Shown: positions 1 through 64,000 of the stretch, piece after piece
Numbering within the stretch: position 1 is the first letter of the stretch
Layout of the letters: the number at the start of each line of letters is the position of its first letter
Source of the DNA: Opitutaceae bacterium
Lineage (GTDB): Bacteria > Verrucomicrobiota > Verrucomicrobiia > Opitutales > Opitutaceae
Length of the DNA: 64,000 nucleotides
Assembly (NCBI GenBank): GCA_027482185.1
Contig: JAIXWF010000013.1
Span: 620,001 to 684,000, forward strand
Direction of reading: 5' to 3'
Translations under genes and position numbers: made by a program
Notes under the pieces: model-generated
What the model saw: the letters and a program-made list of their open reading frames with translations, nothing else
What the model was told of the DNA's origin: nothing
The model's database searches: none

Positions 1-307
1 TGTTGCGGGCGAGGCCGATGATCTCGTCGTGGTCGGGCTCGGCGGAACCGCCTTCCTGCGCGGATTGCGGGACGGCGATGCGCAGCGTCTTGAGGCGCTG
101 CATCGTGGTGCGGTCCCAGACGTAGCCGGCTAGCACGAGCAGCACGCACCCGATGATCGCCAGCGTCATCACGTAATACGTGTCGCCGAGGCGTTCGCGC
201 AATTCGTCGTCGGTTACCACTTTGACGACCACCGCGATGAGGGCAGCGACCAGGCTGGAAGCCAGCGCGAGGATGAAGAACGTCTTGCGGGTCTGGTTCT
301 CTGCCAT
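1..307 (-). CDS. Membrane protein, N-terminal part (gene runs off left edge)
   Basis: An open frame starts at an ATG (complement of 305-307) and stays open to base 1, giving about 102 residues. It has a basic N-terminus (MAENQTRKTFF), a first hydrophobic segment at about residues 11-29, a short polar loop (DDELRERLGD), and a second hydrophobic segment at about 45-62. A cytoplasmic stretch ending DEIIGLARN follows. Two membrane helices followed by a D-E-I-x-x-L-A motif recall the HAMP-type linkers of sensor kinases and chemoreceptors, but this is only a resemblance. The functional C-terminal part lies outside the window. Confidence 0.6.
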   Translation of the reverse strand, partial: MAENQTRKTFFILALASSLVAALIAVVVKVVTDDELRERLGDTYYVMTLAIIGCVLLVLAGYVWDRTTMQRLKTLRIAVPQSAQEGGSAEPDHDEIIGLARN

Positions 308-375
308 GTCCGCGCCGAGCAAGGCGGGCCCCGGTGGCGAAGTCTAATGAAAAATGGTCGCGTCCGGCCGGAGTC

Positions 376-1728
376 CTAGGCCTCCGGCTTCAGGGAGGAC
401 AACGGCGGCAGGCGCCGCAGACCCGGTACGGCCCGCGCGACCGCGACGGTGACGGCGATGGTTCCCAGCCCGCCCCAGACGACCGCGCCGACCGGGCCGA
501 CGAGGGCCGACATCAAGCCGGCCCGCAGCGCGCCGATCTCGTTGGAGGATCCGATGAAGATCTGGTTCACGGCGGTGACCCGCCCGCGGAGGGAGTCGGG
601 CGTGAGCAGTTGCACGAGGGATTGGCGCACGACGACGCTGACGTTGTCGAAGGCCCCGGTGAAAAACAGCGCCGCGAGCGACAGCCAGAACGACGTCGAC
701 AAGCCGAAGACGACAACGGCCGCGCCGAAGCCGGCGACGGACCAAAGCAGCGTGAGCCCGGGCCGGGCCAGCGGGGCGCGGTGTGCCAGCCACATCGCCA
801 TGGCGAAGGCGCCCATCGAAGGCGCGGCGCGGAGCCAGCCGAAACCCACGGGGCCGACGTGCAGAATCCGGTCGGCGTAGATCGGGATGAGCGCCATGGC
901 GCCGCCGAGCAGCACGGCGAACAGATCGAGCGAACTGGCGCCGAGAATGACCTTTTTGCGCCAGATGAATTCGGCGCCGGCGAGAACCTCGCGCCAGGAG
1001 CGGCGGCCCGGGGCGGCCGGGGTGGGGGCCTGGAAATAGACGACGCGGCGGAGCGCGAGCAGGAACCAGATTTCGAGGCCGGCGCCGAGGGCGTAGACGG
1101 CCGGGACGCCGGCGGCGGCGATAAGAAATCCGCTCAGCGCCGGGCCGGCCACGGTGGCGATTTCGAAGGCGCTCGTGTTCCACGTGATCGCGTTGCCGAG
1201 CAACGGGGCCGGGACAAGCAGCGGGGTGATGCTCGAACGGGCGGGCCAGATGAGAATCCGGGCGCAGGCGTGGAGCAGGAGCAGCAGGTAGACGAGCGGC
1301 AGGGCCGGCGTGTCGAACCGCAGGGCGGCGGTGTCTCCGTGCTGTTCGAAGATGCCGGCGGCGGCGGCCAGGCCGGCGTTGGCGGCGCGGAGCACGGGCC
1401 AGTCGGGCACGGCGGTGTGGAACCACGACACGGCTGCCAGGAGAACATTTATGCTGGCGACGACGGCGGTGCCGGCGGCGATGAGGCGGCGGCGATCGTG
1501 GCGGTCGGCGATGGCGCCGGCGGGCAACGACAAGGCAAGGAGCGGCAGGACGTTGACGAGGCCGACGAGGCCCAGCGCGGTTGCGGAGCCGGTCCACTGG
1601 TAGACCTGCCACGTGGCCACGGCGGTGACGGCCTGGCGGCCGATGAGCGCGAAGAAACTCCCGACGAGATAGTCGCGGTAGGTGCGGACCCGGAGGGCGG
1701 CGTACGGATCGTGCGGCGGCGCGGACAT
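376..1728 (-). CDS. MFS transporter, EntS-like exporter family
   Basis: A 450-residue integral membrane protein of the major facilitator superfamily, closest in style to the MFS_3/EntS group that exports siderophores or small molecules. It opens with a short polar leader (MSAPPHDPYAALRV) and then R-x-Y-R-D-Y-L-V-G-S-F. The typical MFS loop 2-3 signature is seen as GAIADRHDRRRL near residues 70-80. Many hydrophobic segments follow, consistent with about 12 helices. It lies 55 bp downstream of the hybrid kinase gene on the same strand, so the two may be co-transcribed. The substrate cannot be read from the sequence. Confidence 0.85.
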   Translation of the reverse strand: MSAPPHDPYAALRVRTYRDYLVGSFFALIGRQAVTAVATWQVYQWTGSATALGLVGLVNVLPLLALSLPAGAIADRHDRRRLIAAGTAVVASINVLLAAVSWFHTAVPDWPVLRAANAGLAAAAGIFEQHGDTAALRFDTPALPLVYLLLLLHACARILIWPARSSITPLLVPAPLLGNAITWNTSAFEIATVAGPALSGFLIAAAGVPAVYALGAGLEIWFLLALRRVVYFQAPTPAAPGRRSWREVLAGAEFIWRKKVILGASSLDLFAVLLGGAMALIPIYADRILHVGPVGFGWLRAAPSMGAFAMAMWLAHRAPLARPGLTLLWSVAGFGAAVVVFGLSTSFWLSLAALFFTGAFDNVSVVVRQSLVQLLTPDSLRGRVTAVNQIFIGSSNEIGALRAGLMSALVGPVGAVVWGGLGTIAVTVAVARAVPGLRRLPPLSSLKPEA

Positions 1729-1783
1729 CGGCGGCGCAGGGACTCAGAAACCCCCGCGGCTGGCGAGCGGCAACTCGCGGGTT

Positions 1784-4666
1784 TCAGGCGCCGGCGGCGA
1801 GACTGGCGAGCAGCGTGTCGCGGGAGAACGGCTTGCGGAGCACGGCCACGTTCCCGAGTCCGCGGAGGCGGGCGAAGACGTCCTGCTCGCTGAAACCGCT
1901 CATCACGAAAATCCGGGCGGAGGGATCGATGGCCCGGATCGCGCGGGCGGCCTCGGCGCCGTCGATTCCCGGCATGGTGAGATCGAGCAGAATCGCGGCG
2001 AACGCGCCTCCGCCGGCCTCGCGGAAACGGGCGACGGCCTCGTTGCCGTCCGCCGCCACCACCGTGCGGTACCCCTGGTGGCGGAGCAGGGCCGCGGTGG
2101 TCTGGAGCACCACGGGCTCGTCGTCCGCGATGAGGACGGCGCCCTCGGCGCGCGGGCCGGCGAACGGATGGCGGGTGCCGCCGGACGGGGCGGGGAGCGG
2201 GCGGGCGGCCGGGAGGTAGAGCCGGAAAGTCGAGCCGCCGCCGGGCTGGCTTTGGACGGCGAGCGCGCCGCGGTGGGCGCGCACGATGCCGAGGACGGCG
2301 GGCAGGCCGAGGCCGCGGCCGGCGAACTTCGTGGTGAAAAACGGATCGAAAATGCGGGGCAGGGTGGCCGCCGACATGCCGCAGCCGGTATCCGAAACTT
2401 CGAGACAGACGCAGTCCCCGGCGGGCACGTCGAAGGAGCGCACGAGGCCGGCGGGCGGCGCGGCTTCGGGCCGCTCCAGCCGGATCGCGATGCGGATGAG
2501 TCCCGGCTCGTCGCCGAGGGCCTCGGCGGCGTTGATCACGAGATTCATCAGGACCTGGCGCAGCTGGGAAACATCGGCCTCGACCGGGGGCAGGCCGGCC
2601 GCGACGTCGAGTTCGAGCCGGGCTTTTTTGCCGATCGACACCTGGATCAGCTGCGTCGTGTCGCGGACGAGGTTGGCGAACTCGACGCGTTCGACGACGA
2701 AGCTGCCCTTGCCGGCGTAGGCGAGCATCTGCCGGCAGAGGTCGGCGGCGCGGCGGGCGGCGGTCTCGATGTGGCCGAGGGGTTCGTCGTCGCCGGAACG
2801 TTCCGCGCGCAGGAACGTGGTGTTCGCCAGAATGACGGTGAGGAGATTGTTGAAATCGTGGGCGATGCCGCCGGCGAGCACGCCGAGGCTCTCGAGCTTC
2901 TGGGTCTCGAGCATCTTGAGGCGCATCTTCTCGCGTTCCTGGTGCGCCGACTTCTCGGCCGTGATGTCGCGGAACGAACCGTAGAGCTTCACCGGCCGGC
3001 CGTTTTCCTGCTCGGCGAGTCCCGTGGTGTGCACGTGGAGGCGGCGGCCCTTGGCGGTCACGAGCTCCAGTTCGAGGCCGTAGGGCGTGCCGTCGCGGAT
3101 GGCCCGCTCGGCCGCGGCCTGCAGGAGCGCGCGGCTTTCCGGCACATAGAATTCATAGACGGACTCGCGGGTCGGCTGGAATTCCTCGGGCGACGTGTCG
3201 TGCAGGCGGAACGTTTCGGAAGTCCAATAGACACGCCCGGTGCGAAGGTCGGTTTCCCAGCCGCCGATGTGCGCGGCGGCCTGCGTCTGCTGGAGCAGCT
3301 GCGCCGACCGCTTGAGCAGCGCCTGGCTTTCGATCAGGGCCGACTCCGTGCGCTTGCGCTCGGTGATATCGGTGTGGGTGCCGGCCATCCGCAGCGGGCC
3401 GCCCGAGGCATCGCGGTCGACGACCTTGCCGCGGTCGAGGATCCAGCGCCATTCGCCCGATTTCGCGCGCATGCGGTACTCGATCTCGTAGCGCTCGGTG
3501 GAGCCGGAAAGGATCCGGTCCTGCCATGCGCGGTAGGCGGCGATGTCGTCGGGATGGATCAGCTGGAGGCCGCCGGCGATCGACGGGTCGATTTCGTCCA
3601 CCCTGTAGCCGAGCATGCCGGCCCAACGTTCGCTCCGCTCGATGCGGTCGGCGCGGATGTCCCAGTCCCAGAAACCGTCTTCGCTGCCTTCCAGCACGTG
3701 CCGGAGGCGCTCCTCGCTTTCGGCCAGCCGGGCCTTCTGGCGGGCGAGCCGGCGGAGGAGGCGGCGTTGCCACAGAAATGCCATGACCACGCCGGCAACG
3801 AGGAGCAGGGTCCACGGCAGGTAGCGGCGCACGTCCGACAGACGGAGCGGGCGGGATTCGAGCCGTCCGATCCAGCGGCTGTAGAGGCGGTCGTAGGTGC
3901 CGTCCTGCCGGATCCGCGCCAACCCTTCGTTCAGCAGGGCCAGCCGCTCGGCGGCGCCGGCGGGCACTCCCATGTGGAGGCGGAATTCGAAATCCGGGAG
4001 CACGAGCGGGCTCAGGATGATGTCGTCGAGTTGCTCGCGCCGGATGATGTGGTTGCCGATCAGGCTGACGGCGAGGACGGCGTCGCTGCGATTTTCGGAC
4101 AGACTCCGCAGCGCATCGGGCAACGTCGCCACCGGCACGACGGTGCCCTCGAGTCCGCGGCGGCGCAGGTACTCGTGCGAAAAACTCAGGGGCTGCACGC
4201 CGAGCCGCAGCGACTTCAGGTCTTCGAGCGTGCGGAGCCGGGTCTCGCCCTTCCGCACGAAAACGCGGCCCTCGAGCCGCAGGTGGCTCACCGCGAAATC
4301 GATGTAGGCGTCGCGCTCCGGCGTGTAGGCGAGGCTGGCGAGCACATCGAGTTCACCCGCCTTGAAACGGGAGAAGATCGTGTCCCAGGGGCCGATGACC
4401 GGGACGATCGTCAGGTTCATCTCCGCCGCGATCGCGTTGAGGAGGTCGACGCTGAAGCCGACGGGTTTGCCGTCGGCGCCGGCAAACGACATCGGTTGGG
4501 CGCCTTGCTCGAAACCGACGCGCAGCACGGTGGCCGGTGCCGGTGCGGACCGCACGTCGGCCAGCGCGGCCGCAAACAGGACAAGAATAGCTTGGAACCG
4601 GTTGAGCGCGGACCTAAACCCCCGCGTTCCGGCAATGCTGTGCATGACGCTAATCAACGACGACAT
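1784..4666 (-). CDS. Hybrid sensor histidine kinase with periplasmic SBP_bac_3 domain, two PAS domains and a receiver
   Basis: About 960 residues. A signal-like N-terminus (ILVLFAAALADVRSA) precedes a solute-binding-protein family 3 domain at about residues 45-265. A membrane helix (YLPWTLLLVAGVVMAFLW) and two PAS/PAC units follow, the first containing DITERKR. The dimerisation helix carries the H-box GGIAHDFNNLL. The ATPase domain shows N-box (MNLVINAAEAL), G1 (DTGCGM) and FDPFFTTK motifs. The C-terminal receiver has an acidic pocket (ADDEP), phospho-acceptor Asp in ILLDLTMPG, and Lys in LRKPFS. I chose the ATG at 4666. The one at 4645 is an alternative, and upstream in-frame codons would run into divergent fmt. 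The ligand is probably an amino acid or similar small solute. Confidence 0.9.
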   Translation of the reverse strand: MSSLISVMHSIAGTRGFRSALNRFQAILVLFAAALADVRSAPAPATVLRVGFEQGAQPMSFAGADGKPVGFSVDLLNAIAAEMNLTIVPVIGPWDTIFSRFKAGELDVLASLAYTPERDAYIDFAVSHLRLEGRVFVRKGETRLRTLEDLKSLRLGVQPLSFSHEYLRRRGLEGTVVPVATLPDALRSLSENRSDAVLAVSLIGNHIIRREQLDDIILSPLVLPDFEFRLHMGVPAGAAERLALLNEGLARIRQDGTYDRLYSRWIGRLESRPLRLSDVRRYLPWTLLLVAGVVMAFLWQRRLLRRLARQKARLAESEERLRHVLEGSEDGFWDWDIRADRIERSERWAGMLGYRVDEIDPSIAGGLQLIHPDDIAAYRAWQDRILSGSTERYEIEYRMRAKSGEWRWILDRGKVVDRDASGGPLRMAGTHTDITERKRTESALIESQALLKRSAQLLQQTQAAAHIGGWETDLRTGRVYWTSETFRLHDTSPEEFQPTRESVYEFYVPESRALLQAAAERAIRDGTPYGLELELVTAKGRRLHVHTTGLAEQENGRPVKLYGSFRDITAEKSAHQEREKMRLKMLETQKLESLGVLAGGIAHDFNNLLTVILANTTFLRAERSGDDEPLGHIETAARRAADLCRQMLAYAGKGSFVVERVEFANLVRDTTQLIQVSIGKKARLELDVAAGLPPVEADVSQLRQVLMNLVINAAEALGDEPGLIRIAIRLERPEAAPPAGLVRSFDVPAGDCVCLEVSDTGCGMSAATLPRIFDPFFTTKFAGRGLGLPAVLGIVRAHRGALAVQSQPGGGSTFRLYLPAARPLPAPSGGTRHPFAGPRAEGAVLIADDEPVVLQTTAALLRHQGYRTVVAADGNEAVARFREAGGGAFAAILLDLTMPGIDGAEAARAIRAIDPSARIFVMSGFSEQDVFARLRGLGNVAVLRKPFSRDTLLASLAAGA

Positions 4667-4723
4667 CTTCCGGGGCTTTAGCCCTGGCCGCGGCATGGGT
4701 GCGGAGTTGACCGGAACCGGATC

Positions 4724-5704
4724 ATGAAGGCGCCCTTGAGAGTTGTTTTCCTCGGCTCGGATGCAATCGCGCTGCGGCTTCTCCAATGGTTTGCAGGTGA
4801 GGCGCGAGCCCAATTCGAAATCGTCGGGGTATTTACGCAGCCGGACCGGCCGGTCGGGCGGGGGCAGCGGGTGCAGCCGAATGAGATCAAGCTCTGGGCG
4901 CAGGCGCAGGGGCTTCCGGTGCTCCAGCCGGAGAAGCTTACGGACGAGGTGCGCGCCGAACTGGCGGCGCTGCGGCCCGACCTGGGGCTGGTGATGGCGT
5001 ACGGACACATCCTCAAGGAGGATTTCATGGGCGTGCCGCCGCTCGGGATGCTGAACCTGCATACCTCGCTGCTGCCGAAGTTCCGGGGTGCGTCCCCGAT
5101 CCAGGCCGCGATCACGGCCGGGGAAACGGAAACCGGGGTCACTCTCATGCGCATCGTGCGCCGGCTCGACGCGGGGCCGGTCGCCGACTGCGAGCGCGTC
5201 CCGATCGGGCCGCTCGACACCGCCGCGGACGTCGAGGCGAAGCTGGCCGCGGCCTGCGTGCCGCTCGTCGCGCGCGGCCTGCCGCGCCTCGCGGCGGGCG
5301 AACTCGCGCTCGCGCCGCAGGACGAGGCGGCGGCGACCTATTGCCGAAAACTCGCGAAGGAAGACGGGCTCCTCGACTGGACGGCGCCGGCCGCGGCGCT
5401 GGCGGCGCGGATCAACGGGCTGTATCCGTGGCCCGGATGCAGCACGGCGCTGCAGGGCCAGCCGGTGAAACTCGGCCTGGCCGACGCGGAGGCCGGGGAC
5501 GCCGCGGCCGCGCCCGGGACGGTGGTCGGCGCCGATGCCGCGGGCCTGCGGGTGGCGGCGGGCGGCGGCACGGTGCGCCTGCGCCGGCTCCAGCGCGCGG
5601 GCGGGCGCATGCTCGAGGCCGCGGAATTCCTGCGCGGCTTCCCGGTGCCGGCGGGAACGTTGCTGCCGTCGCAGCCGATGTCCGTGCTGGTGACGAAACG
5701 CTGA
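4724..5704 (+). CDS. fmt: Methionyl-tRNA formyltransferase
   Basis: A 326-residue enzyme that transfers the formyl group of 10-formyl-tetrahydrofolate to initiator Met-tRNA. The N-terminal transferase domain begins with RVVFLGSDAIALRLL and contains the family signature HTSLLPKFRGASPIQAAI around residues 110-127, with the conserved Asn, His and SLLP loop. The C-terminal tRNA-binding domain is recognisable from YCRKLAKEDGLLDW and the following N-G-L-Y-P-W-P-G. Length is normal for Fmt (about 310-330). It is divergent from the hybrid kinase, with 57 bp between the starts. The usual partner def (peptide deformylase) is not adjacent. Confidence 0.97.
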   Translation: MKAPLRVVFLGSDAIALRLLQWFAGEARAQFEIVGVFTQPDRPVGRGQRVQPNEIKLWAQAQGLPVLQPEKLTDEVRAELAALRPDLGLVMAYGHILKEDFMGVPPLGMLNLHTSLLPKFRGASPIQAAITAGETETGVTLMRIVRRLDAGPVADCERVPIGPLDTAADVEAKLAAACVPLVARGLPRLAAGELALAPQDEAAATYCRKLAKEDGLLDWTAPAAALAARINGLYPWPGCSTALQGQPVKLGLADAEAGDAAAAPGTVVGADAAGLRVAAGGGTVRLRRLQRAGGRMLEAAEFLRGFPVPAGTLLPSQPMSVLVTKR

Positions 5705-5715
5705 ACCAAAAACTG

Positions 5716-5838
5716 GGTTGGGAGCGCTGGTTTGAGAGTGGAGAGCAAGACCGCCCGGTCTCCTGCGTACCGCGCGGCGGTTGCGTTTTCCGCGCCCCGA
5801 TGGATCGATCTCTCAACCTTCGACTTTCAACTGCATGA
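5716..5838. repeat. Palindromic intergenic element, copy A (reverse orientation)
   Basis: This stretch between fmt and the next gene aligns, in reverse complement, with 10508-10635 and more loosely with 6763-6871. Shared blocks are a GATCGATCC core, GCGCGGAAA, a run of CCG/GCG, and CTCTC-type ends that pair with GAGAG at the other end. It contains no convincing gene. Confidence 0.6.
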
Positions 5839-5860
5839 GTCCGGCTGAACGCGCGGCCGC

Positions 5861-6670
5861 TCAGGGCGCGGACCGCGCCCCGCCGGAGCCGCGGGCGGCC
5901 CGCAGTTTCGCTTCAGCCTCCGCTGGGATATCGATGCGGCCGACGGGGAGGTAGGTGAGGATAACGATGCGCTGGTCGCTGACGGCGATCGGGAGTCGCG
6001 CCCGGGTGATGCGGCGGGTGGCGGCCACCTTGACCTCGTAGTCGCGGAGCATGCCGTTGCGGACGTTCATGGTCACGACGACATCGACCGCGGGTTCACT
6101 GTCGTTCTCGTTGGGTTGGCCGGGGTCGCCGTTGCGGCTACGGACTTTGACGGTGTAGGTGTCGCCGTTGGATTCGACGGGGAGGTTGGACTTGAGGAAC
6201 GGCACCAGTTCCTCGTCCGGCCGGCGCACGTCGGGGCGATCCGCGCGGCGCAGCCACAGAGCGCGGGCGGACGGGGGGCGGTTGCCCAGCCGTTCCTCGG
6301 CCTGGGCGGTGAGGATTTCGCGGTCGGTCATCCAACCTTCGGGCGTGAGCGTGACCATGTGGCCGTCGGCGGCGATGATGGTCGTGAGCTTGAGGCCGTC
6401 GACCCATTCGCGCTCGATCAGGATGTCGCCGTTGCGGGCGAGCTTGCCCTTGAGGTTGGGCGTGAAGTTCTGCTGGACGGTGGTGAACTTGCCGCGCCGC
6501 GTCTCGACTTCCTGGGCCACGGGGCCCGGGTCGCTGTTGATCATCTCCCAGGAATAGCTGCGCTGGTCGCGGAGGTATTCCAATGCGGCGGCCAGTCCGG
6601 GAGGCGGCGCGGCGCGCAGCAGCGCTGTGCAGCCGAAGCAAAGAAGGAGCCAGCGGGGGAGGGCGGCCAT
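5861..6670 (-). CDS. Secreted protein of unknown function
   Basis: A 269-residue protein with a Sec-type leader (MAALPRWLLLCFGCTALLRAAPPP) and a soluble remainder without further membrane segments. The mature part has alternating basic and acidic stretches (KGKLARNGDILIEREWVDG, DRPDVRRPDEELVPF) and probably beta-rich segments such as AVDVVVTMNVRNG. I do not recognise a family. An in-frame GTG at 6679 adds three residues. The ATG was preferred because it directly precedes the leader. The neighbours are fmt (convergent) and parB (upstream, same strand, 216 bp away across a repeat), which do not suggest a role. Confidence 0.75.
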   Translation of the reverse strand: MAALPRWLLLCFGCTALLRAAPPPGLAAALEYLRDQRSYSWEMINSDPGPVAQEVETRRGKFTTVQQNFTPNLKGKLARNGDILIEREWVDGLKLTTIIAADGHMVTLTPEGWMTDREILTAQAEERLGNRPPSARALWLRRADRPDVRRPDEELVPFLKSNLPVESNGDTYTVKVRSRNGDPGQPNENDSEPAVDVVVTMNVRNGMLRDYEVKVAATRRITRARLPIAVSDQRIVILTYLPVGRIDIPAEAEAKLRAARGSGGARSAP

Positions 6671-6762
6671 GCGCGACACGGCGGGAGTTTTGCCGGTCGG
6701 GGCGGAAGGTCAAATCCGCGGGCGCGGGTTCGCCCAGACGAATTCGTGCCGTCGGGCGGTGA

Positions 6763-6871
6763 GGCTTGCAGCGCGAGGGGTCGATCCGTCGAGGTCGAGA
6801 AAACGAATCCGCCGTGCGGTGCGCGAGAGAACGAACGGATTCGCGCCCACCTCTCAACCGAACGCTCGCAA
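6763..6871. repeat. Palindromic intergenic element, copy B
   Basis: It lies between parB and the secreted protein gene. It shares with copies A and C the blocks GTCGATCCGTCG, a GAAAACGAATCCGCC-like segment, and the ending CTCTCAACCGAACGCTCGCAAC. The ends are imperfect inverted repeats (TTGCAGCGCGAGG against CGAACGCTCGCAA). It is the most divergent of the three copies. Confidence 0.5.
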
Positions 6872-6886
6872 CGGCATCGGCCCGGC

Positions 6887-7840
6887 TCAGGCCTCGACGC
6901 CGAGTTTCTCGAGCAGGCGCTGCAAGTCGTCGTTGCCGCGGTATTCGATGACGATGCGGCCTTTCTTCGGCGTGTGCAGGACGGCGACGCGGGCGCCGAG
7001 GTGGGACGTGAGTTTCTTCTCGATCCCGGAGACGGTGGCGGCGTCCTTGGCGCCGAGCCCGGGGCGGGCGGCGCGCGAGGCGCCGGCGGCGGCCGGGGCG
7101 GCGGCGCGGGCGGTCTGGGTGAGTTTTTCGGTGGCGCGCACGCTGAGGCCTTCCTCGATGACGCGGCGGGCGACGAGATTGCGCTGGGCGGGATCCTCGA
7201 TGCCGAGGAGGACTTTGGCGTGGCCAACGCTGAGCAGGTTCTTGGCGACGTAGCCTTGGAGATCCGGATCGAGGGACAGCAGGCGGAGGGAATTGGCGAC
7301 CGTGGCGCGGCTCTTGCCGACGCGTTCGGCGGCGTTTTCCTGCGTGAGATCGAAGTCGCGGATGAGACTGGCGTAGCCGTGGGCTTCCTCGATCGGATTG
7401 AGGCCCTCGCGCTGCAGGTTTTCGATCAGGCCGAGGGCGGCGGAGGAGGCGTTGCTCGCTTCGACGATACGCGCGGGGATCGACTTGATCTTGAGCAACT
7501 GGAAGGCGCGCCAGCGGCGTTCGCCCGCGATGAGTTGGTACTTGTCGCCGGTCTTGCGGACGACGATGGGCTGGAGGAGGCCTTCCGAGCGGATGCTCTC
7601 GGCCAGTTCCTGCAATTGCTCCGGCGGCACTTCGCGGCGGGCCTGGTAGGGGCTGGGCTCGATCGTGTGCACGGCGAGTTCCTGGTAGCCGGGGGCGCCG
7701 GTCGGGGCCGGAACGGGGGCGGGCGCAGCGGGCGCGGCCGGGGCCGCGGGGGGCGCGGCGGGAGCGGGGGCGGCCGGTTTGGCGGCGGCGATGAGGCCGC
7801 CGAGACCGCGGCCGAGACGGGATTTGGGTGCTGCCGACAT
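6887..7840 (-). CDS. parB: Chromosome-partitioning protein ParB
   Basis: A 317-residue CTP-dependent DNA clamp that loads at parS sites for chromosome segregation. The N-terminus has the ParA-interaction motif LGRGLGGLI. An Ala/Pro-rich linker of about 35 residues follows, longer than usual. The ParB/Srx nucleotide-binding domain then has SPYQARR, the GERRWRAF motif and ENLQREGLNPIEEA. A helix-turn-helix region (RVGKSRATVANSLRLL) and a C-terminal dimerisation tail (RIVIEYRGNDDLQRLLEKLG) complete it. It begins 5 bp after the LysM gene, so the two are probably one transcript. parA is not in the window. Confidence 0.95.
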   Translation of the reverse strand: MSAAPKSRLGRGLGGLIAAAKPAAPAPAAPPAAPAAPAAPAPVPAPTGAPGYQELAVHTIEPSPYQARREVPPEQLQELAESIRSEGLLQPIVVRKTGDKYQLIAGERRWRAFQLLKIKSIPARIVEASNASSAALGLIENLQREGLNPIEEAHGYASLIRDFDLTQENAAERVGKSRATVANSLRLLSLDPDLQGYVAKNLLSVGHAKVLLGIEDPAQRNLVARRVIEEGLSVRATEKLTQTARAAAPAAAGASRAARPGLGAKDAATVSGIEKKLTSHLGARVAVLHTPKKGRIVIEYRGNDDLQRLLEKLGVEA

Positions 7841-7845
7841 GGGGG

Positions 7846-8415
7846 TTATTTTCCTCCGGGAATGAAGAGAGTCTGGCCGACGACAATGCGAGAGGGATCG
7901 GCGAGTTTGTTGGCGTTGACGATGTCCTGCGCCTTGGCGCCGGTTTTCTTCGCGATGGACGCGAGGCTGTCGCCCTTTTGCACGGTGTAGCTCACGCCCT
8001 CCTTGGGATAGTCTTCGCTGAAGTTGGTCTGCACGGCGGGCCGGGTGGCCTGGGCCTTGGCGACGGAGTCGAGGGCGGCGTTGGTCTGCTTCGCGAGTTT
8101 CTCGAGCTGCACGCTGACCTGCTGCAACGTCTCGGTCTTCGACGCGGCGATCGCGGTGCGGAGGGAGGCGGTGGCGTCGGCGACGGCGTCGCGCACCTGG
8201 TTGAGCGTGACGGCGGCGCGTTCGTTGCCGGCGGCCTGGCGGCGCAGTTCGGCGTTTTCGCGTTCGAGCTGTTCGAGGCGGAGGGCGAGTTCGCCGACGC
8301 GCTGGGTGAGGCCGCGGACATCCTCGCGGAGGTTGGCGATTTCGAACTGGGAATTGGCGCCTTGGGCGGCGGCGGAGGCCGCGAGCAGGGCGCCGAGAAA
8401 CAGACGGAGCAGCAT
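7846..8415 (-). CDS. Exported coiled-coil protein with C-terminal LysM domain
   Basis: A 189-residue envelope protein. The leader is MLLRLFLGALLAASAAAQG. A long coiled coil follows at about residues 25-110 (heptad-rich, LTQRVGELALRLEQLERENAELRR). The C-terminal 45 residues form a LysM peptidoglycan-binding module (YTVQKGDSLASIAKKTG, then VNANKL and IVVGQTLFIPG). The start at 8415 was chosen because it directly precedes the leader; further upstream codons in frame look like non-coding sequence. It lies 5 bp upstream of parB, an odd pairing of a cell-wall protein with a segregation protein. Confidence 0.85.
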   Translation of the reverse strand: MLLRLFLGALLAASAAAQGANSQFEIANLREDVRGLTQRVGELALRLEQLERENAELRRQAAGNERAAVTLNQVRDAVADATASLRTAIAASKTETLQQVSVQLEKLAKQTNAALDSVAKAQATRPAVQTNFSEDYPKEGVSYTVQKGDSLASIAKKTGAKAQDIVNANKLADPSRIVVGQTLFIPGGK

Positions 8416-8555
8416 GGCCGGGCAGGTTGCGTAAACCGTCCCGCAAAAACAAGCGGCTTGTCGCCGGGCCGGCGGCGGCGGGAAGTTTTCATGCGGGCTT
8501 CGCGTTTGACGGCGTCGGCCGGCGCGGCGCAGCGTGGGGCCAACCCCGAAACCCC

Positions 8556-9848
8556 ATGCGCATCGCTTTCCCCTGCCGTTTCTTTGCCGCAGCCCTGTCC
8601 GTAGTCGGTGCCTTGATGCCGCTGCGCGCGGCCGAACCGGCGGCGCCGGCACCGGCCGCGGCGCGGTTTGCCTTGCCGGCGACGGACGACGGTCTGCCGG
8701 GCGCCGGACCCTTGCGGCGCTACGATTGGTTCCAGCGCCTTTGGACGGAACGGCGGAGCGGCTGGGCGGCGCGGCTCGAGCAGGATCGCGGCGCTTTGGT
8801 GTGGCTCGGCGACTCGATCACGCAGGGCTGGGGCGGCACGCTGGCGGCGGCGTTTCCCGGCGTGAAAATGGCCAACCGCGGCATCAGCGGCGACACCACG
8901 CGCGGCGTGCTGATCCGGCTGCAGGAGGACGTGCTTGCGCTGCAGCCGAAGGGCATCGTGTTGCTGATCGGCACCAACGATCTCGAGGAACAGGCGACGC
9001 CGGAGACGGCGACGGCGAACCTGAAACTCATCCTGGCCGCGATCCGCCGGCACGACCCGCAGCTGCCGGTGCTCCTTTGCAACGTGTTTCCCAGTTCGGA
9101 AACGAAGAAACGTCCGAAGGACCAGATCGCGAAGCTGAACGCGCTCTACGCGGCGGCGATCCAGGCGGAGCCGCAGGTCACGATACTCGACACGTGGTCG
9201 CTGTTTGCCGGACCGCAGGGCGACGCGAAGGCGGAGGAGTTTCCCGATCTGCTGCACCCGAACGTCGCCGGTTACCTCAAGTGGGCCGCGGCGCTGCGGC
9301 CGGCGCTCGAGACGCTCGGATTGCTGCCGGCCTGGCCGGACGATTTCGCGCCCGAACCCGGATTCACGCCGCTGTTCAACGGCGCGGACCTGGGCGGTTG
9401 GGCCTACGAGAAGGCGCCGTTGGCGGCGGGCACGCGGGCGACGGCGGACGGCCGGTTCATTGCCCGCCACGGACGCCTGATCGCGACCGCGCACCGGGGT
9501 CCCCGGAAAATTGTGCGGCTGGAGACGGGCCGGTTGTTTCCGCGGGATTTCGAGCTGCGGTTCGAGTTTCGCGCCGGTCCGGCCGCGGACAGCGGCCTCT
9601 TTGTGCGCGAGCCGCAATTGCAGATCCGGGATTTTCTCATCGCGGGCCCTTATGTGACGTTGGCCAAATTCCGGCCGCTGCAATGGAACGAAGTCACGGT
9701 GACCGTGCGCGGCGGCCTGGCGCAGGCGACCTGCAACGGCGAGATGTTGGCCGAGGCAATGCCGATTCCGGCGACCGGCCCGCTGGCGTTCGAAGGCGAC
9801 CGCGGGCAGGTCGAGTACCGGCGGATCCGGGTCCGCGAATTGCCTTAA
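8556..9848 (+). CDS. SGNH/GDSL hydrolase fused to a DUF1080 (3-keto-disaccharide hydrolase) domain
   Basis: A 430-residue secreted protein with a leader (RIAFPCRFFAAALSVVGALMPLRAAEP). The N-terminal SGNH esterase/lipase domain at about residues 60-265 has all four blocks: WLGDSITQG (nucleophile Ser), NRGISGDTT, LIGTNDLEE and DLLHPN (Asp/His). The C-terminal domain at about 275-430 matches the DUF1080 jelly-roll fold: FTPLFNGADLGGW, then DFELRFEFR and GLFVRE, ending in RRIRVREL. The start was placed at the ATG preceding the leader. A role in deacylating and processing plant or algal glycans is an inference from the two domains. Confidence 0.88.
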   Translation: MRIAFPCRFFAAALSVVGALMPLRAAEPAAPAPAAARFALPATDDGLPGAGPLRRYDWFQRLWTERRSGWAARLEQDRGALVWLGDSITQGWGGTLAAAFPGVKMANRGISGDTTRGVLIRLQEDVLALQPKGIVLLIGTNDLEEQATPETATANLKLILAAIRRHDPQLPVLLCNVFPSSETKKRPKDQIAKLNALYAAAIQAEPQVTILDTWSLFAGPQGDAKAEEFPDLLHPNVAGYLKWAAALRPALETLGLLPAWPDDFAPEPGFTPLFNGADLGGWAYEKAPLAAGTRATADGRFIARHGRLIATAHRGPRKIVRLETGRLFPRDFELRFEFRAGPAADSGLFVREPQLQIRDFLIAGPYVTLAKFRPLQWNEVTVTVRGGLAQATCNGEMLAEAMPIPATGPLAFEGDRGQVEYRRIRVRELP

Positions 9849-9941
9849 CGGCAACGGCCCGTCCCGGCCCCCGCTCCGCGCCCCTGCAAAGCTGGCTTGT
9901 GCGCGGGCCCCGGGTTGCTCATCTCTGAAGGCTTTTCCCGC

Positions 9942-10496
9942 ATGAAACCCTGGTTCACCGCCCTGCTCAGTCTCCTCGTCTCCGCGACTTCGTTCGCCGC
10001 CAATACCCAGCCGATCGAGGAAGCGTTCAACCGCTACTGGAGCGCCTATGCCAAGAAGGACTTCGCCAAGGCCGCCGCCGACATCCTCCCGAGCGACCTC
10101 GAGGAAGCCAAGAGCCTGATCCTGCCGGTCTTCGTGGCCGGGCAGGCGAGCAAGAACAAGGAAGCCCAGGACGTCTGCAACGCGTTCTTCGGCCGCACGG
10201 TCGGCAAGGCGCGCGAGACGATGTCCGGCGCCGAGGTCTTCGCCGGCCTCAACCGCATCATGGCGACGATGAACCCGGATCTCTTCGAGGCTTTCAAGGA
10301 AGCGACGACGAGTATCATCTTTGTGCGTACGCCCGATGCGGACAACGCCGAGGTCCACTTCCAGATCAGCGTGCGCGGCCAGGGCGACATCGACGCCGAG
10401 AAATTGACGCGCAAGAACGGCCGCTGGTGGGTGCGTTTCAACGACGACCCGAAACAGATCGCCGCGCAGTTCAAGGACCTGTTCGCCCGGCCCTGA
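9942..10496 (+). CDS. Small exported protein of unknown function
   Basis: A 184-residue protein with a clear signal peptide (MKPWFTALLSLLVSATSFAANT, cleavage after SFA). The mature part opens with a helical stretch (IEEAFNRYWSAYAKKDFAKAAADILPSDLEEAK), resembling the start of many SnoaL/NTF2-like or DUF4878-style proteins. It ends with a beta-rich segment (EVHFQISVRGQG, GRWWVRFNDDPK). The NTF2-like reading is a fold-level guess. It follows the SGNH hydrolase gene by 93 bp in the same direction and could be read through from it. Confidence 0.75.
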   Translation: MKPWFTALLSLLVSATSFAANTQPIEEAFNRYWSAYAKKDFAKAAADILPSDLEEAKSLILPVFVAGQASKNKEAQDVCNAFFGRTVGKARETMSGAEVFAGLNRIMATMNPDLFEAFKEATTSIIFVRTPDADNAEVHFQISVRGQGDIDAEKLTRKNGRWWVRFNDDPKQIAAQFKDLFARP

Positions 10497-10507
10497 GCCG
10501 GACGCAT

Positions 10508-10635
10508 GCAGTCGAGAGTCGAAAGTTGAGGGTTGGGCGATCGATCCGTCGCAGCGCGGAAATCGCAGCTGCGGCGCGCGGGCCGAGGAACCCGTCGGTT
10601 CCGCTCTCGACTCCCGACCGAGCGCTCTCGACTGC
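10508..10635. repeat. Palindromic intergenic element, copy C, with perfect 11-bp terminal inverted repeats
   Basis: The element begins GCAGTCGAGAG and ends CTCTCGACTGC, a perfect 11-bp inverted pair. Between them lies GATCGATCCGTCG and a GC-rich core shared with copies A and B. It lies between two convergent genes and encodes nothing convincing. The form is that of a non-autonomous palindromic (REP/MITE-like) element. Confidence 0.65.
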
Positions 10636-10647
10636 GGGAGTTTTTGC

Positions 10648-11043
10648 TCAGACCGGACGTTGCATCGACTTCGGATTCTCGCCGGCGCGCAGCGAGATCG
10701 CCGCGCCTTCGCGGCCGAGTTCGAGGCATTCGAACAGATTGCGCACGCATTGGCCGAGGCGGTCGCCGCCGAGGCCGCCGCGCTCGATATGGGCCACGAG
10801 CTTGCGGCCGAGTTCGGCCGCGCGGTCGCGGATGCGGCCGGCTGCGGGTTCGGGCGGATTTTCCCCGAGATCGAGGCAGGGATCGAGCAGCGCGATCAGG
10901 TCTTCGGCCAGGCGGAGGGCCGCCGCGCCGTCGGCCGATCCGCGGTCGGGATGCCGTTCCACCAAGGGCCCGATGCGGCGCGCGATGCGGCCGGCATGGG
11001 GCAGGTTGAGCGCGACTTGGAAATAGGGAATGTCGTCGGGCAT
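10648..11043 (-). CDS. Hypothetical protein
   Basis: A 131-residue soluble protein (MPDDIPYFQVALN...). It is Arg- and Asp-rich and predominantly helical, with no signal peptide or membrane segment. I recognise no family. The ATG at 11043 is the first in a plausible context; the upstream in-frame extension overlaps sequence without coding character. It lies 69 bp downstream of the Ser/Thr kinase gene on the same strand, so it could be the last gene of a sigma-kinase transcript. Confidence 0.6.
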   Translation of the reverse strand: MPDDIPYFQVALNLPHAGRIARRIGPLVERHPDRGSADGAAALRLAEDLIALLDPCLDLGENPPEPAAGRIRDRAAELGRKLVAHIERGGLGGDRLGQCVRNLFECLELGREGAAISLRAGENPKSMQRPV

Positions 11044-11112
11044 GGCTGGGCGGAATGCTACGCGCCGCGCGGCCGCGGGGATGTGGGGCATTTTTTCGCG
11101 CGCGACGGCGCG

Positions 11113-14100
11113 TCAAGGATCCGGCCAGTCCAAGCCGAGCGCGGCGAGCTCGCGCCGGAGCCGCGGGAAATCCCAGATATCGATGCGGCCGTCGATGCGC
11201 GCGACATAGAGTTCCTTGCCGTCGGCGGAGAATTGCAGCCCCGGAATTGCGCGCACGGAATCCGCAAACGGCAATTCCGCGAGGGGCTCGCCGGTGTCGG
11301 TGCGCAGCACATGGAGCGCGAAGTCGCCGTGACAAACGAGCAGGCGGCCGTCGGGCGACAGCGCGCCGTGGCGCAGGCCGTAGTTGATTTCCTTCGGCAG
11401 CAACGGCCCCGGCGTCCAATCCGCCGTCCGCCAGATCCGCACTTCGCGTTCGCCGGTGCCGAGCAGCAGACGGCTGCCGTCGGCGCTCCAGACCGTGACG
11501 CGACCGGTGGATTCGCCGAGGGTGCGCACCACGCGGCCGGTCCCGACTTCGCGGACTTCGGTGCGGGCGCCGGGGGTCGGCTCGGCGTTCGCGACGACGA
11601 GAGTGCCGTCGGGGGAAAACGCCGCGTGGCTGGCCCGCGGCAAATCCCATTCCGCCAACACCGCCCGCGTGGCGGTCGCGAGCAGGCGGACCTTGCCGGT
11701 CCGGAAATTCGTCAACGCCAGCACGCCCCGGCCGCGATGCAGCGCCGTGGGCAAAAACCCGTCGTGGCCGGGCACCGCTTCGGCGGGACCGAACTGCGGC
11801 CGGTCGTCCGCCGTGACCGTGAAAGGGTGGCGCGCGAGCGTCCCGGCGGTTTGCCCGACCCAGACGAAACCGGGGTCCGCATCGAAGCGCGCCACGAACG
11901 CGGACTGCGGCGAGCCCGCCGCGAGGTGGGCGACGGCGAGGCGCCGTTTCAGGTCGATGGCCACGGGGCCCTGCCAATTGCCGAGGAGCAACCAGCGGCC
12001 GTCGGCCGAAACGTCGAGCGGGTGGGCCACGCTGGGCACGGAGGCGAAGAGATTCACCGGCCGGACGCCGGCGACGATCCCGGTGTCGTGGAAGGTCCGG
12101 AGGTCGACGTTGCCGCGGCTGAAGTAGCGCCATTGGCGGAGCTGCTCGCCCGCATCGTACCACAGGCCGGGCCGACCGCTGTCGTCCTTGGTCAACAGGA
12201 GCCGGCCGCTGTCGATGTCCCAAAGCCGGGTCTGGCCGATCTGCTCCGAGAGCAAAATCCGGCTGCCGTCCGGCAAAAACCGGCCGTGCAACGCGGCGCG
12301 GTCCGGGACGACCGCGCGCAGCGAGAGATCGGCCGCGGCGTGGATCTGCACGGGCCGCGCGCCGACCGCCAACCAGCGGTCGTCGTCCGACCAGGCGAGA
12401 AAATCCACGCGCGACGGCGCCGCGGTGCGGCCGACCAAGCGGCCGTCGGTCGCGTCCAGCACGGCTGCGGCGTGGGCTTCGCGGTTGAAACTGCCGCCGG
12501 CCGCCAGCCACCGGCCGGACGGGGAAAACGCCAACGACACGACGCCGGTCGGCCCCGGCCATTCCCAGAGCGGGGCACCGTCGGCGGTGCGGTGCAGCGA
12601 GACGCCGCCCTCCGGCCGCGTGGCGGCGAAGCGGGAGCCGTCGGGGGAGAACGCCAGGTCGACGCCGTAGCCCCAGATCCGCGAGGTCTTGAAGGCGAAG
12701 GGCCGGCCGGCGAGCCGGAACCGCGGCGCGCCGGTCGCCGTATCCAGAACGTGGATCTCGTCGTTCTGCAGGCGGACGGCGCACCAGCGGCCGTCGGGCG
12801 AGACGACGGTCTGCCCGGCGGAGGGCGAACCCGGCCCCGGCCACGTCCAGGCCGTCGCGCCGTCCGGAAACGAGCGGCGGCTGAAACTGCCGGCCGCGGT
12901 CTCGTGGATGAAGCCGCCGAAGCCGGGCAGCGGCACGGCGGTGGAAAAGCCCGGATCGCTCCACGCCTGGAAATCGGTGCGGCCGGACCAATCGGGCCGG
13001 ATGAGCGCGGCGAGGGCCTCGTTGCGGGCGTCGAGGCCCGGCCGGATCGCCGTGGCCTGGCGCACGGCGGCGAGGGCGGCGAAGCGCTGGCCTTCGCGCG
13101 CGGTGAAGCGGGTCGCCTTGGCCTGGGCCAGGAGGGCGGCGCGCAACTGTTCGCGGGCGGCCTGCTCGGCGGCGGTCGTGCGGCGCAGGGCGGCTTCGGC
13201 GCGGTCGCGCTCGGCTTCGGTCTGGGCGCGCGCATGGTCGATACGGAAAGCGGCGACGCTCGCGATCACGGCGGCGGCCAGCAGCAGCGCGACGGCGGCG
13301 GCGGCCGTACCGGCGAAGACCGGGTTGCGGCGGGCCCAGCGCCAGGCTTGGCCGACCGGCGGCAACGGCCGCGCGACGATCGGCCGGCCGGCGAGAAAGT
13401 TTTCCAGATCGGCCTGCAACGCGGCCGCGTCCGCGTAGCGCGCGGCGGGGGCCTTCTCGAGACACTTGAGGATGATGGTGTCGAGGTCGGGCGGGACGCC
13501 GCGGTTGACGACGCGCGGGGCGGCGGGCTCGGCGGAGGCAACCTGGGCGAGCACGGCGGCGAGCGTGTCCCCGGTGAAGGGCGGGCGGCCGGTGACACAT
13601 TCGTAGAGCACGGCGCCGAGCCCGTAGACATCGACGGCGACCGTGGGGCGGACGTCGGGGGCGAGGCATTCCGGCGCAAGGTACGAGGGGGAGCCGGCGA
13701 TTTCGCCGACCCGCGTGAGCTCGCCGGCGCCGCCGGTGGAACCGGCAAGGCCGAAGTCCGCGAGTTTGGGTTCGCCGGCGGCGGAGAGGAGGACGTTGGA
13801 CGGCTTGAGATCGCGATGGAGGACGCCGGCGGCGTGGGCGTGCGCGAGGGCCCCGGCGAGTTTGGCGGCGAGGGCGGCGGCCTCGCGCGGCGGCAACGGC
13901 CGTTCGCGGAGCCGGTCGCGCAGGGTGCCGCCGTCGCAGTATTCCATCGCCAGATACGCGCCGCGGTCGTCGCGGCCGAGATCGTGCACGGCAACGATGT
14001 GCGGGTGCTGGAGCTGGGCGGCGGCGCGGGCCTCGCGCAGCAGGCGGGCGGCGAGATCTTCGGCGCCGGCCTGGCCGGCCGGAATGGTTTTCAGCGCGAC

Positions 14101-14295
14101 CAACCGGTGGAGGCTGCGTTGGCGCGCGAGCGTGACGACGCCCATGGCCCCGCGGCCGAGCACCCCGAGTTCCTCGTAGTCGCCGGCGGTTTCGCCGGCG
14201 GTGCCGGCCAAGGCGGAACGCAGCGCGCACGCCGGGCAGAGGCCGCCGGCAGCGGCCGCATCGAAAGGTTGGCCGCAGGTCGGGCAGGGCGTCAT
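11113..14295 (-). CDS. Membrane-anchored Ser/Thr protein kinase with C-terminal WD40-like repeats
   Basis: A 1060-residue protein. The N-terminus is a zinc-ribbon-like pair (CPTC near residue 4, CPAC near residue 20). The eukaryotic-type kinase domain at about 40-310 has the glycine loop LGRGAMGVV, Lys in VALKTI, catalytic HRDLKPSN, DFGLAG and the APE-equivalent APECL. One membrane helix follows (VFAGTAAAAVALLLAAAVIASVAAF), then a coiled coil (RAQTEAERDRAEAALRR). The rest is a beta-propeller-type region with recurring SPDG/SADG and WD-like strands (VVSPDGRWCAV, LAFSPSGRWLA, WSADGSRLLL). The ECF-type sigma gene lies 62 bp upstream on the same strand. Confidence 0.93.
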   Translation of the reverse strand: MTPCPTCGQPFDAAAAGGLCPACALRSALAGTAGETAGDYEELGVLGRGAMGVVTLARQRSLHRLVALKTIPAGQAGAEDLAARLLREARAAAQLQHPHIVAVHDLGRDDRGAYLAMEYCDGGTLRDRLRERPLPPREAAALAAKLAGALAHAHAAGVLHRDLKPSNVLLSAAGEPKLADFGLAGSTGGAGELTRVGEIAGSPSYLAPECLAPDVRPTVAVDVYGLGAVLYECVTGRPPFTGDTLAAVLAQVASAEPAAPRVVNRGVPPDLDTIILKCLEKAPAARYADAAALQADLENFLAGRPIVARPLPPVGQAWRWARRNPVFAGTAAAAVALLLAAAVIASVAAFRIDHARAQTEAERDRAEAALRRTTAAEQAAREQLRAALLAQAKATRFTAREGQRFAALAAVRQATAIRPGLDARNEALAALIRPDWSGRTDFQAWSDPGFSTAVPLPGFGGFIHETAAGSFSRRSFPDGATAWTWPGPGSPSAGQTVVSPDGRWCAVRLQNDEIHVLDTATGAPRFRLAGRPFAFKTSRIWGYGVDLAFSPDGSRFAATRPEGGVSLHRTADGAPLWEWPGPTGVVSLAFSPSGRWLAAGGSFNREAHAAAVLDATDGRLVGRTAAPSRVDFLAWSDDDRWLAVGARPVQIHAAADLSLRAVVPDRAALHGRFLPDGSRILLSEQIGQTRLWDIDSGRLLLTKDDSGRPGLWYDAGEQLRQWRYFSRGNVDLRTFHDTGIVAGVRPVNLFASVPSVAHPLDVSADGRWLLLGNWQGPVAIDLKRRLAVAHLAAGSPQSAFVARFDADPGFVWVGQTAGTLARHPFTVTADDRPQFGPAEAVPGHDGFLPTALHRGRGVLALTNFRTGKVRLLATATRAVLAEWDLPRASHAAFSPDGTLVVANAEPTPGARTEVREVGTGRVVRTLGESTGRVTVWSADGSRLLLGTGEREVRIWRTADWTPGPLLPKEINYGLRHGALSPDGRLLVCHGDFALHVLRTDTGEPLAELPFADSVRAIPGLQFSADGKELYVARIDGRIDIWDFPRLRRELAALGLDWPDP

Positions 14296-14357
14296 GCGCA
14301 GCGGGGCATCAACTTTGATCTATTGAAAATCGCGCCGCCGATTTCAGTCCGCGGCGC

Positions 14358-15098
14358 TCAAGGCGCGAGGGCGGCGAGGCATTGGCGGAGCTCGTCGTCG
14401 ATCTCGGCGCGCGAGGCGACGGTCGCGGCGACGCCGGCGCGAATGAGTTCCTGGTAGCGTTTGGTGCAGCGGTGGACGAGGACCGGGACCGTGCCGCGGG
14501 CGACACCGAGTTCGGCCGCAAGCCGGTCGTAGTCGCCGGGACCGGGCTTGGCGGTGAGGTAGGGGCGCAGCTGCGTGAAGAGGGCGGCGTCGCCGGCGGC
14601 GGCGTACTCGCGTTCCAGTTTCGCCAAGGCCTCGCGCAGCAGCGTGTACGTCCATTGCCGGTCGAAGTCGCGGCTGGGATCGGCGGTGGTGGCGAACTGG
14701 TTTTCCTCGTCGGCGGTGAGTTCGTCCCACGGAACCCACGCGGTGCCGGCGCCGCGTTTTTCGGCCTGCTGTTTCTGCCAGACATTGCCGAGGAAGTAGC
14801 GGCAGCTCTGCCGCAGGTAGCCGCGGAAGCGGCCGCGTTCGGGATCGGCGGAGGCGAAGAAACCGGAACTCAGGAGGTGGGCGAAGAACGCCTGGGTGAG
14901 ATCGCGGGCTTCCTCGCGCGGATGGCCGAGCCGGCGGATGAAACCGTAGACGGGCCGCCAGTAGGTGCGGCAGAGTTTTTCGAGGGCCCGGTGTTTGCGG
15001 TCACCGTCGGTGGCGGCGTCGAGGACAACGCTCCATTCCGTGGTGGCGAAGCCCCGGCCCGGCAACTCGGCGAAGGGGCTCAGGGAATCGGCGGGCAC
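14358..15098 (-). CDS. ECF-type RNA polymerase sigma factor paired with a protein kinase
   Basis: A 246-residue sigma-70 family protein. Region 2 includes WRPVYGFIRRLGHPREEARDLTQAFFAHLL (about residues 50-80). Region 4 lies near the C-terminus: YDRLAAELGVARGTVPVLVHRCTKRYQELI, a helix-turn-helix. The opening FATTEWSVVLDAATDGD is typical of the group found beside Ser/Thr kinases in Planctomycetes and Verrucomicrobia. Start codons are both GTG: 15098 is preferred because 15158 would abut the divergent PEP-CTERM gene start. No anti-sigma factor is adjacent, so control by the downstream kinase is the likely arrangement (inference). Confidence 0.85.
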   Translation of the reverse strand: MPADSLSPFAELPGRGFATTEWSVVLDAATDGDRKHRALEKLCRTYWRPVYGFIRRLGHPREEARDLTQAFFAHLLSSGFFASADPERGRFRGYLRQSCRYFLGNVWQKQQAEKRGAGTAWVPWDELTADEENQFATTADPSRDFDRQWTYTLLREALAKLEREYAAAGDAALFTQLRPYLTAKPGPGDYDRLAAELGVARGTVPVLVHRCTKRYQELIRAGVAATVASRAEIDDELRQCLAALAP

Positions 15099-15159
15099 GG
15101 AGCGTTTTTCTGAAATTCCCGCCGGTGGCGTCAATAACTTGCAGGGAACCGTGCCCACT

Positions 15160-18100
15160 ATGCCTGAATTTGCCTATTCCTCTCGCCGGGGATTCAGCCG
15201 CCGTTCCCTCGCCGCGATCTTCCTGGCCGGTGGGGTGTGGGCGAGTGCAGCCACGGCGGGAGCGCAGACCGTGTTTACGTGGGATGGCGGGCCGGACTCG
15301 AGTTACGATGGGACCTGGATCAATCCGTTGAATTGGACGGCGGACTTCGGATCACCTACCGCGCTGGATACCGCTCGGTTCAACGCAAACCAGTCGTTCA
15401 CCGTGAGTATGGGAGGGGCAAGCGTTTCGAATCTCGACGTAACCTCCGGCGATGTGCGCTTCGATTTTCTGCCCGGAAGCCGGCTAACGACGAACTCCGG
15501 TGTGGCGGTGCGGAATGCGACCATGCGGATCAGAAACGGCACCGTGGGTTCCGAATCCGCGGTTCTGGAAACCACGAATGCTGCCATCTTTCTCGATGGC
15601 TCGACGTTGCAGTTTCAGCGAATCCTGAATCGCGGAACCTTGCTCATCGAGGGCAACGGCCACATCGCCGCTTCCTTTGGCAGTCCCAACTTGAGTGTCG
15701 ATTCGACGCTTCCCGGTCCTTTGACCATCAGGGCGGTGGGCGGGAATCTGGATATCACCATGGACCGCCAGTATGGAACCTTGATTCCGGGCAGTGTGGA
15801 GTTGGGACCCAACTCGATGCGGATTTTTTCCGAACGTATCAGTGGATTTTCTTTTGGTCACGGGATTGAATCCAGTGTGTCGATGGCCGGAGGGGTTTTG
15901 GAGACGACGGAAAGCCTCTCGTTGCTTGGTCGAATCTTCGGTCATGGTACGGTGCGTGTAAGTGGTCCAGGTGCTATTCTCTCGATCGGCGGGGGAGCCG
16001 AGCTCGACGGCAATCTGTTGCTCGACCTCTCAAGCTCCCCGGAATTCTACAGCCTCACGATCAGAGGTCCCGTCGACGTCGGACCGCATCGTTTCGAAGT
16101 CAGAGGCGCGACGGTCGACAATCTGCCCGTGACAGTGTGGTCGAGCACGAGCGAATCTTCTTCGGGGGTGAGAATCCCCACGGTTTTCACCTTGGCGGGA
16201 GGAGAGTTGATGCTGGGTAGGAGCGCCCTCTTCGTGGGGCACCAGAACTTCGAATCCGGCCCCGACGTCCGTGCCAGCGTGCAAGGTTACGGCGTGATTC
16301 GCGGCAAACTTTTCGCGGAACTGACGGATCTCCGCGGCGACATTCTTCCCGATAACAACGTTGTATCCCGTCCGGATCCTTGGACCTGGTTCCAGGCCAC
16401 GGGGCCGTTGGTCTTGGCCAACCGGCTGGAGGTCGGGGGCGATCCGGTCGGACTGCTTTCGTCGGCGCCCGTTTCCGCCTTGCAGGGGGTTACTATAGCC
16501 GGCGGCACGTTGCGGACGCCGGCGGGCCTCACCGTTCCCGCGGGCCAAACTGTTTCGGGTTACGGCCTGATCAGGGGGCCCGTACTGCCCGGGACCACGT
16601 TGGTCGGCACCCACACTTTTCAGATTGGCGATGACATATTGTTCGGTTCCGACGAATGGACTTTTCTGTCTTCGGGAACGGTCGAGGCAAATCGCGCCCT
16701 GGACTTGGCCGGCGCCGCCCTGCGGACTCCCGGCATCCTTGATCTCAAGGCAGCGAGTTCGCTGCGCGGCTTCGGCAGCGTGGAGGCCGAACTCGTCGGG
16801 TCGGGTCCGGTGAGCCTAGAAAACGGCAATCTGACCTTGGGCCGTGCGACCTCGACGCAGGGAATCAACCTCGCCGGCACCGTCTCCGTCGGCCCGCACA
16901 CGCTCACCCTCCGCGATGCGGATGCGGCGGTGCTGGGCGGGAACGTCACCCTTGGCGGCGGGACGATTCTCGCGGCCAACGGACTCCGGCTCACGTCCGC
17001 ACTGACGGGCAACGGCACCGTCACTGCCGCGCTCACCGGCAACGGCACGATCACCGCCACCGGCGATCTGGTGCTCGGCGACGCCACGCAGGCCGTCGGC
17101 GTCAACTTCGACGGCACGCTGAATGTCGCCACCCACCGGGTCACGCTCCTCTCCGGCTCCGCGCCGGCCGCGCTCGGACCGAGCACGACGCTGGCTGGAG
17201 GCCTTCTCGTGTCCGCCACCGGTTTCAACGTCGCCTCGGGCGAAACCATCTCCGGTTCGGGCATTCTGCTTGGCGCCCTCGGCGGGGTAGGGGCGGGCAC
17301 GGCCCTCAGTCCGGGTGGGCCGTTCACGTGGGCGCGCCCGCTGGCCGTCGGCAACGCGACCGCGACCTTGCTCACGACCGGCCAGGCCACCGTGTCCGAT
17401 CTCACGACATTGGCCGGCGGCACGGTGAACGGCCCAACTGGCGCGGGCCTGCGCCTGGCTGGCGGCGGGGCGTTCTCCGGTTTCGGCACGATGAACGTGC
17501 CGCTCGATGCCACCGCGGGCAATGTGACCGTCGGCGGGGGTGCTTTGAACTTAGCCGCCGGCGGTACCTTCGACGCCACAACGACGGTGGGTGCCGGCAG
17601 CACGCTGCAACTTTCCGGCGGCGCTTCCCGTTTTCTCAGCGGCAGCCAATCGGACCTTGCGGCGCTGGCGGTGACGGGCGGCGCGGCCGGGGTGGAGATC
17701 GGCGCGACGTTTGCCGCCAACGCCGTGACGGTGAGCGGCGGCTCGCTGACCTTTGCCGCCGGGACCACGGGCTCGCTCGCGACCGCGTCACCGCTGACGG
17801 TTTCCGGCACCGGCACCCTGACTCTGAATGCGGACACGGTGCTGCCGATCCCGACCACGGTCTCCGGCAACGGCACCGCCACCGGCACGCTCAACGGTAC
17901 CGGCGCCCTGCGGATCGACAGCGGCCGGACCCTGCGGCTCGAACGCGGCGCCCTGACCGGCGGCGGCCTCGTCGACGTCCGGCCCGGCGGCACGCTGGAT
18001 ATCGTCACCAACACGGCGACGCTGTCGCGCAGTATCGTGAACGCGGGTACGGTCCGGCTGAACCCGACGGTGGCGGAAAATTTCTTTCTCGGCGGATCCG

Positions 18101-21100
18101 CCACCTTGGAGAATCTCGCCGGCGGCACCGTGCGCTTCCTCGAGACGCCGGTCGTCTCCGTCTCGCAAAACCTCAATTCCATCCGCGCCTCCGGCCTCGA
18201 TGTGATCAACCGCGGCACGATGACCGTCGGCGCTCTCACCGCGCAGACGGGCAGTGCCGCCCAGCCGTGGTTCTATCTCGACCGCAGCCTCACGAACACC
18301 GGCACGCTCGCGCTCCTGCAGAGCGCCGACGTGAACGTGTTCGGCGCCTTCAACCACAGCGGGTCGCTCACGCTGGCGAACGACGCGTTTCTCGTCGCCC
18401 ACGCCGGCGGCACCTCCACCGGCACGGCCGTCCTCGGAACGCTGCCGGGGGCTTTCCTCGCGTTTCGCGGCGCCGCCGTGCACGACGCCGGGACGACGTT
18501 TTCCGGCGCCGGTTATCTGTCCGTGGAAGGCGGCTCGCTCACCACTCCGGCCGGCACCTACGTGCCGACGGTCAATTTGGAACTGCTCGGGGGCGCGACC
18601 TTGCCCGCGGCCACGGGACTCGCGGTCGGCAGCGGCCGTTGGCTGCGGGTCGCCGGGCCAATCTCCGCTTTGCCGATCACGGTGCCGTCGGGCGGCGACT
18701 TGCAGTTCGTCGGGGGCACCAACACGAACGCGATCATGATCGCGACCGGCGGCACCGCCAGGATCGGCAGCACGTATGCCACGAGCATCGGCTATGTGCG
18801 CGATCAGCCGGCCACCGTTTTGAACGCTGTCGCGGGCACGCCCGGCCGCGGAGACATCGTCAACGCCGGCACGGTCGAGGTTGTGCCCGGTCGCATCGCC
18901 GGCACCGGTAGGCTGATCAACGAACCCGGCGGGGTCTCGCGGGCGGTCAGCGGATTTTCCCAGACGCTCCAGGAGATGATGCTGGAGACGGTCAACCGCG
19001 GGTTGCTGATGCTGCACACGGTCGACGACGACCCGAATCTCTTCCATTCGGCCGAGTACGTTGGCGGCGTGCGTTTCGGCAATATCGCCAATACCGGGAC
19101 CGTTTCGCTGCGCGCGACCGAGGCTTCGCACGATGCCCACGACGACGTCAGTGTCCGGATGGGTACGTTCACGCAGACCGCGGGCACGACGACGATCGAG
19201 ACCACGCGTTGGAATTCCGGCATCATGCCGGATGCGTTCATCCAGGCCGATGCGTTCAACATTCTCGGCGGTTCCGTCAGCGCCACCGGCCGGCTCGTCG
19301 TGCCGGTCGTGGCGAATCAAGGACTCTTCCAGGTCGGCAGCGCCGGGCTCGCGGTCAGCGGCGGTTTTTCCAACCAGAGCGGCGGCGAATTGCGGCTGAG
19401 CGGCCGGCTCACGCTCGGCGGTCCGTTGACCCTCGGCACCAACGCGCGCCTCTTGCTCGACGGGCCCGCGGCCGACGTGTTCGTCGGCGGCGCCTCGGTT
19501 TTTGGCAGCGCCTTCAACACGCCGGCGGGATCGACCGTGGAACTGCGCAACCGCACGCTCAACACGCCCGCGACCATGACGACCGAGGGCACCTTGATCG
19601 TGGGTGCGGGCGGCGTGCTCGAGCGCTGGAGCGGCGCTTTGGCCGGCGGCGGCACGGTGCGCGTGAGTTCCGGGGGGCATCTCAACCTGTACCACGATTT
19701 CAACGGCTCCGGCACCGGCCCGATTGAAATCGAATCCGGCGGTCGCCTGACGCTCAACGGCAGCAGCCAGCCGGTCCGGCTGCACGGCCGCCCCTTGGCC
19801 AATCGCGGCACGGTCGACCATGTCCTCGGCGCGGTGCTGATGAACGGCTCGACCGTGATCACGAACCACGGCGTTTGGAACGATTCCTCGACCGCGGCCG
19901 GCGCCAACTTCGCCTTCTCCAACGAAGGCGGCCAGACGCCGGGCGGCCAGTTCATCAATCACGGCACGTTGAACAAAAGCGGCACGGGCACACTGTCGTT
20001 CGGCGGGCCCGCGAACGGGCCGTGGTTGTTCAATTCCGGTACGATCAATCTGAACGCCGGCAGCATCGCCGTGGCGTCGGGAGTCACGTTTGCCGGCACC
20101 TCCGTCGTCAACCTCGCCGCCGGCACCACGCTGCAGATCCACGGCGACGGCGCGACGTCGCAGGTCGAGAGCGGTGCGCGTTTCCAGGGGGCGGGCACAC
20201 TCGGTTTCGGCACCGGCGCGCATACCCTCAACGGCGACATCCACGCGAGCAACGTCAGCTTCGGCGGGGTTCTGCTCGGCAACCATACCCTGCACGGGAA
20301 CTGGTCGGTGGGTTTCGGCGCCACCTTGGCCACCGCGGGCACGACCCGCATCGCGAGCGACGGTACCTGGAATTTCAACGGCCACGTCAACGGCGTGAAC
20401 CGCCTCTACGGCCGCACGTTTGTGAACGACGGCACCGTCAACCACAACGAGTCCGCCCTCGGCCTCGATGCCGCGGCCTCGATCACCAACCGCGGGACGT
20501 GGAACACCTCCGCCCATGCGTCCTTGACCACCGAGGGTGGTTACACCGCCGGAGGGGTTTTCCGCAATGAAGGCACGTTGAACAAGAGCGGCTCGGGTAC
20601 GCTCACTTTCGGCGGCAACGGAACCGGACCGACCTTGGTCAACTCGGGCACGATCAATCTGGCCGCCGGCAGTATCTCCGTGGGGTCGGCTGTCACGTTC
20701 ACCGGCACGTCGGTGGTGAATCTGGCCGCCGGCACCACCTTCGGGATCGGCTCCGACGGCGCGACTTCACAGTTCCAAAACGGGGCGCGGTTCCAGGGCG
20801 CGGGCACGCTCGGACTCGGCGCCGGCGCGCACACGCTCAACGGCGACATCCACGCGAGCAACGCGAGCTTCGGCGGCGGAGTTCTGCTCGGCAACCACAC
20901 GTTGCACGGCAACTGGACGATGGCGTTCGGTGCCACCTTGGGCGCGGCGGGCACGACGCGGATTGCCAGCGACGGCGTCTGGAACTTCAACGGCCACGTG
21001 AACAGCGTCCATCGGCTCCACGGCCGGACGTTTATCAATGACGGGATCGTGAACCACAACGAGTCCGCCCTCGGATTCGATGCCGCCACCGTGGTCACGA

Positions 21101-22074
21101 ACCGCGGCACCTGGAATTACAACTCAAACGACAACTTTGGCTTCACGGGCACCGGCGGCGACGTTCCCCTCGGCGCATTCGTGAACGAGGGCACCTTCGT
21201 CAAATACGGCGCGGGCACGCTCGAAATGAACTATTACCACGGCCCGAGGTTTTCAAATACCGGCACCGTGGACGTTCGCCAGGGCACGCTGGAGCTCTAC
21301 CGCAATCTCGTGCAGCACGACGGCTCGACGCTCGCCGGCGGCACCTGGATCGTGCGTGCCGGAGCGCGGCTCAGCGAAGGCTACATGGGCGCGTACACGG
21401 TCAACCGCGCCCACGTCACCCTCTACGGCAACGCCGCCTTCGGCAATCTGGCCGGTTCACTCCTGCGGAACGAAGGCACGCTGCGTCTGCTCGACGGCCA
21501 CGTGCTCGCGGCCGGCTCCGGCGCGTTCACGAACACCGGCACGCTCCTCGTCGGCGCCGGTTCGCGTTTCACCGCCGCCGGCGGGATCACCAACTCGGGC
21601 ACGCTCGGCGGCGCGGGCGCGATCGTCGGCTCGATCGTTTCCTCCGGCATCTTGGCGCCGGGCGAATCGCCGGGGCTGCTCGCCGTCACCGGCAACCTGA
21701 CGTTGCAGGGCACGTCGCAACTCTTGCTGGAACTCGGCGGCGCGGGCCGCGGGACCGGTTACGATGCGATCGATGTGAGCGGCACGTTCAACTTCGGAGG
21801 CACGCTGGTGCTGAGTTTGGTCAACGGATACGCGCCGGCGGCCGGCACGAGTTTCGATCTCTTCAACTTCGCCGCGGGGCAGGGGTCGTTCCAGCAACTC
21901 ACGTTGCCGACGCTCGCCGGCGGCCTGCAGTGGAACACCGGCGCGCTCTATTCGGCGGGCGTTCTGTCGGTCCAGGCGTCCGCGATTCCCGAACCTTCGA
22001 CCTATGCGTTGTTCGCCGGCGCGGCGATGTTGGCCGCGGCGTTGGTCCGGCGCCGGCGGTCGGCCCGGAATTGA
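15160..22074 (+). CDS. Giant PEP-CTERM surface protein with beta-helix-like repeats
   Basis: A 2304-residue protein. The signal peptide is unusually basic (SSRRGFSRRSLAAIFLAGGVWASAATAGAQ). After FTWDGGPDSSYDGTWINPLNW, which resembles autotransporter-associated repeat openings, the body is almost entirely Gly/Thr/Asn-rich short strands (GTLNxSG, NxGTxN, TLAGGT), as in right-handed beta-helix adhesins. The C-terminus is a canonical PEP-CTERM sorting signal: IPEPSTYALFAGAAMLAAALVRRRR. Such proteins are processed by an exosortase, which is not in this window. Two near-identical 203-residue units lie at about residues 1589-1997. The gene is divergent from the sigma factor (61 bp between starts), so both may share a control region. 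Confidence 0.92.
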   Translation: MPEFAYSSRRGFSRRSLAAIFLAGGVWASAATAGAQTVFTWDGGPDSSYDGTWINPLNWTADFGSPTALDTARFNANQSFTVSMGGASVSNLDVTSGDVRFDFLPGSRLTTNSGVAVRNATMRIRNGTVGSESAVLETTNAAIFLDGSTLQFQRILNRGTLLIEGNGHIAASFGSPNLSVDSTLPGPLTIRAVGGNLDITMDRQYGTLIPGSVELGPNSMRIFSERISGFSFGHGIESSVSMAGGVLETTESLSLLGRIFGHGTVRVSGPGAILSIGGGAELDGNLLLDLSSSPEFYSLTIRGPVDVGPHRFEVRGATVDNLPVTVWSSTSESSSGVRIPTVFTLAGGELMLGRSALFVGHQNFESGPDVRASVQGYGVIRGKLFAELTDLRGDILPDNNVVSRPDPWTWFQATGPLVLANRLEVGGDPVGLLSSAPVSALQGVTIAGGTLRTPAGLTVPAGQTVSGYGLIRGPVLPGTTLVGTHTFQIGDDILFGSDEWTFLSSGTVEANRALDLAGAALRTPGILDLKAASSLRGFGSVEAELVGSGPVSLENGNLTLGRATSTQGINLAGTVSVGPHTLTLRDADAAVLGGNVTLGGGTILAANGLRLTSALTGNGTVTAALTGNGTITATGDLVLGDATQAVGVNFDGTLNVATHRVTLLSGSAPAALGPSTTLAGGLLVSATGFNVASGETISGSGILLGALGGVGAGTALSPGGPFTWARPLAVGNATATLLTTGQATVSDLTTLAGGTVNGPTGAGLRLAGGGAFSGFGTMNVPLDATAGNVTVGGGALNLAAGGTFDATTTVGAGSTLQLSGGASRFLSGSQSDLAALAVTGGAAGVEIGATFAANAVTVSGGSLTFAAGTTGSLATASPLTVSGTGTLTLNADTVLPIPTTVSGNGTATGTLNGTGALRIDSGRTLRLERGALTGGGLVDVRPGGTLDIVTNTATLSRSIVNAGTVRLNPTVAENFFLGGSATLENLAGGTVRFLETPVVSVSQNLNSIRASGLDVINRGTMTVGALTAQTGSAAQPWFYLDRSLTNTGTLALLQSADVNVFGAFNHSGSLTLANDAFLVAHAGGTSTGTAVLGTLPGAFLAFRGAAVHDAGTTFSGAGYLSVEGGSLTTPAGTYVPTVNLELLGGATLPAATGLAVGSGRWLRVAGPISALPITVPSGGDLQFVGGTNTNAIMIATGGTARIGSTYATSIGYVRDQPATVLNAVAGTPGRGDIVNAGTVEVVPGRIAGTGRLINEPGGVSRAVSGFSQTLQEMMLETVNRGLLMLHTVDDDPNLFHSAEYVGGVRFGNIANTGTVSLRATEASHDAHDDVSVRMGTFTQTAGTTTIETTRWNSGIMPDAFIQADAFNILGGSVSATGRLVVPVVANQGLFQVGSAGLAVSGGFSNQSGGELRLSGRLTLGGPLTLGTNARLLLDGPAADVFVGGASVFGSAFNTPAGSTVELRNRTLNTPATMTTEGTLIVGAGGVLERWSGALAGGGTVRVSSGGHLNLYHDFNGSGTGPIEIESGGRLTLNGSSQPVRLHGRPLANRGTVDHVLGAVLMNGSTVITNHGVWNDSSTAAGANFAFSNEGGQTPGGQFINHGTLNKSGTGTLSFGGPANGPWLFNSGTINLNAGSIAVASGVTFAGTSVVNLAAGTTLQIHGDGATSQVESGARFQGAGTLGFGTGAHTLNGDIHASNVSFGGVLLGNHTLHGNWSVGFGATLATAGTTRIASDGTWNFNGHVNGVNRLYGRTFVNDGTVNHNESALGLDAAASITNRGTWNTSAHASLTTEGGYTAGGVFRNEGTLNKSGSGTLTFGGNGTGPTLVNSGTINLAAGSISVGSAVTFTGTSVVNLAAGTTFGIGSDGATSQFQNGARFQGAGTLGLGAGAHTLNGDIHASNASFGGGVLLGNHTLHGNWTMAFGATLGAAGTTRIASDGVWNFNGHVNSVHRLHGRTFINDGIVNHNESALGFDAATVVTNRGTWNYNSNDNFGFTGTGGDVPLGAFVNEGTFVKYGAGTLEMNYYHGPRFSNTGTVDVRQGTLELYRNLVQHDGSTLAGGTWIVRAGARLSEGYMGAYTVNRAHVTLYGNAAFGNLAGSLLRNEGTLRLLDGHVLAAGSGAFTNTGTLLVGAGSRFTAAGGITNSGTLGGAGAIVGSIVSSGILAPGESPGLLAVTGNLTLQGTSQLLLELGGAGRGTGYDAIDVSGTFNFGGTLVLSLVNGYAPAAGTSFDLFNFAAGQGSFQQLTLPTLAGGLQWNTGALYSAGVLSVQASAIPEPSTYALFAGAAMLAAALVRRRRSARN
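19924..21150 (+). repeat. Tandem 0.61-kb duplication inside the PEP-CTERM gene
   Basis: Two direct units, 19924-20532 and 20533-21150, each open with an EGGxTxGG segment followed by GTLNKSG. They share GTSVVNLAAGTT, GARFQGAGTLG, AHTLNGDIHASN, LLGNHTLHGNW and NHNESALG. The offset is 609 bp at the start of the unit. The second unit carries an extra Gly codon (FGGGVLLG against FGGVLLG), so the frame is kept. Weaker echoes lie just before (VITNHGVWN) and after (FVNEGTF). Confidence 0.85.
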
Positions 22075-22298
22075 GCCCGAAATTTGGCTGGAGGATGAAA
22101 GTTGAACCCAAGCAACGCCGTTGAACCGCAGCGCAAAAAAGGAGCACACAGAGACAAACGGCTTGGCACGGGAATTGGGGTTCCCTTGCGGAGTGTAGGG
22201 GTCGTGCGAGTCAACTTTGCCCCCACTCCTTTCTTTGTGCGCGCTGTTTCTTTGCGGTGAAAATTGAACCACGGAGTTTGGGCTGAAGGTTGCCGCCC

Positions 22299-22334
22299 GC
22301 CGGCGGCGGCCATTAGCGGAAATGCGCCGCCGGC
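22299..22334. repeat. GC-rich hairpin with 10-bp perfect stem
   Basis: GCCGGCGGCG at 22299-22308 pairs perfectly with CGCCGCCGGC at 22325-22334 around a 16-base loop. There is no T-tract. Its left part with the loop, GGCGGCGGCCATTAGCG, also occurs inside the repeat at 58888-59002 and, with one change, at 59898-60012. Confidence 0.6.
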
Positions 22335-22358
22335 AATTCATGCACCGCGATTGGCAAC

Positions 22359-22382
22359 GCCTGCGTAGAGCAAACCGCAGGC
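22359..22382. promoter_or_regulatory. Hairpin about 50 bp upstream of the nifJ start
   Basis: GCCTGCG pairs with CGCAGGC around a 10-base loop, and the stem can be extended by one C-G pair. It could lie in the nifJ leader RNA or be an operator. There is no T-tract, so a simple terminator is less likely. The function is not shown by the sequence. Confidence 0.35.
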
Positions 22383-22433
22383 GCGTGGCACGATGGGAAA
22401 CACCGGGGAAGCCCCGGCCCAATCTCCACGCCC

Positions 22434-25400
22434 ATGTCTTCCCCCGCCCGGAAATCCGAGTTCGTGACTTGCGATGCCAACGAGGCCGTGGCCTCCGTCG
22501 CCTACCGGCTCAATGAACTGATCGCGATTTACCCGATCACGCCGTCGTCCCCGATGGCCGAGTCCTGCGACGAATGGGCGGCACTCGGCAAAAAGAACCT
22601 CTGGGGCGAGGTGCCGAAGATCGTGGAACTGCAATCCGAGGGCGGCGTCGCCGGCGCCGTGCACGGCGGATTGCTCGGCGGCGCGCTGACCACGACGTTC
22701 ACCGCCTCGCAGGGCCTCCTGCTGATGATCCCGAATCTCTACAAGATCGCGGGCGAACTGCTCCCGCTGACCTTGCACGTGAGCGCGCGCGCCCTCGCCG
22801 CGCAGGGGCTCTCGATCTTCGGCGACCACCAGGATGTCATGGCCTGCCGCGCCACCGGCGCCGCGTTGCTCTGCAGCAACTCCGCCCAGGAAGCGCACGA
22901 CCTCGCCCTGATCGCCCACGCCGCCAGCTACGACGCGCGCGTGCCGTTCATCCATTTCTTCGACGGCTTCCGCACCTCGCACGAGGTGCAGAAACTGAAG
23001 CTGCTCCCCGACGACGTGCTCCGCGCCGTGATCGACGAGGACGCGATCGCGTCGTTCCGGTCCCGCGCCATGACGCCGGACAAACCGACGCTCCGCGGCA
23101 CGGCGCAGAATCCCGACGTCTACTTCCAGGGCCGCGAGGCCGTGAATCCGTTCTACCGCGATCTGCCCAAGATCGTGCAGGCCGCGATGGACCGCTTCGC
23201 CGCCGCGACCGGCCGCGCGTATCATCTCTTCGACTACTACGGGCATCCCGAGGCGGAACGCGTCGTCGTCGCCATGGGCAGCGGCGTCGAGACCCTCGTC
23301 GAAACCGCCGAGTGGCTCGCCGTCCGCGGGGAAAAGGTCGGCGTCCTCTCCGTCCGGCTCTTTTTGCCCTTCGACACCGCCGCCTTCCTCGCGGCGTTGC
23401 CCAAGTCCGTGCAGGCCCTCGCCGTGCTCGACCGCACGAAGGAACCGGGCTCCATCGGCGAACCGCTTTATCTCAACGTGCTCGCCGCCCTCGCCGAGCG
23501 CCGCAGCCCGCTGGCCGCTTCCCCGCGGATCGTCGGCGGCCGCTACGGTCTTGGTTCCAAGGAATTCACGCCGGGCATGGCGCGCGCCGTGTTTGCGGAA
23601 ATCGCGAAACCGGAACCGAAGAACCATTTCACCGTCGGCATCTTCGACGACGTCAGCGGTTCCTCGCTGCCGTGGGACGCCGACTTCGATCTCGAGGCCG
23701 CCGACGTGCGCCGCTGCGTGTTCGTTGGGCTCGGGGCCGACGGCACCGTCGGCGCCAACAAGAATTCGATCAAGATCATCGGCGAGCAGACGGAAAACTT
23801 CGCCCAGGGCTACTTCGTGTACGACTCGAAGAAGTCGGGCTCGATGACGATCTCGCACCTGCGTTTCGGCCCGCGGCCGATCCGGGCGCCGTACCTGATC
23901 CGCTACGCGGACTTCGTGGCCTGCAGCCAATACAGCTTCGTCGGCCGCGTCGACGTGCTCGGCTACGCCGCGCCGGGCGCGACGGTGCTGCTCAATTCGC
24001 CGTATCCGGCGGAGAAATCGTGGGCCCGTCTGCCGCGCGAATGGCAGCAGACCCTGATCGCGAAGAAGATCCGCCTCCTCGTGATCGACGCGACGCAAGT
24101 CGCGCAGGCGAGCGGCATGGGCCGCCGGACCAATACCGTTTTGCAGACCTGCTTCTTCGCGTTGTCCGGCGTGCTGCCGCGCGACGAGGCGATCGCGCAG
24201 ATCAAGAAAGCCATCGCCAAGACCTACGGGAAGAAGGGCGAACAGATCGTCCAGATGAACTACGCCGCCGTCGATGCCGCCCTCGCGGGCATGCACGAGG
24301 TGCCGATCCCGGCCGAGGTGGACGCCGGCGCGGTTGCGACCGTGCCGCCGAGCTACGCGAAGGCGTCCGACTTCATCCAAAAGGTCACCGCCCGCTTGCT
24401 CGAGCAACAGGGCGATCTGATGCCGGTGAGCGCGCTGCCGGTCGACGGCTGCTGGCCGACGGGCACGGCCCGGATCGAGAAACGCAATCTTGCCCTCGAG
24501 ATCCCGGCCTGGGACCCGAACATCTGCATCCAGTGCAACAAGTGCGTGATGGTCTGCCCGCACGCCGCGATCCGCGCGAAGTTCTGCGCGCCCGAGCAAC
24601 TCGCCGCCGCGCCCGCCGGTTTCGCGTCGGTGCCGTTCAAGGCGAACGATTTTCCCGGCATGCGCTACACGCTGCAGGTCGCGCCCGAGGATTGCACGGG
24701 CTGCTCGCTCTGCGTGCAGGTCTGCCCCGCCAAGGACCGTTCCAATCCGCGGCACAAGGCGATCGACATGGTCGCCCAGCCGCCGCGCCTCGAATCCGAC
24801 CGCGCCAATTGGGACTTCTTCATGCAGCTGCCGGATCCCGACCGCACCAAGCTCGATACGAGCACGGTCAAGGGCGCGCAATTCATGGCGCCGCTGTTCG
24901 AATTCTCCGGCGCCTGCCTCGGCTGCGGCGAAACGCCGTACATCAAACTGCTCACGCAGCTCTTCGGCGACCGCATGGTTGTCGCCAACGCCACCGGCTG
25001 CTCCTCGATCTACGGCGGCAATCTGCCGACCACGCCCTATTGCTCCAACAGCGAGGGCCGCGGTCCGGCCTGGGCCAACTCCCTCTTCGAGGACAACGCC
25101 GAGTTCGGTCTCGGCCTGCACCTCGCGATCGAGCAACGCGCCCGCACCGCGCGCCTGCTCGTCAGCGAATTGGCCGGCCGAATCCCGGTCGATTTGGTCC
25201 AGGCAATTCTGACCGCCGACCAAGCCACCGAAGCCGGCATCGCCGCCCAGCGCGAGCGGGTCGTGCTGGTGAAGGCCGCTTTGGCCGGAGACACGCGGCC
25301 CGAAGCGCAGCGGTTGCTCGCGGTCGCCGACGACCTCGTCAAGAAAGTCACCTGGATCGTCGGCGGCGACGGTTGGGCCTACGACATCGGCTACGGCGGC

Positions 25401-26042
25401 CTCGACCACGTGCTCGCCTCGGGCGCCAACGTGAAAGTTCTCGTTCTGGATACGGAGGTTTACTCCAACACCGGCGGCCAGGCCTCGAAGTCCACGCCCA
25501 TCGGGGCGGTCGCCAAGTTTGCCGCCGGCGGCAAGCCGGTCGCGAAGAAGGACCTCGCGCTCCTCGCGATGCAATACGGGCACGTCTACGTGGCGCGCGT
25601 CGCCTTCGGCGCGAAGGACAGCCAGACGCTCGCGGCCATCCGCGAGGCCGAAGCCTATCCCGGTCCGGCGTTGATTCTGGCCTACTCGCACTGCATCGCC
25701 CACGGGTTCCCGCTGCACCTCGGATTGGAGCAGCAGAAGCTCGCGGTGGATACGGGTTACTGGCCGCTGTTCCGTTTCGATCCGCGCGTGGCCGAACGCG
25801 GCGAGATCGGGCTCAAGCTCGATTCCGGCGCCCCGAAGACGGATCTGGCCAAGTTCATGGCCAACGAAACGCGCTTCGGCATCCTCCGGAACGTCGATCC
25901 GAAACGCGCCGACGAACTCGCGGCCCTGGCCCAGGCGCAGGTCCGCAAGCACTTCGCCCTCTACCAACATCTCGCCACCGCGCCCGCGGCGCCGGCTCCG
26001 GCTGCGGCGCCCGCGGCCCGTCCCGTTTCCCCCACGACATGA
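22434..26042 (+). CDS. nifJ: Pyruvate:ferredoxin (flavodoxin) oxidoreductase
   Basis: A 1202-residue single-chain PFOR that converts pyruvate and CoA to acetyl-CoA and CO2 while reducing ferredoxin or flavodoxin. The N-terminal domain has AIYPITPSSPMAE. The gamma-domain (GLGADGTVGANKNSIKII) follows at about 430. The ferredoxin domain at about 695-780 carries two 4Fe-4S motifs (CIQCNKCVMVCP and CTGCSLCVQVCP). The proximal cluster cysteines are in GACLGCGETPY and NATGCSSIYGG. TPP binding is seen in GGDGWAYDIGYGGLDH and DTEVYSNTGGQ. Length is normal (about 1170-1200). A Pro/Ala-rich tail ends the protein. Its TGA overlaps the next gene's ATG by 4 bp. The enzyme is typical of anaerobic or facultative metabolism. 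Confidence 0.97.
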   Translation: MSSPARKSEFVTCDANEAVASVAYRLNELIAIYPITPSSPMAESCDEWAALGKKNLWGEVPKIVELQSEGGVAGAVHGGLLGGALTTTFTASQGLLLMIPNLYKIAGELLPLTLHVSARALAAQGLSIFGDHQDVMACRATGAALLCSNSAQEAHDLALIAHAASYDARVPFIHFFDGFRTSHEVQKLKLLPDDVLRAVIDEDAIASFRSRAMTPDKPTLRGTAQNPDVYFQGREAVNPFYRDLPKIVQAAMDRFAAATGRAYHLFDYYGHPEAERVVVAMGSGVETLVETAEWLAVRGEKVGVLSVRLFLPFDTAAFLAALPKSVQALAVLDRTKEPGSIGEPLYLNVLAALAERRSPLAASPRIVGGRYGLGSKEFTPGMARAVFAEIAKPEPKNHFTVGIFDDVSGSSLPWDADFDLEAADVRRCVFVGLGADGTVGANKNSIKIIGEQTENFAQGYFVYDSKKSGSMTISHLRFGPRPIRAPYLIRYADFVACSQYSFVGRVDVLGYAAPGATVLLNSPYPAEKSWARLPREWQQTLIAKKIRLLVIDATQVAQASGMGRRTNTVLQTCFFALSGVLPRDEAIAQIKKAIAKTYGKKGEQIVQMNYAAVDAALAGMHEVPIPAEVDAGAVATVPPSYAKASDFIQKVTARLLEQQGDLMPVSALPVDGCWPTGTARIEKRNLALEIPAWDPNICIQCNKCVMVCPHAAIRAKFCAPEQLAAAPAGFASVPFKANDFPGMRYTLQVAPEDCTGCSLCVQVCPAKDRSNPRHKAIDMVAQPPRLESDRANWDFFMQLPDPDRTKLDTSTVKGAQFMAPLFEFSGACLGCGETPYIKLLTQLFGDRMVVANATGCSSIYGGNLPTTPYCSNSEGRGPAWANSLFEDNAEFGLGLHLAIEQRARTARLLVSELAGRIPVDLVQAILTADQATEAGIAAQRERVVLVKAALAGDTRPEAQRLLAVADDLVKKVTWIVGGDGWAYDIGYGGLDHVLASGANVKVLVLDTEVYSNTGGQASKSTPIGAVAKFAAGGKPVAKKDLALLAMQYGHVYVARVAFGAKDSQTLAAIREAEAYPGPALILAYSHCIAHGFPLHLGLEQQKLAVDTGYWPLFRFDPRVAERGEIGLKLDSGAPKTDLAKFMANETRFGILRNVDPKRADELAALAQAQVRKHFALYQHLATAPAAPAPAAAPAARPVSPTT

Positions 26043-27031
26043 ATCTCACGACCACCTACCTCGGCCTGAAGCTGGCCAACCCGCTCGTCGTCGGCGCCTC
26101 GCCGTTCTGCGATGCCGTGCACGTTGCCCGGCAGCTGCAGGATGCCGGCGCGTCCGCGATCGTGATGCGGTCGCTCTTCGAGGAACAGATCGACGCCGAG
26201 CAACGCGCGCTCCACCACCACACGGAGAGCATCGCCGACAGCAATCCCGAGGCCTCGTCCTACCTTCCGCCCTACGCCGAGTACCAGCTCACGCCCGACC
26301 ACTACCTGCGCCAGCTCGAGCACCTGAAGCAAAGTCTCTCGATTCCGGTCATCGGTTCGCTCAACGGCTGCCGCCCGGGCGGATGGACCGACTACGCGCG
26401 GAAGTTCGAGGCCGCCGGCGCCGATGCGATCGAGCTCAACCTCTACACCCTCGTGACCGATCCCGCGCGTGCGGGCGACGACGTCGAGGCCGACATGTTG
26501 GAAACGGTGCGTTCGGTGGTGAAGTCGGTGCGCATTCCGGTCTCGGTGAAACTGTCGCCCTTCCATACCTCGCCGGCCAACTTCGCCGTCGCGATCGAGC
26601 AGGTCGGGGCCGCCGGCGTCGTGCTCTACAACCGCTTCTACCAACCGGACATCAATCTCGAGGACCTCGAGGTGCAGCCGCAGTTGCGCCTTTCGGATTC
26701 CGGCGAATTGCTGCTGCGTCTGCGGTGGCTGGCGATCATTTCGCCGCATCTGCGCGGTTCGCTGGCGGTGAGCGGCGGCGTGCATTCGGCCGACGACATC
26801 ATCAAGGCGCTGCTCGCCGGCGCGCACACCGTGCAAATGGTGTCGGTGCTGCTGCGCCATGGGCCGCGGATCCTCTCGGGTTTGCTGGGCCGCATGACCG
26901 AGTGGTTGACCGACCACGGCTACGAAAACCTGGACCAGGTGCGCGGGGCGATGAACTTGCAGCGCTGCCCGGATCCCGCCGCGTTCGAACGCGCGAACTA
27001 CATCAAGATCCTCCAAAGCTGGCGGGTCTGA
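26039..27031 (+). CDS. Dihydroorotate dehydrogenase-like flavoprotein
   Basis: A 330-residue TIM-barrel protein of the DHOD/PyrD superfamily. It begins TTYLGLKLANPLVVGASPF, the usual N-terminus, and ends with the FMN phosphate-binding region LAVSGGVHSADDIIKALLAGAHTVQMVSVLL. The usual substrate loop (N-x-S-C-P-N after the EL motif) is replaced by IELNLYTLVTDP, so true dihydroorotate oxidation is doubtful. It lacks the C-terminal ferredoxin domain found in PreA. It overlaps nifJ by ATGA and is followed 5 bp later by the GltD-like gene, so translation is probably coupled. A role as a redox partner is an inference. Confidence 0.88.
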   Translation: MNLTTTYLGLKLANPLVVGASPFCDAVHVARQLQDAGASAIVMRSLFEEQIDAEQRALHHHTESIADSNPEASSYLPPYAEYQLTPDHYLRQLEHLKQSLSIPVIGSLNGCRPGGWTDYARKFEAAGADAIELNLYTLVTDPARAGDDVEADMLETVRSVVKSVRIPVSVKLSPFHTSPANFAVAIEQVGAAGVVLYNRFYQPDINLEDLEVQPQLRLSDSGELLLRLRWLAIISPHLRGSLAVSGGVHSADDIIKALLAGAHTVQMVSVLLRHGPRILSGLLGRMTEWLTDHGYENLDQVRGAMNLQRCPDPAAFERANYIKILQSWRV

Positions 27032-27036
27032 ACGCC

Positions 27037-28521
27037 ATGGCCGAAGCCGCCCAGTCCGAGTCGGGAACGCCGGGGTCCGCCGGGGCCCCGCCGTCGGGAC
27101 CCGGCGCGCTGCCGCCGGCGAATCCGAAGTACGCCTGGGCCCGGATCCCGCGGCAGGCGCCGCCGAAGCGGTCCGCGGACGAACGCGTCGGCGATTTCCG
27201 CGAAATCTATTCCAACCACGACGAGGCCGCCATCCGCGCGCAGGCGAGCCGGTGTATCCAATGTCCGAATCCGTTGTGCGCGCAGGCCTGCCCGCTTTCC
27301 AACCGGATTCCCGAGTGGCTCGCGCTCACCGCCCAGGGCCAATATCTCGAGGCCGCCGCGATTTCCCGCAGCACGAGCAACATGCCCGAGATCTGCTCGC
27401 GCGTTTGCCCGCAGGAACGGCTCTGCGAGGGCGCGTGTATCCTGAATTGCCGCACGGACGCCGTCGCGATCGGCGCCGTCGAACGTTTCATCAACGACTA
27501 CGCCTTCGCCCACGGAGCCGTGGAGGCCAACGCCGCGCCGCCGAGCGGTTTCTCCGTGGCGGTGATCGGTTCCGGTCCCGGCAGCATGGCCTGCGCGGAC
27601 CAGTTGGCGCAGTCCGGCCACGCGGTGACGGTCTTCGAATCGCAGCTCATCCCGGGCGGCCTGCTCGTGAACGGCATCCCGGCCTTCAAACTGGAGAAAC
27701 ACATCGTCGAACGCCGGATCAATTTGCTGGCCAAGCGCGGCGTCCGCTTCGAACTCGGCGTGAAGGTGGGCTGGGATGTTTCCCTCGCGCACCTGCGCCG
27801 CAATTACGACGCCGTTTTCCTCGGCGTGGGTGCCCAGCGCCCGAAGCCGCTCGACCTGCCCGGCGGCGAGCTGCGCGGCGTGTGGCCGGCGCTGCCGTTT
27901 CTGATCCAGAAGAATGTCGCTTCGCCGTTGGTCGACGGGGAGCCGATCGACGTCGCCGGCAAGCGGGTGGTGGTGTTCGGCGGCGGCGACACCGCGATGG
28001 ATTGTCTGCGGACGGCGCTCCGTTCCGGGGCGAAGGAAGCGGTCTGCGTGTACCGTCGCGACCTGGCCAACATGCCCGGCAGCCGGAAGGAATACGCCAA
28101 CGCCCTGGAGGAAGGCGCGCGGTTCGAGTTTCTCACCAATCCGACGGAGATCGTGCCCGACGGTGCCGGCGGTATCGCCGCGGTCCGCTGCGTGCGCATG
28201 CAACTCGGCGCCGCGGATGCGTCGGGGCGGCGCAAGCCGGCGGTCGTGCCGGGCTCGGAATTCACGGTGCCGGCGGAGGTGATTCTGGTGGCGTACGGGT
28301 TCGATCCGGTGCCCTTCCCGCCGACGAGCGATTTTGCCGGGCTGAAGACCGACCAATGGGGCGGCCTGAAAGTCGATGCCGACCAAATGACGAGCGAGCC
28401 CGGAGTCTTCTCCGGCGGCGATGCGTCCCGCGGCCCGAGTCTCGTGGTGCACGCCGTGCGCGACGGTCGCAAAGCCGCGGTGGGGATCGACCGTTGGCTC
28501 GCGCGCATTCCGGCGCGCTGA
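27037..28521 (+). CDS. GltD/NfnB-like NAD(P)-linked Fe-S flavoprotein
   Basis: A 494-residue oxidoreductase of the glutamate synthase small-subunit family. A Pro/Gly-rich N-terminal extension precedes the Fe-S domain with cysteines in CIQCPNPLCAQACP and CSRVCPQERLCEGAC. An FAD site (VIGSGPGSMACADQLAQSGHAVTVFE, about residues 170-195) and an NAD(P) site (VVVFGGGDTAMDCL) follow. The C-terminal FAD motif is GVFSGGDASRGPSLVVHAVRDG. No large glutamate synthase subunit (gltB) is nearby. The close link to nifJ suggests electron transfer between ferredoxin and NAD(P), as in NfnB-type proteins, more than glutamate synthesis (inference). Confidence 0.88.
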   Translation: MAEAAQSESGTPGSAGAPPSGPGALPPANPKYAWARIPRQAPPKRSADERVGDFREIYSNHDEAAIRAQASRCIQCPNPLCAQACPLSNRIPEWLALTAQGQYLEAAAISRSTSNMPEICSRVCPQERLCEGACILNCRTDAVAIGAVERFINDYAFAHGAVEANAAPPSGFSVAVIGSGPGSMACADQLAQSGHAVTVFESQLIPGGLLVNGIPAFKLEKHIVERRINLLAKRGVRFELGVKVGWDVSLAHLRRNYDAVFLGVGAQRPKPLDLPGGELRGVWPALPFLIQKNVASPLVDGEPIDVAGKRVVVFGGGDTAMDCLRTALRSGAKEAVCVYRRDLANMPGSRKEYANALEEGARFEFLTNPTEIVPDGAGGIAAVRCVRMQLGAADASGRRKPAVVPGSEFTVPAEVILVAYGFDPVPFPPTSDFAGLKTDQWGGLKVDADQMTSEPGVFSGGDASRGPSLVVHAVRDGRKAAVGIDRWLARIPAR

Positions 28522-28738
28522 GCGGTGGGGGCGATGCGGCGGAGGCCGGGACAGTCTGCGCCTTCGCGTTTCGCGTAGTGACCCCAGCGGCGGTTTCCCG
28601 CGTGGCCCCTGAGGCATGGCGGGGCCGTTCGACCGGAGGCGAAGTTCGGCAACGGGCGTCGACATGGCGGACGAAAGCGTCAACGAATCGCTGCGCGGCC
28701 GCGACCTGCGCGTGCAATCCGGTCGATACCCTTCCCCG

Positions 28739-30295
28739 ATGACCTCGTTTTGTTCCGTCTCGTTTTCCGCCGGCCTGCTCCGGCTGCTGCTGGTCTTTGC
28801 CGTTGGGTCGGGCGCCGCGGTCGTCGCGGCCGCGCCGGCGCCGGCCCGTCCCAATATTGTCGTGATCCTCGCCGACGATCTCGGCTACGGCGATCTGCAG
28901 GTTTACAACCCGACGCGCGGGAAGATTCCCACGCCACACCTCGACCGGCTGGCCCGCGAGGGCATGCGGTTTACCGACGGGCATGCGTCGTCGGCGGCGT
29001 GCTCACCGTCGCGCTACACGCTGCTCACCGGGCGCTACCACTGGCGCACGCGGCTGCAGTCCGGCATCGTGGATCTCTGGGAGCCGCCGCTGATCGCGCC
29101 CGAGCGGCTTACGGTCGCGGGTCTGGCCCGTCGGCACGGCTACCGTACCGCCGCTTTCGGCAAGTGGCACCTCGGTTGGGACTGGCCGATCGCGCCCGAG
29201 CAGAAGCCGCTGCTGCGCGGCCTCGGCGGCCGGCAGGGCAAGTCCAAGGAGAAGCTTGTGACGACGCCGACCGACGCCCAGCGCGCGGTGTGGTCGGCGG
29301 TGTTTTCCCAGCGGATCGGCGGCGGGCCGACCACGCGCGGCTTCGAGCACTACTTCGGCACCGACGTGCCCAACTGGCCGCCTTTTGCGTTTATCCACGA
29401 CGACCGCACCGTCGGCGTGCCCACCGGCTTGCTGCCGGCCTCGGCGTTGGACGGCTACCGGGCCAGTTTCCAGGGTCCCGCGCTGCCCGGCTGGCGCTTC
29501 GAAGACATCCTCGGCACCCTCGCGGACCGTGCCTCCGCCTACATCCGCGAACGCGCCGCGCGGCAGGAGCCGTTCCTCGTGTACCTGCCGCTCACCACGC
29601 CGCACACCCCGATCTCGCCGAGCGAGAAGTGGCAGGGGCGCAGCGGACTCAACGACTATGCCGACCTGGTGATGGAGACGGACGATGCGGTCGGCCGCGT
29701 GCTGGCGGCGCTGGAGCAGGCGGGCGCGGCGTCGAACACGTTTGTATTCTTTTCCAGCGACAACGGCTACGAGACCGCCATCGGGATCAAGCCGCTGGAG
29801 GCGATGGGGCATTTTCCCAGCGGTCCGCTGCGCGGCTACAAGCGGGATGTCTGGGAAGGCGGGCACCGCGAGCCGTTCCTGATCCGGTACCCCGGCGTGG
29901 TGAAGCCCGGTTCGGTCTCCGACGCCCTCGTGCACCACGCCGACCTCTTTGCCACCGTGGCCGACCTGCTCGGCGCCCCGGTGCCCGAAGATGCGGGCGA
30001 GGACAGCGTGAGCCTGCTGCCGCTGCTGCGCGGCACCGTGACGTCGGTGCGACAGCATGCGATCAGCTGCGGGGTCAACGGCACCCAGTCCCTGCGCGAC
30101 GGCCCCTGGAAACTCGTCTGCCTGCCCAAGCCGCAGCTCTACCATCTCGGCGACGATCTGGCCGAGAAACACGATCTTGCGGCGAAACATCCGGAGCGCG
30201 TGCAGGCCATGTTGGCGCTGCGGGAACGGTTCATCGCCGAAGGCCGCACCACCCCGGGCGCGCCGCAACGCAACGACGTGCCTGTGCGGCGCTGA
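28739..30295 (+). CDS. Secreted type I sulfatase
   Basis: A 518-residue arylsulfatase-family enzyme hydrolysing sulfate esters. After a leader (FSAGLLRLLLVFAVGSGAAVVAAAP) comes NIVVILADDLGYGDL with the metal-binding Asp pair. The formylglycine site is CSPSRYTLLTGRY (C-x-P-x-R, about residues 86-98). KWHLG and TPHTPI follow, and the second metal site is seen as SSDNGYE. The start was placed at the ATG just before the leader. It is convergent with a TonB receptor, suggesting use of sulfated polysaccharides. Its maturation would need a formylglycine-generating enzyme, which is not in the window. Confidence 0.93.
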   Translation: MTSFCSVSFSAGLLRLLLVFAVGSGAAVVAAAPAPARPNIVVILADDLGYGDLQVYNPTRGKIPTPHLDRLAREGMRFTDGHASSAACSPSRYTLLTGRYHWRTRLQSGIVDLWEPPLIAPERLTVAGLARRHGYRTAAFGKWHLGWDWPIAPEQKPLLRGLGGRQGKSKEKLVTTPTDAQRAVWSAVFSQRIGGGPTTRGFEHYFGTDVPNWPPFAFIHDDRTVGVPTGLLPASALDGYRASFQGPALPGWRFEDILGTLADRASAYIRERAARQEPFLVYLPLTTPHTPISPSEKWQGRSGLNDYADLVMETDDAVGRVLAALEQAGAASNTFVFFSSDNGYETAIGIKPLEAMGHFPSGPLRGYKRDVWEGGHREPFLIRYPGVVKPGSVSDALVHHADLFATVADLLGAPVPEDAGEDSVSLLPLLRGTVTSVRQHAISCGVNGTQSLRDGPWKLVCLPKPQLYHLGDDLAEKHDLAAKHPERVQAMLALRERFIAEGRTTPGAPQRNDVPVRR

Positions 30296-30379
30296 GCCTG
30301 CCGTTGCCGGCGGGAAAACCGATCTTCGCGGCGGGCGGAGCGGGACGGGCCACGCGGGCAATCGCCGCAGGCGTACGGC

Positions 30380-33355
30380 TCAGAAAACGCCCTTGAGGCC
30401 GAAGGTGTAGAACGTGCCGACGGCCAGGTTCTGGGTGGCGTAGATGGGGTCGATTTGGTACCGGTATTCGGGCACGTTGAACAGGTTCCGGACCTGCACG
30501 AACACGCTGAAGCGCTGGGACAGCTGATAACTGCCGCTGAGATCGATCATCGTGCGGCCCTTGCGGAGCACGGGGATGGCGGCGGTGTTCATTGGCGTGG
30601 TGTCCGTCCACTTTCCGCTGGTGCTGACGGCGAAGCGGCGATGGCGATAACTCAACGTGCCGCCGATCATGTGGGGCGTGAGGGCGGCCTTGCGGACGGA
30701 GGCGTAGGTGCGTGTGTAGTTGGCGGAGACATTCAGGCCCTTCAGTGCGCCCGGGAGGAACGAGAGCGCTTGGCTGTACTCGAGGGTCATGCCGCGGATG
30801 CGGGTGGTGCCGGGACGGTTTCCGACCGAGATGAACCGATAGGTGGCATAGGTGGGGTCGTCCTGGTACCCGAAATCCTCCGCGCCGAATTCCTCCGTCG
30901 CCACGCTGTTGGAGACGTCGTTTTGAAACAGAGTCACCGCCGCGCTGCCCACCGGTTCGAAGTAGTAGCCCAGCCGGCCGGTGAAGTTTTTCGAGCGTTC
31001 GGGCTGCAGGTTGGGATTCGGGACCGTGACCGTCTGGTTGTCCTCGTTGAAGACCCAGACACCGCCGAGGTTGGAGATCGCGGGGCGCGAGATCGTGGAG
31101 CTGTAGCCGAGGTGGGCCTGCAGGTTTTGGGCGAGGCTGTACTTGACGCTGGCGGAGGGGAAAACGTTGTCGTACTCGGACCGCTCTGTCCGCTTCGGCT
31201 GGCTCATGTACTGATAGGTGAGACCGGGGATGGTGGTGGCTCGCCCGGTGCCGGAGTTCACGGCGTACCCGGCCGCCCGCACTTCCGCGGTGGAGCGGGC
31301 GTCGAATTCGCGACTGGCAAAGGCGTTTTCCTCCCAGCGCAGGCCCGCCTGCACCTGGAGCTGGCGGATGCGGGTGTTGGCCATCGCGTAGCCGGCCAAA
31401 CGGGTCTCCGTCACATAGCTCGGGCTGTCGATGAAGGCTGTGTAGAAATTGGCGGCGGTGGCGAGGTTGGTGAATTGCTCCGGGCGCTCCCGGAAGGCGT
31501 TGCTGATCGCCTTGCGGTTGGGAAACGTCGGGGGCACTCCGGAAAGCGACAGGACGTTGGCCCCGTTGAAGACCTCCCAGCGGTTTTCGGGAAAAGCGAA
31601 CGGGGCGAAGCTGCCCGTCGGACCGCCGCCCGGTCCGTCGTAGCGCCAGGTCAGGAACGCGTTGGGCGTGCGGTAGCGGCGGGTATCTTCCGTGACCTTG
31701 GCGCCGAATTTGATCCAGGTCGGCAGCCGCCAGGACGGCGTCCAGCGGGCGTCGGCCTGCCCTTGCCAAAGTTCGTTTTCGGCGAAGGTCATCTGGTCGC
31801 CGAACCGCGGGTTGGTGAAATTCGCCGGATCCGCGATGTCGCGTCCCCCGGTCTGCGTCACCTGCCAGTCGAACTCCCGCGGGGACGAGCGGCGGACCTG
31901 CCAGTTCAGGCCGGTGAGGGCGTTGGTGGTCAGGGAGACCGGACCGACGCGGGGCAGGGCGACGTATTGGTTGCTCGAGACGGTGTAGAGGAGCGCGCCG
32001 CTGACGAGCCAGCTGCCGCGCCGGTATTCGAATTTCGGCGACACCGTGCGCGTCTGCACGAACTTGTGGCTGTGGTTGAGCGTGAGATTGAGGGCGCCGC
32101 CGCCGTTGATCACCGCGAAGTTGTTCAGGCCGTCGCCGGTGATCGCGGCCCGGCCGCCCGGGGTCGTGAACACGAGCTGGCGCTGGTCGATGTAGGCGTC
32201 GAAGAGGTTGTACATCGCGGTGAGCGACAGCACGAGCGCGGGCGTGGCCTTGAAGTCGAGGGTGAGCGTCGGCGTGAAGCGCTCCGTCAACCGCGGGTTG
32301 CTGAGAAAGGTCATGCCGGTGATCACCCGGGGCCGGGGGTCGGCCGCAGTCGGCGCGGCATTGTAGGTGTGGTCGACCCGCGTCATCGCGACGTACTGGC
32401 TCGACTCGCTGATGTTCAGCACCAGGCCGAGGCGGTTGCCGAGGAAGACATCCGAGTACTCCAGAATGCCGCCGGGACGGAACTTGCGGGTCTGGGTGTC
32501 GCCGGGGCCGTAGGTGCGCCGCGGCGTGAAGTCCGCGCCGTTGGCCATGAAGTGGGCCTGCCAGGAAAGCCGGCGGCCGCGGCGTTCGAACGCGCGCTTG
32601 GTTTTCAGGTTGATCGTGCCGGCGGGGGCGTCGGCACTTTGGTCCGCGCTGGTGGTGTAGTTGACCTCGATGCGATCGACGCTGTTGACCGAGACCTGGT
32701 CGAAGCTGAACGACCGCGCCCCGCCGCCGGTGCCCTGCAGGCCGTCGGCGCTGGCGAAGTTCATGCCGTCCACGGTCACCCCGACGTACTGGGGATCGAG
32801 GCCGCGCAGGCGCGGGCCGCGGGCGTCCGGGCCGACGTAGTCGACGTCGACGCCCGGCACGTTTTTCAGGAATTCGCCCACGCTGCCTTCGGCGACGTCG
32901 CCGAAAACATCCGACGAGAGGCTGTTGGTGAGGTTCATCGAGTGGCGCTGCTCCATGATCGCCTTGGCGTTGCCCTCGCGTTCCGAGCGGATGACGACGG
33001 CCTCGAGTTGCTGCACCGGGCCGGAACCCGCCGCCGGGGCGAGTTCCACGTCGCGGGTGATCGTGTCGCCGGCGCGAACCTCGACCGGGATGCCGGCGGT
33101 CCGGGTGCCGGTGTACGAAACCGCGAGGATGTGCGGTCCGGCGGGGATGTTGGCGAGGCGGTAGTAGCCGTCGCGCTCGGTGACGGCGAGGATCTCCGTC
33201 CCGGCGATGCGCACCTCGGCGCTGGCGACGTATTCGCCGCGTCCGGGATGAAAGACGCGTCCGGTGACGATGCCGGTGGCCGGGGCGGATTCGGCCGCCA
33301 CGAGCGGCCCGGCGACGACGAAGGCGAGGCAGACGAGAAACGGACGAAGACTCAT
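30380..33355 (-). CDS. TonB-dependent outer-membrane receptor
   Basis: A 991-residue protein. The signal peptide is MSLRPFLVCLAFVVAGPLVAAES. A carboxypeptidase-regulatory-like domain follows at about residues 28-105 (GIVTGRVFHPGRGEYVASAEVRI, GYYRLANIPAGPHILAVSYTG). The plug domain contains VGEFLKNVPGVDVDYVG, the RGLDPQYVGVTVDGM strand and VDRIEVNY. A large beta-barrel follows, ending in an aromatic residue (YTFGLKGVF). Length and domain order fit SusC-like and general TBDRs of Verrucomicrobia. There is no SusD partner. The convergent sulfatase hints at a glycan substrate, but this is only context. Confidence 0.93.
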   Translation of the reverse strand: MSLRPFLVCLAFVVAGPLVAAESAPATGIVTGRVFHPGRGEYVASAEVRIAGTEILAVTERDGYYRLANIPAGPHILAVSYTGTRTAGIPVEVRAGDTITRDVELAPAAGSGPVQQLEAVVIRSEREGNAKAIMEQRHSMNLTNSLSSDVFGDVAEGSVGEFLKNVPGVDVDYVGPDARGPRLRGLDPQYVGVTVDGMNFASADGLQGTGGGARSFSFDQVSVNSVDRIEVNYTTSADQSADAPAGTINLKTKRAFERRGRRLSWQAHFMANGADFTPRRTYGPGDTQTRKFRPGGILEYSDVFLGNRLGLVLNISESSQYVAMTRVDHTYNAAPTAADPRPRVITGMTFLSNPRLTERFTPTLTLDFKATPALVLSLTAMYNLFDAYIDQRQLVFTTPGGRAAITGDGLNNFAVINGGGALNLTLNHSHKFVQTRTVSPKFEYRRGSWLVSGALLYTVSSNQYVALPRVGPVSLTTNALTGLNWQVRRSSPREFDWQVTQTGGRDIADPANFTNPRFGDQMTFAENELWQGQADARWTPSWRLPTWIKFGAKVTEDTRRYRTPNAFLTWRYDGPGGGPTGSFAPFAFPENRWEVFNGANVLSLSGVPPTFPNRKAISNAFRERPEQFTNLATAANFYTAFIDSPSYVTETRLAGYAMANTRIRQLQVQAGLRWEENAFASREFDARSTAEVRAAGYAVNSGTGRATTIPGLTYQYMSQPKRTERSEYDNVFPSASVKYSLAQNLQAHLGYSSTISRPAISNLGGVWVFNEDNQTVTVPNPNLQPERSKNFTGRLGYYFEPVGSAAVTLFQNDVSNSVATEEFGAEDFGYQDDPTYATYRFISVGNRPGTTRIRGMTLEYSQALSFLPGALKGLNVSANYTRTYASVRKAALTPHMIGGTLSYRHRRFAVSTSGKWTDTTPMNTAAIPVLRKGRTMIDLSGSYQLSQRFSVFVQVRNLFNVPEYRYQIDPIYATQNLAVGTFYTFGLKGVF

Positions 33356-33712
33356 GGGGTGGGGAACTCGAATCGCAGCGCGGGGCTGCGCGGCGATCTA
33401 CGGTCACGAAACCGGGTTTGTCGGGAGAATCCAGAGTGAATCGGAGCGGCGAACGAGCCGGGGGCTTCTCCGGCGGCGCTGGTTCCGGGTGTGGGTGTTT
33501 TTTTTGAGACAGGAGGCGCAGGGAGGCGGACACCGGAGGAACCGGAAGCTCGGATTTCGCGCGGGCGAATCCCGATCGGATTTGGGATCGGTCCAAGTGG
33601 CACGGAGCTTCAGCCCGTGGGCTTGGCGGCGGCGAATTTGAATTCCGTACCGTGGAGGATCTTCCCATCACGCGGGCTGAAGCACCGCGCTACGATGCAG
33701 GCGCCGCCCGTG
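33356..33712. other. 357-bp gap upstream of the TonB receptor
   Basis: No gene is supported. It holds a run of eight or more T (near 33498-33506) and, at its right end, an inverted-repeat element (33597-33694) that recurs at 36976-37070. The receptor promoter should be in the left part. Confidence 0.6.
33597..33694. repeat. REP-like inverted-repeat element, copy 1
   Basis: The arms are CTTCAGCCCGTG (33608-33619) and CACGCGGGCTGAAG (33669-33682), separated by about 50 bases containing GGCGGCGAATTTGAAT. It ends GCACCGCGCTACGA. A second copy lies at 36976-37070 with the same arms and a GGTGGCGAATCCGAAT centre. Confidence 0.75.
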
Positions 33713-35353
33713 TCATTTTTTGGGCTGCCCGAATTGCAAGCCGGACTCCGGCGGAGGGCCGTCGGGCGCATACTCCGGTTGGTTCCGCAGGAACTTCGGG
33801 GTGGTGCCCAGCGGCAGTGAACGCGGCGCCGTCGGCGCAGAGGGCGTGCTTTGGCCGGTGATCCGCCACTGGAGCAACCGGGCCTCGGCTTTGGTCTCCG
33901 GCTTGGCCTGCCGTGAATCGAGCACCGCCTGGACCATCGACGTCGCGGTCGCGACATCCTGGGCCCGCCAGCGGATGACCGCCAAGGCCAGCAGGGTCGG
34001 GTTGGGATTCTTGAGCGCCAGCACCCGGCTTTGGACCAGATTGACGATGCTCGCGCGAAACTCCGGCGCGCGGGCCTCGACCCAGGCCAATACTTCCAGC
34101 GCGTCTTCGTCGCGCGGACTGCGCGTGAGGGCCCGGTCCAACCATAGGCGCAGCTGCGCCGCGTCCGCTTCCGGCAACCGCAAGTTCAGATCGGCGCGCG
34201 CGCCGAGTTCCCGGATTTTCCACCGCGCGGCCTGCACGGCGGCGAAGGAACTTTCGCTGCGCAGTTCGGCGGCGCGCTGCCATCCCTCGTAGGCCCGCTC
34301 GACTTCGCCGTCCAGCGCCGCGATGGCTGCCAGCAATTCGTGCGGGCGCGGTGATTTCGGCTCCAGCTGGGCGAGCTGCAGCGCGGCCAGCATTGCGTCC
34401 CCGGTGCGGTGCACCCGCCATTTCAGGTTCAGAAGCGAGAAGTCGCGCTCGAAGTCCGTCGCTGCCCGGAGGGCGATGTTGCCGGTGAGGTTGGCCAGCG
34501 GCAACGGACCGCTGCGTTGGTAGTAACGGCCGCCCTGGAGATAGCCGCGCAGCTTGCTCTCCAGCCGGTTGAAATCCTCGGCGAAGATCTCCCGGAATTT
34601 GCGGTCGGACGCGCCCGGCTCCAAAGCCATTTCCTGCAGGTAACGTCCCAGTCGCTGCGCGTTGGTGCGGTCCTCGCCGCAGAGGAGGTAGTGAACCATC
34701 GCCCACGACTGCGCGTAGAACATCCCGGCGCGCGTTTCCTCGTTGTAGTCGGGCGACGATTCGTCGACGGCCAGCAGGCGCGACATCGGCATCAGCGCGC
34801 TGCGGTTGAGCAGCGTCACGTAGAGGTCCTTCGGGCGCCCGTATTCGACGGTGCCGCCGTTTACGCGGAAGGTGGAGAAAACCTCGGCGAGGCCCTCGTT
34901 GAGCCATGTCGGCAGCTGCAAGCCGCGGGTATGCAGGAGCAGATGCACATATTCGTGCAGCACGGTCTCCAGGGGATCGTCCCATTCCCCGTCGGCCGAG
35001 CTGAGCGTCAACGCGATCACGACTTCGTCTTTGCCGCCCACGAAATAGCCGCCCACGTCCTTGGGTTTTCCCTGGTAGAGCGGCTTGTAGGGCGTGAACG
35101 CGCGATCCGAATCGAACAGCATCACTGTCACGCGGGGCTCATGCGCGGGCTGGAGCGCAAACGTCGCGACGAAGCTCGCGCGAAACTGCTCCAGCAGGAC
35201 GACGACCTCGCGGGTCTTTTTCTCGGAAGCCGAACTGAACACCTCGAAGTGTTGGGTGCGCGCGGTGCGCCATTGCTCCCGGGCCGCGGCACCGGATCCG
35301 GACGCCAGGAAAACGCAGCACCAGGCCAGAGGCAGAGTCAGACGGCGAATCAT
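33713..35353 (-). CDS. Exported gluzincin-type peptidase-like protein
   Basis: A 546-residue protein with a signal peptide (MIRRLTLPLAWCCVFLASGSGAAA). The N-terminal half contains a zinc-peptidase signature: HEYVHLLLH, then a Glu in NEGLAEVF about 16 residues later, as in Peptidase_MA/DUF1570 proteins. The C-terminal half is helical and TPR-like (LAALQLAQLEPKSPRPHELLAAIAALDGEVERAYEGWQRAAEL). A Pro-rich tail ends it. The substrate is unknown. It follows the SQR-like gene by 101 bp on the same strand, with a hairpin in between. Confidence 0.82.
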   Translation of the reverse strand: MIRRLTLPLAWCCVFLASGSGAAAREQWRTARTQHFEVFSSASEKKTREVVVLLEQFRASFVATFALQPAHEPRVTVMLFDSDRAFTPYKPLYQGKPKDVGGYFVGGKDEVVIALTLSSADGEWDDPLETVLHEYVHLLLHTRGLQLPTWLNEGLAEVFSTFRVNGGTVEYGRPKDLYVTLLNRSALMPMSRLLAVDESSPDYNEETRAGMFYAQSWAMVHYLLCGEDRTNAQRLGRYLQEMALEPGASDRKFREIFAEDFNRLESKLRGYLQGGRYYQRSGPLPLANLTGNIALRAATDFERDFSLLNLKWRVHRTGDAMLAALQLAQLEPKSPRPHELLAAIAALDGEVERAYEGWQRAAELRSESSFAAVQAARWKIRELGARADLNLRLPEADAAQLRLWLDRALTRSPRDEDALEVLAWVEARAPEFRASIVNLVQSRVLALKNPNPTLLALAVIRWRAQDVATATSMVQAVLDSRQAKPETKAEARLLQWRITGQSTPSAPTAPRSLPLGTTPKFLRNQPEYAPDGPPPESGLQFGQPKK

Positions 35354-35377
35354 CGGGACGAAGGTGGCGGCGAGCTT

Positions 35378-35419
35378 GGCCGTCCGGTCGAATCGCGCCC
35401 CGGTCGCGACCGAACGGCC
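35378..35419. repeat. Inverted repeat between the SQR-like and peptidase-like genes
   Basis: GGCCGTCCGGTCG on the left pairs with CGACCGAACGGCC on the right with a short mismatch, around a GC-rich loop. There is no T-tract, so it is at best a weak terminator or processing hairpin. Confidence 0.4.
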
Positions 35420-35454
35420 CGCTGGTCCTTGGGCGTTTGGGCTGGCTTCCCCGT

Positions 35455-36585
35455 TCAGAGGCCGAACCAGCGGGCGCGCCGGCTCGAGCCGAAGTTGTCC
35501 TTGTCGGCGCGCAGGGCGACGGAGGGTTCGTAGTAGACTCCGGTGGGGTTCTCGGGGTCGGAAAAGTCGATGTCCACGCGGCCGATCCTGCCGGCGCCAT
35601 ACTCGATGTAGCAGGAGCCGGTTCCGCGGTGCGTCACGGGAGCTTCCTGATTGTTCAAGCGCGCAATGATCGCCGTGGCGACGGCGCGGGCCGCCCCTTC
35701 GGCGAAGACGCCGGCCTTGGGCGTGCCTTGTTTGGCGCAGTCGCCGATGGCGTAAACATCCGGGAAACGCGTTTCCAGCGTCTTGGGTTTCACCGTCACG
35801 AAGCCGTTCTCGAGCAGTCCGCTGCCTTCCAGCATTTTCGGCGCCCGGATCGCGGGCACGCCCAGGAAGAGGTCGTAGGTGAACTCGCGGTTGTCGGCGA
35901 GGGTGGCGACCCGGCGCCGGGCATCGACCGACTTCAGGCCGGCCTTGCCGATGAACGCGATGTCTCGTTCCGCGAACGCCGCCAACAGCGCGCGCGAGGT
36001 TTCGGGGGACGGCGGCACCGGCGCGGGCAGGGGATTGGTGATGATGATCTCGCAGGCGCTGCGAATTCCCCGGGTGGAAAGATAGTCGTGCATCATCAGC
36101 GCGGCTTCGCTGGGAGCCGGCGGGCACTTGTACGGGGAACTGGCGACGGAAATGAGCACGCGGCCCCGGGTGAACGTTTTGAGCAGTTCACCCAGCTTGG
36201 TGGCGCCGTCCAACGTATAGAACTCGGTGGCGTCCGCCATGCCCGGGGTGGCGGCAAAGTCGTAATCCGCCCCGAGCGCTACAACGAGGACATCCGCCTC
36301 GTAGGTGCCGCGGTCGGTCGTGACGCGCTTGGCGACGGGATCCACTGCCAGGATGGCCTCCTGCCGAAACCGCACGCCGGGTTTGAGGAATTTGGCGTAG
36401 GGCAGATGGATCGATTCCGGCGTCTTCAGGCCGAACATCACGTCGAGCTTCGAGAAGCCGAAGTAGAACGTGTCGTTTCGGTCGATCAGAGTGACCTCGA
36501 CCGATTCGCCCAAGGTTTCCGCCAACCGGGTGGAGAGCTCGAGGCCGCCGAAGCCGGCGCCGAGAACGAGAATACGCTTCTTCAT
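35455..36585 (-). CDS. NAD(P)/FAD-dependent oxidoreductase, sulfide:quinone-reductase-like
   Basis: A 376-residue flavoprotein. The N-terminal dinucleotide motif is ILVLGAGFGGLELS. The central motif PYKCPPAPSEAALMMHDYL (about residues 148-166) matches the SQR/flavocytochrome-c group, where that Cys is redox-active. The C-terminal FAD motif is DVYAIGDCAKQGTPKAG. Length is within the SQR/NDH-2 range. Only one of the cysteines expected in a true SQR is clear, so sulfide oxidation is not established. The membrane quinone pool is a likely electron acceptor by family analogy. The start ATG follows a purine-poor leader and no nearer alternative exists. Confidence 0.82.
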   Translation of the reverse strand: MKKRILVLGAGFGGLELSTRLAETLGESVEVTLIDRNDTFYFGFSKLDVMFGLKTPESIHLPYAKFLKPGVRFRQEAILAVDPVAKRVTTDRGTYEADVLVVALGADYDFAATPGMADATEFYTLDGATKLGELLKTFTRGRVLISVASSPYKCPPAPSEAALMMHDYLSTRGIRSACEIIITNPLPAPVPPSPETSRALLAAFAERDIAFIGKAGLKSVDARRRVATLADNREFTYDLFLGVPAIRAPKMLEGSGLLENGFVTVKPKTLETRFPDVYAIGDCAKQGTPKAGVFAEGAARAVATAIIARLNNQEAPVTHRGTGSCYIEYGAGRIGRVDIDFSDPENPTGVYYEPSVALRADKDNFGSSRRARWFGL

Positions 36586-37076
36586 GCTGATGGGGGTAAT
36601 TTCGCCGCGGGGTTTGATCGCTTTCCCGAAAACTTGAGGGTCTTGTCCAGGCGGGCGAAAGAAAATTCGACTGCGATGTACGGGAGGCGGTTGAGGCGTC
36701 CCGATTCTACGGCCGGCGACTTTGATCGAATCGGTACCCAACAGCTCCTTCGGTTGCCCGCGGTCGCCGCCGGCTCGCGGCGGGCAGCCTTGCGGAACCA
36801 TGGCCCAACTCGCAGCACGGTCGTCCGGGAGGCCGCACCCGAAGGAAAACGGTTTGGAGCGGAGGTGCCGAGTTGCGGGTGGCGGCGGGATTCCTTGGGC
36901 AAAAAAGGCCCCCGCTCCGTAGGTACGCGTCGCCGGAACGGTCGATAGTTCACACCCGACCTCAAGGGCGCCGAGGTAGCACGGGCCTTCAGCCCGTGGC
37001 ATTGACGGTGGCGAATCCGAATCTCTTCCCAAACGATCCCCCCTGAAGCACGCGGGCTGAAGCCCCGCGCCGCGCC
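36586..37076. other. 491-bp gap between the SQR-like gene and nuoN
   Basis: No gene is supported. It should carry the promoter of the SQR-like gene at its left end and the 3' end of the complex I transcript at its right end. The right 100 bases are REP-like copy 2, ending only a few bases from the nuoN stop codon. Confidence 0.6.
36976..37070. repeat. REP-like inverted-repeat element, copy 2
   Basis: It begins GTAGCACGGGCC with arm CTTCAGCCCGTG (36987-36998) and ends CACGCGGGCTGAAG (37049-37062) followed by CCCCGCGC. It is the same family as 33597-33694. Lying directly after the nuoN stop, it may stabilise or end the complex I mRNA. Confidence 0.75.
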
Positions 37077-38546
37077 TCAGGAAATCGCCTGCAGCACGGC
37101 GGACGGGAAGAGGCCCAGCACCAAGATCAGTCCGGCGGCGACCAACAGCGCGGTGGCGGCGGCGAGGGGGACTTTGATCGGGGCGGCGTCGCTGCGGCCG
37201 GGGACGACCACGGCGTTTTTCAGCACGAGCAGGTAATAGTACAGGCCGACGGCGCTCATCGCGATCGCGAAGACCGAGATCCATCCGGCCCAGCCGGCGA
37301 GGCCGTTGAGTTTCAGGGCGGCGGCGAAGACGGCGAACTTGCCGAAGAAACCAGCGAGCGGCGGGATGCCCGCGAGCGAGAGCAAGAAGACCACGAGGCA
37401 GAAGGCCAGGAGCGGCGAACGTTGGCGCAGGCCGGCCAAATCGGCGAGCGAGCCGCCGATGCCGGCGGCGTCGAGCACCGCGATCACGCCGAACGCACCG
37501 ACCGTCGCGAGGCCGTAGGTGCCGGCATAGTACACGAGCGGGGCCGGGCCGAATTTCCCGGCGGTGATGACGCCGAGCAGCAGCACGCCGGCGTGGGCGA
37601 TGGCGGAATAGGCGAGGATGCGGCGGACGTTGCTCTGGGCGAGGGCGCCGAGGTTGCCGACCAGCAGCGAAAGCACGGCGACGAGCGCGACGGCCGGTAC
37701 CCAGCCGGGTACGGCGTTGAAGGTGGCGATGTTGCCGGCGGCCGGACCGACGCCGCTCCACAGCAGCCGCGTGAACATCACGAGGCCGGCGAGCTTGGAA
37801 CCGGAGGCGATCAGCGCCGCGGAAATCGGCGGTGCGCCTTGGTACACGTCGGGCGCCCAGAGATGGAAGGGCGCGGCGGCGGCTTTGAAACCGAAGGCGA
37901 CCACCGTCATGAGCACCGCGACGAGCAGCAACGGCGTCATGGCCTGGACGCTCAGTTGCCGGGCGATCTCGGGCAATGCGATCGAACCGGTGAGGCCGTA
38001 GAGCAGGCTGAACCCGAAGAGCAGAAACGCGGCGGAAATGCCGCCGAGCAGGAAATATTTCAGCGCCGCTTCGGCGGAGTCGGGGCGCGAACGGTCGAAG
38101 CCGGCCAGAATATAGAGCGAGAGGCTCGCGAGCTCGAGGGCCACGAAGGCGACGAGCAACTGTTGGACGACCGCCATCAGCGTGAAACCCGTGGTCGCGA
38201 AGAGAATCACCGCGACGTACTCGGCCGGTTGCCGGACCTTGGTCACTCCGGGCAGCAGCGCGAGTGTCAGTGCCGTGAGCACCAGCACCCCGAGCCGTGT
38301 CGCCATTCCGAGCGAATCGAGGAGGAAGACCCCGCCGAAGACTTCGCCGTCCACGCGCGCGTCGTAGGTGTGGTAGACCGCAGCCAGGACCGCCAGCAGG
38401 CCGAGCACCGTCGCGTACACGGTGCGCTGGGCAAGATCGTGGCGGCGGCCGACGACGAGATCGAAGCCGAGGACGACGAGCGCGCCCAGCACGAGCGAGG
38501 CCTCGGGCAAGAGGGCGTGGAGCAAAGACAGGTAGTTCAGAGTCAC
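37077..38546 (-). CDS. nuoN: Complex I subunit N
   Basis: A 489-residue antiporter-like membrane subunit of NADH:quinone-oxidoreductase-type complex I. It is hydrophobic throughout. The family hallmarks are VALELASLSLYIL (conserved Glu), FKAAAAPFHLWAPDVYQGAPPISAALIASGSKLAG (Lys before PFH and Lys in SKLAG) and SLAGIPPLAGFFGKF (Lys in the GFFGK motif in place of the Glu found in M and L, as usual for N). It is the last gene of the operon. Its ATG overlaps the end of the second nuoM by 4 bp. Confidence 0.96.
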   Translation of the reverse strand: MTLNYLSLLHALLPEASLVLGALVVLGFDLVVGRRHDLAQRTVYATVLGLLAVLAAVYHTYDARVDGEVFGGVFLLDSLGMATRLGVLVLTALTLALLPGVTKVRQPAEYVAVILFATTGFTLMAVVQQLLVAFVALELASLSLYILAGFDRSRPDSAEAALKYFLLGGISAAFLLFGFSLLYGLTGSIALPEIARQLSVQAMTPLLLVAVLMTVVAFGFKAAAAPFHLWAPDVYQGAPPISAALIASGSKLAGLVMFTRLLWSGVGPAAGNIATFNAVPGWVPAVALVAVLSLLVGNLGALAQSNVRRILAYSAIAHAGVLLLGVITAGKFGPAPLVYYAGTYGLATVGAFGVIAVLDAAGIGGSLADLAGLRQRSPLLAFCLVVFLLSLAGIPPLAGFFGKFAVFAAALKLNGLAGWAGWISVFAIAMSAVGLYYYLLVLKNAVVVPGRSDAAPIKVPLAAATALLVAAGLILVLGLFPSAVLQAIS

Positions 38547-40057
38547 GGCTGGCCTCCTTTCAGCACCGCCTGGAAGAGCGGCGAACGCAGGGCCGGGACG
38601 ATCCAGTCGAGCAGGACGTCCGGTTTCAGGCCGATGTAGACAGTGGTGGCAATCAGGAGCAGGGCGCCGGCTTTTTCCGGCCAGGTGATCGGCGCGAAGT
38701 CATGGTGCGGATCGTGGGACGCGGCCGGCGCCGGCGCGGCGGCTTCGGTCGATCCGAAGAACGAGACCTGCACGGCGCGAAGGGTGAAGGCGGCGGCGAT
38801 CAGAATGCCGAGGCCGGCGAAGCCCGCCCACAGCGGCGAGGTTTTCCAGGTACCGATCAAGATGGTGAGCTCGGCGGGGAATCCGCTGAAGCCGGGCATG
38901 CCCATCGAGGCGAGACCGGCCAGGACGAAGGTGAGCGCCGCGAAGGGCAGCGTCTTGTGCAGGGGCAATCTCCGCAGGTCCGAGAATTGCCGCGTGTGCG
39001 TGCGTTCGTAGACCATGCGGCCGACGACGGCGAAGAGCAGTCCGGCGATCACGCCGTGCGAGAACATCTGCAGCACTGCGCCGCTCACGGCCTGCGCGTT
39101 CGCGGCGGCGAGTCCGAGGATGACAAAGCCCATGTGGCTCACGCTCGAGTAGCCGATGACGAACTTGAAGTCCTCCTGCACGAGCGCGATGCAGCCGGCG
39201 TAGAGAATGCCGATGATGGCGAGAATCGCGATGACGGGTTGCCAGTAGACGAAGCCGGCGGGGAAGAGCGGCATCGCCACCCGCAAACAACCATAGGCGC
39301 CGAGTTTCATGACGACGCCGGCGAGCAGCATCGAGGCGGCGGTGGGCGCGGCGACGTGCCCGGTCGGGGCCCAGGTGTGGAAGGGAAACATGCCGGCGAG
39401 GACGGCGAAGCCCGTGAAGACCAGGGCGAAGATCCCCTGCTGGACTCCCGGCGAAAGTTGCGCGCCGGCGGCGGCGAGGTCGGCGACGGCGAAGCTGTTC
39501 GCGCCGCTGGCGGCGTAGGCCCAGAGCAGGCCGGCGAGGACGAGGGCGCTGCCCGCGAACGAATACAGCACCAGTTTCATCGCGCCGTACTCGCGGTTGG
39601 TGGAACCCCAGATCGCGATCAGGAAGTATTTCGGGACGATCGCGATCTCGTAGAACACGAAGAAGACGAAGGCGTCCGCGCTGAGAAAAACGCCGTACAC
39701 GCCGCCGATCAGCGCAAGATAGAGGGCGAAGAATTCGCCGGTGCGCTCCGTGATGTTCCAGGAAAACAGCACGCCCGCGACCGCGGCGATACCCGTGAGC
39801 ACGATCAACGTGAGGCTGATGCCGTCGACGGCGAGGTGATAGCGGATGCCGTACTCCGCGATCCAGGGCACGTTGACCAACGTCTGCAGCCCGGGTCCGG
39901 GCTTGAACGCCGCGGCGGCGACGAGGGCCAGGGCGAGGCCGCCGAGGGCGGTGGCGAGGGCCACGGCGCGGGCGACGGACGCGGCGCGGTTGCCCGCCAG
40001 CAGCGCGAGCGCGGCGCCGGCGAACGACACGTAGATGGTCCAGGGAAGCGCGTTCAT
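38543..40057 (-). CDS. nuoM: Complex I subunit M, second, divergent copy (NuoM2)
   Basis: A 504-residue antiporter-like subunit. The family motifs are FYEIAIVPKYFLIAIWG (Glu137), FPFHTWAPTGHVAAPT, VVMKLGAYG (Lys251) and GMPGFSGFPAELTIL (Glu). The lysine normally found seven residues before the PFH histidine (AVKxP in canonical NuoM) is Leu220 here (FAVLAGMFPFH, codon 39398-39400). The sequence is clearly different from its upstream neighbour, so this is an old, specialised paralogue and not a recent duplicate. It overlaps both neighbours by ATGA, which predicts equal expression. Confidence 0.94.
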   Translation of the reverse strand: MNALPWTIYVSFAGAALALLAGNRAASVARAVALATALGGLALALVAAAAFKPGPGLQTLVNVPWIAEYGIRYHLAVDGISLTLIVLTGIAAVAGVLFSWNITERTGEFFALYLALIGGVYGVFLSADAFVFFVFYEIAIVPKYFLIAIWGSTNREYGAMKLVLYSFAGSALVLAGLLWAYAASGANSFAVADLAAAGAQLSPGVQQGIFALVFTGFAVLAGMFPFHTWAPTGHVAAPTAASMLLAGVVMKLGAYGCLRVAMPLFPAGFVYWQPVIAILAIIGILYAGCIALVQEDFKFVIGYSSVSHMGFVILGLAAANAQAVSGAVLQMFSHGVIAGLLFAVVGRMVYERTHTRQFSDLRRLPLHKTLPFAALTFVLAGLASMGMPGFSGFPAELTILIGTWKTSPLWAGFAGLGILIAAAFTLRAVQVSFFGSTEAAAPAPAASHDPHHDFAPITWPEKAGALLLIATTVYIGLKPDVLLDWIVPALRSPLFQAVLKGGQP

Positions 40058-41589
40058 GGCAGCACGAGTTGTCCGGCCCAGGCGGAGACGAGCGGGTTGA
40101 CGAGACCGGCGAGCAGTTGCGGCAGCAGGCCGAGGATGATCATCAAGGCGACCAGCGGGACGAGGACGGCGTATTCGAGGCCGCGGACGTCGGGGAAACC
40201 GGCGAGCGTCGCGCCGGCTTTGGGGCCGTGAAAGACGCGTTGCCAGAAGGTGAGGAGGAAGATCGCGGTCGCGAGGAGGCCGAAGCAGGCGACGGCGGCG
40301 GCCCAAGGCGCGAGGCCGAAGACGCCGCGGAAGATCAGGAACTCGCCTACGAAACCGTTGAGTCCGGGCAGGCCGAGGGAGGAGAAGAGCGCGATGCCTG
40401 TCAGGCCGGCGAAGATCGGGGCGGCGGTGCGGACGCCGCCGAAGTCGCCGATCCCGCGTTTCCCGCCGCTGCGGGCCTCGAGGAGGCCGACGGCGTAGAA
40501 GAGGGCGGCGGCGGAAAGACCGTGGTTGAAGACCTGGAGCAGCGCGCCGCTCAAGGCGGAGGCGGCGGCTTCGGCGGCCGGCTTGGGACCGGCCGCTGAG
40601 GCGACGGCGAAGAGAGCGAGCAGGCAGTAGCTCAGATGGTTGAGCGACGAGTAGGCGATCATCCGCTTGAGGTCGGTCTGCCGCAGCGCGGCGTAGGCGC
40701 CGAAGACGACGCCGCCGAGGGCGAGCCAGAGCAGCGGCGTGGCGACCGCGTGGAGCTGGGCGGGAAAGATCGGCCACAGGAGCCGGAGGAAACCGTAGAC
40801 GCCCATCTTCGACATCACGCCGGTGAGAAACATCGAGACCGGCGCCGGGGCTTCGGCGTAGGCCGAAGGCAGCCACGTGTGGAAGGGCCAGAGCGGCACT
40901 TTAACCGCGAGGCCGAGCAACACGCCGAGGAAAACAAACGTGGCCGCGGGCGAACCCACGGGCCCGAGCTTGGCGGCGAGGGTGCCATCGCGGGCCAGTT
41001 GCGCGAGCTGCAGGAAATCGAGCGTGCCGGTCGCGACGAACAGGGCGGCGAAGCCGACGAGGAGAAACGCGCTGCCGCCCATCGTGTAGACAAAGAACTG
41101 ATACGCCGCGCGGCCGGCGCCGGGGCCGCCCCACAGCTTGATGAGGAAGAAGGCCGGCACGAGGCTCAGTTCCCAGAAGAGGAACCAGTGCACGAAATCG
41201 AGGGCGAGGAAAACGCCGAGGGCCGCGCCTTGCAGGCCGAGGAAGAGGGCGGCGAAGAGCCGCGCGTTCTCGGCAATCCGCCACGAGGCGATCAGCGCGA
41301 GCGGGGAAACGATGCCGGTGAGCAGCACGAGCAGCAGGCTCATGCCGTCGAGCCCGAGGTAATAGTGGACGTTGAGGGCGCCGATCCAGACGTGGCGTTC
41401 GACGAATTGCGGACCGGTGACGGCCGGATCGAAATGCCGCAGCGCGAAGAGACCGAAGGCCAAGGTCGAGAGGCTCAGGCCGAGGGAAAGCGAACGGACC
41501 GTGCCGGGTTGGGCTTGGCGCAGCAGGCCGAGCAGGGCGGCGCCGGCGATCGGCACGAGCACGATGAGGGAGAGGAGCGGAGCGTTCAT
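40054..41589 (-). CDS. nuoM: Complex I subunit M, canonical copy (NuoM1)
   Basis: A 511-residue proton-pumping antiporter-like subunit. All expected charged residues of the half-channels are visible: Glu140 in WELSLVPAFFLI, Lys230 in AVKVPLWPFHTWLP, Lys261 in MSKMGVYGFLR, and Glu in LPGLNGFVGEF. It ends close to its successor with a 4-bp ATGA overlap and begins 4 bp within the nuoL end. Together with NuoM2 and NuoN it implies three consecutive antiporter-type subunits next to NuoL. Confidence 0.95.
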   Translation of the reverse strand: MNAPLLSLIVLVPIAGAALLGLLRQAQPGTVRSLSLGLSLSTLAFGLFALRHFDPAVTGPQFVERHVWIGALNVHYYLGLDGMSLLLVLLTGIVSPLALIASWRIAENARLFAALFLGLQGAALGVFLALDFVHWFLFWELSLVPAFFLIKLWGGPGAGRAAYQFFVYTMGGSAFLLVGFAALFVATGTLDFLQLAQLARDGTLAAKLGPVGSPAATFVFLGVLLGLAVKVPLWPFHTWLPSAYAEAPAPVSMFLTGVMSKMGVYGFLRLLWPIFPAQLHAVATPLLWLALGGVVFGAYAALRQTDLKRMIAYSSLNHLSYCLLALFAVASAAGPKPAAEAAASALSGALLQVFNHGLSAAALFYAVGLLEARSGGKRGIGDFGGVRTAAPIFAGLTGIALFSSLGLPGLNGFVGEFLIFRGVFGLAPWAAAVACFGLLATAIFLLTFWQRVFHGPKAGATLAGFPDVRGLEYAVLVPLVALMIILGLLPQLLAGLVNPLVSAWAGQLVLP

Positions 41590-43601
41590 CGGCCACCTCC
41601 CAGCATCACCACGAGAACAATCACGACGAAGCCGAGGCCGACGGCGCGGAGATAACCGTGGGCATCGCCGGTCTGGGCCTTGGAGTAGGAATCGCCGCCG
41701 GAGCGGAGACCGCGGCTGGCGGCGTCGAAGCCGCCGTTGAGCACATCTTCATCGGTCTCGCGATGCACGACGCCGGCAAATTCGCCGAGGCGCGTGAGGA
41801 GGCGGATCGCGCCGCCCCAGACGTAGCGGTCGAGGGCATCGGCCAGGGCCGCGGCGCCGGCGTTGAGCTTGAAGACAGTGGCGGCGTAGAAGGCGTCGAA
41901 CCCGAGGCGGTCGCCGAGGGCGGCCCAGACGCCGGGGGCGCGGACCTCGAGGGGATCGGGCGCGGTGGCGGAGGTGCGGGCGTTGCGGCCGTAGATCGCC
42001 CAGCCGATGCCGAGCCCGAAGGCCACGAGCACGATGGACAACACCATGAGTCCGGCGCCGCCGGCGTCGGCCTTGAAGGTCGGGTCGAGCGTGCGTTGCA
42101 GCCAGGGCCAGTAGGGCGTGCCGAGGAAGCCGAGGAGAATCGCGCAGAGCGCGAGCAGCACGAGCGGGCCGGTCATGACGGCGCTATTTTCATGCGCGTG
42201 TTCCGCGGCGTGGCTGCGCGGGCGGCCGAAGAAGGCCTGCATCACGAGGCGCGTCATGTAGAACGCCGTGAGCACCACGGCCACGAGGGCGATGTAGAAG
42301 GGCAGATGCGAGACCGACCAACCGTGCGCGGCGTGGAGGATGGCTTCCTTGCTCCAGAAACCGGAGAAGAGAAACGGCACGCCGGCGAGGGCCATGGTGC
42401 CGATCGCGAAAGTGATGAACGTGACCTTCATCGGGCCGCGCAGACCGCCGAGTTGGCGGATGTCCTGCTCGTGGTGCGCGGCGTGGATGACGGAGCCGGC
42501 ACCGAGGAAGAGCAGGGCTTTGAAAAACGCGTGCGTCAGCAGATGGAAAATCGCGGCAACCCAGGAACCGACGCCGAGGGCCAGCATCATGTAGCCGAGC
42601 TGGGAGACGGTGGAGAAGGCGAGGATGCGCTTGAGGTCGTTCTGGGCGACGGCGATGACGGCGCCCAGCAAGGCGGTGATGGCGCCGATGAAGGCGACGA
42701 CGCTGAGCGCGTGGACCGGGACGGCGGCGAGCGCCTGGTCGGCGGCCATGAGCGGATAGACCCGGGCGATCAGGAAAACACCGGCGGCCACCATCGTGGC
42801 AGCGTGGATCAGGGCCGAGACGGGCGTCGGGCCTTCCATGGCGTCGGGCAACCAGACGTGCAGCGGGAACTGGCCGGATTTGCCGACTGCGCCGCAGAGG
42901 ATCAGCAAGCCGATGGCGGTCGAAACCGCGAGACCGCCGGCGGTCACTTGGCCGGCGAGCGAAGCGAGGGCGGCGGATTCGAGCACGCCCTTGCCGCCGT
43001 CGAAGAAGAGCAACGAGCCGGTGGCGTCGTAGAGCCACAGCATGCCGAGCAGCAGGCCGAGATCGCCGATGCGCGTCGTGATGAAGGCCTTCTTGGCGGC
43101 GGCGGCGGCCTCGGGTTTGTGGAACCAGAAACCGATCAGGAGGTAGGAGGCGACGCCGACGAGTTCCCAGCAGATGAAGAGGAGCAGGAGACTGTTGGCG
43201 ACCAGCAACCCGAGCATCGCGGCGGCGAAGAGGCTCAGGAAACAGAAGAAGCGGGTGAAGTTGGCATCTTCATGCATGTAGCCGGTGCTGAAGATGAAGA
43301 TCAGCAGACCGACAAACGTGACCATCGTGCACATCAGCGCGGTGAGCGGATCGAGGAGGAAACCGAGCCGCACGGTGCCGGCACCGAGATCGAACCAGGC
43401 GAAATTGTGGACGAGGTGCCGCGAGGGATCCGCGAGGGCGCCGACCAAGGCGCCGCAGGAAAGCAGAAAGGCGCCGGCGAGGGCGACGAGGGCGGCGCCG
43501 GCGGCGAGCTTTTTGCCGCCGCGGGGCGTCAGGGCGCCGATCGCCGCGGCGAGCAGCGGCAGCGCGGGGATGAGCCAGAGTTGGGAGGCGGAGAGACTCA
43601 T
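41586..43601 (-). CDS. nuoL: Complex I subunit L with extended C-terminal lateral region
   Basis: A 671-residue subunit, longer than the roughly 610 residues of the E. coli protein. The core shows WELVGVASYLLIGFW, GAVGKSGQFPLHVWLPDAMEGPTPVSALIHAATMV (Lys and His of the pump) and FSTVSQLGYMMLALGVGS. The C-terminal part at residues about 568-645 (FDAFY to QTG) corresponds to the lateral helix. It looks some 25-30 residues longer than I recall for E. coli NuoL and contains NGGFDAASRGLRSGGDS. A last membrane helix (AVGLGFVVIVLVVMLGG) follows. It starts 7 bp after nuoK. Confidence 0.95.
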   Translation of the reverse strand: MSLSASQLWLIPALPLLAAAIGALTPRGGKKLAAGAALVALAGAFLLSCGALVGALADPSRHLVHNFAWFDLGAGTVRLGFLLDPLTALMCTMVTFVGLLIFIFSTGYMHEDANFTRFFCFLSLFAAAMLGLLVANSLLLLFICWELVGVASYLLIGFWFHKPEAAAAAKKAFITTRIGDLGLLLGMLWLYDATGSLLFFDGGKGVLESAALASLAGQVTAGGLAVSTAIGLLILCGAVGKSGQFPLHVWLPDAMEGPTPVSALIHAATMVAAGVFLIARVYPLMAADQALAAVPVHALSVVAFIGAITALLGAVIAVAQNDLKRILAFSTVSQLGYMMLALGVGSWVAAIFHLLTHAFFKALLFLGAGSVIHAAHHEQDIRQLGGLRGPMKVTFITFAIGTMALAGVPFLFSGFWSKEAILHAAHGWSVSHLPFYIALVAVVLTAFYMTRLVMQAFFGRPRSHAAEHAHENSAVMTGPLVLLALCAILLGFLGTPYWPWLQRTLDPTFKADAGGAGLMVLSIVLVAFGLGIGWAIYGRNARTSATAPDPLEVRAPGVWAALGDRLGFDAFYAATVFKLNAGAAALADALDRYVWGGAIRLLTRLGEFAGVVHRETDEDVLNGGFDAASRGLRSGGDSYSKAQTGDAHGYLRAVGLGFVVIVLVVMLGGGR

Positions 43602-43608
43602 GGCGGGT

Positions 43609-43926
43609 TCAGCCCTTGAGTTGGTTGGCGTCCTGCAGCCGGATGCTGCGGTGGCGGCGGTAGACGGCGATGACGAGCGCGAGACCGACGGCGGCCTCGG
43701 CGGCGGCGACGGCGATCGCGAAGACGACGAAGATCACGCCGGTGCCGGGGGCGGTCGGCGGACCGTAGCGCCAGAAGGCGATGAAGTTGAGATTCGCCGC
43801 GTTGAGCATCAGCTCGACACCGAGGAGGACGAGAATGGTGTTGCTGCGGGCGAGGGCGCCGATGAGCCCGATGCAGAAGAGGGCGCCGGAAAACAGCAGG
43901 CAGAGGTGCAGGGGCGAATAGCTCAC
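43609..43926 (-). CDS. nuoK: Complex I subunit K
   Basis: A 105-residue protein with three hydrophobic helices, the normal size. It carries the two conserved glutamates of the E-channel: one in LLGVELMLNAANLNFIAF and one in AVAAAEAAVGLALVIA. Its ATG overlaps the nuoJ stop by 4 bp. Confidence 0.96.
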   Translation of the reverse strand: MSYSPLHLCLLFSGALFCIGLIGALARSNTILVLLGVELMLNAANLNFIAFWRYGPPTAPGTGVIFVVFAIAVAAAEAAVGLALVIAVYRRHRSIRLQDANQLKG

Positions 43927-44450
43927 GGTGAATCCTCCGGTTTGCGTTCGGCGGCGTCGGCGCGGTCGCCGGCGGCGATGACCACGGCGCCGAGCAGCGC
44001 GACGGTCAGCAGGACGCCGATGATGAGCAGGGCGGCGGCGTGCGGGCCCATGAGCTGCACGCCGAGTTCCTTGACCGAAAGGGAGGGCCGCGCGCCGGCG
44101 GCCGGGGCGCCGAGGGGCGAGCTGATGATGGCGCCGAAGATAACGCCGAGGACGGCGCCGCCGGTGAGCAGAGCGGCGATGCCGCGGGCCGGGGAATCGA
44201 TGGCGACGGAGATGTCGTCGCGGGAACGGCGCGTCAGCAGGACGGCGAACAGCACGACCATCGAAACGGCACCCACGTAGACGAGCACCTGGGCGAAGGC
44301 GACGAACTCGGCGCCGGCCCAGAGGTAGAAAGCGGCGATGCCGGCCCAGCTGGCGATGAGCAGAAGGGCGCTGTGGATGAGGTTGCGCAGCGCCAGGGCC
44401 ACGGCGGCGGTGGCGAGCGTCAGGCCGGCGATGAGAATTAGGGGAATCAT
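43923..44450 (-). CDS. nuoJ: Complex I subunit J
   Basis: A 175-residue membrane subunit with five hydrophobic segments. AGAEFVAFAQVLVYVGAVSMVVLFAVLL is the conserved helix 3 region with its pi-bulge. The C-terminal tail is charged (GDRADAAERKPEDSP). It is separated from nuoH by a 103-bp palindromic insert, unlike the tight packing elsewhere in the operon. Confidence 0.95.
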   Translation of the reverse strand: MIPLILIAGLTLATAAVALALRNLIHSALLLIASWAGIAAFYLWAGAEFVAFAQVLVYVGAVSMVVLFAVLLTRRSRDDISVAIDSPARGIAALLTGGAVLGVIFGAIISSPLGAPAAGARPSLSVKELGVQLMGPHAAALLIIGVLLTVALLGAVVIAAGDRADAAERKPEDSP

Positions 44451-44553
44451 TGCGGATCGCGGACCGCGGATTGCGAATTGAGAAACGCCGTCACGGAGTC
44501 CGCGGCCCGAGCCGGGCCGGCGATCCGCGATTCGAAATCCGAAATCCGCAATT
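44451..44553. repeat. Palindromic insert between nuoH and nuoJ
   Basis: One arm (from 44451) reads TGCGGATCGCGG then CGCGGATTGCGAATTG. The other reads GATCCGCGATTCG then AAATCCGAAATCCGCAATTT, roughly the reverse complement. Roughly 10-bp GCGGATTxxG units recur within each arm. It fills the whole intergenic space. The same motif family fills the nuoI-nuoD gap. Confidence 0.75.
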
Positions 44554-45789
44554 TCATGTGGCGTAGCGGTAGGTGCGCGGGGCGACGCCGGCGCTGAGCC
44601 GGCGGCCGAGCAGCGTGAAAGGCACGAGGACGAGGGCGAGGGCGACGGCCCAGCGGACGAACTGCAGGGGGCCGGACCAGCCCGAGGTGAGCGACCAGAA
44701 GGCGGCGGTGCCGAGATTGATCAGGGCGAGCGGGACGAGGAACTTCCACGCGAAGCGCGTGAGTTGGTCGATGCGCAGGCGCGGGAAGGTGGCGCGGATC
44801 CAGATGAAGACGAGCAGCAGCGAGAGAAGCTTCACGCCGAACCAGACGTAGGACGGGATGAATTCGAGGAAGGGCAGCGGCGCCTGCCAGCCGCCGAGGA
44901 AGAGCGTCACGCCCATGCCGCTCAGCGCGCACATGCCGAAGTACTCCGCCATGAAGAAGAGGGCGTATTTGAAACCGGAATACTCGGTGAGGTGGCCGGC
45001 GATGAGTTCGCTTTCCGCTTCCGGCAAGTCGAAGGGGGAGCGGTTGGATTCCGCCAGGGCCGAGATGAAGAAGATGATGAAGCCGGCGAAACCCCAGGGG
45101 GTGAAGACGTGCCACTGCGGCAGGAACCCGTAGCGCCAGCCGGCCTGGGCCTCGACGATGGCGGGGAGGGCGAGGGAGCCGGCGAGCATGACGGCGGGGA
45201 CGACGGAGAGGAGCAGCGGCAGCTCGTAGCTGATCAGCTGGGCGAGGGCGCGCATGGCCGCGAGCAGCGAGTACTTGTTGCGGCTGGCCCAGCCGGCCAT
45301 GAAGACGGCGAGTTCGGTGGCGGCGCCGGCGGCGAAGAAGTAGAGGACGGCGGCGTCGAATTCGAGGAGGACGAGATGGCGGCCGTAGGGGATGACGCCG
45401 AGCGTCATGATCGAGAACGCGAGCAGCGCGACCGGGGCGAGGAAGTGCAGGACCTTGTCGGCGCCGTCGGGAATGACGTCTTCCTTGGTGATGGCCTTGA
45501 CGCCGTCGGCGAAGGGTTGGGCGAGCCCGAAGAAACGGAGGTTGATGAACGGGATCGGCGTGCGGTTGGGGCCGGGGCGATTCTGGATGCGGCCGAGGAT
45601 TTTCCGTTCCGCCAAGGTGAGGTAGGCGAAGAGCAGGCCGATGACGGCGAGCAAGGTGCCGACGCCGACGAGGCTGTTGACGAGCCAGCGCAGCGGCTCG
45701 GGGAGCCAGCCGGTGGCGAGGTCGCGCAGGGTGACGGGGAGGGTTTCGAGGACGGAACCCGTGGTCGCGAAGAGAAGCGCGGCGTTCAT
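44554..45789 (-). CDS. nuoH: Complex I subunit H
   Basis: A 411-residue quinone-channel subunit, longer than E. coli NuoH (about 325) because of an N-terminal extension and expanded loops. Signatures are ERKILGRIQNRPGPNR, FADGVKAITKEDVIP, and the acidic loop AESNRSPFDLPEAESELIAGHLTEYSGFKYALFFMAEY that lines the quinone site. Its ATG overlaps the nuoI stop by 4 bp. In most bacteria nuoH precedes nuoI; here the order is reversed. Confidence 0.96.
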   Translation of the reverse strand: MNAALLFATTGSVLETLPVTLRDLATGWLPEPLRWLVNSLVGVGTLLAVIGLLFAYLTLAERKILGRIQNRPGPNRTPIPFINLRFFGLAQPFADGVKAITKEDVIPDGADKVLHFLAPVALLAFSIMTLGVIPYGRHLVLLEFDAAVLYFFAAGAATELAVFMAGWASRNKYSLLAAMRALAQLISYELPLLLSVVPAVMLAGSLALPAIVEAQAGWRYGFLPQWHVFTPWGFAGFIIFFISALAESNRSPFDLPEAESELIAGHLTEYSGFKYALFFMAEYFGMCALSGMGVTLFLGGWQAPLPFLEFIPSYVWFGVKLLSLLLVFIWIRATFPRLRIDQLTRFAWKFLVPLALINLGTAAFWSLTSGWSGPLQFVRWAVALALVLVPFTLLGRRLSAGVAPRTYRYAT

Positions 45790-46466
45790 GAGGCGGCGGG
45801 CGGGTTGGCCGGCGGCGGGACCTGCGGGGCCGGAGCGGCGGGTTTGGCGGCCGCAGGCGCGGCCGGCGCGGCGGCCGGCGCAGCGGGTTTCGCGGCGGCG
45901 GCCGCTTTGGCGGCGGCGGCGGCCTTGGCTTTTTCCTCGGCGGCTTTGCGGTCGGCGGCGAGACGGGCGTCGACCTCGGCGGCCTCCGTCGGATGGATCT
46001 GGTGGTAGTAGCTGTTGGGTTTCGCGAGTTGCTCGCGGTTCAGCAGCAGGGCCTCGAAGCGGGTGGTCGTGGCGATCTCGAAGACCTGGTCCATCTTGAT
46101 CGCGTCAAAGGGGCAGACCTCGACGCAGATCTGGCAGCTCATGCAGACGGAGGTATCGATCGCGAAGATGGCGGGATAGATCTGCGGTTTGCCGGCGGCG
46201 TCGGGCTTCTTGTCTTTGCTCTTCTCGATGTAGATGCACTGCGGCGGGCATTCCTTTTCGCAGATTTGGCAGGCAACGCAGCGGAGCGTGCCCATCGGAT
46301 CGGTCGCGTTTTCGGAAACGAGAAACGGGAAATTGCGGTAGGCTTCCGGCAACGCCGGCTTCACTTCCGGGTACTCGACGGTCGTGTACCGCGCGGGATC
46401 GTGGAAGCTCCCGACGAAGTTTTTCGCCGTGACCGCGAGACCTTGGAGTAAGCCGGAACCGAGCAT
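45786..46466 (-). CDS. nuoI: Complex I subunit I (two 4Fe-4S clusters)
   Basis: A 226-residue protein. Two cluster motifs, CVACQICEKECPPQC and CMSCQICVEVCPFDA, hold N6a and N6b, the last clusters before N2 in NuoB. The N-terminus is amphipathic (LLQGLAVTAKNFVGSF). After about residue 170 there is a Lys/Ala/Pro-only tail of about 55 residues that is not typical of the family. It is separated from nuoD by a 128-bp palindromic insert. Confidence 0.95.
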   Translation of the reverse strand: MLGSGLLQGLAVTAKNFVGSFHDPARYTTVEYPEVKPALPEAYRNFPFLVSENATDPMGTLRCVACQICEKECPPQCIYIEKSKDKKPDAAGKPQIYPAIFAIDTSVCMSCQICVEVCPFDAIKMDQVFEIATTTRFEALLLNREQLAKPNSYYHQIHPTEAAEVDARLAADRKAAEEKAKAAAAAKAAAAAKPAAPAAAPAAPAAAKPAAPAPQVPPPANPPAAS

Positions 46467-46594
46467 GGGATGAATTGCGAATTGCGGATTGCGGAATGCG
46501 GATTGGGAGAAGCGGAAGATGTTTGGCGCGTGGGCGGGGGAGCCGGGGCTTGGGTCAAATTCGCAATCCGCAATTCGAGATCCGCATTTATCGT
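46467..46594. repeat. Palindromic insert between nuoD and nuoI
   Basis: The left arm is GAATTGCGAATTGCGG followed by ATTGCGGAATGCGG. The right arm is TTCGCAATCCGCAATTCG followed by AGATCCGCATTT. They are near reverse complements built of 7-10 bp GCGGATT/GCGAATT units. The loop is GC-rich. It is the same family as 44451-44553. Confidence 0.75.
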
Positions 46595-47758
46595 TCAGCG
46601 GTCGACTTCGCCGAGGACGATGTCGACGGAGCCGAGGATGATGACGGCGTCGGCGACCGTTTGGCCGAGGCACATGTCCTCGAGCACGGTGAGGTTGATG
46701 AACGACGGCGGCCGCACGCGGTAGCGCAAGGGGTTCGGGCTGCCGTCGCTCACGAGGTAGAAACCGATTTCGCCCTTCGGGCCCTCGATGCGACCGTAGG
46801 CCTCGCCGGCCTTGGGGCGGAAGCCGCGGAGCTTGGCCTTGGGATCCATGATTGGGCCGCCGGGGAGGCCGGCGAGCGCCTGCTCGAGGATCTTGATCGA
46901 TTCGCGCATCTCGAGGACGCGGACCATGTAGCGGTCGTAGACATCGCCGTGGGCGCCGAGGGGGACGCGGAATTGGAAACGCGGATACACGCCGTAGGCG
47001 TCGGACTTGCGGAGGTCGGAGGCGACGCCGGTGGCGCGGAGCATCGGGCCGGTGACGCCGGCGTTGATCGCGAGCGCGGAGGAAAGCACGCCGACGCCCT
47101 GGGTGCGCGCCATGATGATCTCGTTGCCGGTGAGCAGGGCCTCGAATTCGTCGAGGAAGGCGCCGTAGTTGCCGACGAGGGTGCGGGTGGCGTCGACCCA
47201 GGCGGGCGTGGGATCGACGCGGCAGCCGCCGAAGCGCTGGTAGTTGCACATCATCCGGGAGCCGCTGAGCGACTCGAAGAGATCGAGGATCTTTTCGCGT
47301 TCCCGGAACGCGTACATCAGGGGCGTGCCGCTGCAGCCGCAGTCCTGCATGAGGAAGCCGGCGAGGCAGGTGTGGTTGAGCAGGCGGGTGAGCTCGGCGA
47401 GGATGACGCGGACGTACTCCGCGCGCTCGGGGACGGGCTGGCCGGCGAGTTTCTCGACCGCGATGGCGTAGGCCCAATTGTTGGTCATCGCCGAGAGGTA
47501 ATCGAGCCGGTCGGTGTACGGCATCGAGGCGAGGTAGGAGACGGTCTCGCCGAGTTTCTCGTGGTTGCGGTGGAGGTAGCCGAAGACGGGCTTGAGTTTC
47601 ACGATCCGCTCGCCGTCGAGCGTGACGATCATGCGGAAGACGCCGTGGGTCGACGGGTGGTGCGGCCCCATGGAGACCTCGAGCAGGTCGCCGTGGAAGG
47701 CGTCGTGGACGGCGCGGACGTTGGCGCCGCCGGGGCTGCCGAGCAGTTCGGGGTTCAT
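46595..47758 (-). CDS. nuoD: Complex I subunit D (49-kDa type)
   Basis: A 387-residue peripheral subunit forming the quinone-reducing site with NuoB. It has [14 protein letters not shown] near residue 30 (the quinone His region), [26 protein letters not shown], and the C-terminal [13 protein letters not shown]. Length is typical for an independent NuoD (about 390-410). The ATG overlaps the nuoC stop by 4 bp. Five residues before the normal end it already has the GEVDR terminus, so the gene is intact. Confidence 0.97.
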
Positions 47759-48435
47759 CCGGCGGGGGGCGGCGGGACCGCGGTCGGGGCCGGCGCGGCG
47801 GGCGCGGGGGCGGGATAGTGGACCTTGGCTTTTTCGAGCACGGCGCCGTGGGGCGTCGGTTCCCATTCGTAGTCGTCGGGCTCGACGTAGTCCTTGCGCA
47901 TCGGGAAATCCTTGAAGCCGTCCCACATCAGAATGCGGCGGAGATCGGGATGGCCGGTGAAGGTGACGCCGAAGAGATCGAAGACCTCGCGTTCCTGGAA
48001 TTCGCAGGCGCGCCAGACGGGCGTGAGCGAAGGGACGGCGACGGCGTCGGTGCGGTTGCCCGTGCGCAGGCGGAGGATGACGGGACCGTGGCCGTGGGTG
48101 ACGGAGTAGAGGTGGTAGACGACCTCGAGGCAGCCGGGCTGGAGGCGCTTGGTCTTGGTTTCGACGACCTTGGCGGGACCGCCGGCGGGATCGGGGACGG
48201 TGGACTTCGTCGTTTCGACGATCTCTTTCTCCGGCCAATCGATGCCGGTGACGTTGGAGCATTGGTCGAGCCGGAGCGCGGGATCGTCGCGGAGGAAACG
48301 GGCGATCGCGGCGGCGTGTTCGTGATCGAGCAGGAGCCCGTGCTGGGCGGCGGGACCGGGATTGGCGACGACGGCAAGCTGCGCGCGGGGAAACTGGGCG
48401 AGCAGACGGTCGCGGATCTGTTCGATGGATTCCAT
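47755..48435 (-). CDS. nuoC: Complex I subunit C (30-kDa type)
   Basis: A 226-residue peripheral subunit. The 30-kDa signature is seen as [31 protein letters not shown], and [11 protein letters not shown] lies near the C-terminus. A Pro/Ala tail of about 20 residues follows. A stretch [25 protein letters not shown] near the middle looks like a family-variable loop. It is separate from NuoD (no C-D fusion). Confidence 0.95.
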
Positions 48436-48443
48436 GGGCGCGG

Positions 48444-49097
48444 TCAGCCTTTTTCGGAGCGCACGATCGTCGGTGCGGTCCAGACGGCGGGGTTGTGCGG
48501 CGGCTCGAGGTCGTGGGCGCCGAATTCAGGCACCGGATACTCGCCGGCGTCGGCGGTTTGCAGGTGGCGCGGGGCGTCGGGGCCCTTGATTTGGAAGCCT
48601 TTTATTTTTTCCTGCAGCTGCACGAGCCCGTGGAGGAGGGCCTCGGGGCGCGGCGGGCAGCCGGGGATGTAGATGTCGACGGGGATGAAACGGTCGATGC
48701 CCTTGAGGACATTGTAGCCCTGCTTGAACGGGCCGCCGGAGATCGCGCAGGCGCCCATGGCGATGCAGTACTTGGGCTCGGGCATCTGGTTCCAGAGGCG
48801 GATGACCTGCGGGGCCATCTTCTTGGTGACGGTGCCGGAAACGATGAGCAGGTCGGCTTGGCGCGGCGACGGCCGGAAGACCTCGGAGCCGAAGCGCGCG
48901 ATGTCGAACTTGGCCATCGAGGCGGCGATCATCTCGATCGCGCAGCAGGCGAGGCCGAAGTTGAGGGGCCAGACGGAGTGGCTGCAGCCCCAGGTGTAGA
49001 GTTCCTGCAGGCTGGTGAGGAGAATGCCGTGCCGGCGCAACTCGGCGCGTTCGGCATCGGTGATCGCAGGGGCGGCGGAGGTGGGGGCGTCGCTCAT
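48444..49097 (-). CDS. nuoB: Complex I subunit B (cluster N2)
   Basis: A 217-residue peripheral subunit that holds the terminal 4Fe-4S cluster N2. The ligands are visible: the CC pair in [10 protein letters not shown], Cys in [10 protein letters not shown] and Cys in [13 protein letters not shown]. Conserved [23 protein letters not shown] follows the first motif. The C-terminal 40 residues are an extension ending IVRSEKG. It is eight bases upstream of nuoC. Confidence 0.97.
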
Positions 49098-49104
49098 GGT
49101 CGGG

Positions 49105-49476
49105 TTATTTCCATTCGAGGTGGCCGCGGTGCCAGGCCCAGACGAGGCCCTCGGCGAGGAGCAGGAGGAACACGAGCATCGCGAAGAGCGCGCCGGCGGG
49201 GAGATCGGTGAACGCGACCGCGAAGGGCAGGAGGAAAAGCACCTCGACGTCGAAAATCAGGAAGAGGATCGCGTAGAGGTAGTAGTGGGCCTTGAACTGG
49301 ATCCACGCGTCGCCGGTCGGGGCCACGCCGCATTCGTAAACGGCGTTCTTGATCGGGCCCGGTTTGCGCGGCTGGAAGAAGATCACCCAGAGCCGTTGCA
49401 CCCCCAGCAGCAGCAGGGGAAACGCGACCGCCACGGCGCCGAACAGGGCAAGGAACGCGTAGGATTGCGGGTTCAT
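49105..49476 (-). CDS. nuoA: Complex I subunit A, first gene of the operon
   Basis: A 123-residue membrane subunit with three helices, the usual size. The conserved segment is [45 protein letters not shown], with the loop Cys and the Glu/Asp pair of helix 2. The ATG at 49476 was chosen; an upstream in-frame start would add sequence with no family match. The operon promoter is expected in 49477-49718. Confidence 0.96.
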
Positions 49477-49578
49477 CGGGAGGTGCGGCGTGAGGATTGG
49501 ACCGGGGGCGTCGACCTCAACGCGCAATGAATCTTATGGTTTGGCCAAAGCTGCGCATACATTGCGTGACCGGCGGCG

Positions 49579-49603
49579 GCGCCACCGGGGGAAAGGGTGG
49601 CGC
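49579..49603. terminator. Hairpin between apbE and nuoA, possible weak terminator
   Basis: GCGCCACC at 49579-49586 pairs perfectly with GGTGGCGC at 49596-49603. On the minus strand there is no T-run after it, so if it ends the apbE transcript it does so inefficiently or with Rho. The rest of the 242-bp gap shows nothing I can name. Confidence 0.3.
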
Positions 49604-49718
49604 GACAAGGGGTTGCCCGAAGCAAAAGGTCCGGCGCCCGGGATTACAATCCGCGGCCGAGCGGCGTTTTCGCTATCGCGTCCCGCTAATCCCGTGCCGG
49701 TCGCGGCGGTGGGAAAAC

Positions 49719-50564
49719 TTATCGCGGCGCGGTGTCGACGGCGAGGGCACCGAACGTTGCGAGCGTATCGTCGGGCTGGGCGACGGCGGCGCCGACGGCG
49801 GGGTGCTCGGCGCAGAACGCGGCGATCTCCGCCGTCTCCATCACAAAAAACGCGGTGGACAACGCATCCGCCTGCGCGGCCGTCGGCGCGAGGGCCCAGA
49901 CGCGCCCGTTGCGGCCGGCTTTCGCGCCCGTGCGCGGGTTCACGAGATGCGCGCCTTTGACCGCGGTGCCGGAGCCGCTAAGCGAGGTGCCCAGCAGCGG
50001 GACTTCGCGGTAACCGGCGCCGTCGCCGAGCGCCGCGGGCCAGCCGGTGGCGGTGTCGTCGCAATGCCCGAAGGCGAACACGCTGCTGCCGCCGGAGTTG
50101 AGGTGCGCGGCAGGGATTTCCCATTCGGCCAGCAGGGCGGCGACGCGGTCGAGGGCGTAGCCCTTGCCCACGGCGCCGAGATCGAGCCGCAGGCGGTCGG
50201 TGAGCGAGGTAAGGGTGAACGTCGCGGGATCGAGCGTGAACGGCGGCAAGTCCGGCGCGAGGTCCGCCGGGCGCACCGACGCGTACGCGGGATCGAAGGC
50301 CCGGCGTGTTGCGACCGACACATCTGCTGCCACGAGCAGGCATTCGAAGGCGTCCTCCGTCAGCAGCATCGACGCGCCGCGGGCGAGGCCGTTCGCGCGG
50401 GAGATTTCGCTGCCGTCCTGGAAACGGCTCAGCTCGCGTTCCAGTTGGTCGACCAGACGCCAGGCGGCCGTCGCCGCGTGCCGCGCGTAGTCGGGATTCT
50501 CGTGGGCGAGGGTGAGTTCGAAGAACGTCGTCATCGCCTCGTGCTGGAAGGAGGTGAGCGTCAT
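49719..50564 (-). CDS. apbE: FAD:protein FMN transferase
   Basis: A 281-residue ApbE-family enzyme that attaches FMN covalently to Thr or Ser of target proteins such as NqrB/C and RnfG/D. Motifs are GSEISRANG, DLGAVGKGYALDRVAALL (about 140-160, the Gly-Lys-Gly nucleotide loop), HLNSGGSSVFAFG and the C-terminal LVNPRTGAKAGR with Asp/Ser in QADALSTAFFVM (metal site). It has no lipoprotein signal, so it is likely cytoplasmic. The ATG overlaps the GT2 stop by 4 bp. No Nqr or Rnf target is in the window. Confidence 0.92.
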   Translation of the reverse strand: MTLTSFQHEAMTTFFELTLAHENPDYARHAATAAWRLVDQLERELSRFQDGSEISRANGLARGASMLLTEDAFECLLVAADVSVATRRAFDPAYASVRPADLAPDLPPFTLDPATFTLTSLTDRLRLDLGAVGKGYALDRVAALLAEWEIPAAHLNSGGSSVFAFGHCDDTATGWPAALGDGAGYREVPLLGTSLSGSGTAVKGAHLVNPRTGAKAGRNGRVWALAPTAAQADALSTAFFVMETAEIAAFCAEHPAVGAAVAQPDDTLATFGALAVDTAPR

Positions 50565-51292
50565 CGCGGTCCCCCGGCGCGGGGCCGTTGATGCGGGCGG
50601 CGCATGAGCTGCCACTTCAGCTTCAACATCGCCGCGGCCGGGCGCCACCAGAGCCGGCCGAGGCCGTACTTGGCTTCGCCGTGGCGGCGTGCGTGGTGCC
50701 GCACGGGCAATTCGCCGACGCGAAAGCCGGCGGCGACGGCGAGCGCTGGGATGAAGCTTTGCATCAGCTCCATCGGGAAAAACGCCTCGCGCACCTCGTG
50801 CCGCATGACGCGCAGCTGGCAACCGGCGTCGTGGACGCCGTCGCGCAGCACGGCGCCGCGGACGACGTTGGCAATCCGCGACATAATGCGCCTCAAGGTC
50901 GAATCGTGGCGGTCGACGCGCCAGCCGCAGGCGAGGTCGACCGCGCCTTTTTCCACGAGCGCGAGCAGGGCGGGAAAATCGCGGGGGTCGTTCTGGCCGT
51001 CGCCGTCCATCATCAGGAGGAAACGCCCGCGGGCGGCACGCAGGCCCGTGAGCACGGCCGTGGCCTGGCCGGAATTGCGTTCGAGCCGGAGCTCGCGGCA
51101 CTCGGGCCAACGGGCGGCCGCGGCGGCGATTTCCTCGCCGGTCGCGTCGGTGCTGCCATCGTTGACGAGAATGATCTCGAAGGGCCGGCCGAGCGCCCGC
51201 AGCACCGCGCCGGCGCCGTCGACGAGAGGCAAAATGTTGCCGGCTTCGTTGTAGACGGGGACGACGAGCGAGAGCTGGGGAACGGGGGTCAC
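50561..51292 (-). CDS. Family 2 glycosyltransferase, DPM1/dolichol-phosphate-mannose-synthase-like
   Basis: A 243-residue cytoplasmic GT-A enzyme. LSLVVPVYNEAGNILPLVDGA starts the nucleotide fold, and LVNDGSTDATGEEI and LLMMDGDGQNDPRDF carry the D-G-S and D-x-D metal motifs. The end is basic (RRPHQRPRAGGPR). The likely reaction is transfer of a sugar from a nucleotide donor to a polyprenyl phosphate. The start is a GTG that overlaps the preceding gene's TGA by 4 bp, and the stop overlaps the apbE ATG. Confidence 0.9.
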   Translation of the reverse strand: MTPVPQLSLVVPVYNEAGNILPLVDGAGAVLRALGRPFEIILVNDGSTDATGEEIAAAAARWPECRELRLERNSGQATAVLTGLRAARGRFLLMMDGDGQNDPRDFPALLALVEKGAVDLACGWRVDRHDSTLRRIMSRIANVVRGAVLRDGVHDAGCQLRVMRHEVREAFFPMELMQSFIPALAVAAGFRVGELPVRHHARRHGEAKYGLGRLWWRPAAAMLKLKWQLMRRPHQRPRAGGPR

Positions 51293-52761
51293 GGTTCGCG
51301 CGTGAAGAGGACGAGAACGACGCCGGGCCGCAAGCCGAGGAACGATTCGCGGTAGCGGCCCGTGAGTTTGGCGCGGACGGCGTCGGCCTGCGCCACCGAG
51401 GCGACGACGAGGGCGCCGTCGCAATCGGCCGGTGGCATCGCGTAAAAGCCGACGCGGGCGAATCCGCGCAGGTACCACGGCACGGGCCAGTATTCCTCGC
51501 TGATCACGCGGATTGCCTGATCGGGAAACTGCCGCAGGGCGGCCTCGGCCGCCGGGCGGTACTTCAGCACGTCGGGCGTGCTGTGCACGTAGGCGTAGGG
51601 GTTGCGGCCGTCGGCGGGGCGCATGAAGGCGGCGCGCTGCGTTTGCTGGAACAACGAGGCCGTTACGATCAGCGCAAACGCGGCCGCCACCGGGCGGCCG
51701 GTGTTGAGCCGGGAAATCGCGGCGCAGGCGGCGGCGGCGAGCAGGGCGAAACCGGGCACGAAGTGCACGGCGTGCCACGGCGTTTTGTAGGCGAAGAGCG
51801 AAAATGCGGCGGCGACGGCGGCGGCGTAGACGGCAAAGCCGGCGAGCCAGGGATCGCGCCGCCGGCGGACGAGCGCGACGACGAGGCCGGCGACGGCGAG
51901 CACGGCGAACGGCAATTGGTGCCACAGCATCCCGCCCGACTTGAAGGCGCCGAAGAGCCGGAGGTAGTACCACCAAGGTTTTTCATGGCCGGTGGGTTCG
52001 GCGGCGGCGCCGAAACGCGTGAACGCGTGGCCGTAGGCGCCGAGGGCGTCGCGGATCCCGGCAAGGTGGGTGCCGAAGGACGAATACAGCAGCGCCGCGG
52101 CGGCGAGCGCGGCGCCGAGGGCGACGAGGGCGTCGCGGCGCGGCCGGCGGGTGGCCGGGCGCGCGGGCCGCGCGACCCAGACGGCGAAGGCGGCGAGGGC
52201 GAGGAAGAGCGGGGCGCTGGCCTTGGTCGCCTGCATGAGCCCGGCGCAGACGCCGGCGGCGAGGGCCCAGCGGGTGAGGCCGGAGCGCCACCACGCGCGG
52301 GCGCAGAGCACGGCGCCGAGGAAGAACGCGAGCAGGAGGGTTTCCTGGATGAAGTAGCGGCTGAAGTAGACGGCCGGCGGGGCGGCGGCGAAGAACGCGC
52401 CGGCGGCGACGGCGGGCCAGCGGCCGAGCGGGGCGGCGAGGGCGATGAGCAGGAGGACGGAGACGGTGCCGAAGACCGCGGGCACGAGGCGCACGGTCGT
52501 TTCGGTGAGCGTCGCGAGGGATTTTTCCCCACGTACCCAAGCCATGGGTACGGCGGCGAAGTACAACGTGGGGCCGTGGTGGTCCCGCGGATCGAAGGCG
52601 TAGCGCCCGGCGTCGAGCAGTTCCCCGAGTTTCACCGCTTGGTTGGCTTCGTCGGCGTGCATCGGCCGGCGGCCGAGGTCGTGGGTGCGCAGGATCCAGG
52701 CGACGGCCAGCACGACGGCAACGACGAGCCAACGGAAGAGGAACGACGGGGGGAAACGCAC
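51289..52761 (-). CDS. GT39/Agl23-like membrane glycosyltransferase or flippase-associated protein
   Basis: A 490-residue protein with about 10 or more membrane helices of the family sometimes named TIGR03663/Agl23. The N-terminal loop carries the acidic HADEANQAVKLGELL motif, then FDPRDHHGPTLYF, and ends with a soluble C-terminal part (YAYVHSTPDVLKYRPAAEAALRQFPDQ). Such proteins use polyprenyl-phosphate-linked sugars to modify proteins or lipids outside the membrane. The start is a GTG. The GT2 downstream could supply its lipid-linked donor. Confidence 0.85.
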   Translation of the reverse strand: MRFPPSFLFRWLVVAVVLAVAWILRTHDLGRRPMHADEANQAVKLGELLDAGRYAFDPRDHHGPTLYFAAVPMAWVRGEKSLATLTETTVRLVPAVFGTVSVLLLIALAAPLGRWPAVAAGAFFAAAPPAVYFSRYFIQETLLLAFFLGAVLCARAWWRSGLTRWALAAGVCAGLMQATKASAPLFLALAAFAVWVARPARPATRRPRRDALVALGAALAAAALLYSSFGTHLAGIRDALGAYGHAFTRFGAAAEPTGHEKPWWYYLRLFGAFKSGGMLWHQLPFAVLAVAGLVVALVRRRRDPWLAGFAVYAAAVAAAFSLFAYKTPWHAVHFVPGFALLAAAACAAISRLNTGRPVAAAFALIVTASLFQQTQRAAFMRPADGRNPYAYVHSTPDVLKYRPAAEAALRQFPDQAIRVISEEYWPVPWYLRGFARVGFYAMPPADCDGALVVASVAQADAVRAKLTGRYRESFLGLRPGVVLVLFTREP

Positions 52762-52776
52762 GCGGTCCTAGCAAAG

Positions 52777-52824
52777 CGATTTCCCCGGCAAGGCGAAGCG
52801 AAGAAATCGCCGGCCGGGAAATCG
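52777..52824. repeat. Inverted repeat between two minus-strand genes
   Basis: CGATTTCCC on the left pairs with GGGAAATCG on the right across about 30 bases rich in GC. On the minus strand it is followed by GCTTTGCT, not a clear T-tract. It may act as a weak terminator for the small secreted-protein gene upstream. Confidence 0.4.
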
Positions 52825-52835
52825 CGGGGGCGCGG

Positions 52836-53372
52836 TCAGTCGCCTTTGAAGAGTTGCATCGCCTTCAGTTTCCAGAGCGGCACGGGCGTCGAAGTCTTCA
52901 GGCTGTCGAGGACGCGCTGCTGTTTGGCGTCGGGCACGATGAATTCGCGGACGAGGCGGTCGGTGACATCGACGCGCGGAGCGGCGGGGAGGGCGGCGAG
53001 TTCCTTGTCGTCCCATTTGGAAACGAGCCGGTCGACGCCGAGGGCGGCGCGGACGGCGGCGGCGCGGGGGGCGAGGGCCTGGAGGGCGTCGGTCGCGGGG
53101 GCGGAGCCGAAGACCTGCTCGTGCATGCGGCGCTGGAGTTCGGCCATGGCCTTCGCGCCGCGGTCGTAGCCGGCGGTGTCGCCGGCGGCTTGGGCGGCCT
53201 TGGCCTCGGCGACGATCTCGGCGCGTTTGGCGGCGGCGGCCGGGCTCCAGAAATGGGCGTAGGCGACGGCGCGGGAATCGTAGATGCCGACGGCGGCGGG
53301 GACGGCGGGTTCGGCGGCGGAGAGCGCGGCGGCGGCGAAGGCGGAGAGGAGGGCGAGTTTCGGGAAGTTCAT
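52836..53372 (-). CDS. Small exported Ala-rich protein of unknown function
   Basis: A 178-residue protein with a signal peptide (MNFPKLALLSAFAAAALSAAEP). The mature part has AVPAAVGIYDSRAVAYAHFWSP near the start and a helical Ala/Lys-rich middle (KRAEIVAEAKAAQAAGDTAGYDRGAKAMAELQRRMHEQVFG). Conserved-looking VDVTDRLVREFIVPDAKQQ is near the end. I do not recognise a family. It is divergent from the LysR gene, with 152 bp between, which fits regulation by that protein. Confidence 0.75.
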   Translation of the reverse strand: MNFPKLALLSAFAAAALSAAEPAVPAAVGIYDSRAVAYAHFWSPAAAAKRAEIVAEAKAAQAAGDTAGYDRGAKAMAELQRRMHEQVFGSAPATDALQALAPRAAAVRAALGVDRLVSKWDDKELAALPAAPRVDVTDRLVREFIVPDAKQQRVLDSLKTSTPVPLWKLKAMQLFKGD

Positions 53373-53524
53373 GGCGGTGCGTCGGCCCCAGCTTAGCCGA
53401 AACGCCCGCGGCCGCGTTAATCGATAAGAACGATGGGCGCTATCGGTGCGCGCGATGGCGGCGTGAAGCCGGACTTGTCTTCCGGCGCCGGCCGGGCGGA
53501 CTCGGCGCAGGCGCGTTTCCGGCC

Positions 53525-54415
53525 ATGCTCAACCCGCACCATCTCGAATTGTTCTATTACGTGGCGCGCCACGGCGGCATCAGCCGGGCGGTGCGGCATA
53601 TCCCGTACGGGATCCAGCAGCCCGCGGTGAGCGGACAGATGTTGCAACTGGAGCAGCAGCTCGGGGTGAAGTTGTTTGCGCGGACGCCGTTCGCGCTGAC
53701 GCCGGAAGGCGAAGCGTTGTACGCGCACGCGCGGCCGTTTTTCGAAAATCTCGGGGCGGTGGAGGAACGGCTGCGGCACGGGCTGGCGCCGCAACTGCGG
53801 CTCGGCGCGGCGGAGCCGGTGCTGCGGGACCATTTGCCGGCGGTGCTGCGCGCGTTGCATCGCACGCAGCCGACGCTGCGATTGCACCTGCGGTCGGGTT
53901 ATCAGGCGCAGCTCGAGACGTGGTTGCTGCAGGGGGAAATCGACGTCGCCGTGACGGCGTTGGAAAGCCGGCCGCCGGCGAGCCTGCGGCGGCTGGTGCT
54001 GACGAAATTGCCGCTCGTGCTGCTGGTGCCGCGGCAGTCGAAACTCAAGTCGGCCGACGAAATCTGGCAGCGCACGTTGGCACCGGAGCCGTTGATCAGT
54101 CCGGCGGCGAGCGAGACGATCAGCCGGCACTTCCAACGCGGGCTGGCGCGGCGCGGACTCACGTGGGCGCCGGCGATCGTGGCAAGTTCGCTGGAGACCG
54201 TGGCGCAGTTTGTGGCGGAGGGCTATGGGCTCGGCGTGAGTTTGGCCGGGACGACGCGGCACCGGGGCGTGCGGGCCTTGCCGTTGGCGGATTTCCCGAC
54301 GGTGGAGATTGCGGCGCTGTGGGTCGGCCAACCGGCGCCGGCGACGGCGGCGGCGATCGAGGCGATGAAAGTTTACGCGGCGGGATTGGGTGCGGCGCCT
54401 TCGCGGAAGAGGTGA
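53525..54415 (+). CDS. LysR-family transcriptional regulator
   Basis: A 296-residue regulator. The N-terminal winged helix-turn-helix (about residues 4-62) reads HHLELFYYVARHGGISRAVRHIPYGIQQPAVSGQMLQLEQQLG, then KLFARTPFALTPEGEALY. The effector-binding domain follows with GEIDVAVTALESRP and GLGVSLAGTTRHRGVRALPL. The start ATG follows CCGGCC directly with no strong ribosome-binding site. Its targets are probably the divergent secreted-protein gene and/or the amidohydrolase 50 bp downstream. Confidence 0.93.
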   Translation: MLNPHHLELFYYVARHGGISRAVRHIPYGIQQPAVSGQMLQLEQQLGVKLFARTPFALTPEGEALYAHARPFFENLGAVEERLRHGLAPQLRLGAAEPVLRDHLPAVLRALHRTQPTLRLHLRSGYQAQLETWLLQGEIDVAVTALESRPPASLRRLVLTKLPLVLLVPRQSKLKSADEIWQRTLAPEPLISPAASETISRHFQRGLARRGLTWAPAIVASSLETVAQFVAEGYGLGVSLAGTTRHRGVRALPLADFPTVEIAALWVGQPAPATAAAIEAMKVYAAGLGAAPSRKR

Positions 54416-54465
54416 GGCGCGGCTTTGGTTTTGTGTTTCACGGGCGGGAGCGCACGGTCGCGGCG

Positions 54466-55824
54466 ATGAAATCTTTTTCGGCGGCGGGACGCGGAATCGG
54501 GCTGGCGGTGCTGATGCTGGGCTTGGCGGGTTTGGCCCAGGCGCAGCAGGCGAAACTCAAGGCGCTCGTCGGCGGGCGGCTGATCGACGGCTGGGGCGGG
54601 CCGCCGGTGAACAACAGCGTCGTGGTGGTCGAAGGCGACCGGATTGTCGCGGCGGGATCTGCCGACGCCGTCAAGGTGCCCGCCGGCGCCGAGGTGATCG
54701 ATTGCGCGGGCATGTCCGTGCTGCCGGGCCTGTGGGACAGCCATGTGCACACGATGCTGCTGGGGCATTCCGACTACGACCATTGGGACAGGACCTACCC
54801 GAAGCGTTTCCGCGACGAGATCATGCCGGCGGCGGCGCGGCAGTTGGTGATGGCCGGCGTCACCAGCGTGCGCGACCTCGGGGCGCCCCTGGAGGACAGC
54901 CTCGTGGTGCGCGACCGGATCGCGAAGGGCGAGATCCCGGGGCCGACGCTGTACGTGTCGGGGCCGTTCATCCAGCACGAGCCGTATCCGGGCACCGAGG
55001 ACTTCCGTTGGGGCGTGAAGGGCGCGGACGACGCCCGGGCCAAGGTGCGCAAGCTGGCGCAGGCGGGCGTGAACGTGATCAAGCTGATCGACCAGGACCA
55101 GATGACGTTCGAGGAAGTGCAGGCCGTGGTCGACGAGGCGCACCGGCACAAGTTGCCGGTGGTGGCGCATTCGCATCGGCCGGACGAAATCCGCATCGGG
55201 CTGAAGGCGGGGGTCGATTGCTTCGAGCACACGGGACTCGCGATGGCGCCGGAGTATCCGGAGGATATCATGGAGTTGCTGCAGGAGCGTACCGCCAAGA
55301 TGTCGCTCGGGCCGCTGTTCTGGTGCCCGACGATCGAGGGGTTTTTCAACTACGAGTACAACGTGCGGAATCCGCTGCACATCGAGGACCGCGGGTGGAC
55401 CGAGGGCGTGCCGGCGGACATCGTGGCGGACATCCGGAAATCGCTGCAGAACCCCGGTTGGCTGGCGTACTACCAGATCACGCCGCTGCGGGCGCAGACC
55501 TCGGCGCGGAAATTCGCGCAGCTGCGCAAGGCGGGCATCGTGCCGTTGATCGGGACGGACAGCGGCATCCCGATGAAATTCCACAACCAATCGACGTGGC
55601 GGGAACTCGATATCTGGGTGAACAAGCTCGGCATGGATCCGATGGATACGATCCGCGCCGCGACCTATTGGCCGGCGGTCGCGATGAAGGTCGACAAGGA
55701 CTACGGCACGATCTCACCCGGCAAGAAGGCCGATATCATCGCCGTGAAGGGCGATGTGCTGAGGTATATCAATCTGCTGCAGCGGGTGGATATCGTGCTG
55801 AAGCACGGGGTGCGGGTGAAGTAG
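54466..55824 (+). CDS. Exported metal-dependent amidohydrolase
   Basis: A 452-residue protein with a signal peptide (RGIGLAVLMLGLAGLAQAQQ). The TIM-barrel hydrolase has the metal-binding motif LWDSHVHTMLLG near residue 88, a Lys at NVIKLIDQDQ, His at LPVVAHSHRPDEIRIGLKAG, and the catalytic Asp in LIGTDSGIPMKF. It is in the amidohydrolase_1 (dihydroorotase/imidazolonepropionase-like) group. Near the end ISPGKKADIIAVKGDVL is the classic small beta-domain motif. The substrate is unknown. It follows a LysR gene by 50 bp. Confidence 0.92.
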   Translation: MKSFSAAGRGIGLAVLMLGLAGLAQAQQAKLKALVGGRLIDGWGGPPVNNSVVVVEGDRIVAAGSADAVKVPAGAEVIDCAGMSVLPGLWDSHVHTMLLGHSDYDHWDRTYPKRFRDEIMPAAARQLVMAGVTSVRDLGAPLEDSLVVRDRIAKGEIPGPTLYVSGPFIQHEPYPGTEDFRWGVKGADDARAKVRKLAQAGVNVIKLIDQDQMTFEEVQAVVDEAHRHKLPVVAHSHRPDEIRIGLKAGVDCFEHTGLAMAPEYPEDIMELLQERTAKMSLGPLFWCPTIEGFFNYEYNVRNPLHIEDRGWTEGVPADIVADIRKSLQNPGWLAYYQITPLRAQTSARKFAQLRKAGIVPLIGTDSGIPMKFHNQSTWRELDIWVNKLGMDPMDTIRAATYWPAVAMKVDKDYGTISPGKKADIIAVKGDVLRYINLLQRVDIVLKHGVRVK

Positions 55825-55840
55825 GCGGGGGCGGGAGGCA

Positions 55841-55920
55841 GATGGGACCGATGGGACGGATGGGACGGATGGGACCTATAGGTCGTATCGGTCCCATCAG
55901 TCCCATCGGTCCTATGGGAT
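55841..55920. repeat. Hairpin of 9-bp tandem units between convergent genes
   Basis: Four direct copies of GATGGGAC(C/G) run from 55841 to 55876. After TATA come four complementary units (GGTCGTATC, GGTCCCATC, AGTCCCATC, GGTCCTATG). The two arms pair at about 30 of 36 positions. The 9-bp period keeps a reading frame but no gene is plausible. It sits 17 bp beyond the amidohydrolase stop and may end its transcript. Confidence 0.85.
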
Positions 55921-55941
55921 CGATCGGCCGGAGCCGGGCGC

Positions 55942-55972
55942 AAAAAAGGCCGGGCGCGTGGTGCGCCCGGCC
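55942..55972 (-). terminator. Rho-independent terminator of the discoidin-domain gene
   Basis: On the minus strand, GGCCGGGCGC pairs with GCGCCCGGCC around a five-base loop and is followed by six T. It lies 28 bp beyond the stop of the gene ending at 56000. Confidence 0.88.
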
Positions 55973-55999
55973 GGAAGAATCTCGATCGATCGCGACGGC

Positions 56000-56650
56000 T
56001 TATTTGCCGAACACTTCGACTTCGCAGTAGTGGTTCAGCTCGTCGGAGGTGTTGCCGTTGGAGTAGAGGCGGACGTAGCGGCCCTTGGTGCCCTTGCCGT
56101 CGATGAGGCGGCCCTGGAAGGTCTCGATGTAGGCCTTGTCGGTGCCCTTGCCGAGCTTGGCGGAGTTGTCGTCGTCGTTGTTGTAGACGGTGGTGACGCC
56201 GGTCTTGAAGTCCTTGTCGTCCGAGATCTGGACGATGGTGTCGTGGTAGACGCGGGCCTGGGAGTGGAAGTGCCAGACGGCGATGGCGGCGATGTTCGCG
56301 CTGGCGCCGAGGTCGATCTGGACCCACTGGACGGCCGGCCCGAGCTCCACGTAGGCGCCGTCGGTGCCGCTCTTGTCACCGTCGGTGATGAAGGCGAGTT
56401 CGCCGATGACGGGGAGGGCGTCGGAGCTGGTGACGGGCTTGCCCTTGGAGAGGAGCTTGGTGCCGGCGGGGACCATGAAGTCCGGGCGCTTGGCGGTGCT
56501 CAGGGGTTCGAGGTTGGGCAGCGAGATCGGGCGGGGCGTGCCGGCGAACAGCGGGCGCGGGAGCTCGATCTTGAGCGGCTCTTTGTCGGCCGCGACGGCG
56601 GACGAGGCGAGCGCGAGGGCGGCGAGGAGGAGGTTGAGTTTGCGGTTCAT
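56000..56650 (-). CDS. Secreted discoidin (F5/8 type C)-like protein
   Basis: A 216-residue protein. The signal peptide is MNRKLNLLLAALALASSAVAAD. The mature domain has the discoidin pattern: LAFITDGDKSGTDGAYVELGPAVQWVQIDLG near the centre, then AAIAVWHFHSQARVYHDTIVQISDD, and GRYVRLYSNGNTSDELNHYCEVEVFG at the end. This fold often binds carbohydrates or calcium. The start was placed at the ATG before the leader. It has its own terminator downstream, and the Gfo/Idh gene upstream also has one, so it is probably monocistronic. Confidence 0.88.
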   Translation of the reverse strand: MNRKLNLLLAALALASSAVAADKEPLKIELPRPLFAGTPRPISLPNLEPLSTAKRPDFMVPAGTKLLSKGKPVTSSDALPVIGELAFITDGDKSGTDGAYVELGPAVQWVQIDLGASANIAAIAVWHFHSQARVYHDTIVQISDDKDFKTGVTTVYNNDDDNSAKLGKGTDKAYIETFQGRLIDGKGTKGRYVRLYSNGNTSDELNHYCEVEVFGK

Positions 56651-56795
56651 GAAGAAAACGAAGGGACGTTGAGGTTGAGGAAGCGAAGGTGCCGGGGGCA
56701 ACACGAATGACGGTCCTGGGCCGCGCTGCGACGCGGGGGCGGAAGCGGTTATTCGGGAAATTTCCGGAATACCGAAGAAGCGAACGGGCCCAAGC

Positions 56796-56820
56796 AAAAG
56801 GGCCGGTCGGCGACCGGCCC
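56796..56820 (-). terminator. Rho-independent terminator of the Gfo/Idh oxidoreductase gene
   Basis: GGGCCGGTCG pairs with CGACCGGCCC in the 21-base hairpin at 56800-56820. On the minus strand a TTTT run follows. It lies 17 bp after the stop of the gene ending at 56838. Confidence 0.8.
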
Positions 56821-56837
56821 TCGGGAGGGGAAAGAAC

Positions 56838-58241
56838 TCAGACGCCGCCGACGAGGAAGTCCTCGGGCTTGAAGGTGAGGAGTTTCTTCGCGGCGATGGC
56901 TTCGTTGACGGCGAGGACGGTGACCGCGCTGGCGAAGGCCTGGTCGGCCGGGCAGTTGAGCGGCGTGCCCTTGCGGATGGCGTCGAAGAAGTTCTCGAGG
57001 TGCGGCTGGTGGATGGCCTTGTCGAGGGTGACCGGAATGTCCCAGGCGGAGAGCTGGGCGGTTTCGCGGACATCGACAGTGCCGCCCTTGGACGGGCCGC
57101 CGAGTTTCTTCACGCCGGGCTTTTCCCAGGGTTTGACCGCGGCGGGGGCGCCCTCGCCGGAGTCGGGTTTGGCGATGAGGCCCTTGGCGACCAAGGGATC
57201 CCATTCCGGGGCGCGGGCTTCGCGGTAGATCTTGGTGAACTTCGGGTTTTCCGAGATCTTCATGGCGCCTTCGTCGCCCATGAAGTATTCGTGGTAGCCG
57301 CCGCCGGCGCTCGTGGTCGTGAGGACCTGGTAGGAAGCGCGGACGAGGCCGTCCTTGGTCGGGTACTCGTACACGACGACCGCGTTGTCGTACCACTCGT
57401 GGGTCTTGTAATAATCGACGCCGCCGCTGGCGATGATGCTGCGGGGATTGGCGCCGAGCATCCAGTTGTAGATGTCGATCTGGTGGGCGCCGAGGTCGGA
57501 GATGGGGCCGCCGGCGTATCTCTTGAACCAGCGCCAATTCCGGAACTCGTGCATGTTGGCGAAGCCGTACTGCGCGAGTTTTTCGTCGGAAATTTTCTGG
57601 CTGGCGACGTAGCCGAAGTCGTCGGTCACGGCGCGGTGCCACTGGCCGCTGATGTTGGTGATACGGCCGAGGAGACGGGAATCGCGGACGAGGCGGTCGC
57701 GGGCGTGCAGGTAGCGCGGGTTGGAGCGGCGCTGGTGGCCGATCTGGAGGAGCTTCTTGGTCTCGCGGGCGGTCTCGACCATGGAGCGGGCGCCGGCGAC
57801 CGTGTTGGACATCAGCTTTTCGCAGTACACGTGCTTGCCGGCCCGGAGGGCGGCGTTCGTGTGCTCGGCGTGCATGAAGTCGGGCGTGGCGACGATGACG
57901 GCATCGAGGTCCGTAACCGTCTTGAGCATCTCCTTGTAGTCCTCGAAGGGCACGGCCTCGTGGCCGAACTTCTTGAGCAGACGTTCGGCGTAGGTGCGGT
58001 TGTAGCCCCAGATGTCGACGACGGCCTTGAAGCGGATGTTCGGGATCTTCAGGGCGGCATTGGTGAGAATGCGGCCCTGTTCGCCGCAACCGATGAGGGC
58101 GACGTTGACGGTGTCGGAGGAGCCGGCGGCGCCGCGGGCGACGTAGGGGGCGGCGGCGAGAACGGCACCGAGTTTGGCGCCGGTGCTGAGGAAGTCGCGG
58201 CGAGAAAGCGGATTCGAGGAGGCGGGGAGATTTTCAGACAT
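56838..58241 (-). CDS. Tat-exported Gfo/Idh/MocA-family oxidoreductase
   Basis: A 467-residue protein. A twin-arginine leader (PLSRRDFLSTGAKLGAVLAAAPYVARG) is followed by an NAD(P) Rossmann fold (VNVALIGCGEQGRI). The family motif DAVIVATPDFMHAEHTNAALRAGKHVYCEKLMSNT includes the conserved E-K. The central HxxD-like segment is SDLGAHQIDIYNWMLG (His, Asp). The C-terminal domain holds NFFDAIRKGT. Such exported oxidoreductases are abundant in Planctomycetes and Verrucomicrobia and act on sugars or inositols; the substrate is not shown. It follows the DoxX-like gene by 149 bp. Confidence 0.95.
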   Translation of the reverse strand: MSENLPASSNPLSRRDFLSTGAKLGAVLAAAPYVARGAAGSSDTVNVALIGCGEQGRILTNAALKIPNIRFKAVVDIWGYNRTYAERLLKKFGHEAVPFEDYKEMLKTVTDLDAVIVATPDFMHAEHTNAALRAGKHVYCEKLMSNTVAGARSMVETARETKKLLQIGHQRRSNPRYLHARDRLVRDSRLLGRITNISGQWHRAVTDDFGYVASQKISDEKLAQYGFANMHEFRNWRWFKRYAGGPISDLGAHQIDIYNWMLGANPRSIIASGGVDYYKTHEWYDNAVVVYEYPTKDGLVRASYQVLTTTSAGGGYHEYFMGDEGAMKISENPKFTKIYREARAPEWDPLVAKGLIAKPDSGEGAPAAVKPWEKPGVKKLGGPSKGGTVDVRETAQLSAWDIPVTLDKAIHQPHLENFFDAIRKGTPLNCPADQAFASAVTVLAVNEAIAAKKLLTFKPEDFLVGGV

Positions 58242-58390
58242 GGCGGGCGAAGCGCGGAGTTCGAGGCGAGGGGCGGAGGGGGCTTCGGGCTCCGACCCGG
58301 CCGGGCGGGCCGGGGCGGCGGACGAAAGCCGATGGACTCACGGACGAAAGGAAGCAGGACGGGCGGCGCGGCAAGTCCGCCCGGCGGAAA

Positions 58391-58855
58391 TTATTTGTTG
58401 CTGTCGGCCCAGAGCGCGAAGCGGTTGTGGCGGACGAGCACGAGGGCGACGGCGAACATCAGGATCTGCATGCCGATCCACGCGACGCCTTCGCCTTCCT
58501 GGACGGCCATGAGGCCGAAGGAAAGGCCGACGTAGAGGAGGCCGGTGAGGAAGAGCGTGATGCGGAGCTTGAGGCCGAGGAGAATCGAAACGCCGAAGAC
58601 GATGAGCAGGTAGCCGAGCGAGTGGGCGAAGTTCTTCGTCATCCAGATCGGCATGAACGAGGCGCCGGTGATGCCCTCGGCCATGCGGGTCATGTTCTTG
58701 TAGTAATTCGCGAACGAGTACGTGCCCGAGCCCTCGAATTTCTCGATGCCGGCCAACAGGGTGCGGAGACCCAAAAAGAGCCGGAGCAGCAGGAACGCGG
58801 CGGTGTATTCGGAGCGTTCGTTGGAGTCGGAGGACGAGGCAGGGTGATTGCTCAT
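58391..58855 (-). CDS. DoxX-like integral membrane protein
   Basis: A 154-residue protein with a polar N-terminus (MSNHPASSSDSNERSEYT) and four hydrophobic helices. The first holds LLLRLFLGLRTLLAGIEKFEG, resembling the DoxX family start (R-x-x-x-G-x-x-F-x-x-x-G-x-x-K). It ends with a short basic tail (RHNRFALWADSNK). The function is unknown; family members are linked to electron transport or redox-stress complexes. It probably lies in one transcript with the Gfo/Idh gene (149 bp apart). Confidence 0.82.
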   Translation of the reverse strand: MSNHPASSSDSNERSEYTAAFLLLRLFLGLRTLLAGIEKFEGSGTYSFANYYKNMTRMAEGITGASFMPIWMTKNFAHSLGYLLIVFGVSILLGLKLRITLFLTGLLYVGLSFGLMAVQEGEGVAWIGMQILMFAVALVLVRHNRFALWADSNK

Positions 58856-58887
58856 GGTGGAGTAAACGACAGGGAGGGTTGAAGCGC

Positions 58888-59002
58888 GCGGGCGAACCCG
58901 GGGAACCACGTTTTGCCGGAACTCCCGCGGCAAAGGCAAGCCGGCGGAGCGAATTTGTGCGGAATAACGCGCGGGCTGGCGGCGGCCATTAGCGCGGCGA
59001 TT
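58888..59002. repeat. 115-bp intergenic repeat, copy D1
   Basis: The sequence GCGGGCGAACCCGGGGAACC to GGCGGCGGCCATTAGCGC matches 59898-60012 at all but seven of 115 positions. It contains an internal TTGCCG...CGGCAA inverted pair and GGCAAGCCGGCGG. It sits just upstream of the DoxX-like gene. Confidence 0.9.
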
Positions 59003-59037
59003 TCCCGGGCCGGCGGAACGGTCCGGGGCCCCGCAGC

Positions 59038-59067
59038 AAAACGCCCGCAGCCGAAGGGCCGCGGGCG
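59038..59067 (-). terminator. Rho-independent terminator of the fasciclin gene
   Basis: On the minus strand CGCCCGCGGC pairs (one mismatch) with GCTGCGGGCG around a CCTTCG loop and is followed by TTTT. It begins 36 bp beyond the fasciclin stop codon. Confidence 0.75.
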
Positions 59068-59103
59068 GGACGGCCGGAGCCGGACCGGAATTCGGATGCC
59101 GAA

Positions 59104-59571
59104 TTACGGGAGAATCACGGTGTCGACGACGTGGATCACGCCGTTGCTGCCGACGAGGTCGGTTGCCGTGACTTTCGCGTTGTTGACGGTGACGCCCATG
59201 CCGTCGGCCTTCAGCGCGAGCTTCTTGCCGTTGACCGTCGGGGCCTCGCCGGTCTTCACGTCGGCGGCCATGACCTTGGCCGGGACAACATGGTAGGTGA
59301 GGATCGCGACGAGTTTGGCTTTGTTCTCGGGACGGAGCAGCGACTCCACCGTGCCGGCCGGCAATTTGGCGAACGCGGCGTTGGTGGGGGCGAAGATCGT
59401 GAAGGGGCCGGCGCCGCTCAGGGTTTCGGCGAGGCCGGCGGCCTTCACGGCGGCGACGAGCGTGGTGTGGTCGGGGGAGCCGGCGGCGATTTCGACAACG
59501 GTCTTGGCCGGCGCGAGCGCGGCGAGACCGGAGGAAACGAGGAGGGCGGCAAACAGGGAACGGAGCTTCAT
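59104..59571 (-). CDS. Secreted single-domain fasciclin (FAS1) protein
   Basis: A 155-residue protein with a signal peptide ([24 protein letters not shown]). One FAS1 domain follows with all hallmarks: H1 box [19 protein letters not shown], central YHVV in [12 protein letters not shown], and H2 box [13 protein letters not shown] at the end. Such proteins mediate cell adhesion or surface attachment. A terminator follows, so it is probably a single-gene unit. It lies between the two D repeat copies. Confidence 0.95.
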
Positions 59572-60043
59572 GGGAACAGGGACTGGTTCGGATTTGGAGG
59601 GAGGAAACGCGGCCGGCGGACGAAGCCCGACAGTCGCGCCTGTGCTGCGTGTCAGAGTGCCCGCTGGACGCCGGTTCGGCGCGAAGTTAGGGGCCGATGC
59701 GTGAGTAATTAGCCGGTCTCGCAACTGCGGTCCGCGGTTGCGTCCGGCCATGAATCGACGGGAGTCACCCCGCTCGGTTCGGCTCCATATGCAAACGCCG
59801 GGCGGCGAACGAAACTTGTCGCAGGCGAATATCCGGCCCAAGCAACGCGGGACGGCGTCGGTGCGAACGAATGGGCAGCTTCGGCCGGCCTCCGGCCGCG
59901 GGCGAACCCGGGGAACCGCGTGTTGCCGGAACTCCCGCGGCAAAGGCAAGCCGGCGGAACGAAATTGTGCGGATCAACGCGCGGGCTGGCGGCGGCCATT
60001 GGCGCGGCGATTCCACCGGGCGGCGCGCCGACCCGGACCGGGT
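59572..60043. other. 472-bp gap upstream of the fasciclin gene
   Basis: No gene is supported. It must carry the fasciclin promoter at the left. Near 59723 GCAACTGCGG and CGCGGTTGC form a small imperfect hairpin. The right end holds repeat copy D2, adjacent to the DUF1501 stop codon. Confidence 0.55.
59898..60012. repeat. 115-bp intergenic repeat, copy D2
   Basis: It aligns without gaps to 58888-59002 (seven differences, several in the AT-rich GAATTTGTGCGG part). It lies between the fasciclin gene and the DUF1501 gene, 32 bases from the latter's stop. Both copies are in the same orientation, 1010 bp apart. Confidence 0.9.
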
Positions 60044-61474
60044 TCAAGCGAGCAACTCCCGGACCACGCGGCCATGGACGTCGGTGAGCCGGAAATCCCG
60101 TCCGCTGTGGCGATACGTGAGGCGCTCGTGGTCGAGCCCGAGCAGGTGCAGCACGGTGGCGTGCAGGTCGTGGACGTGGACGCGGTCCCGCACGGCTTTG
60201 AAACCGAAATCGTCGGTGGCGCCATGGACATGGCCGCCCTTGGTGCCGCCGCCGGCGAGCCACATGGTGAAGCCGTGGTGGTTGTGGTCGCGGCCGGCGG
60301 TGGGGCCGACTTTCTCGCCCTGGGAAAGTTCGACCGTCGGCGTGCGGCCGAATTCGCCGCCCCAGATCACGAGCGTCTCGTCGAAGAGTCCGCGCTGTTT
60401 GAGATCCGTGAGGAGGGCCGCGATGCCCTGGGCGCATTCGCGCGCGAGGCGGCGGTGGCTCTTCTCGATGTTGTCGTGGCTGTCCCACGGCTGGAGCGTG
60501 CCGTGCCAGACCTGCACGTAGCGCACGCCGCGCTCGACGAGCCGGCGGGCGAGCAGCATCTGCTTGGCCTGCGGCGTCTCGCCGTAGAGCGCGCGGATCG
60601 ACGCGGGCTCGCGTTCGAGGTCGAAGGCGTCGGTCGCGGCGGCCTGCATGCGGAAGGCGGTCTCGAAGCTTTGGATGCGGGCCTCGAGGGCGGGCTCGCG
60701 GCGTTCCCCGAGGTGCCGCCGGTTGAGCTCGGCGAGGTAGTCGAGTTGCCGGCGTTGCGCGGCGGCATCGAGGTGCGGATTGCGGAGGTGGTCGATGAGC
60801 TGCGCGGCGGGGCGATCCTGCGTCTCGAGGTAGGTGCCCTGGTAGGCTCCGGGCAAAAACGAAGCCTGCCAATTGTCGGCGCCGGCGACGGGCATGCCCT
60901 TGGGCACGAGGACGACGAAGCCGGGGAGATTTTGGTTTTCGGTGCCGAGACCGTAGGTGATCCACGAGCCGATGCTCGGGCGCGCCATGATGCTGGCGCC
61001 GCAGTTCATGAGGCGGAGCGAGTTCTCGTGGATCGGCGTATCCGAATACATGGAACGGATGACGCAGAGGTCGTCGGCGTGGCGCTCGGCGAGGTCGCAG
61101 AAAAGTTCGCTGACCTCGAGGCCGCTCCGGCCGTAGCGGGAAAACGCGAACGGCGAACCGAGGGCGGTGCTCGTCGGCCGCTCGGTGGCCAAATGGATGG
61201 GCAGGCGGCGCCCGTGGTATTTCGTGAGTTCCGGTTTCGGGTCGAAAGTGTCCATCTGCGCGGGCCCGCCGTTGGCGAGCAGCTGGATCACGTATTTTGC
61301 GCGGGGCCGGAAATGCGGGGCGCGGGGGGCGAGCGGGTCGGCGGGGGCGGCGGCGCGGGCGAGCCCCGGGCCGAGCAGGGCGGCGAGTCCGACGCTGCCG
61401 AAACCGGCGCCGCAGCGACGCAGCATCTCGCGGCGGGAAATCCGGGGATCGGAGGGCAGGGAGAACGGCGTCAC
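60044..61474 (-). CDS. Tat-exported DUF1501 protein (sulfatase-like alkaline-phosphatase fold)
   Basis: A 476-residue protein. The N-terminus has a Tat motif (SRREMLRRCGAGFGSVGLAALLGPGLARA). The DUF1501 core shows AKYVIQLLANGGPAQMDTFDPKPEL, VIRSMYSDTPIHENS, GLGTENQNLPGFVVL, and the metal-binding-like WGGEFGRTPT, GRDHNHHGFTMWLAGGG and FGFKAVRD. The family is expanded in Planctomycetes and Verrucomicrobia and always pairs with a DUF1549/DUF1553 protein, as here (13 bp upstream). Its function is not known; a role in degradation of complex sugars is the common hypothesis. Confidence 0.95.
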   Translation of the reverse strand: MTPFSLPSDPRISRREMLRRCGAGFGSVGLAALLGPGLARAAAPADPLAPRAPHFRPRAKYVIQLLANGGPAQMDTFDPKPELTKYHGRRLPIHLATERPTSTALGSPFAFSRYGRSGLEVSELFCDLAERHADDLCVIRSMYSDTPIHENSLRLMNCGASIMARPSIGSWITYGLGTENQNLPGFVVLVPKGMPVAGADNWQASFLPGAYQGTYLETQDRPAAQLIDHLRNPHLDAAAQRRQLDYLAELNRRHLGERREPALEARIQSFETAFRMQAAATDAFDLEREPASIRALYGETPQAKQMLLARRLVERGVRYVQVWHGTLQPWDSHDNIEKSHRRLARECAQGIAALLTDLKQRGLFDETLVIWGGEFGRTPTVELSQGEKVGPTAGRDHNHHGFTMWLAGGGTKGGHVHGATDDFGFKAVRDRVHVHDLHATVLHLLGLDHERLTYRHSGRDFRLTDVHGRVVRELLA

Positions 61475-61487
61475 GGGCGGCGGGGGT

Positions 61488-64000
61488 TCAGTCGCAGAAA
61501 TAGAATTCGTTCGAGAGGAGGAGCACCTGCGCGAATTCCGCCCAGCGGGTTTCGGCCGGGGCCGGGCCGAGATAGGTTTGCGCGAGGGCGAACTCGGCGG
61601 CGTCGGGCAGGCGGAGCAAAATGCGGCGGTAGAGGGCGCGGATCCGTTCGCCGGGATCGAGCAGTTCGGCGATCTCGGGCTGGCGGTTCACGCCCTCGGC
61701 CTGGGCGCGGAGGAAGGGGCTGTTGAGGAAATAGAGGGCCTGGAGCGGGTGGGTGGTTTCGCCGCGGCGGGCGATGGATTGGTCGGGATTGGCGACGTCG
61801 AAGTTCCGGAGCAGGGCGGGAATCCGGAAGCGGTCGGTGTAGCCGTAGACGGCGCGGCGGACGTTTTCGTCGTCGAGCGGGGCGCTGCGGCCGCCAAGGC
61901 GGGTGTCGAGCCGGCCGGCGACGCGGAGGAGGCTGTCGCGGAGCGCCTCGAACTCGAGCCGGCGCGGGCCCATGCGCCAGAGCAGCCGGTTGCCGGGGTC
62001 GAGGGCGAGGGCGGCGGCCTGCGGCGTGCTGCGCTGCTGCCAGGCGGCGGAGGTCATCAGGTGGCGGTGGAGGGCCTTGACCGACCAGCCGTGGTCCATG
62101 AACCAGGCCGCGAGATAGTCGAGCAGCTCCGGATGCGAAGGCGGCTCGCCGGTGGCGCCGAAGTTGTCGGCGGTGGCGACGAGGCCGGTGCCGAAGTGCT
62201 GCTGCCAGACCCGGTTCACGAGCACGCGGGCGGTGAGCGGATTGGCCGGCGAAGCCAGCGCCCGGGCGAGCTCGAGCCGGCCGTCGTGGGCGAAGCTCCG
62301 CTGGTCGAGCCGGGCGAACAGCTGCGGCAGCCGGCGCGGCACGGCGGGCCCGGGCTTGAGCCGGTCGCCGCGGATCAGCACGCGCGGCGCGAAAGGTTGC
62401 GGCGCGACGGCGAGCACCTGCGCGCGCTCGACCGGGGCGGAGGCCTCGAGGATCGTGAGCCGCTCGCGGATCTTGGCGGCGGCTTCGATGTCGCGGCGCG
62501 GGACGATCTGCGCCTCGGTGATGAAGCGCATGAGATCCTCGGCCACGGCCGCGCGCGGGTATTGCAGCGGCGAGTCCGGGGCGTTGATGACGGCGGCGAG
62601 TCCGGGCGCCGCGGGCTCCTGCAGGGCGGCGGCGATGATGCGGCCGAAGGTGTCGGCGACATCGGCCATCGCGGCCGGCGGGGCGGCGGCGAAGGCGGCG
62701 AGCACCGGGGCGTAGTGCGATTCCGGATGCGCCGCGGCCGCCGCGAGCACGGCGGCGGCGCGGGCGGGGAAGTCCGCGGCGGGCAGCTGCAGGAGCTCGG
62801 GCCAGAGCCGGAAGTACGGTTCGCCGCGCGCGACGCTGGCGGCGATGAGCTGCGCCCAGGCCGGGCCGCCGCCGAGCACGAGCAGGCCGCGCGGGGTGTC
62901 GAGCGGCACGAAGCCCTCGACCGTGCGGTGCGCGGGCGACGAGGCGACGAGGTAGCGGAGGTACTCGGGCGCGAGTTCGCGGACGGTGCGGCGGGCGCGC
63001 TCGGTGCTGTCGTCGATCTGCTTTTCGTAGTCGGCGAACAGCGCGGCCCGGTCCGCGCGGTACTTCGCGACGGCGTCCGCCGGGGCGGCCGGGGGGCCGA
63101 CTTCCGGCAGATCGAGCGGCTCGTCGCTGCTCGCGAGGATGCCGTAGAGGGAATAGTAGTCGGCGGCGGAGACGGCGTCGAACTTGTGGTCGTGGCAGCG
63201 CGCGCAGGCGAGCGTGAGGCCGAGCACGCCGCGGCCGACGGTGTCGATGCGGTCGTCGACGATGAGTTGCGGCGCCTCGAGGTTGCCTTCGAACCGGCGG
63301 CCGACGGTGAGAAAGCCGAGGGCGCGGAGATCGGGCTGCTCCGCGGCGGGCAGGAGGTCGGCGGCAACCTGTTCCCGGATGAAGCGGTCGAAGGGCAGAT
63401 CGGCGTTGAAGGCGCCGACAACGTAGTCGCGGTAGGTATGCGCGAAGGGGATACGGCGCTCGCCGTCGGTCGATTTCTCGGTGGTGTCCGAGTAGCGCGC
63501 GACATCGAGCCAGTGCCGGCCCCAGCGCTGGCCGTATTCCGGGCGCGCGAGCAGCTGGTCCACGAGGGTCGCGAAGGCGCCGGGGTCGCGGGCGGCGGCC
63601 GCGACGAAGGCCTCGACGCGGTCGTACGAAGGCGGGAAGCCGAGCAGCGCGAGGTAGGCGCGGCGGATCAGCGTGCGCGGATCGGCCGGCGGATTCGGGG
63701 CCAGGCCGGCGGCGGCGAGGCGCGCGCGCAGGAAGCGGTCGACCGGATGCGCGGCCGGCGCGGCGGGAAGCGGCGGCGCGTGCACGGGCCGGAAGGCCCA
63801 GTGGTTTTCCGCCGCCGCCAGGGTCATCGCGGTGGCGCGCGCCGCGGCCGCGGCCGGCACGGCGGTGCGCGGGTCCGGGGCGCCGCGCCGGATCCACTCG
63901 GTGAGAATCGCGATTTCCGCGGCCGGCAGCGCCTGTTTCGGCGGCATTTGCAGGTCCTCGTTTCGGTAGCCGACAGCCTCGAGCAGGAGACTGCGCGCGG
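61488..64000 (-). CDS. DUF1549/DUF1553 protein with PSCyt1-type domain (N-terminus beyond right edge)
   Basis: At least 837 residues, open through the right edge. The first visible residues (SLLLEAVGYRNEDLQMPPKQALPAAEIAIL) match the end of a planctomycete cytochrome-C-like (PSCyt1) domain. DUF1549 (PSCyt2) follows: VDRFLRARLAAAGL, LLGFPPSYDRVEAF, YGQRWGRHWLDVARY, then LACARCHDHKFD. The C-terminal DUF1553 (PSD1) has ELARALASPANPLTARVLVNRVWQQHFG, GEPPSHPELLDYLA and VKALHRHLMTSAAWQQRS. The internal Met near 63947 is not the start, because coding similarity continues upstream. The partner DUF1501 gene lies 13 bp downstream. Confidence 0.95.
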   Translation of the reverse strand, partial: ARSLLLEAVGYRNEDLQMPPKQALPAAEIAILTEWIRRGAPDPRTAVPAAAAARATAMTLAAAENHWAFRPVHAPPLPAAPAAHPVDRFLRARLAAAGLAPNPPADPRTLIRRAYLALLGFPPSYDRVEAFVAAAARDPGAFATLVDQLLARPEYGQRWGRHWLDVARYSDTTEKSTDGERRIPFAHTYRDYVVGAFNADLPFDRFIREQVAADLLPAAEQPDLRALGFLTVGRRFEGNLEAPQLIVDDRIDTVGRGVLGLTLACARCHDHKFDAVSAADYYSLYGILASSDEPLDLPEVGPPAAPADAVAKYRADRAALFADYEKQIDDSTERARRTVRELAPEYLRYLVASSPAHRTVEGFVPLDTPRGLLVLGGGPAWAQLIAASVARGEPYFRLWPELLQLPAADFPARAAAVLAAAAAHPESHYAPVLAAFAAAPPAAMADVADTFGRIIAAALQEPAAPGLAAVINAPDSPLQYPRAAVAEDLMRFITEAQIVPRRDIEAAAKIRERLTILEASAPVERAQVLAVAPQPFAPRVLIRGDRLKPGPAVPRRLPQLFARLDQRSFAHDGRLELARALASPANPLTARVLVNRVWQQHFGTGLVATADNFGATGEPPSHPELLDYLAAWFMDHGWSVKALHRHLMTSAAWQQRSTPQAAALALDPGNRLLWRMGPRRLEFEALRDSLLRVAGRLDTRLGGRSAPLDDENVRRAVYGYTDRFRIPALLRNFDVANPDQSIARRGETTHPLQALYFLNSPFLRAQAEGVNRQPEIAELLDPGERIRALYRRILLRLPDAAEFALAQTYLGPAPAETRWAEFAQVLLLSNEFYFCD

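Follow-up and report, generated by a model that had tools for sequence, protein, structure and literature searches.

A 2M-type complex I operon lacking NADH-module genes in an Opitutaceae bacterium, with ferredoxin as its probable electron donor

The DNA analyzed here, a stretch of 64,000 nucleotides referred to as the window, carries on its minus strand (positions 37077-49476) a cluster of twelve genes, nuoA-B-C-D-I-H-J-K-L-M1-M2-N, specifying a complex I without nuoE, nuoF or nuoG (Table 1). Gene identities were assigned by Pfam and NCBIfam scans, or by NCBIfam scan only for nuoM2 and nuoN. Gene set, strand, order and ends are as given in the initial annotation, and the cluster is free of E, F and G genes, also as it had claimed. 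Its description of the genes as mostly overlapping by 4 bp applies to six of the eleven junctions, the remaining ones being gaps of 7, 8, 128 (nuoD-nuoI), 103 (nuoH-nuoJ) and 7 bp. The nuoI product has two 4Fe-4S cysteine motifs and a long Ala/Pro-rich tail; its top NCBIfam model is TIGR01971 (NuoI), with a score below the model cut-off. A gene for pyruvate:ferredoxin oxidoreductase, nifJ, is found 11 kb from the operon on the opposite strand.

Table 1. Genes of the 2M operon and the nifJ gene of the window
Gene	Position	Strand	Product and supporting evidence
nuoA	49105..49476	-	123 aa; PF00507, E 1.7e-31
nuoB	48444..49097	-	217 aa; PF01058; NF011394 above cut-off; N2 cluster motif CCxxE retained
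nuoC	47755..48435	-	226 aa; PF00329, E 3.7e-34; not fused to nuoD
nuoD	46595..47758	-	387 aa; PF00346, E 1.8e-88; GPHHPSTHG and PYTDRLDY retained
nuoI	45786..46466	-	226 aa; PF12838/PF00037; precedes nuoH
nuoH	44554..45789	-	411 aa; PF00146, E 3.6e-106
nuoJ	43923..44450	-	175 aa; PF00499, E 1.3e-26
nuoK	43609..43926	-	105 aa; PF00420, E 6.2e-26
nuoL	41586..43601	-	671 aa; TIGR01974 above cut-off; lateral helix extended by about 25 residues relative to ordinary NuoL
nuoM1	40054..41589	-	511 aa; TIGR01972 449 bits (cut-off 264); adjoins nuoL
nuoM2	38543..40057	-	504 aa; TIGR01972 435 bits (cut-off 264); adjoins nuoN
nuoN	37077..38546	-	489 aa; TIGR01770 above cut-off
nifJ	22434..26042	+	1202 aa; pyruvate:ferredoxin oxidoreductase; TIGR02176 1721 bits (cut-off 911)

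The arrangement is conserved. Of 80 related loci, many truncated where a contig ends, 29 have all twelve genes and 27 of these keep the complete order; nuoI is ahead of nuoH in each of the 44 loci with both. In 67 of the 68 loci that have L, M1 and M2 they follow one another in this order, the one exception (L071) stemming from a second cluster. With core subunits A-D and H-N, the NuoI clusters and no NuoE, NuoF or NuoG encoded alongside, the operon has the composition of an 11-subunit-type complex. The cyanobacterial and chloroplast NDH-1 and the 11-subunit Fpo-like complexes, however, have three antiporter-like subunits against four here, and a fold match to them is undiagnostic.

What assigns the window complex to the published 2M type of complex I is its lengthened NuoL helix together with two ancient NuoM, both placed between nuoL and nuoN and both scoring above the TIGR01972 cut-off. 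Measured between the same anchors, the NuoL lateral helix spans 82-83 residues in all 60 2M NuoL sequences kept (82 in the window), as opposed to 57-59 residues in all 17 ordinary sequences kept and 53 in E. coli. Left out of these counts are 10 of 70 2M-like rows, which are fragmentary or unusual in length (L160 comes from a third complex, described below), and 3 of 20 ordinary-like rows, namely L144, a fragment, and two L159 rows of the third complex. An AlphaFold model, for which window NuoL was aligned with 33 of the 42 NuoL listed, predicts one continuous helix of 78 residues (565-642). The difference of about 25 residues corresponds to the 26-residue NuoL insertion at the lateral helix reported as a hallmark in PMC9040806; lengthened NuoL in 2M complexes is also described in PMC6606698. 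The 2M reading of the initial annotation is borne out by these features. As a kind, the system is not the unusual one that it had proposed: 2M complexes have been published, among them one from an acidobacterium. The enzyme type is known, if little studied, and what is new is this member and a sharper hypothesis on its donor.

The two NuoM proteins of the window are 36% identical to each other. In trees, M1 and M2 each form one group spanning Verrucomicrobiota and Acidobacteriota, and constraining them to group together was rejected (p-AU 0.0144). One tree had 91 rows and took in 34 of the 67 loci with both NuoM, the window included; the other, of 44 rows, was a hand-picked set made up of the window, 15 loci and 9 of the 19 ordinary rows. 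Judged from these sequence comparisons, M1 and M2 are old paralogues found together in both phyla and not the product of a local duplication. A recent local duplication, which the initial annotation had named as fatal to its proposal and which would confer no new function, might be suggested by the adjacency of nuoM1 and nuoM2. With the low identity, the separate two-phylum groups and a NuoL helix lengthened to match, this explanation is extremely improbable, and we rejected it on the strength of the tree and the helix.

Several described systems resemble the one in the window. Acidobacterium capsulatum is likewise described as carrying two nuoM in its second complex I, alongside an ordinary nuoA-N (PMC11636273); it is an acidobacterium, whereas the window's kin are Verrucomicrobiota, and according to the same source an acidobacterium bearing a 2M complex has been cultured. 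The acidobacterial loci found here (identified by title; e.g., L095 and L117) have the window's order A-B-C-D-I-H-J-K-L-M1-M2-N. The Nitrospira 2M complex (“clade 3”; PMC6606698, PMC12342949), compared by its description, shares two NuoM, a lengthened NuoL and separate nuoC and nuoD; it is also described as missing parts of the NADH module, with ferredoxin as proposed partner. In the Chloroflexi 2M complex (PMC7117926), again compared by description, the second NuoM lies between NuoL and NuoN as in the window, but nuoBCDI lie elsewhere and nuoCD is a fusion. More than three antiporter-like subunits are also reported for the rhizobial “green” complex I and the Manganitrophaceae five-pump complex, the latter with a helix insertion as in window NuoL (PMC9040806). 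In both of these, two MrpD-like subunits are described as replacing NuoL (PMC9040806), whereas the window keeps NuoL, which scores above the TIGR01974 and NF005141 cut-offs, and doubles NuoM, both copies exceeding that of TIGR01972.

A genome-wide profile search of the sort proposed in the initial annotation, for nuoE, nuoF and a second complex I, located the single NuoF (PF01512) and single NuoE (PF01257) of the genome on contig C5. Both belong to an ordinary complex I run, nuoB-C-D-E-F-G-H-I-J-K-L-M-N; a second nuoA stands apart on contig C22 and presumably serves this complex. The NADH-module genes are thus not left without a complex I of their own to use them, as they would have been had the 2M operon been the only one. 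The seven PF00361 proteins of the genome all lie within the two complexes I, so that no Ech, Mbh or Mrp system is expected, and RnfC gave no match over cut-off. A single NuoE and NuoF might in principle be shared, the 2M complex borrowing NuoEFG from the ordinary one to work as an NADH:quinone oxidoreductase with a fourth pump, and the A. capsulatum 2M complex is treated as an NADH dehydrogenase in PMC11636273. In the 80 related loci, however, of which 29 have all twelve genes and many are truncated, the only match to NuoE, NuoF or NuoG that BLAST gave beside the 2M genes was a NuoE-like one in L101. Redox potentials, moreover, make it doubtful that electron flow from NADH to menaquinone could pump five protons per pair, whereas flow from ferredoxin to menaquinone could suffice. 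Borrowing of NuoEFG is accordingly quite unlikely.

The distribution of ferredoxin-reducing enzymes points to the 2-oxoacid:ferredoxin oxidoreductases. A PF01855 protein over cut-off is encoded in 20/20 2M-positive genomes versus 9/20 2M-negative genomes of the same family (Fisher 1.5e-4, kinship ignored), the latter being those listed for the family, not a random draw. Counting any PF01855 match in an overlapping set gave 28/29 and 17/28, respectively (kinship again ignored). NifJ occurs in 14/29 2M-positive and 11/28 2M-negative relatives, figures that lend no support to NifJ as a dedicated partner of the 2M complex. The pyruvate:ferredoxin oxidoreductase that the initial annotation had brought forward is therefore real and a possible source of reduced ferredoxin, but its presence in the window says little by itself. 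Nor does a ferredoxin branch appear to replace 2-oxoglutarate dehydrogenase, whose E1 component was found over cut-off in 38 of the 40 genomes examined; because 18 of the 20 2M-positive genomes retain it, the ferredoxin route is not the sole one in these organisms.

Linkage gives a more specific picture. A PF01855 gene lies within 20 kb of M2 in 8/29 relatives and 4/17 further genomes (12/46), as against 0/43 for ordinary NuoM (Fisher 3.6e-4 versus 8/29, kinship ignored). The control consisted of 45 hand-picked ordinary NuoM, one per genome, from which G023 and G043 were removed as resembling the third complex; with these two included, the count was 0/45. Excluding genomes with the third complex on the 2M contig, the comparison stands at 5/25 versus 0/43 (p 0.005, kinship ignored). 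In the other 34 of 46 genomes, many with short contigs, linkage was not seen. In five genomes (G018, G022, G003, G023 and G331), fdx, korA and korB follow nuoN on the same strand (nuo-fdx-korA-korB); in G417 fdx-korAB is divergent from the 2M genes, and in L113 fdx-korA is upstream of them. In the window's own genome (L176) the fdx-korAB cassette is on contig C16, unlinked to the 2M operon. Of 80 titled 2M loci, 6 are flanked by NifJ, two of these 6 being titled acidobacterial, where 0.26 would be expected assuming 2.5 genes per 5 Mb; NifJ adjoins the 2M genes in G114, G417 and G067, and no third complex was seen in the 2M-NifJ loci.

This third complex I, present in relatives, has no NADH module, has MrpD-like subunits, and is also adjoined by the fdx-korAB cassette. 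The cassette sits between the 2M and third complexes in G018, G022 and G331, and beside the third complex in G029 and G016, with no 2M genes in the stretch read. Of the 14 NuoM rows treated as third complexes, 6 have a PF01855 gene within 20 kb; these 14 were counted apart from the ordinary control, and the neighborhoods of six of them were read. The cassette is therefore not private to the 2M complex and may belong to the third complex or to both. Gene context supplies a concrete, testable donor, as ferredoxin-reducing 2-oxoacid oxidoreductases lie near both NADH-module-free complexes I of the group.

Taken with the gene content, this context makes ferredoxin the most likely and best-supported donor, in line with the ferredoxin-linked complex with an extra pumping unit that the initial annotation had envisaged. 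We infer forward electron flow from ferredoxin and pumping by the fourth antiporter-like subunit; overall, the enzyme is probably a 2M-type complex I working as a ferredoxin:quinone oxidoreductase with four antiporter-like pumps. KorAB-type and NifJ 2-oxoacid:ferredoxin oxidoreductases would reduce ferredoxin, which would hand electrons to NuoI and NuoB at their 4Fe-4S clusters. The NuoB/NuoD/NuoH site would reduce quinone, and the energy would drive ion pumping through N, M2, M1 and L, spanned by the lengthened NuoL lateral helix. A covalent flavin on a 2M subunit, attached via a neighboring ApbE, was also considered, but a simple motif for it was not matched.

The complex might instead run in reverse, proton-motive force driving electrons from quinol to ferredoxin for reductive carboxylation or other low-potential reactions. 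Pyruvate:ferredoxin and KorAB-type oxidoreductases can work in both directions, and four pumps would supply the push. For the Nitrospira 2M complex, reverse operation in carbon fixation has been proposed (PMC6606698, PMC12342949), in contrast to the forward reading adopted here. In the window's genome no NifD match was found, which removes nitrogenase as a sink for reverse flow, and the widespread 2-oxoglutarate dehydrogenase E1 fits an oxidative cycle. We regard reverse operation as unlikely. The cited papers characterize 2M complexes through genes and transcripts, leave donor and direction open, and put forward an extra proton per electron pair as a hypothesis.

Whether all four antiporter-like subunits pump bears on this last point. 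Key proton-path residues are retained in L, M1 and N: M1 has the glutamates on TM5 and TM12 and the lysines on TM7 and TM8 that are found in E. coli NuoM, and NuoN the equivalents of E. coli E133, K217, K247 and K395. M2 shares both glutamates and the TM8 lysine; at the TM7 position the window protein has Leu220, and it carries a private lysine, Lys143, on TM5. Among NuoM rows of 430-640 residues (68 M1, 80 M2 and 19 ordinary), the TM7 leucine is present in 80/80 M2 rows, and the TM5 lysine is invariant in the same 80 and confined to M2. At the level of sequence, both are new details. Proton pumping by M2 is uncertain because the TM7 lysine is absent, and M2 (or M1) could be a structural spacer, leaving three of the four subunits to translocate protons, an arrangement compatible with a ferredoxin donor. 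The same leucine, however, occurs in the ordinary single NuoM of relatives (19/19 rows), and the other charged residues of M2 are kept along with its private lysine, so that a spacer role is unlikely, though of appreciable probability. Possible, if doubtful as a whole, is a fuller scheme in which a forward ferredoxin:quinone oxidase pumping at least five protons per electron pair would form, in Verrucomicrobiota and Acidobacteriota, a respiratory ferredoxin branch beside the NADH branch. In this scheme one ferredoxin-KorAB cassette would feed, in relatives, two four-antiporter complexes I devoid of NADH module (2M and green-like), and proton conduction by M2 would rely on its TM5 lysine where E. 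coli NuoM has one on TM7. M2 and the ordinary NuoM of relatives, both without the TM7 lysine and only M2 with the TM5 one, amount to a natural experiment on the charged residues that a complex I pump needs.

Twelve complex I genes occupy one strand of the window in the order A-B-C-D-I-H-J-K-L-M1-M2-N, as the initial annotation had read them (M1 being the NuoM that adjoins NuoL, M2 the one that adjoins NuoN). Genes nuoE, nuoF and nuoG are all absent from the operon, in agreement with the same reading, and the 4-bp overlaps it had described as prevalent occur at 6 of 11 junctions. Larger gaps separate nuoD from nuoI (128 bp) and nuoH from nuoJ (103 bp). Both contain short repeats of the type GCGGATTGCGAATT; with at most 2 mismatches allowed, this type matches 9 times in the window, where 0.73 would be expected, and 7 of the matches fall inside these two gaps. 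NuoI retains two 4Fe-4S motifs, NuoB the N2 cluster motif and NuoD the motifs of the quinone site. ORFs related to the ApbE-type protein encoded next to the operon were found near such operons in three related loci (L059, L169, L182).

Features discussed in the text, with coordinates where available (G, genome; L, locus; C, contig of the window's genome, G000)
Feature	Location	Strand	Remark
Complex I operon	window 37077-49476	-	12 genes
H-J gap	window 44451-44553		GCGGATTGCGAATT-type repeats
D-I gap	window 46467-46594		GCGGATTGCGAATT-type repeats
ApbE-type FMN transferase	window 49719-51110	-	243 bp upstream of nuoA, same strand
712-aa protein after NifJ	window 26383-28521	+	GltD-like C-terminal part, TIGR01318 above cut-off
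Leu at TM7 lysine site	window 38543-40057 (M2)		ordinary NuoM of relatives also
Leu at TM7 lysine site	L008 3967-5487		ordinary NuoM of relatives also
Second nuoA	G000:C22:127085-127384		apart from ordinary nuoB-N run on C5
Four predicted genes between nuoN and fdx-korAB	L171 12751-17062		by eye: TIR-like protein, toxin-antitoxin-like pair
Third complex I	L159/L169 (G018), L160/L170 (G022), L187 (G331), L192 (G029), L193 (G016), L194 (G056)
Third complex I	L071 14417-20428

The window complex is a 2M complex I, a type reportedly defined by Chadwick et al. in 2018. The two-NuoM reading is borne out by NuoL: the span between two aligned anchors measures 82-83 residues in all 60 2M proteins kept, versus 57-59 in all 17 ordinary NuoL kept (some rows having been dropped before counting) and 53 in E. 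coli. Modelled with AlphaFold2 from 34 sequences (mean pLDDT 84, pTM 0.82), the window NuoL has a single continuous helix from residue 565 to 642, along which confidence drops from about 80 to about 45 toward its end. As helix, the 25 extra residues would extend for about 37 angstroms, which roughly matches one additional antiporter-like subunit. The complex of this Opitutaceae bacterium is a further example of a type already described in Nitrospira (PMC6606698, PMC12342949), Chloroflexi (PMC7117926) and an acidobacterium (PMC11636273). Searches of an open-licence library found no paper on two-NuoM complex I that concerns Verrucomicrobiota by title, and none that matches Opitutaceae with complex I and ferredoxin; Chadwick et al. 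may list Verrucomicrobia.

The genome assembly, which totals 6.43 Mb in 24 contigs and is 98% complete, encodes seven PF00361 proteins, four in the window operon and three on contig C5. The latter contig holds an ordinary nuoB-N run that includes E, F, G and one NuoM; the sole NuoE and NuoF matches of the genome are on this contig. The case that the initial annotation had named against its own reading, nuoEFG elsewhere with no second complex I to use them, therefore does not apply.

Related loci were taken as the best 80 in a species-level genome collection, which holds at least that many. Judged by title, most belong to Verrucomicrobiota and Acidobacteriota, and the same cluster is present. 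Among these 80, nuoI precedes nuoH in all 44 loci holding both, and the exact 12-gene order recurs in 27 of the 29 with all twelve genes; the exceptions are L126 (nuoA after nuoN) and L071 (an edge before nuoA, and a second cluster present). In L118 and L129, titled Spartobacteria, nuoA-B-C and nuoA-B-C-D, respectively, are inverted relative to nuoH-N. A recent local duplication of nuoM, the other outcome weighed at the outset, is excluded. In a tree of 91 NuoM proteins M2 forms one group (support 100) joined with the relatives' ordinary NuoM (99); M1 forms another, with support of 5 in this tree and 99 in a smaller tree of 44 NuoM, where a constraint joining M1 and M2 was rejected (p-AU 0.0144). 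Since M2 is closer to ordinary NuoM, M1 is the likelier inserted copy, the root position being unsure because branches are long. M2 was detected in 29 of 57 relatives at E 1.7e-148 or better, the best remaining rows beginning at 2.1e-89. The 2M complex is common within this genus (25/27) and patchy beyond: 3/10 in other genera of the family, 1/20 in other families of the order, and 20 of 387 genomes drawn evenly across the phylum (match at 1e-92). Five loci titled Klebsiella pneumoniae or Akkermansia muciniphila (L085, L089, L114, L115, L122) have Verrucomicrobiota-like 2M operons, and L085, L089, L115 and L122 cluster with Verrucomicrobiota in the larger tree; these look like mislabelled bins.

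Proton-path residues were compared in 68 M1, 80 M2 and 19 ordinary NuoM rows at the positions of E. coli NuoM TM5 Glu, TM7 Lys, TM8 Lys and TM12 Glu. The TM5, TM8 and TM12 residues are present in every row. The TM7 lysine is retained in all M1 and replaced by leucine in all M2 and all ordinary NuoM. A lysine on TM5 (Lys143) is private to M2 (80/80), the site being Thr in ordinary NuoM and mostly Ala in M1. Known residues are kept in the window NuoL and NuoN.

The initial annotation had proposed a ferredoxin-linked complex, pointing to a pyruvate:ferredoxin oxidoreductase in the same window, and this gene, NifJ, is indeed there. Proteins of the 2-oxoacid:ferredoxin oxidoreductase family PF01855 exceed the cut-off in 20/20 2M-positive versus 9/20 2M-negative genomes of the family (Fisher 1.5e-4); among relatives, in a set that overlaps this one, a match of any strength occurs in 28/29 versus 17/28 (p 0.001). 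The counts here and below are uncorrected for kinship, and one genus contributes many genomes. M2 has a PF01855 gene within 20 kb in 8/29 relatives and in 4/17 additional genomes, versus 0 of 45 ordinary NuoM rows (0/43 without two doubtful rows); within 30 kb of ordinary NuoM the count is 2/45, one being a doubtful row. No such neighbour of M2 was seen in the other 34 of these 46 genomes, many having short contigs. NifJ flanks 6 of the best 80 titled loci, two of them acidobacterial by title, against about 0.26 expected (assuming 2.5 such genes per 5 Mb). In five genomes (G018, G022, G003, G023, G331) a ferredoxin gene (PF13370), korA and korB come after nuoN in the same orientation, in G003 (L171) with about 4.6 kb and four predicted genes in between. 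The cassette is divergent from 2M in G417, with NifJ at the opposite end; in L113 fdx-korA flanks one side and NifJ the other; in the window's genome the cassette is on contig C16 (L176).

Part of this evidence may speak for another complex. A third complex I, found in relatives, has two MrpD-like subunits, lacks an NADH module and adjoins the same cassette; in L159 these subunits replace NuoL (NF006236 and NF009310 above cut-off), as likewise reported for the rhizobial 'green' complex I. The order 2M, fdx, korA, korB, third complex runs along one strand in G018, G022 and G331, the G018 contig also carrying NifJ. In G029 and G016 the cassette adjoins the third complex with no 2M in the stretch read, and a PF01855 gene lies within 20 kb in 6 of 14 NuoM rows taken as third complexes. 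The korAB argument may therefore favour the third complex, or both NADH-module-free complexes. Once genomes in which a third complex shares a contig with 2M are set aside, PF01855 linkage is still 5/25 versus 0/43 (p 0.005), and no third complex was found in the stretches read around NifJ neighbours (window, L061, L066, L098, L113, L117, L129, G114, G417, G067). The presence of NifJ alone is unassociated with 2M (14/29 positive versus 11/28 negative relatives). Most 2M genomes (18 of 20) also have the E1 component of 2-oxoglutarate dehydrogenase.

Operation of the 2M complex in reverse, as proposed for Nitrospira, remains a rival to ferredoxin oxidation; a NifD search of the window's genome gave no match. 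Because that genome has no RnfC over cut-off and no PF00361 proteins beyond the seven in its two complexes I, these searches would leave the 2M complex as its sole recognisable energy-conserving ferredoxin oxidase. Ferredoxin-reducing enzymes near 2M and the TM7/TM5 lysine pattern are seemingly new, neither being met in the open-licence literature examined. The N-terminal 250 or so residues of the GltD-like protein encoded after NifJ have no assignment; as a guess, this protein may provide a link to ferredoxin or NADPH.
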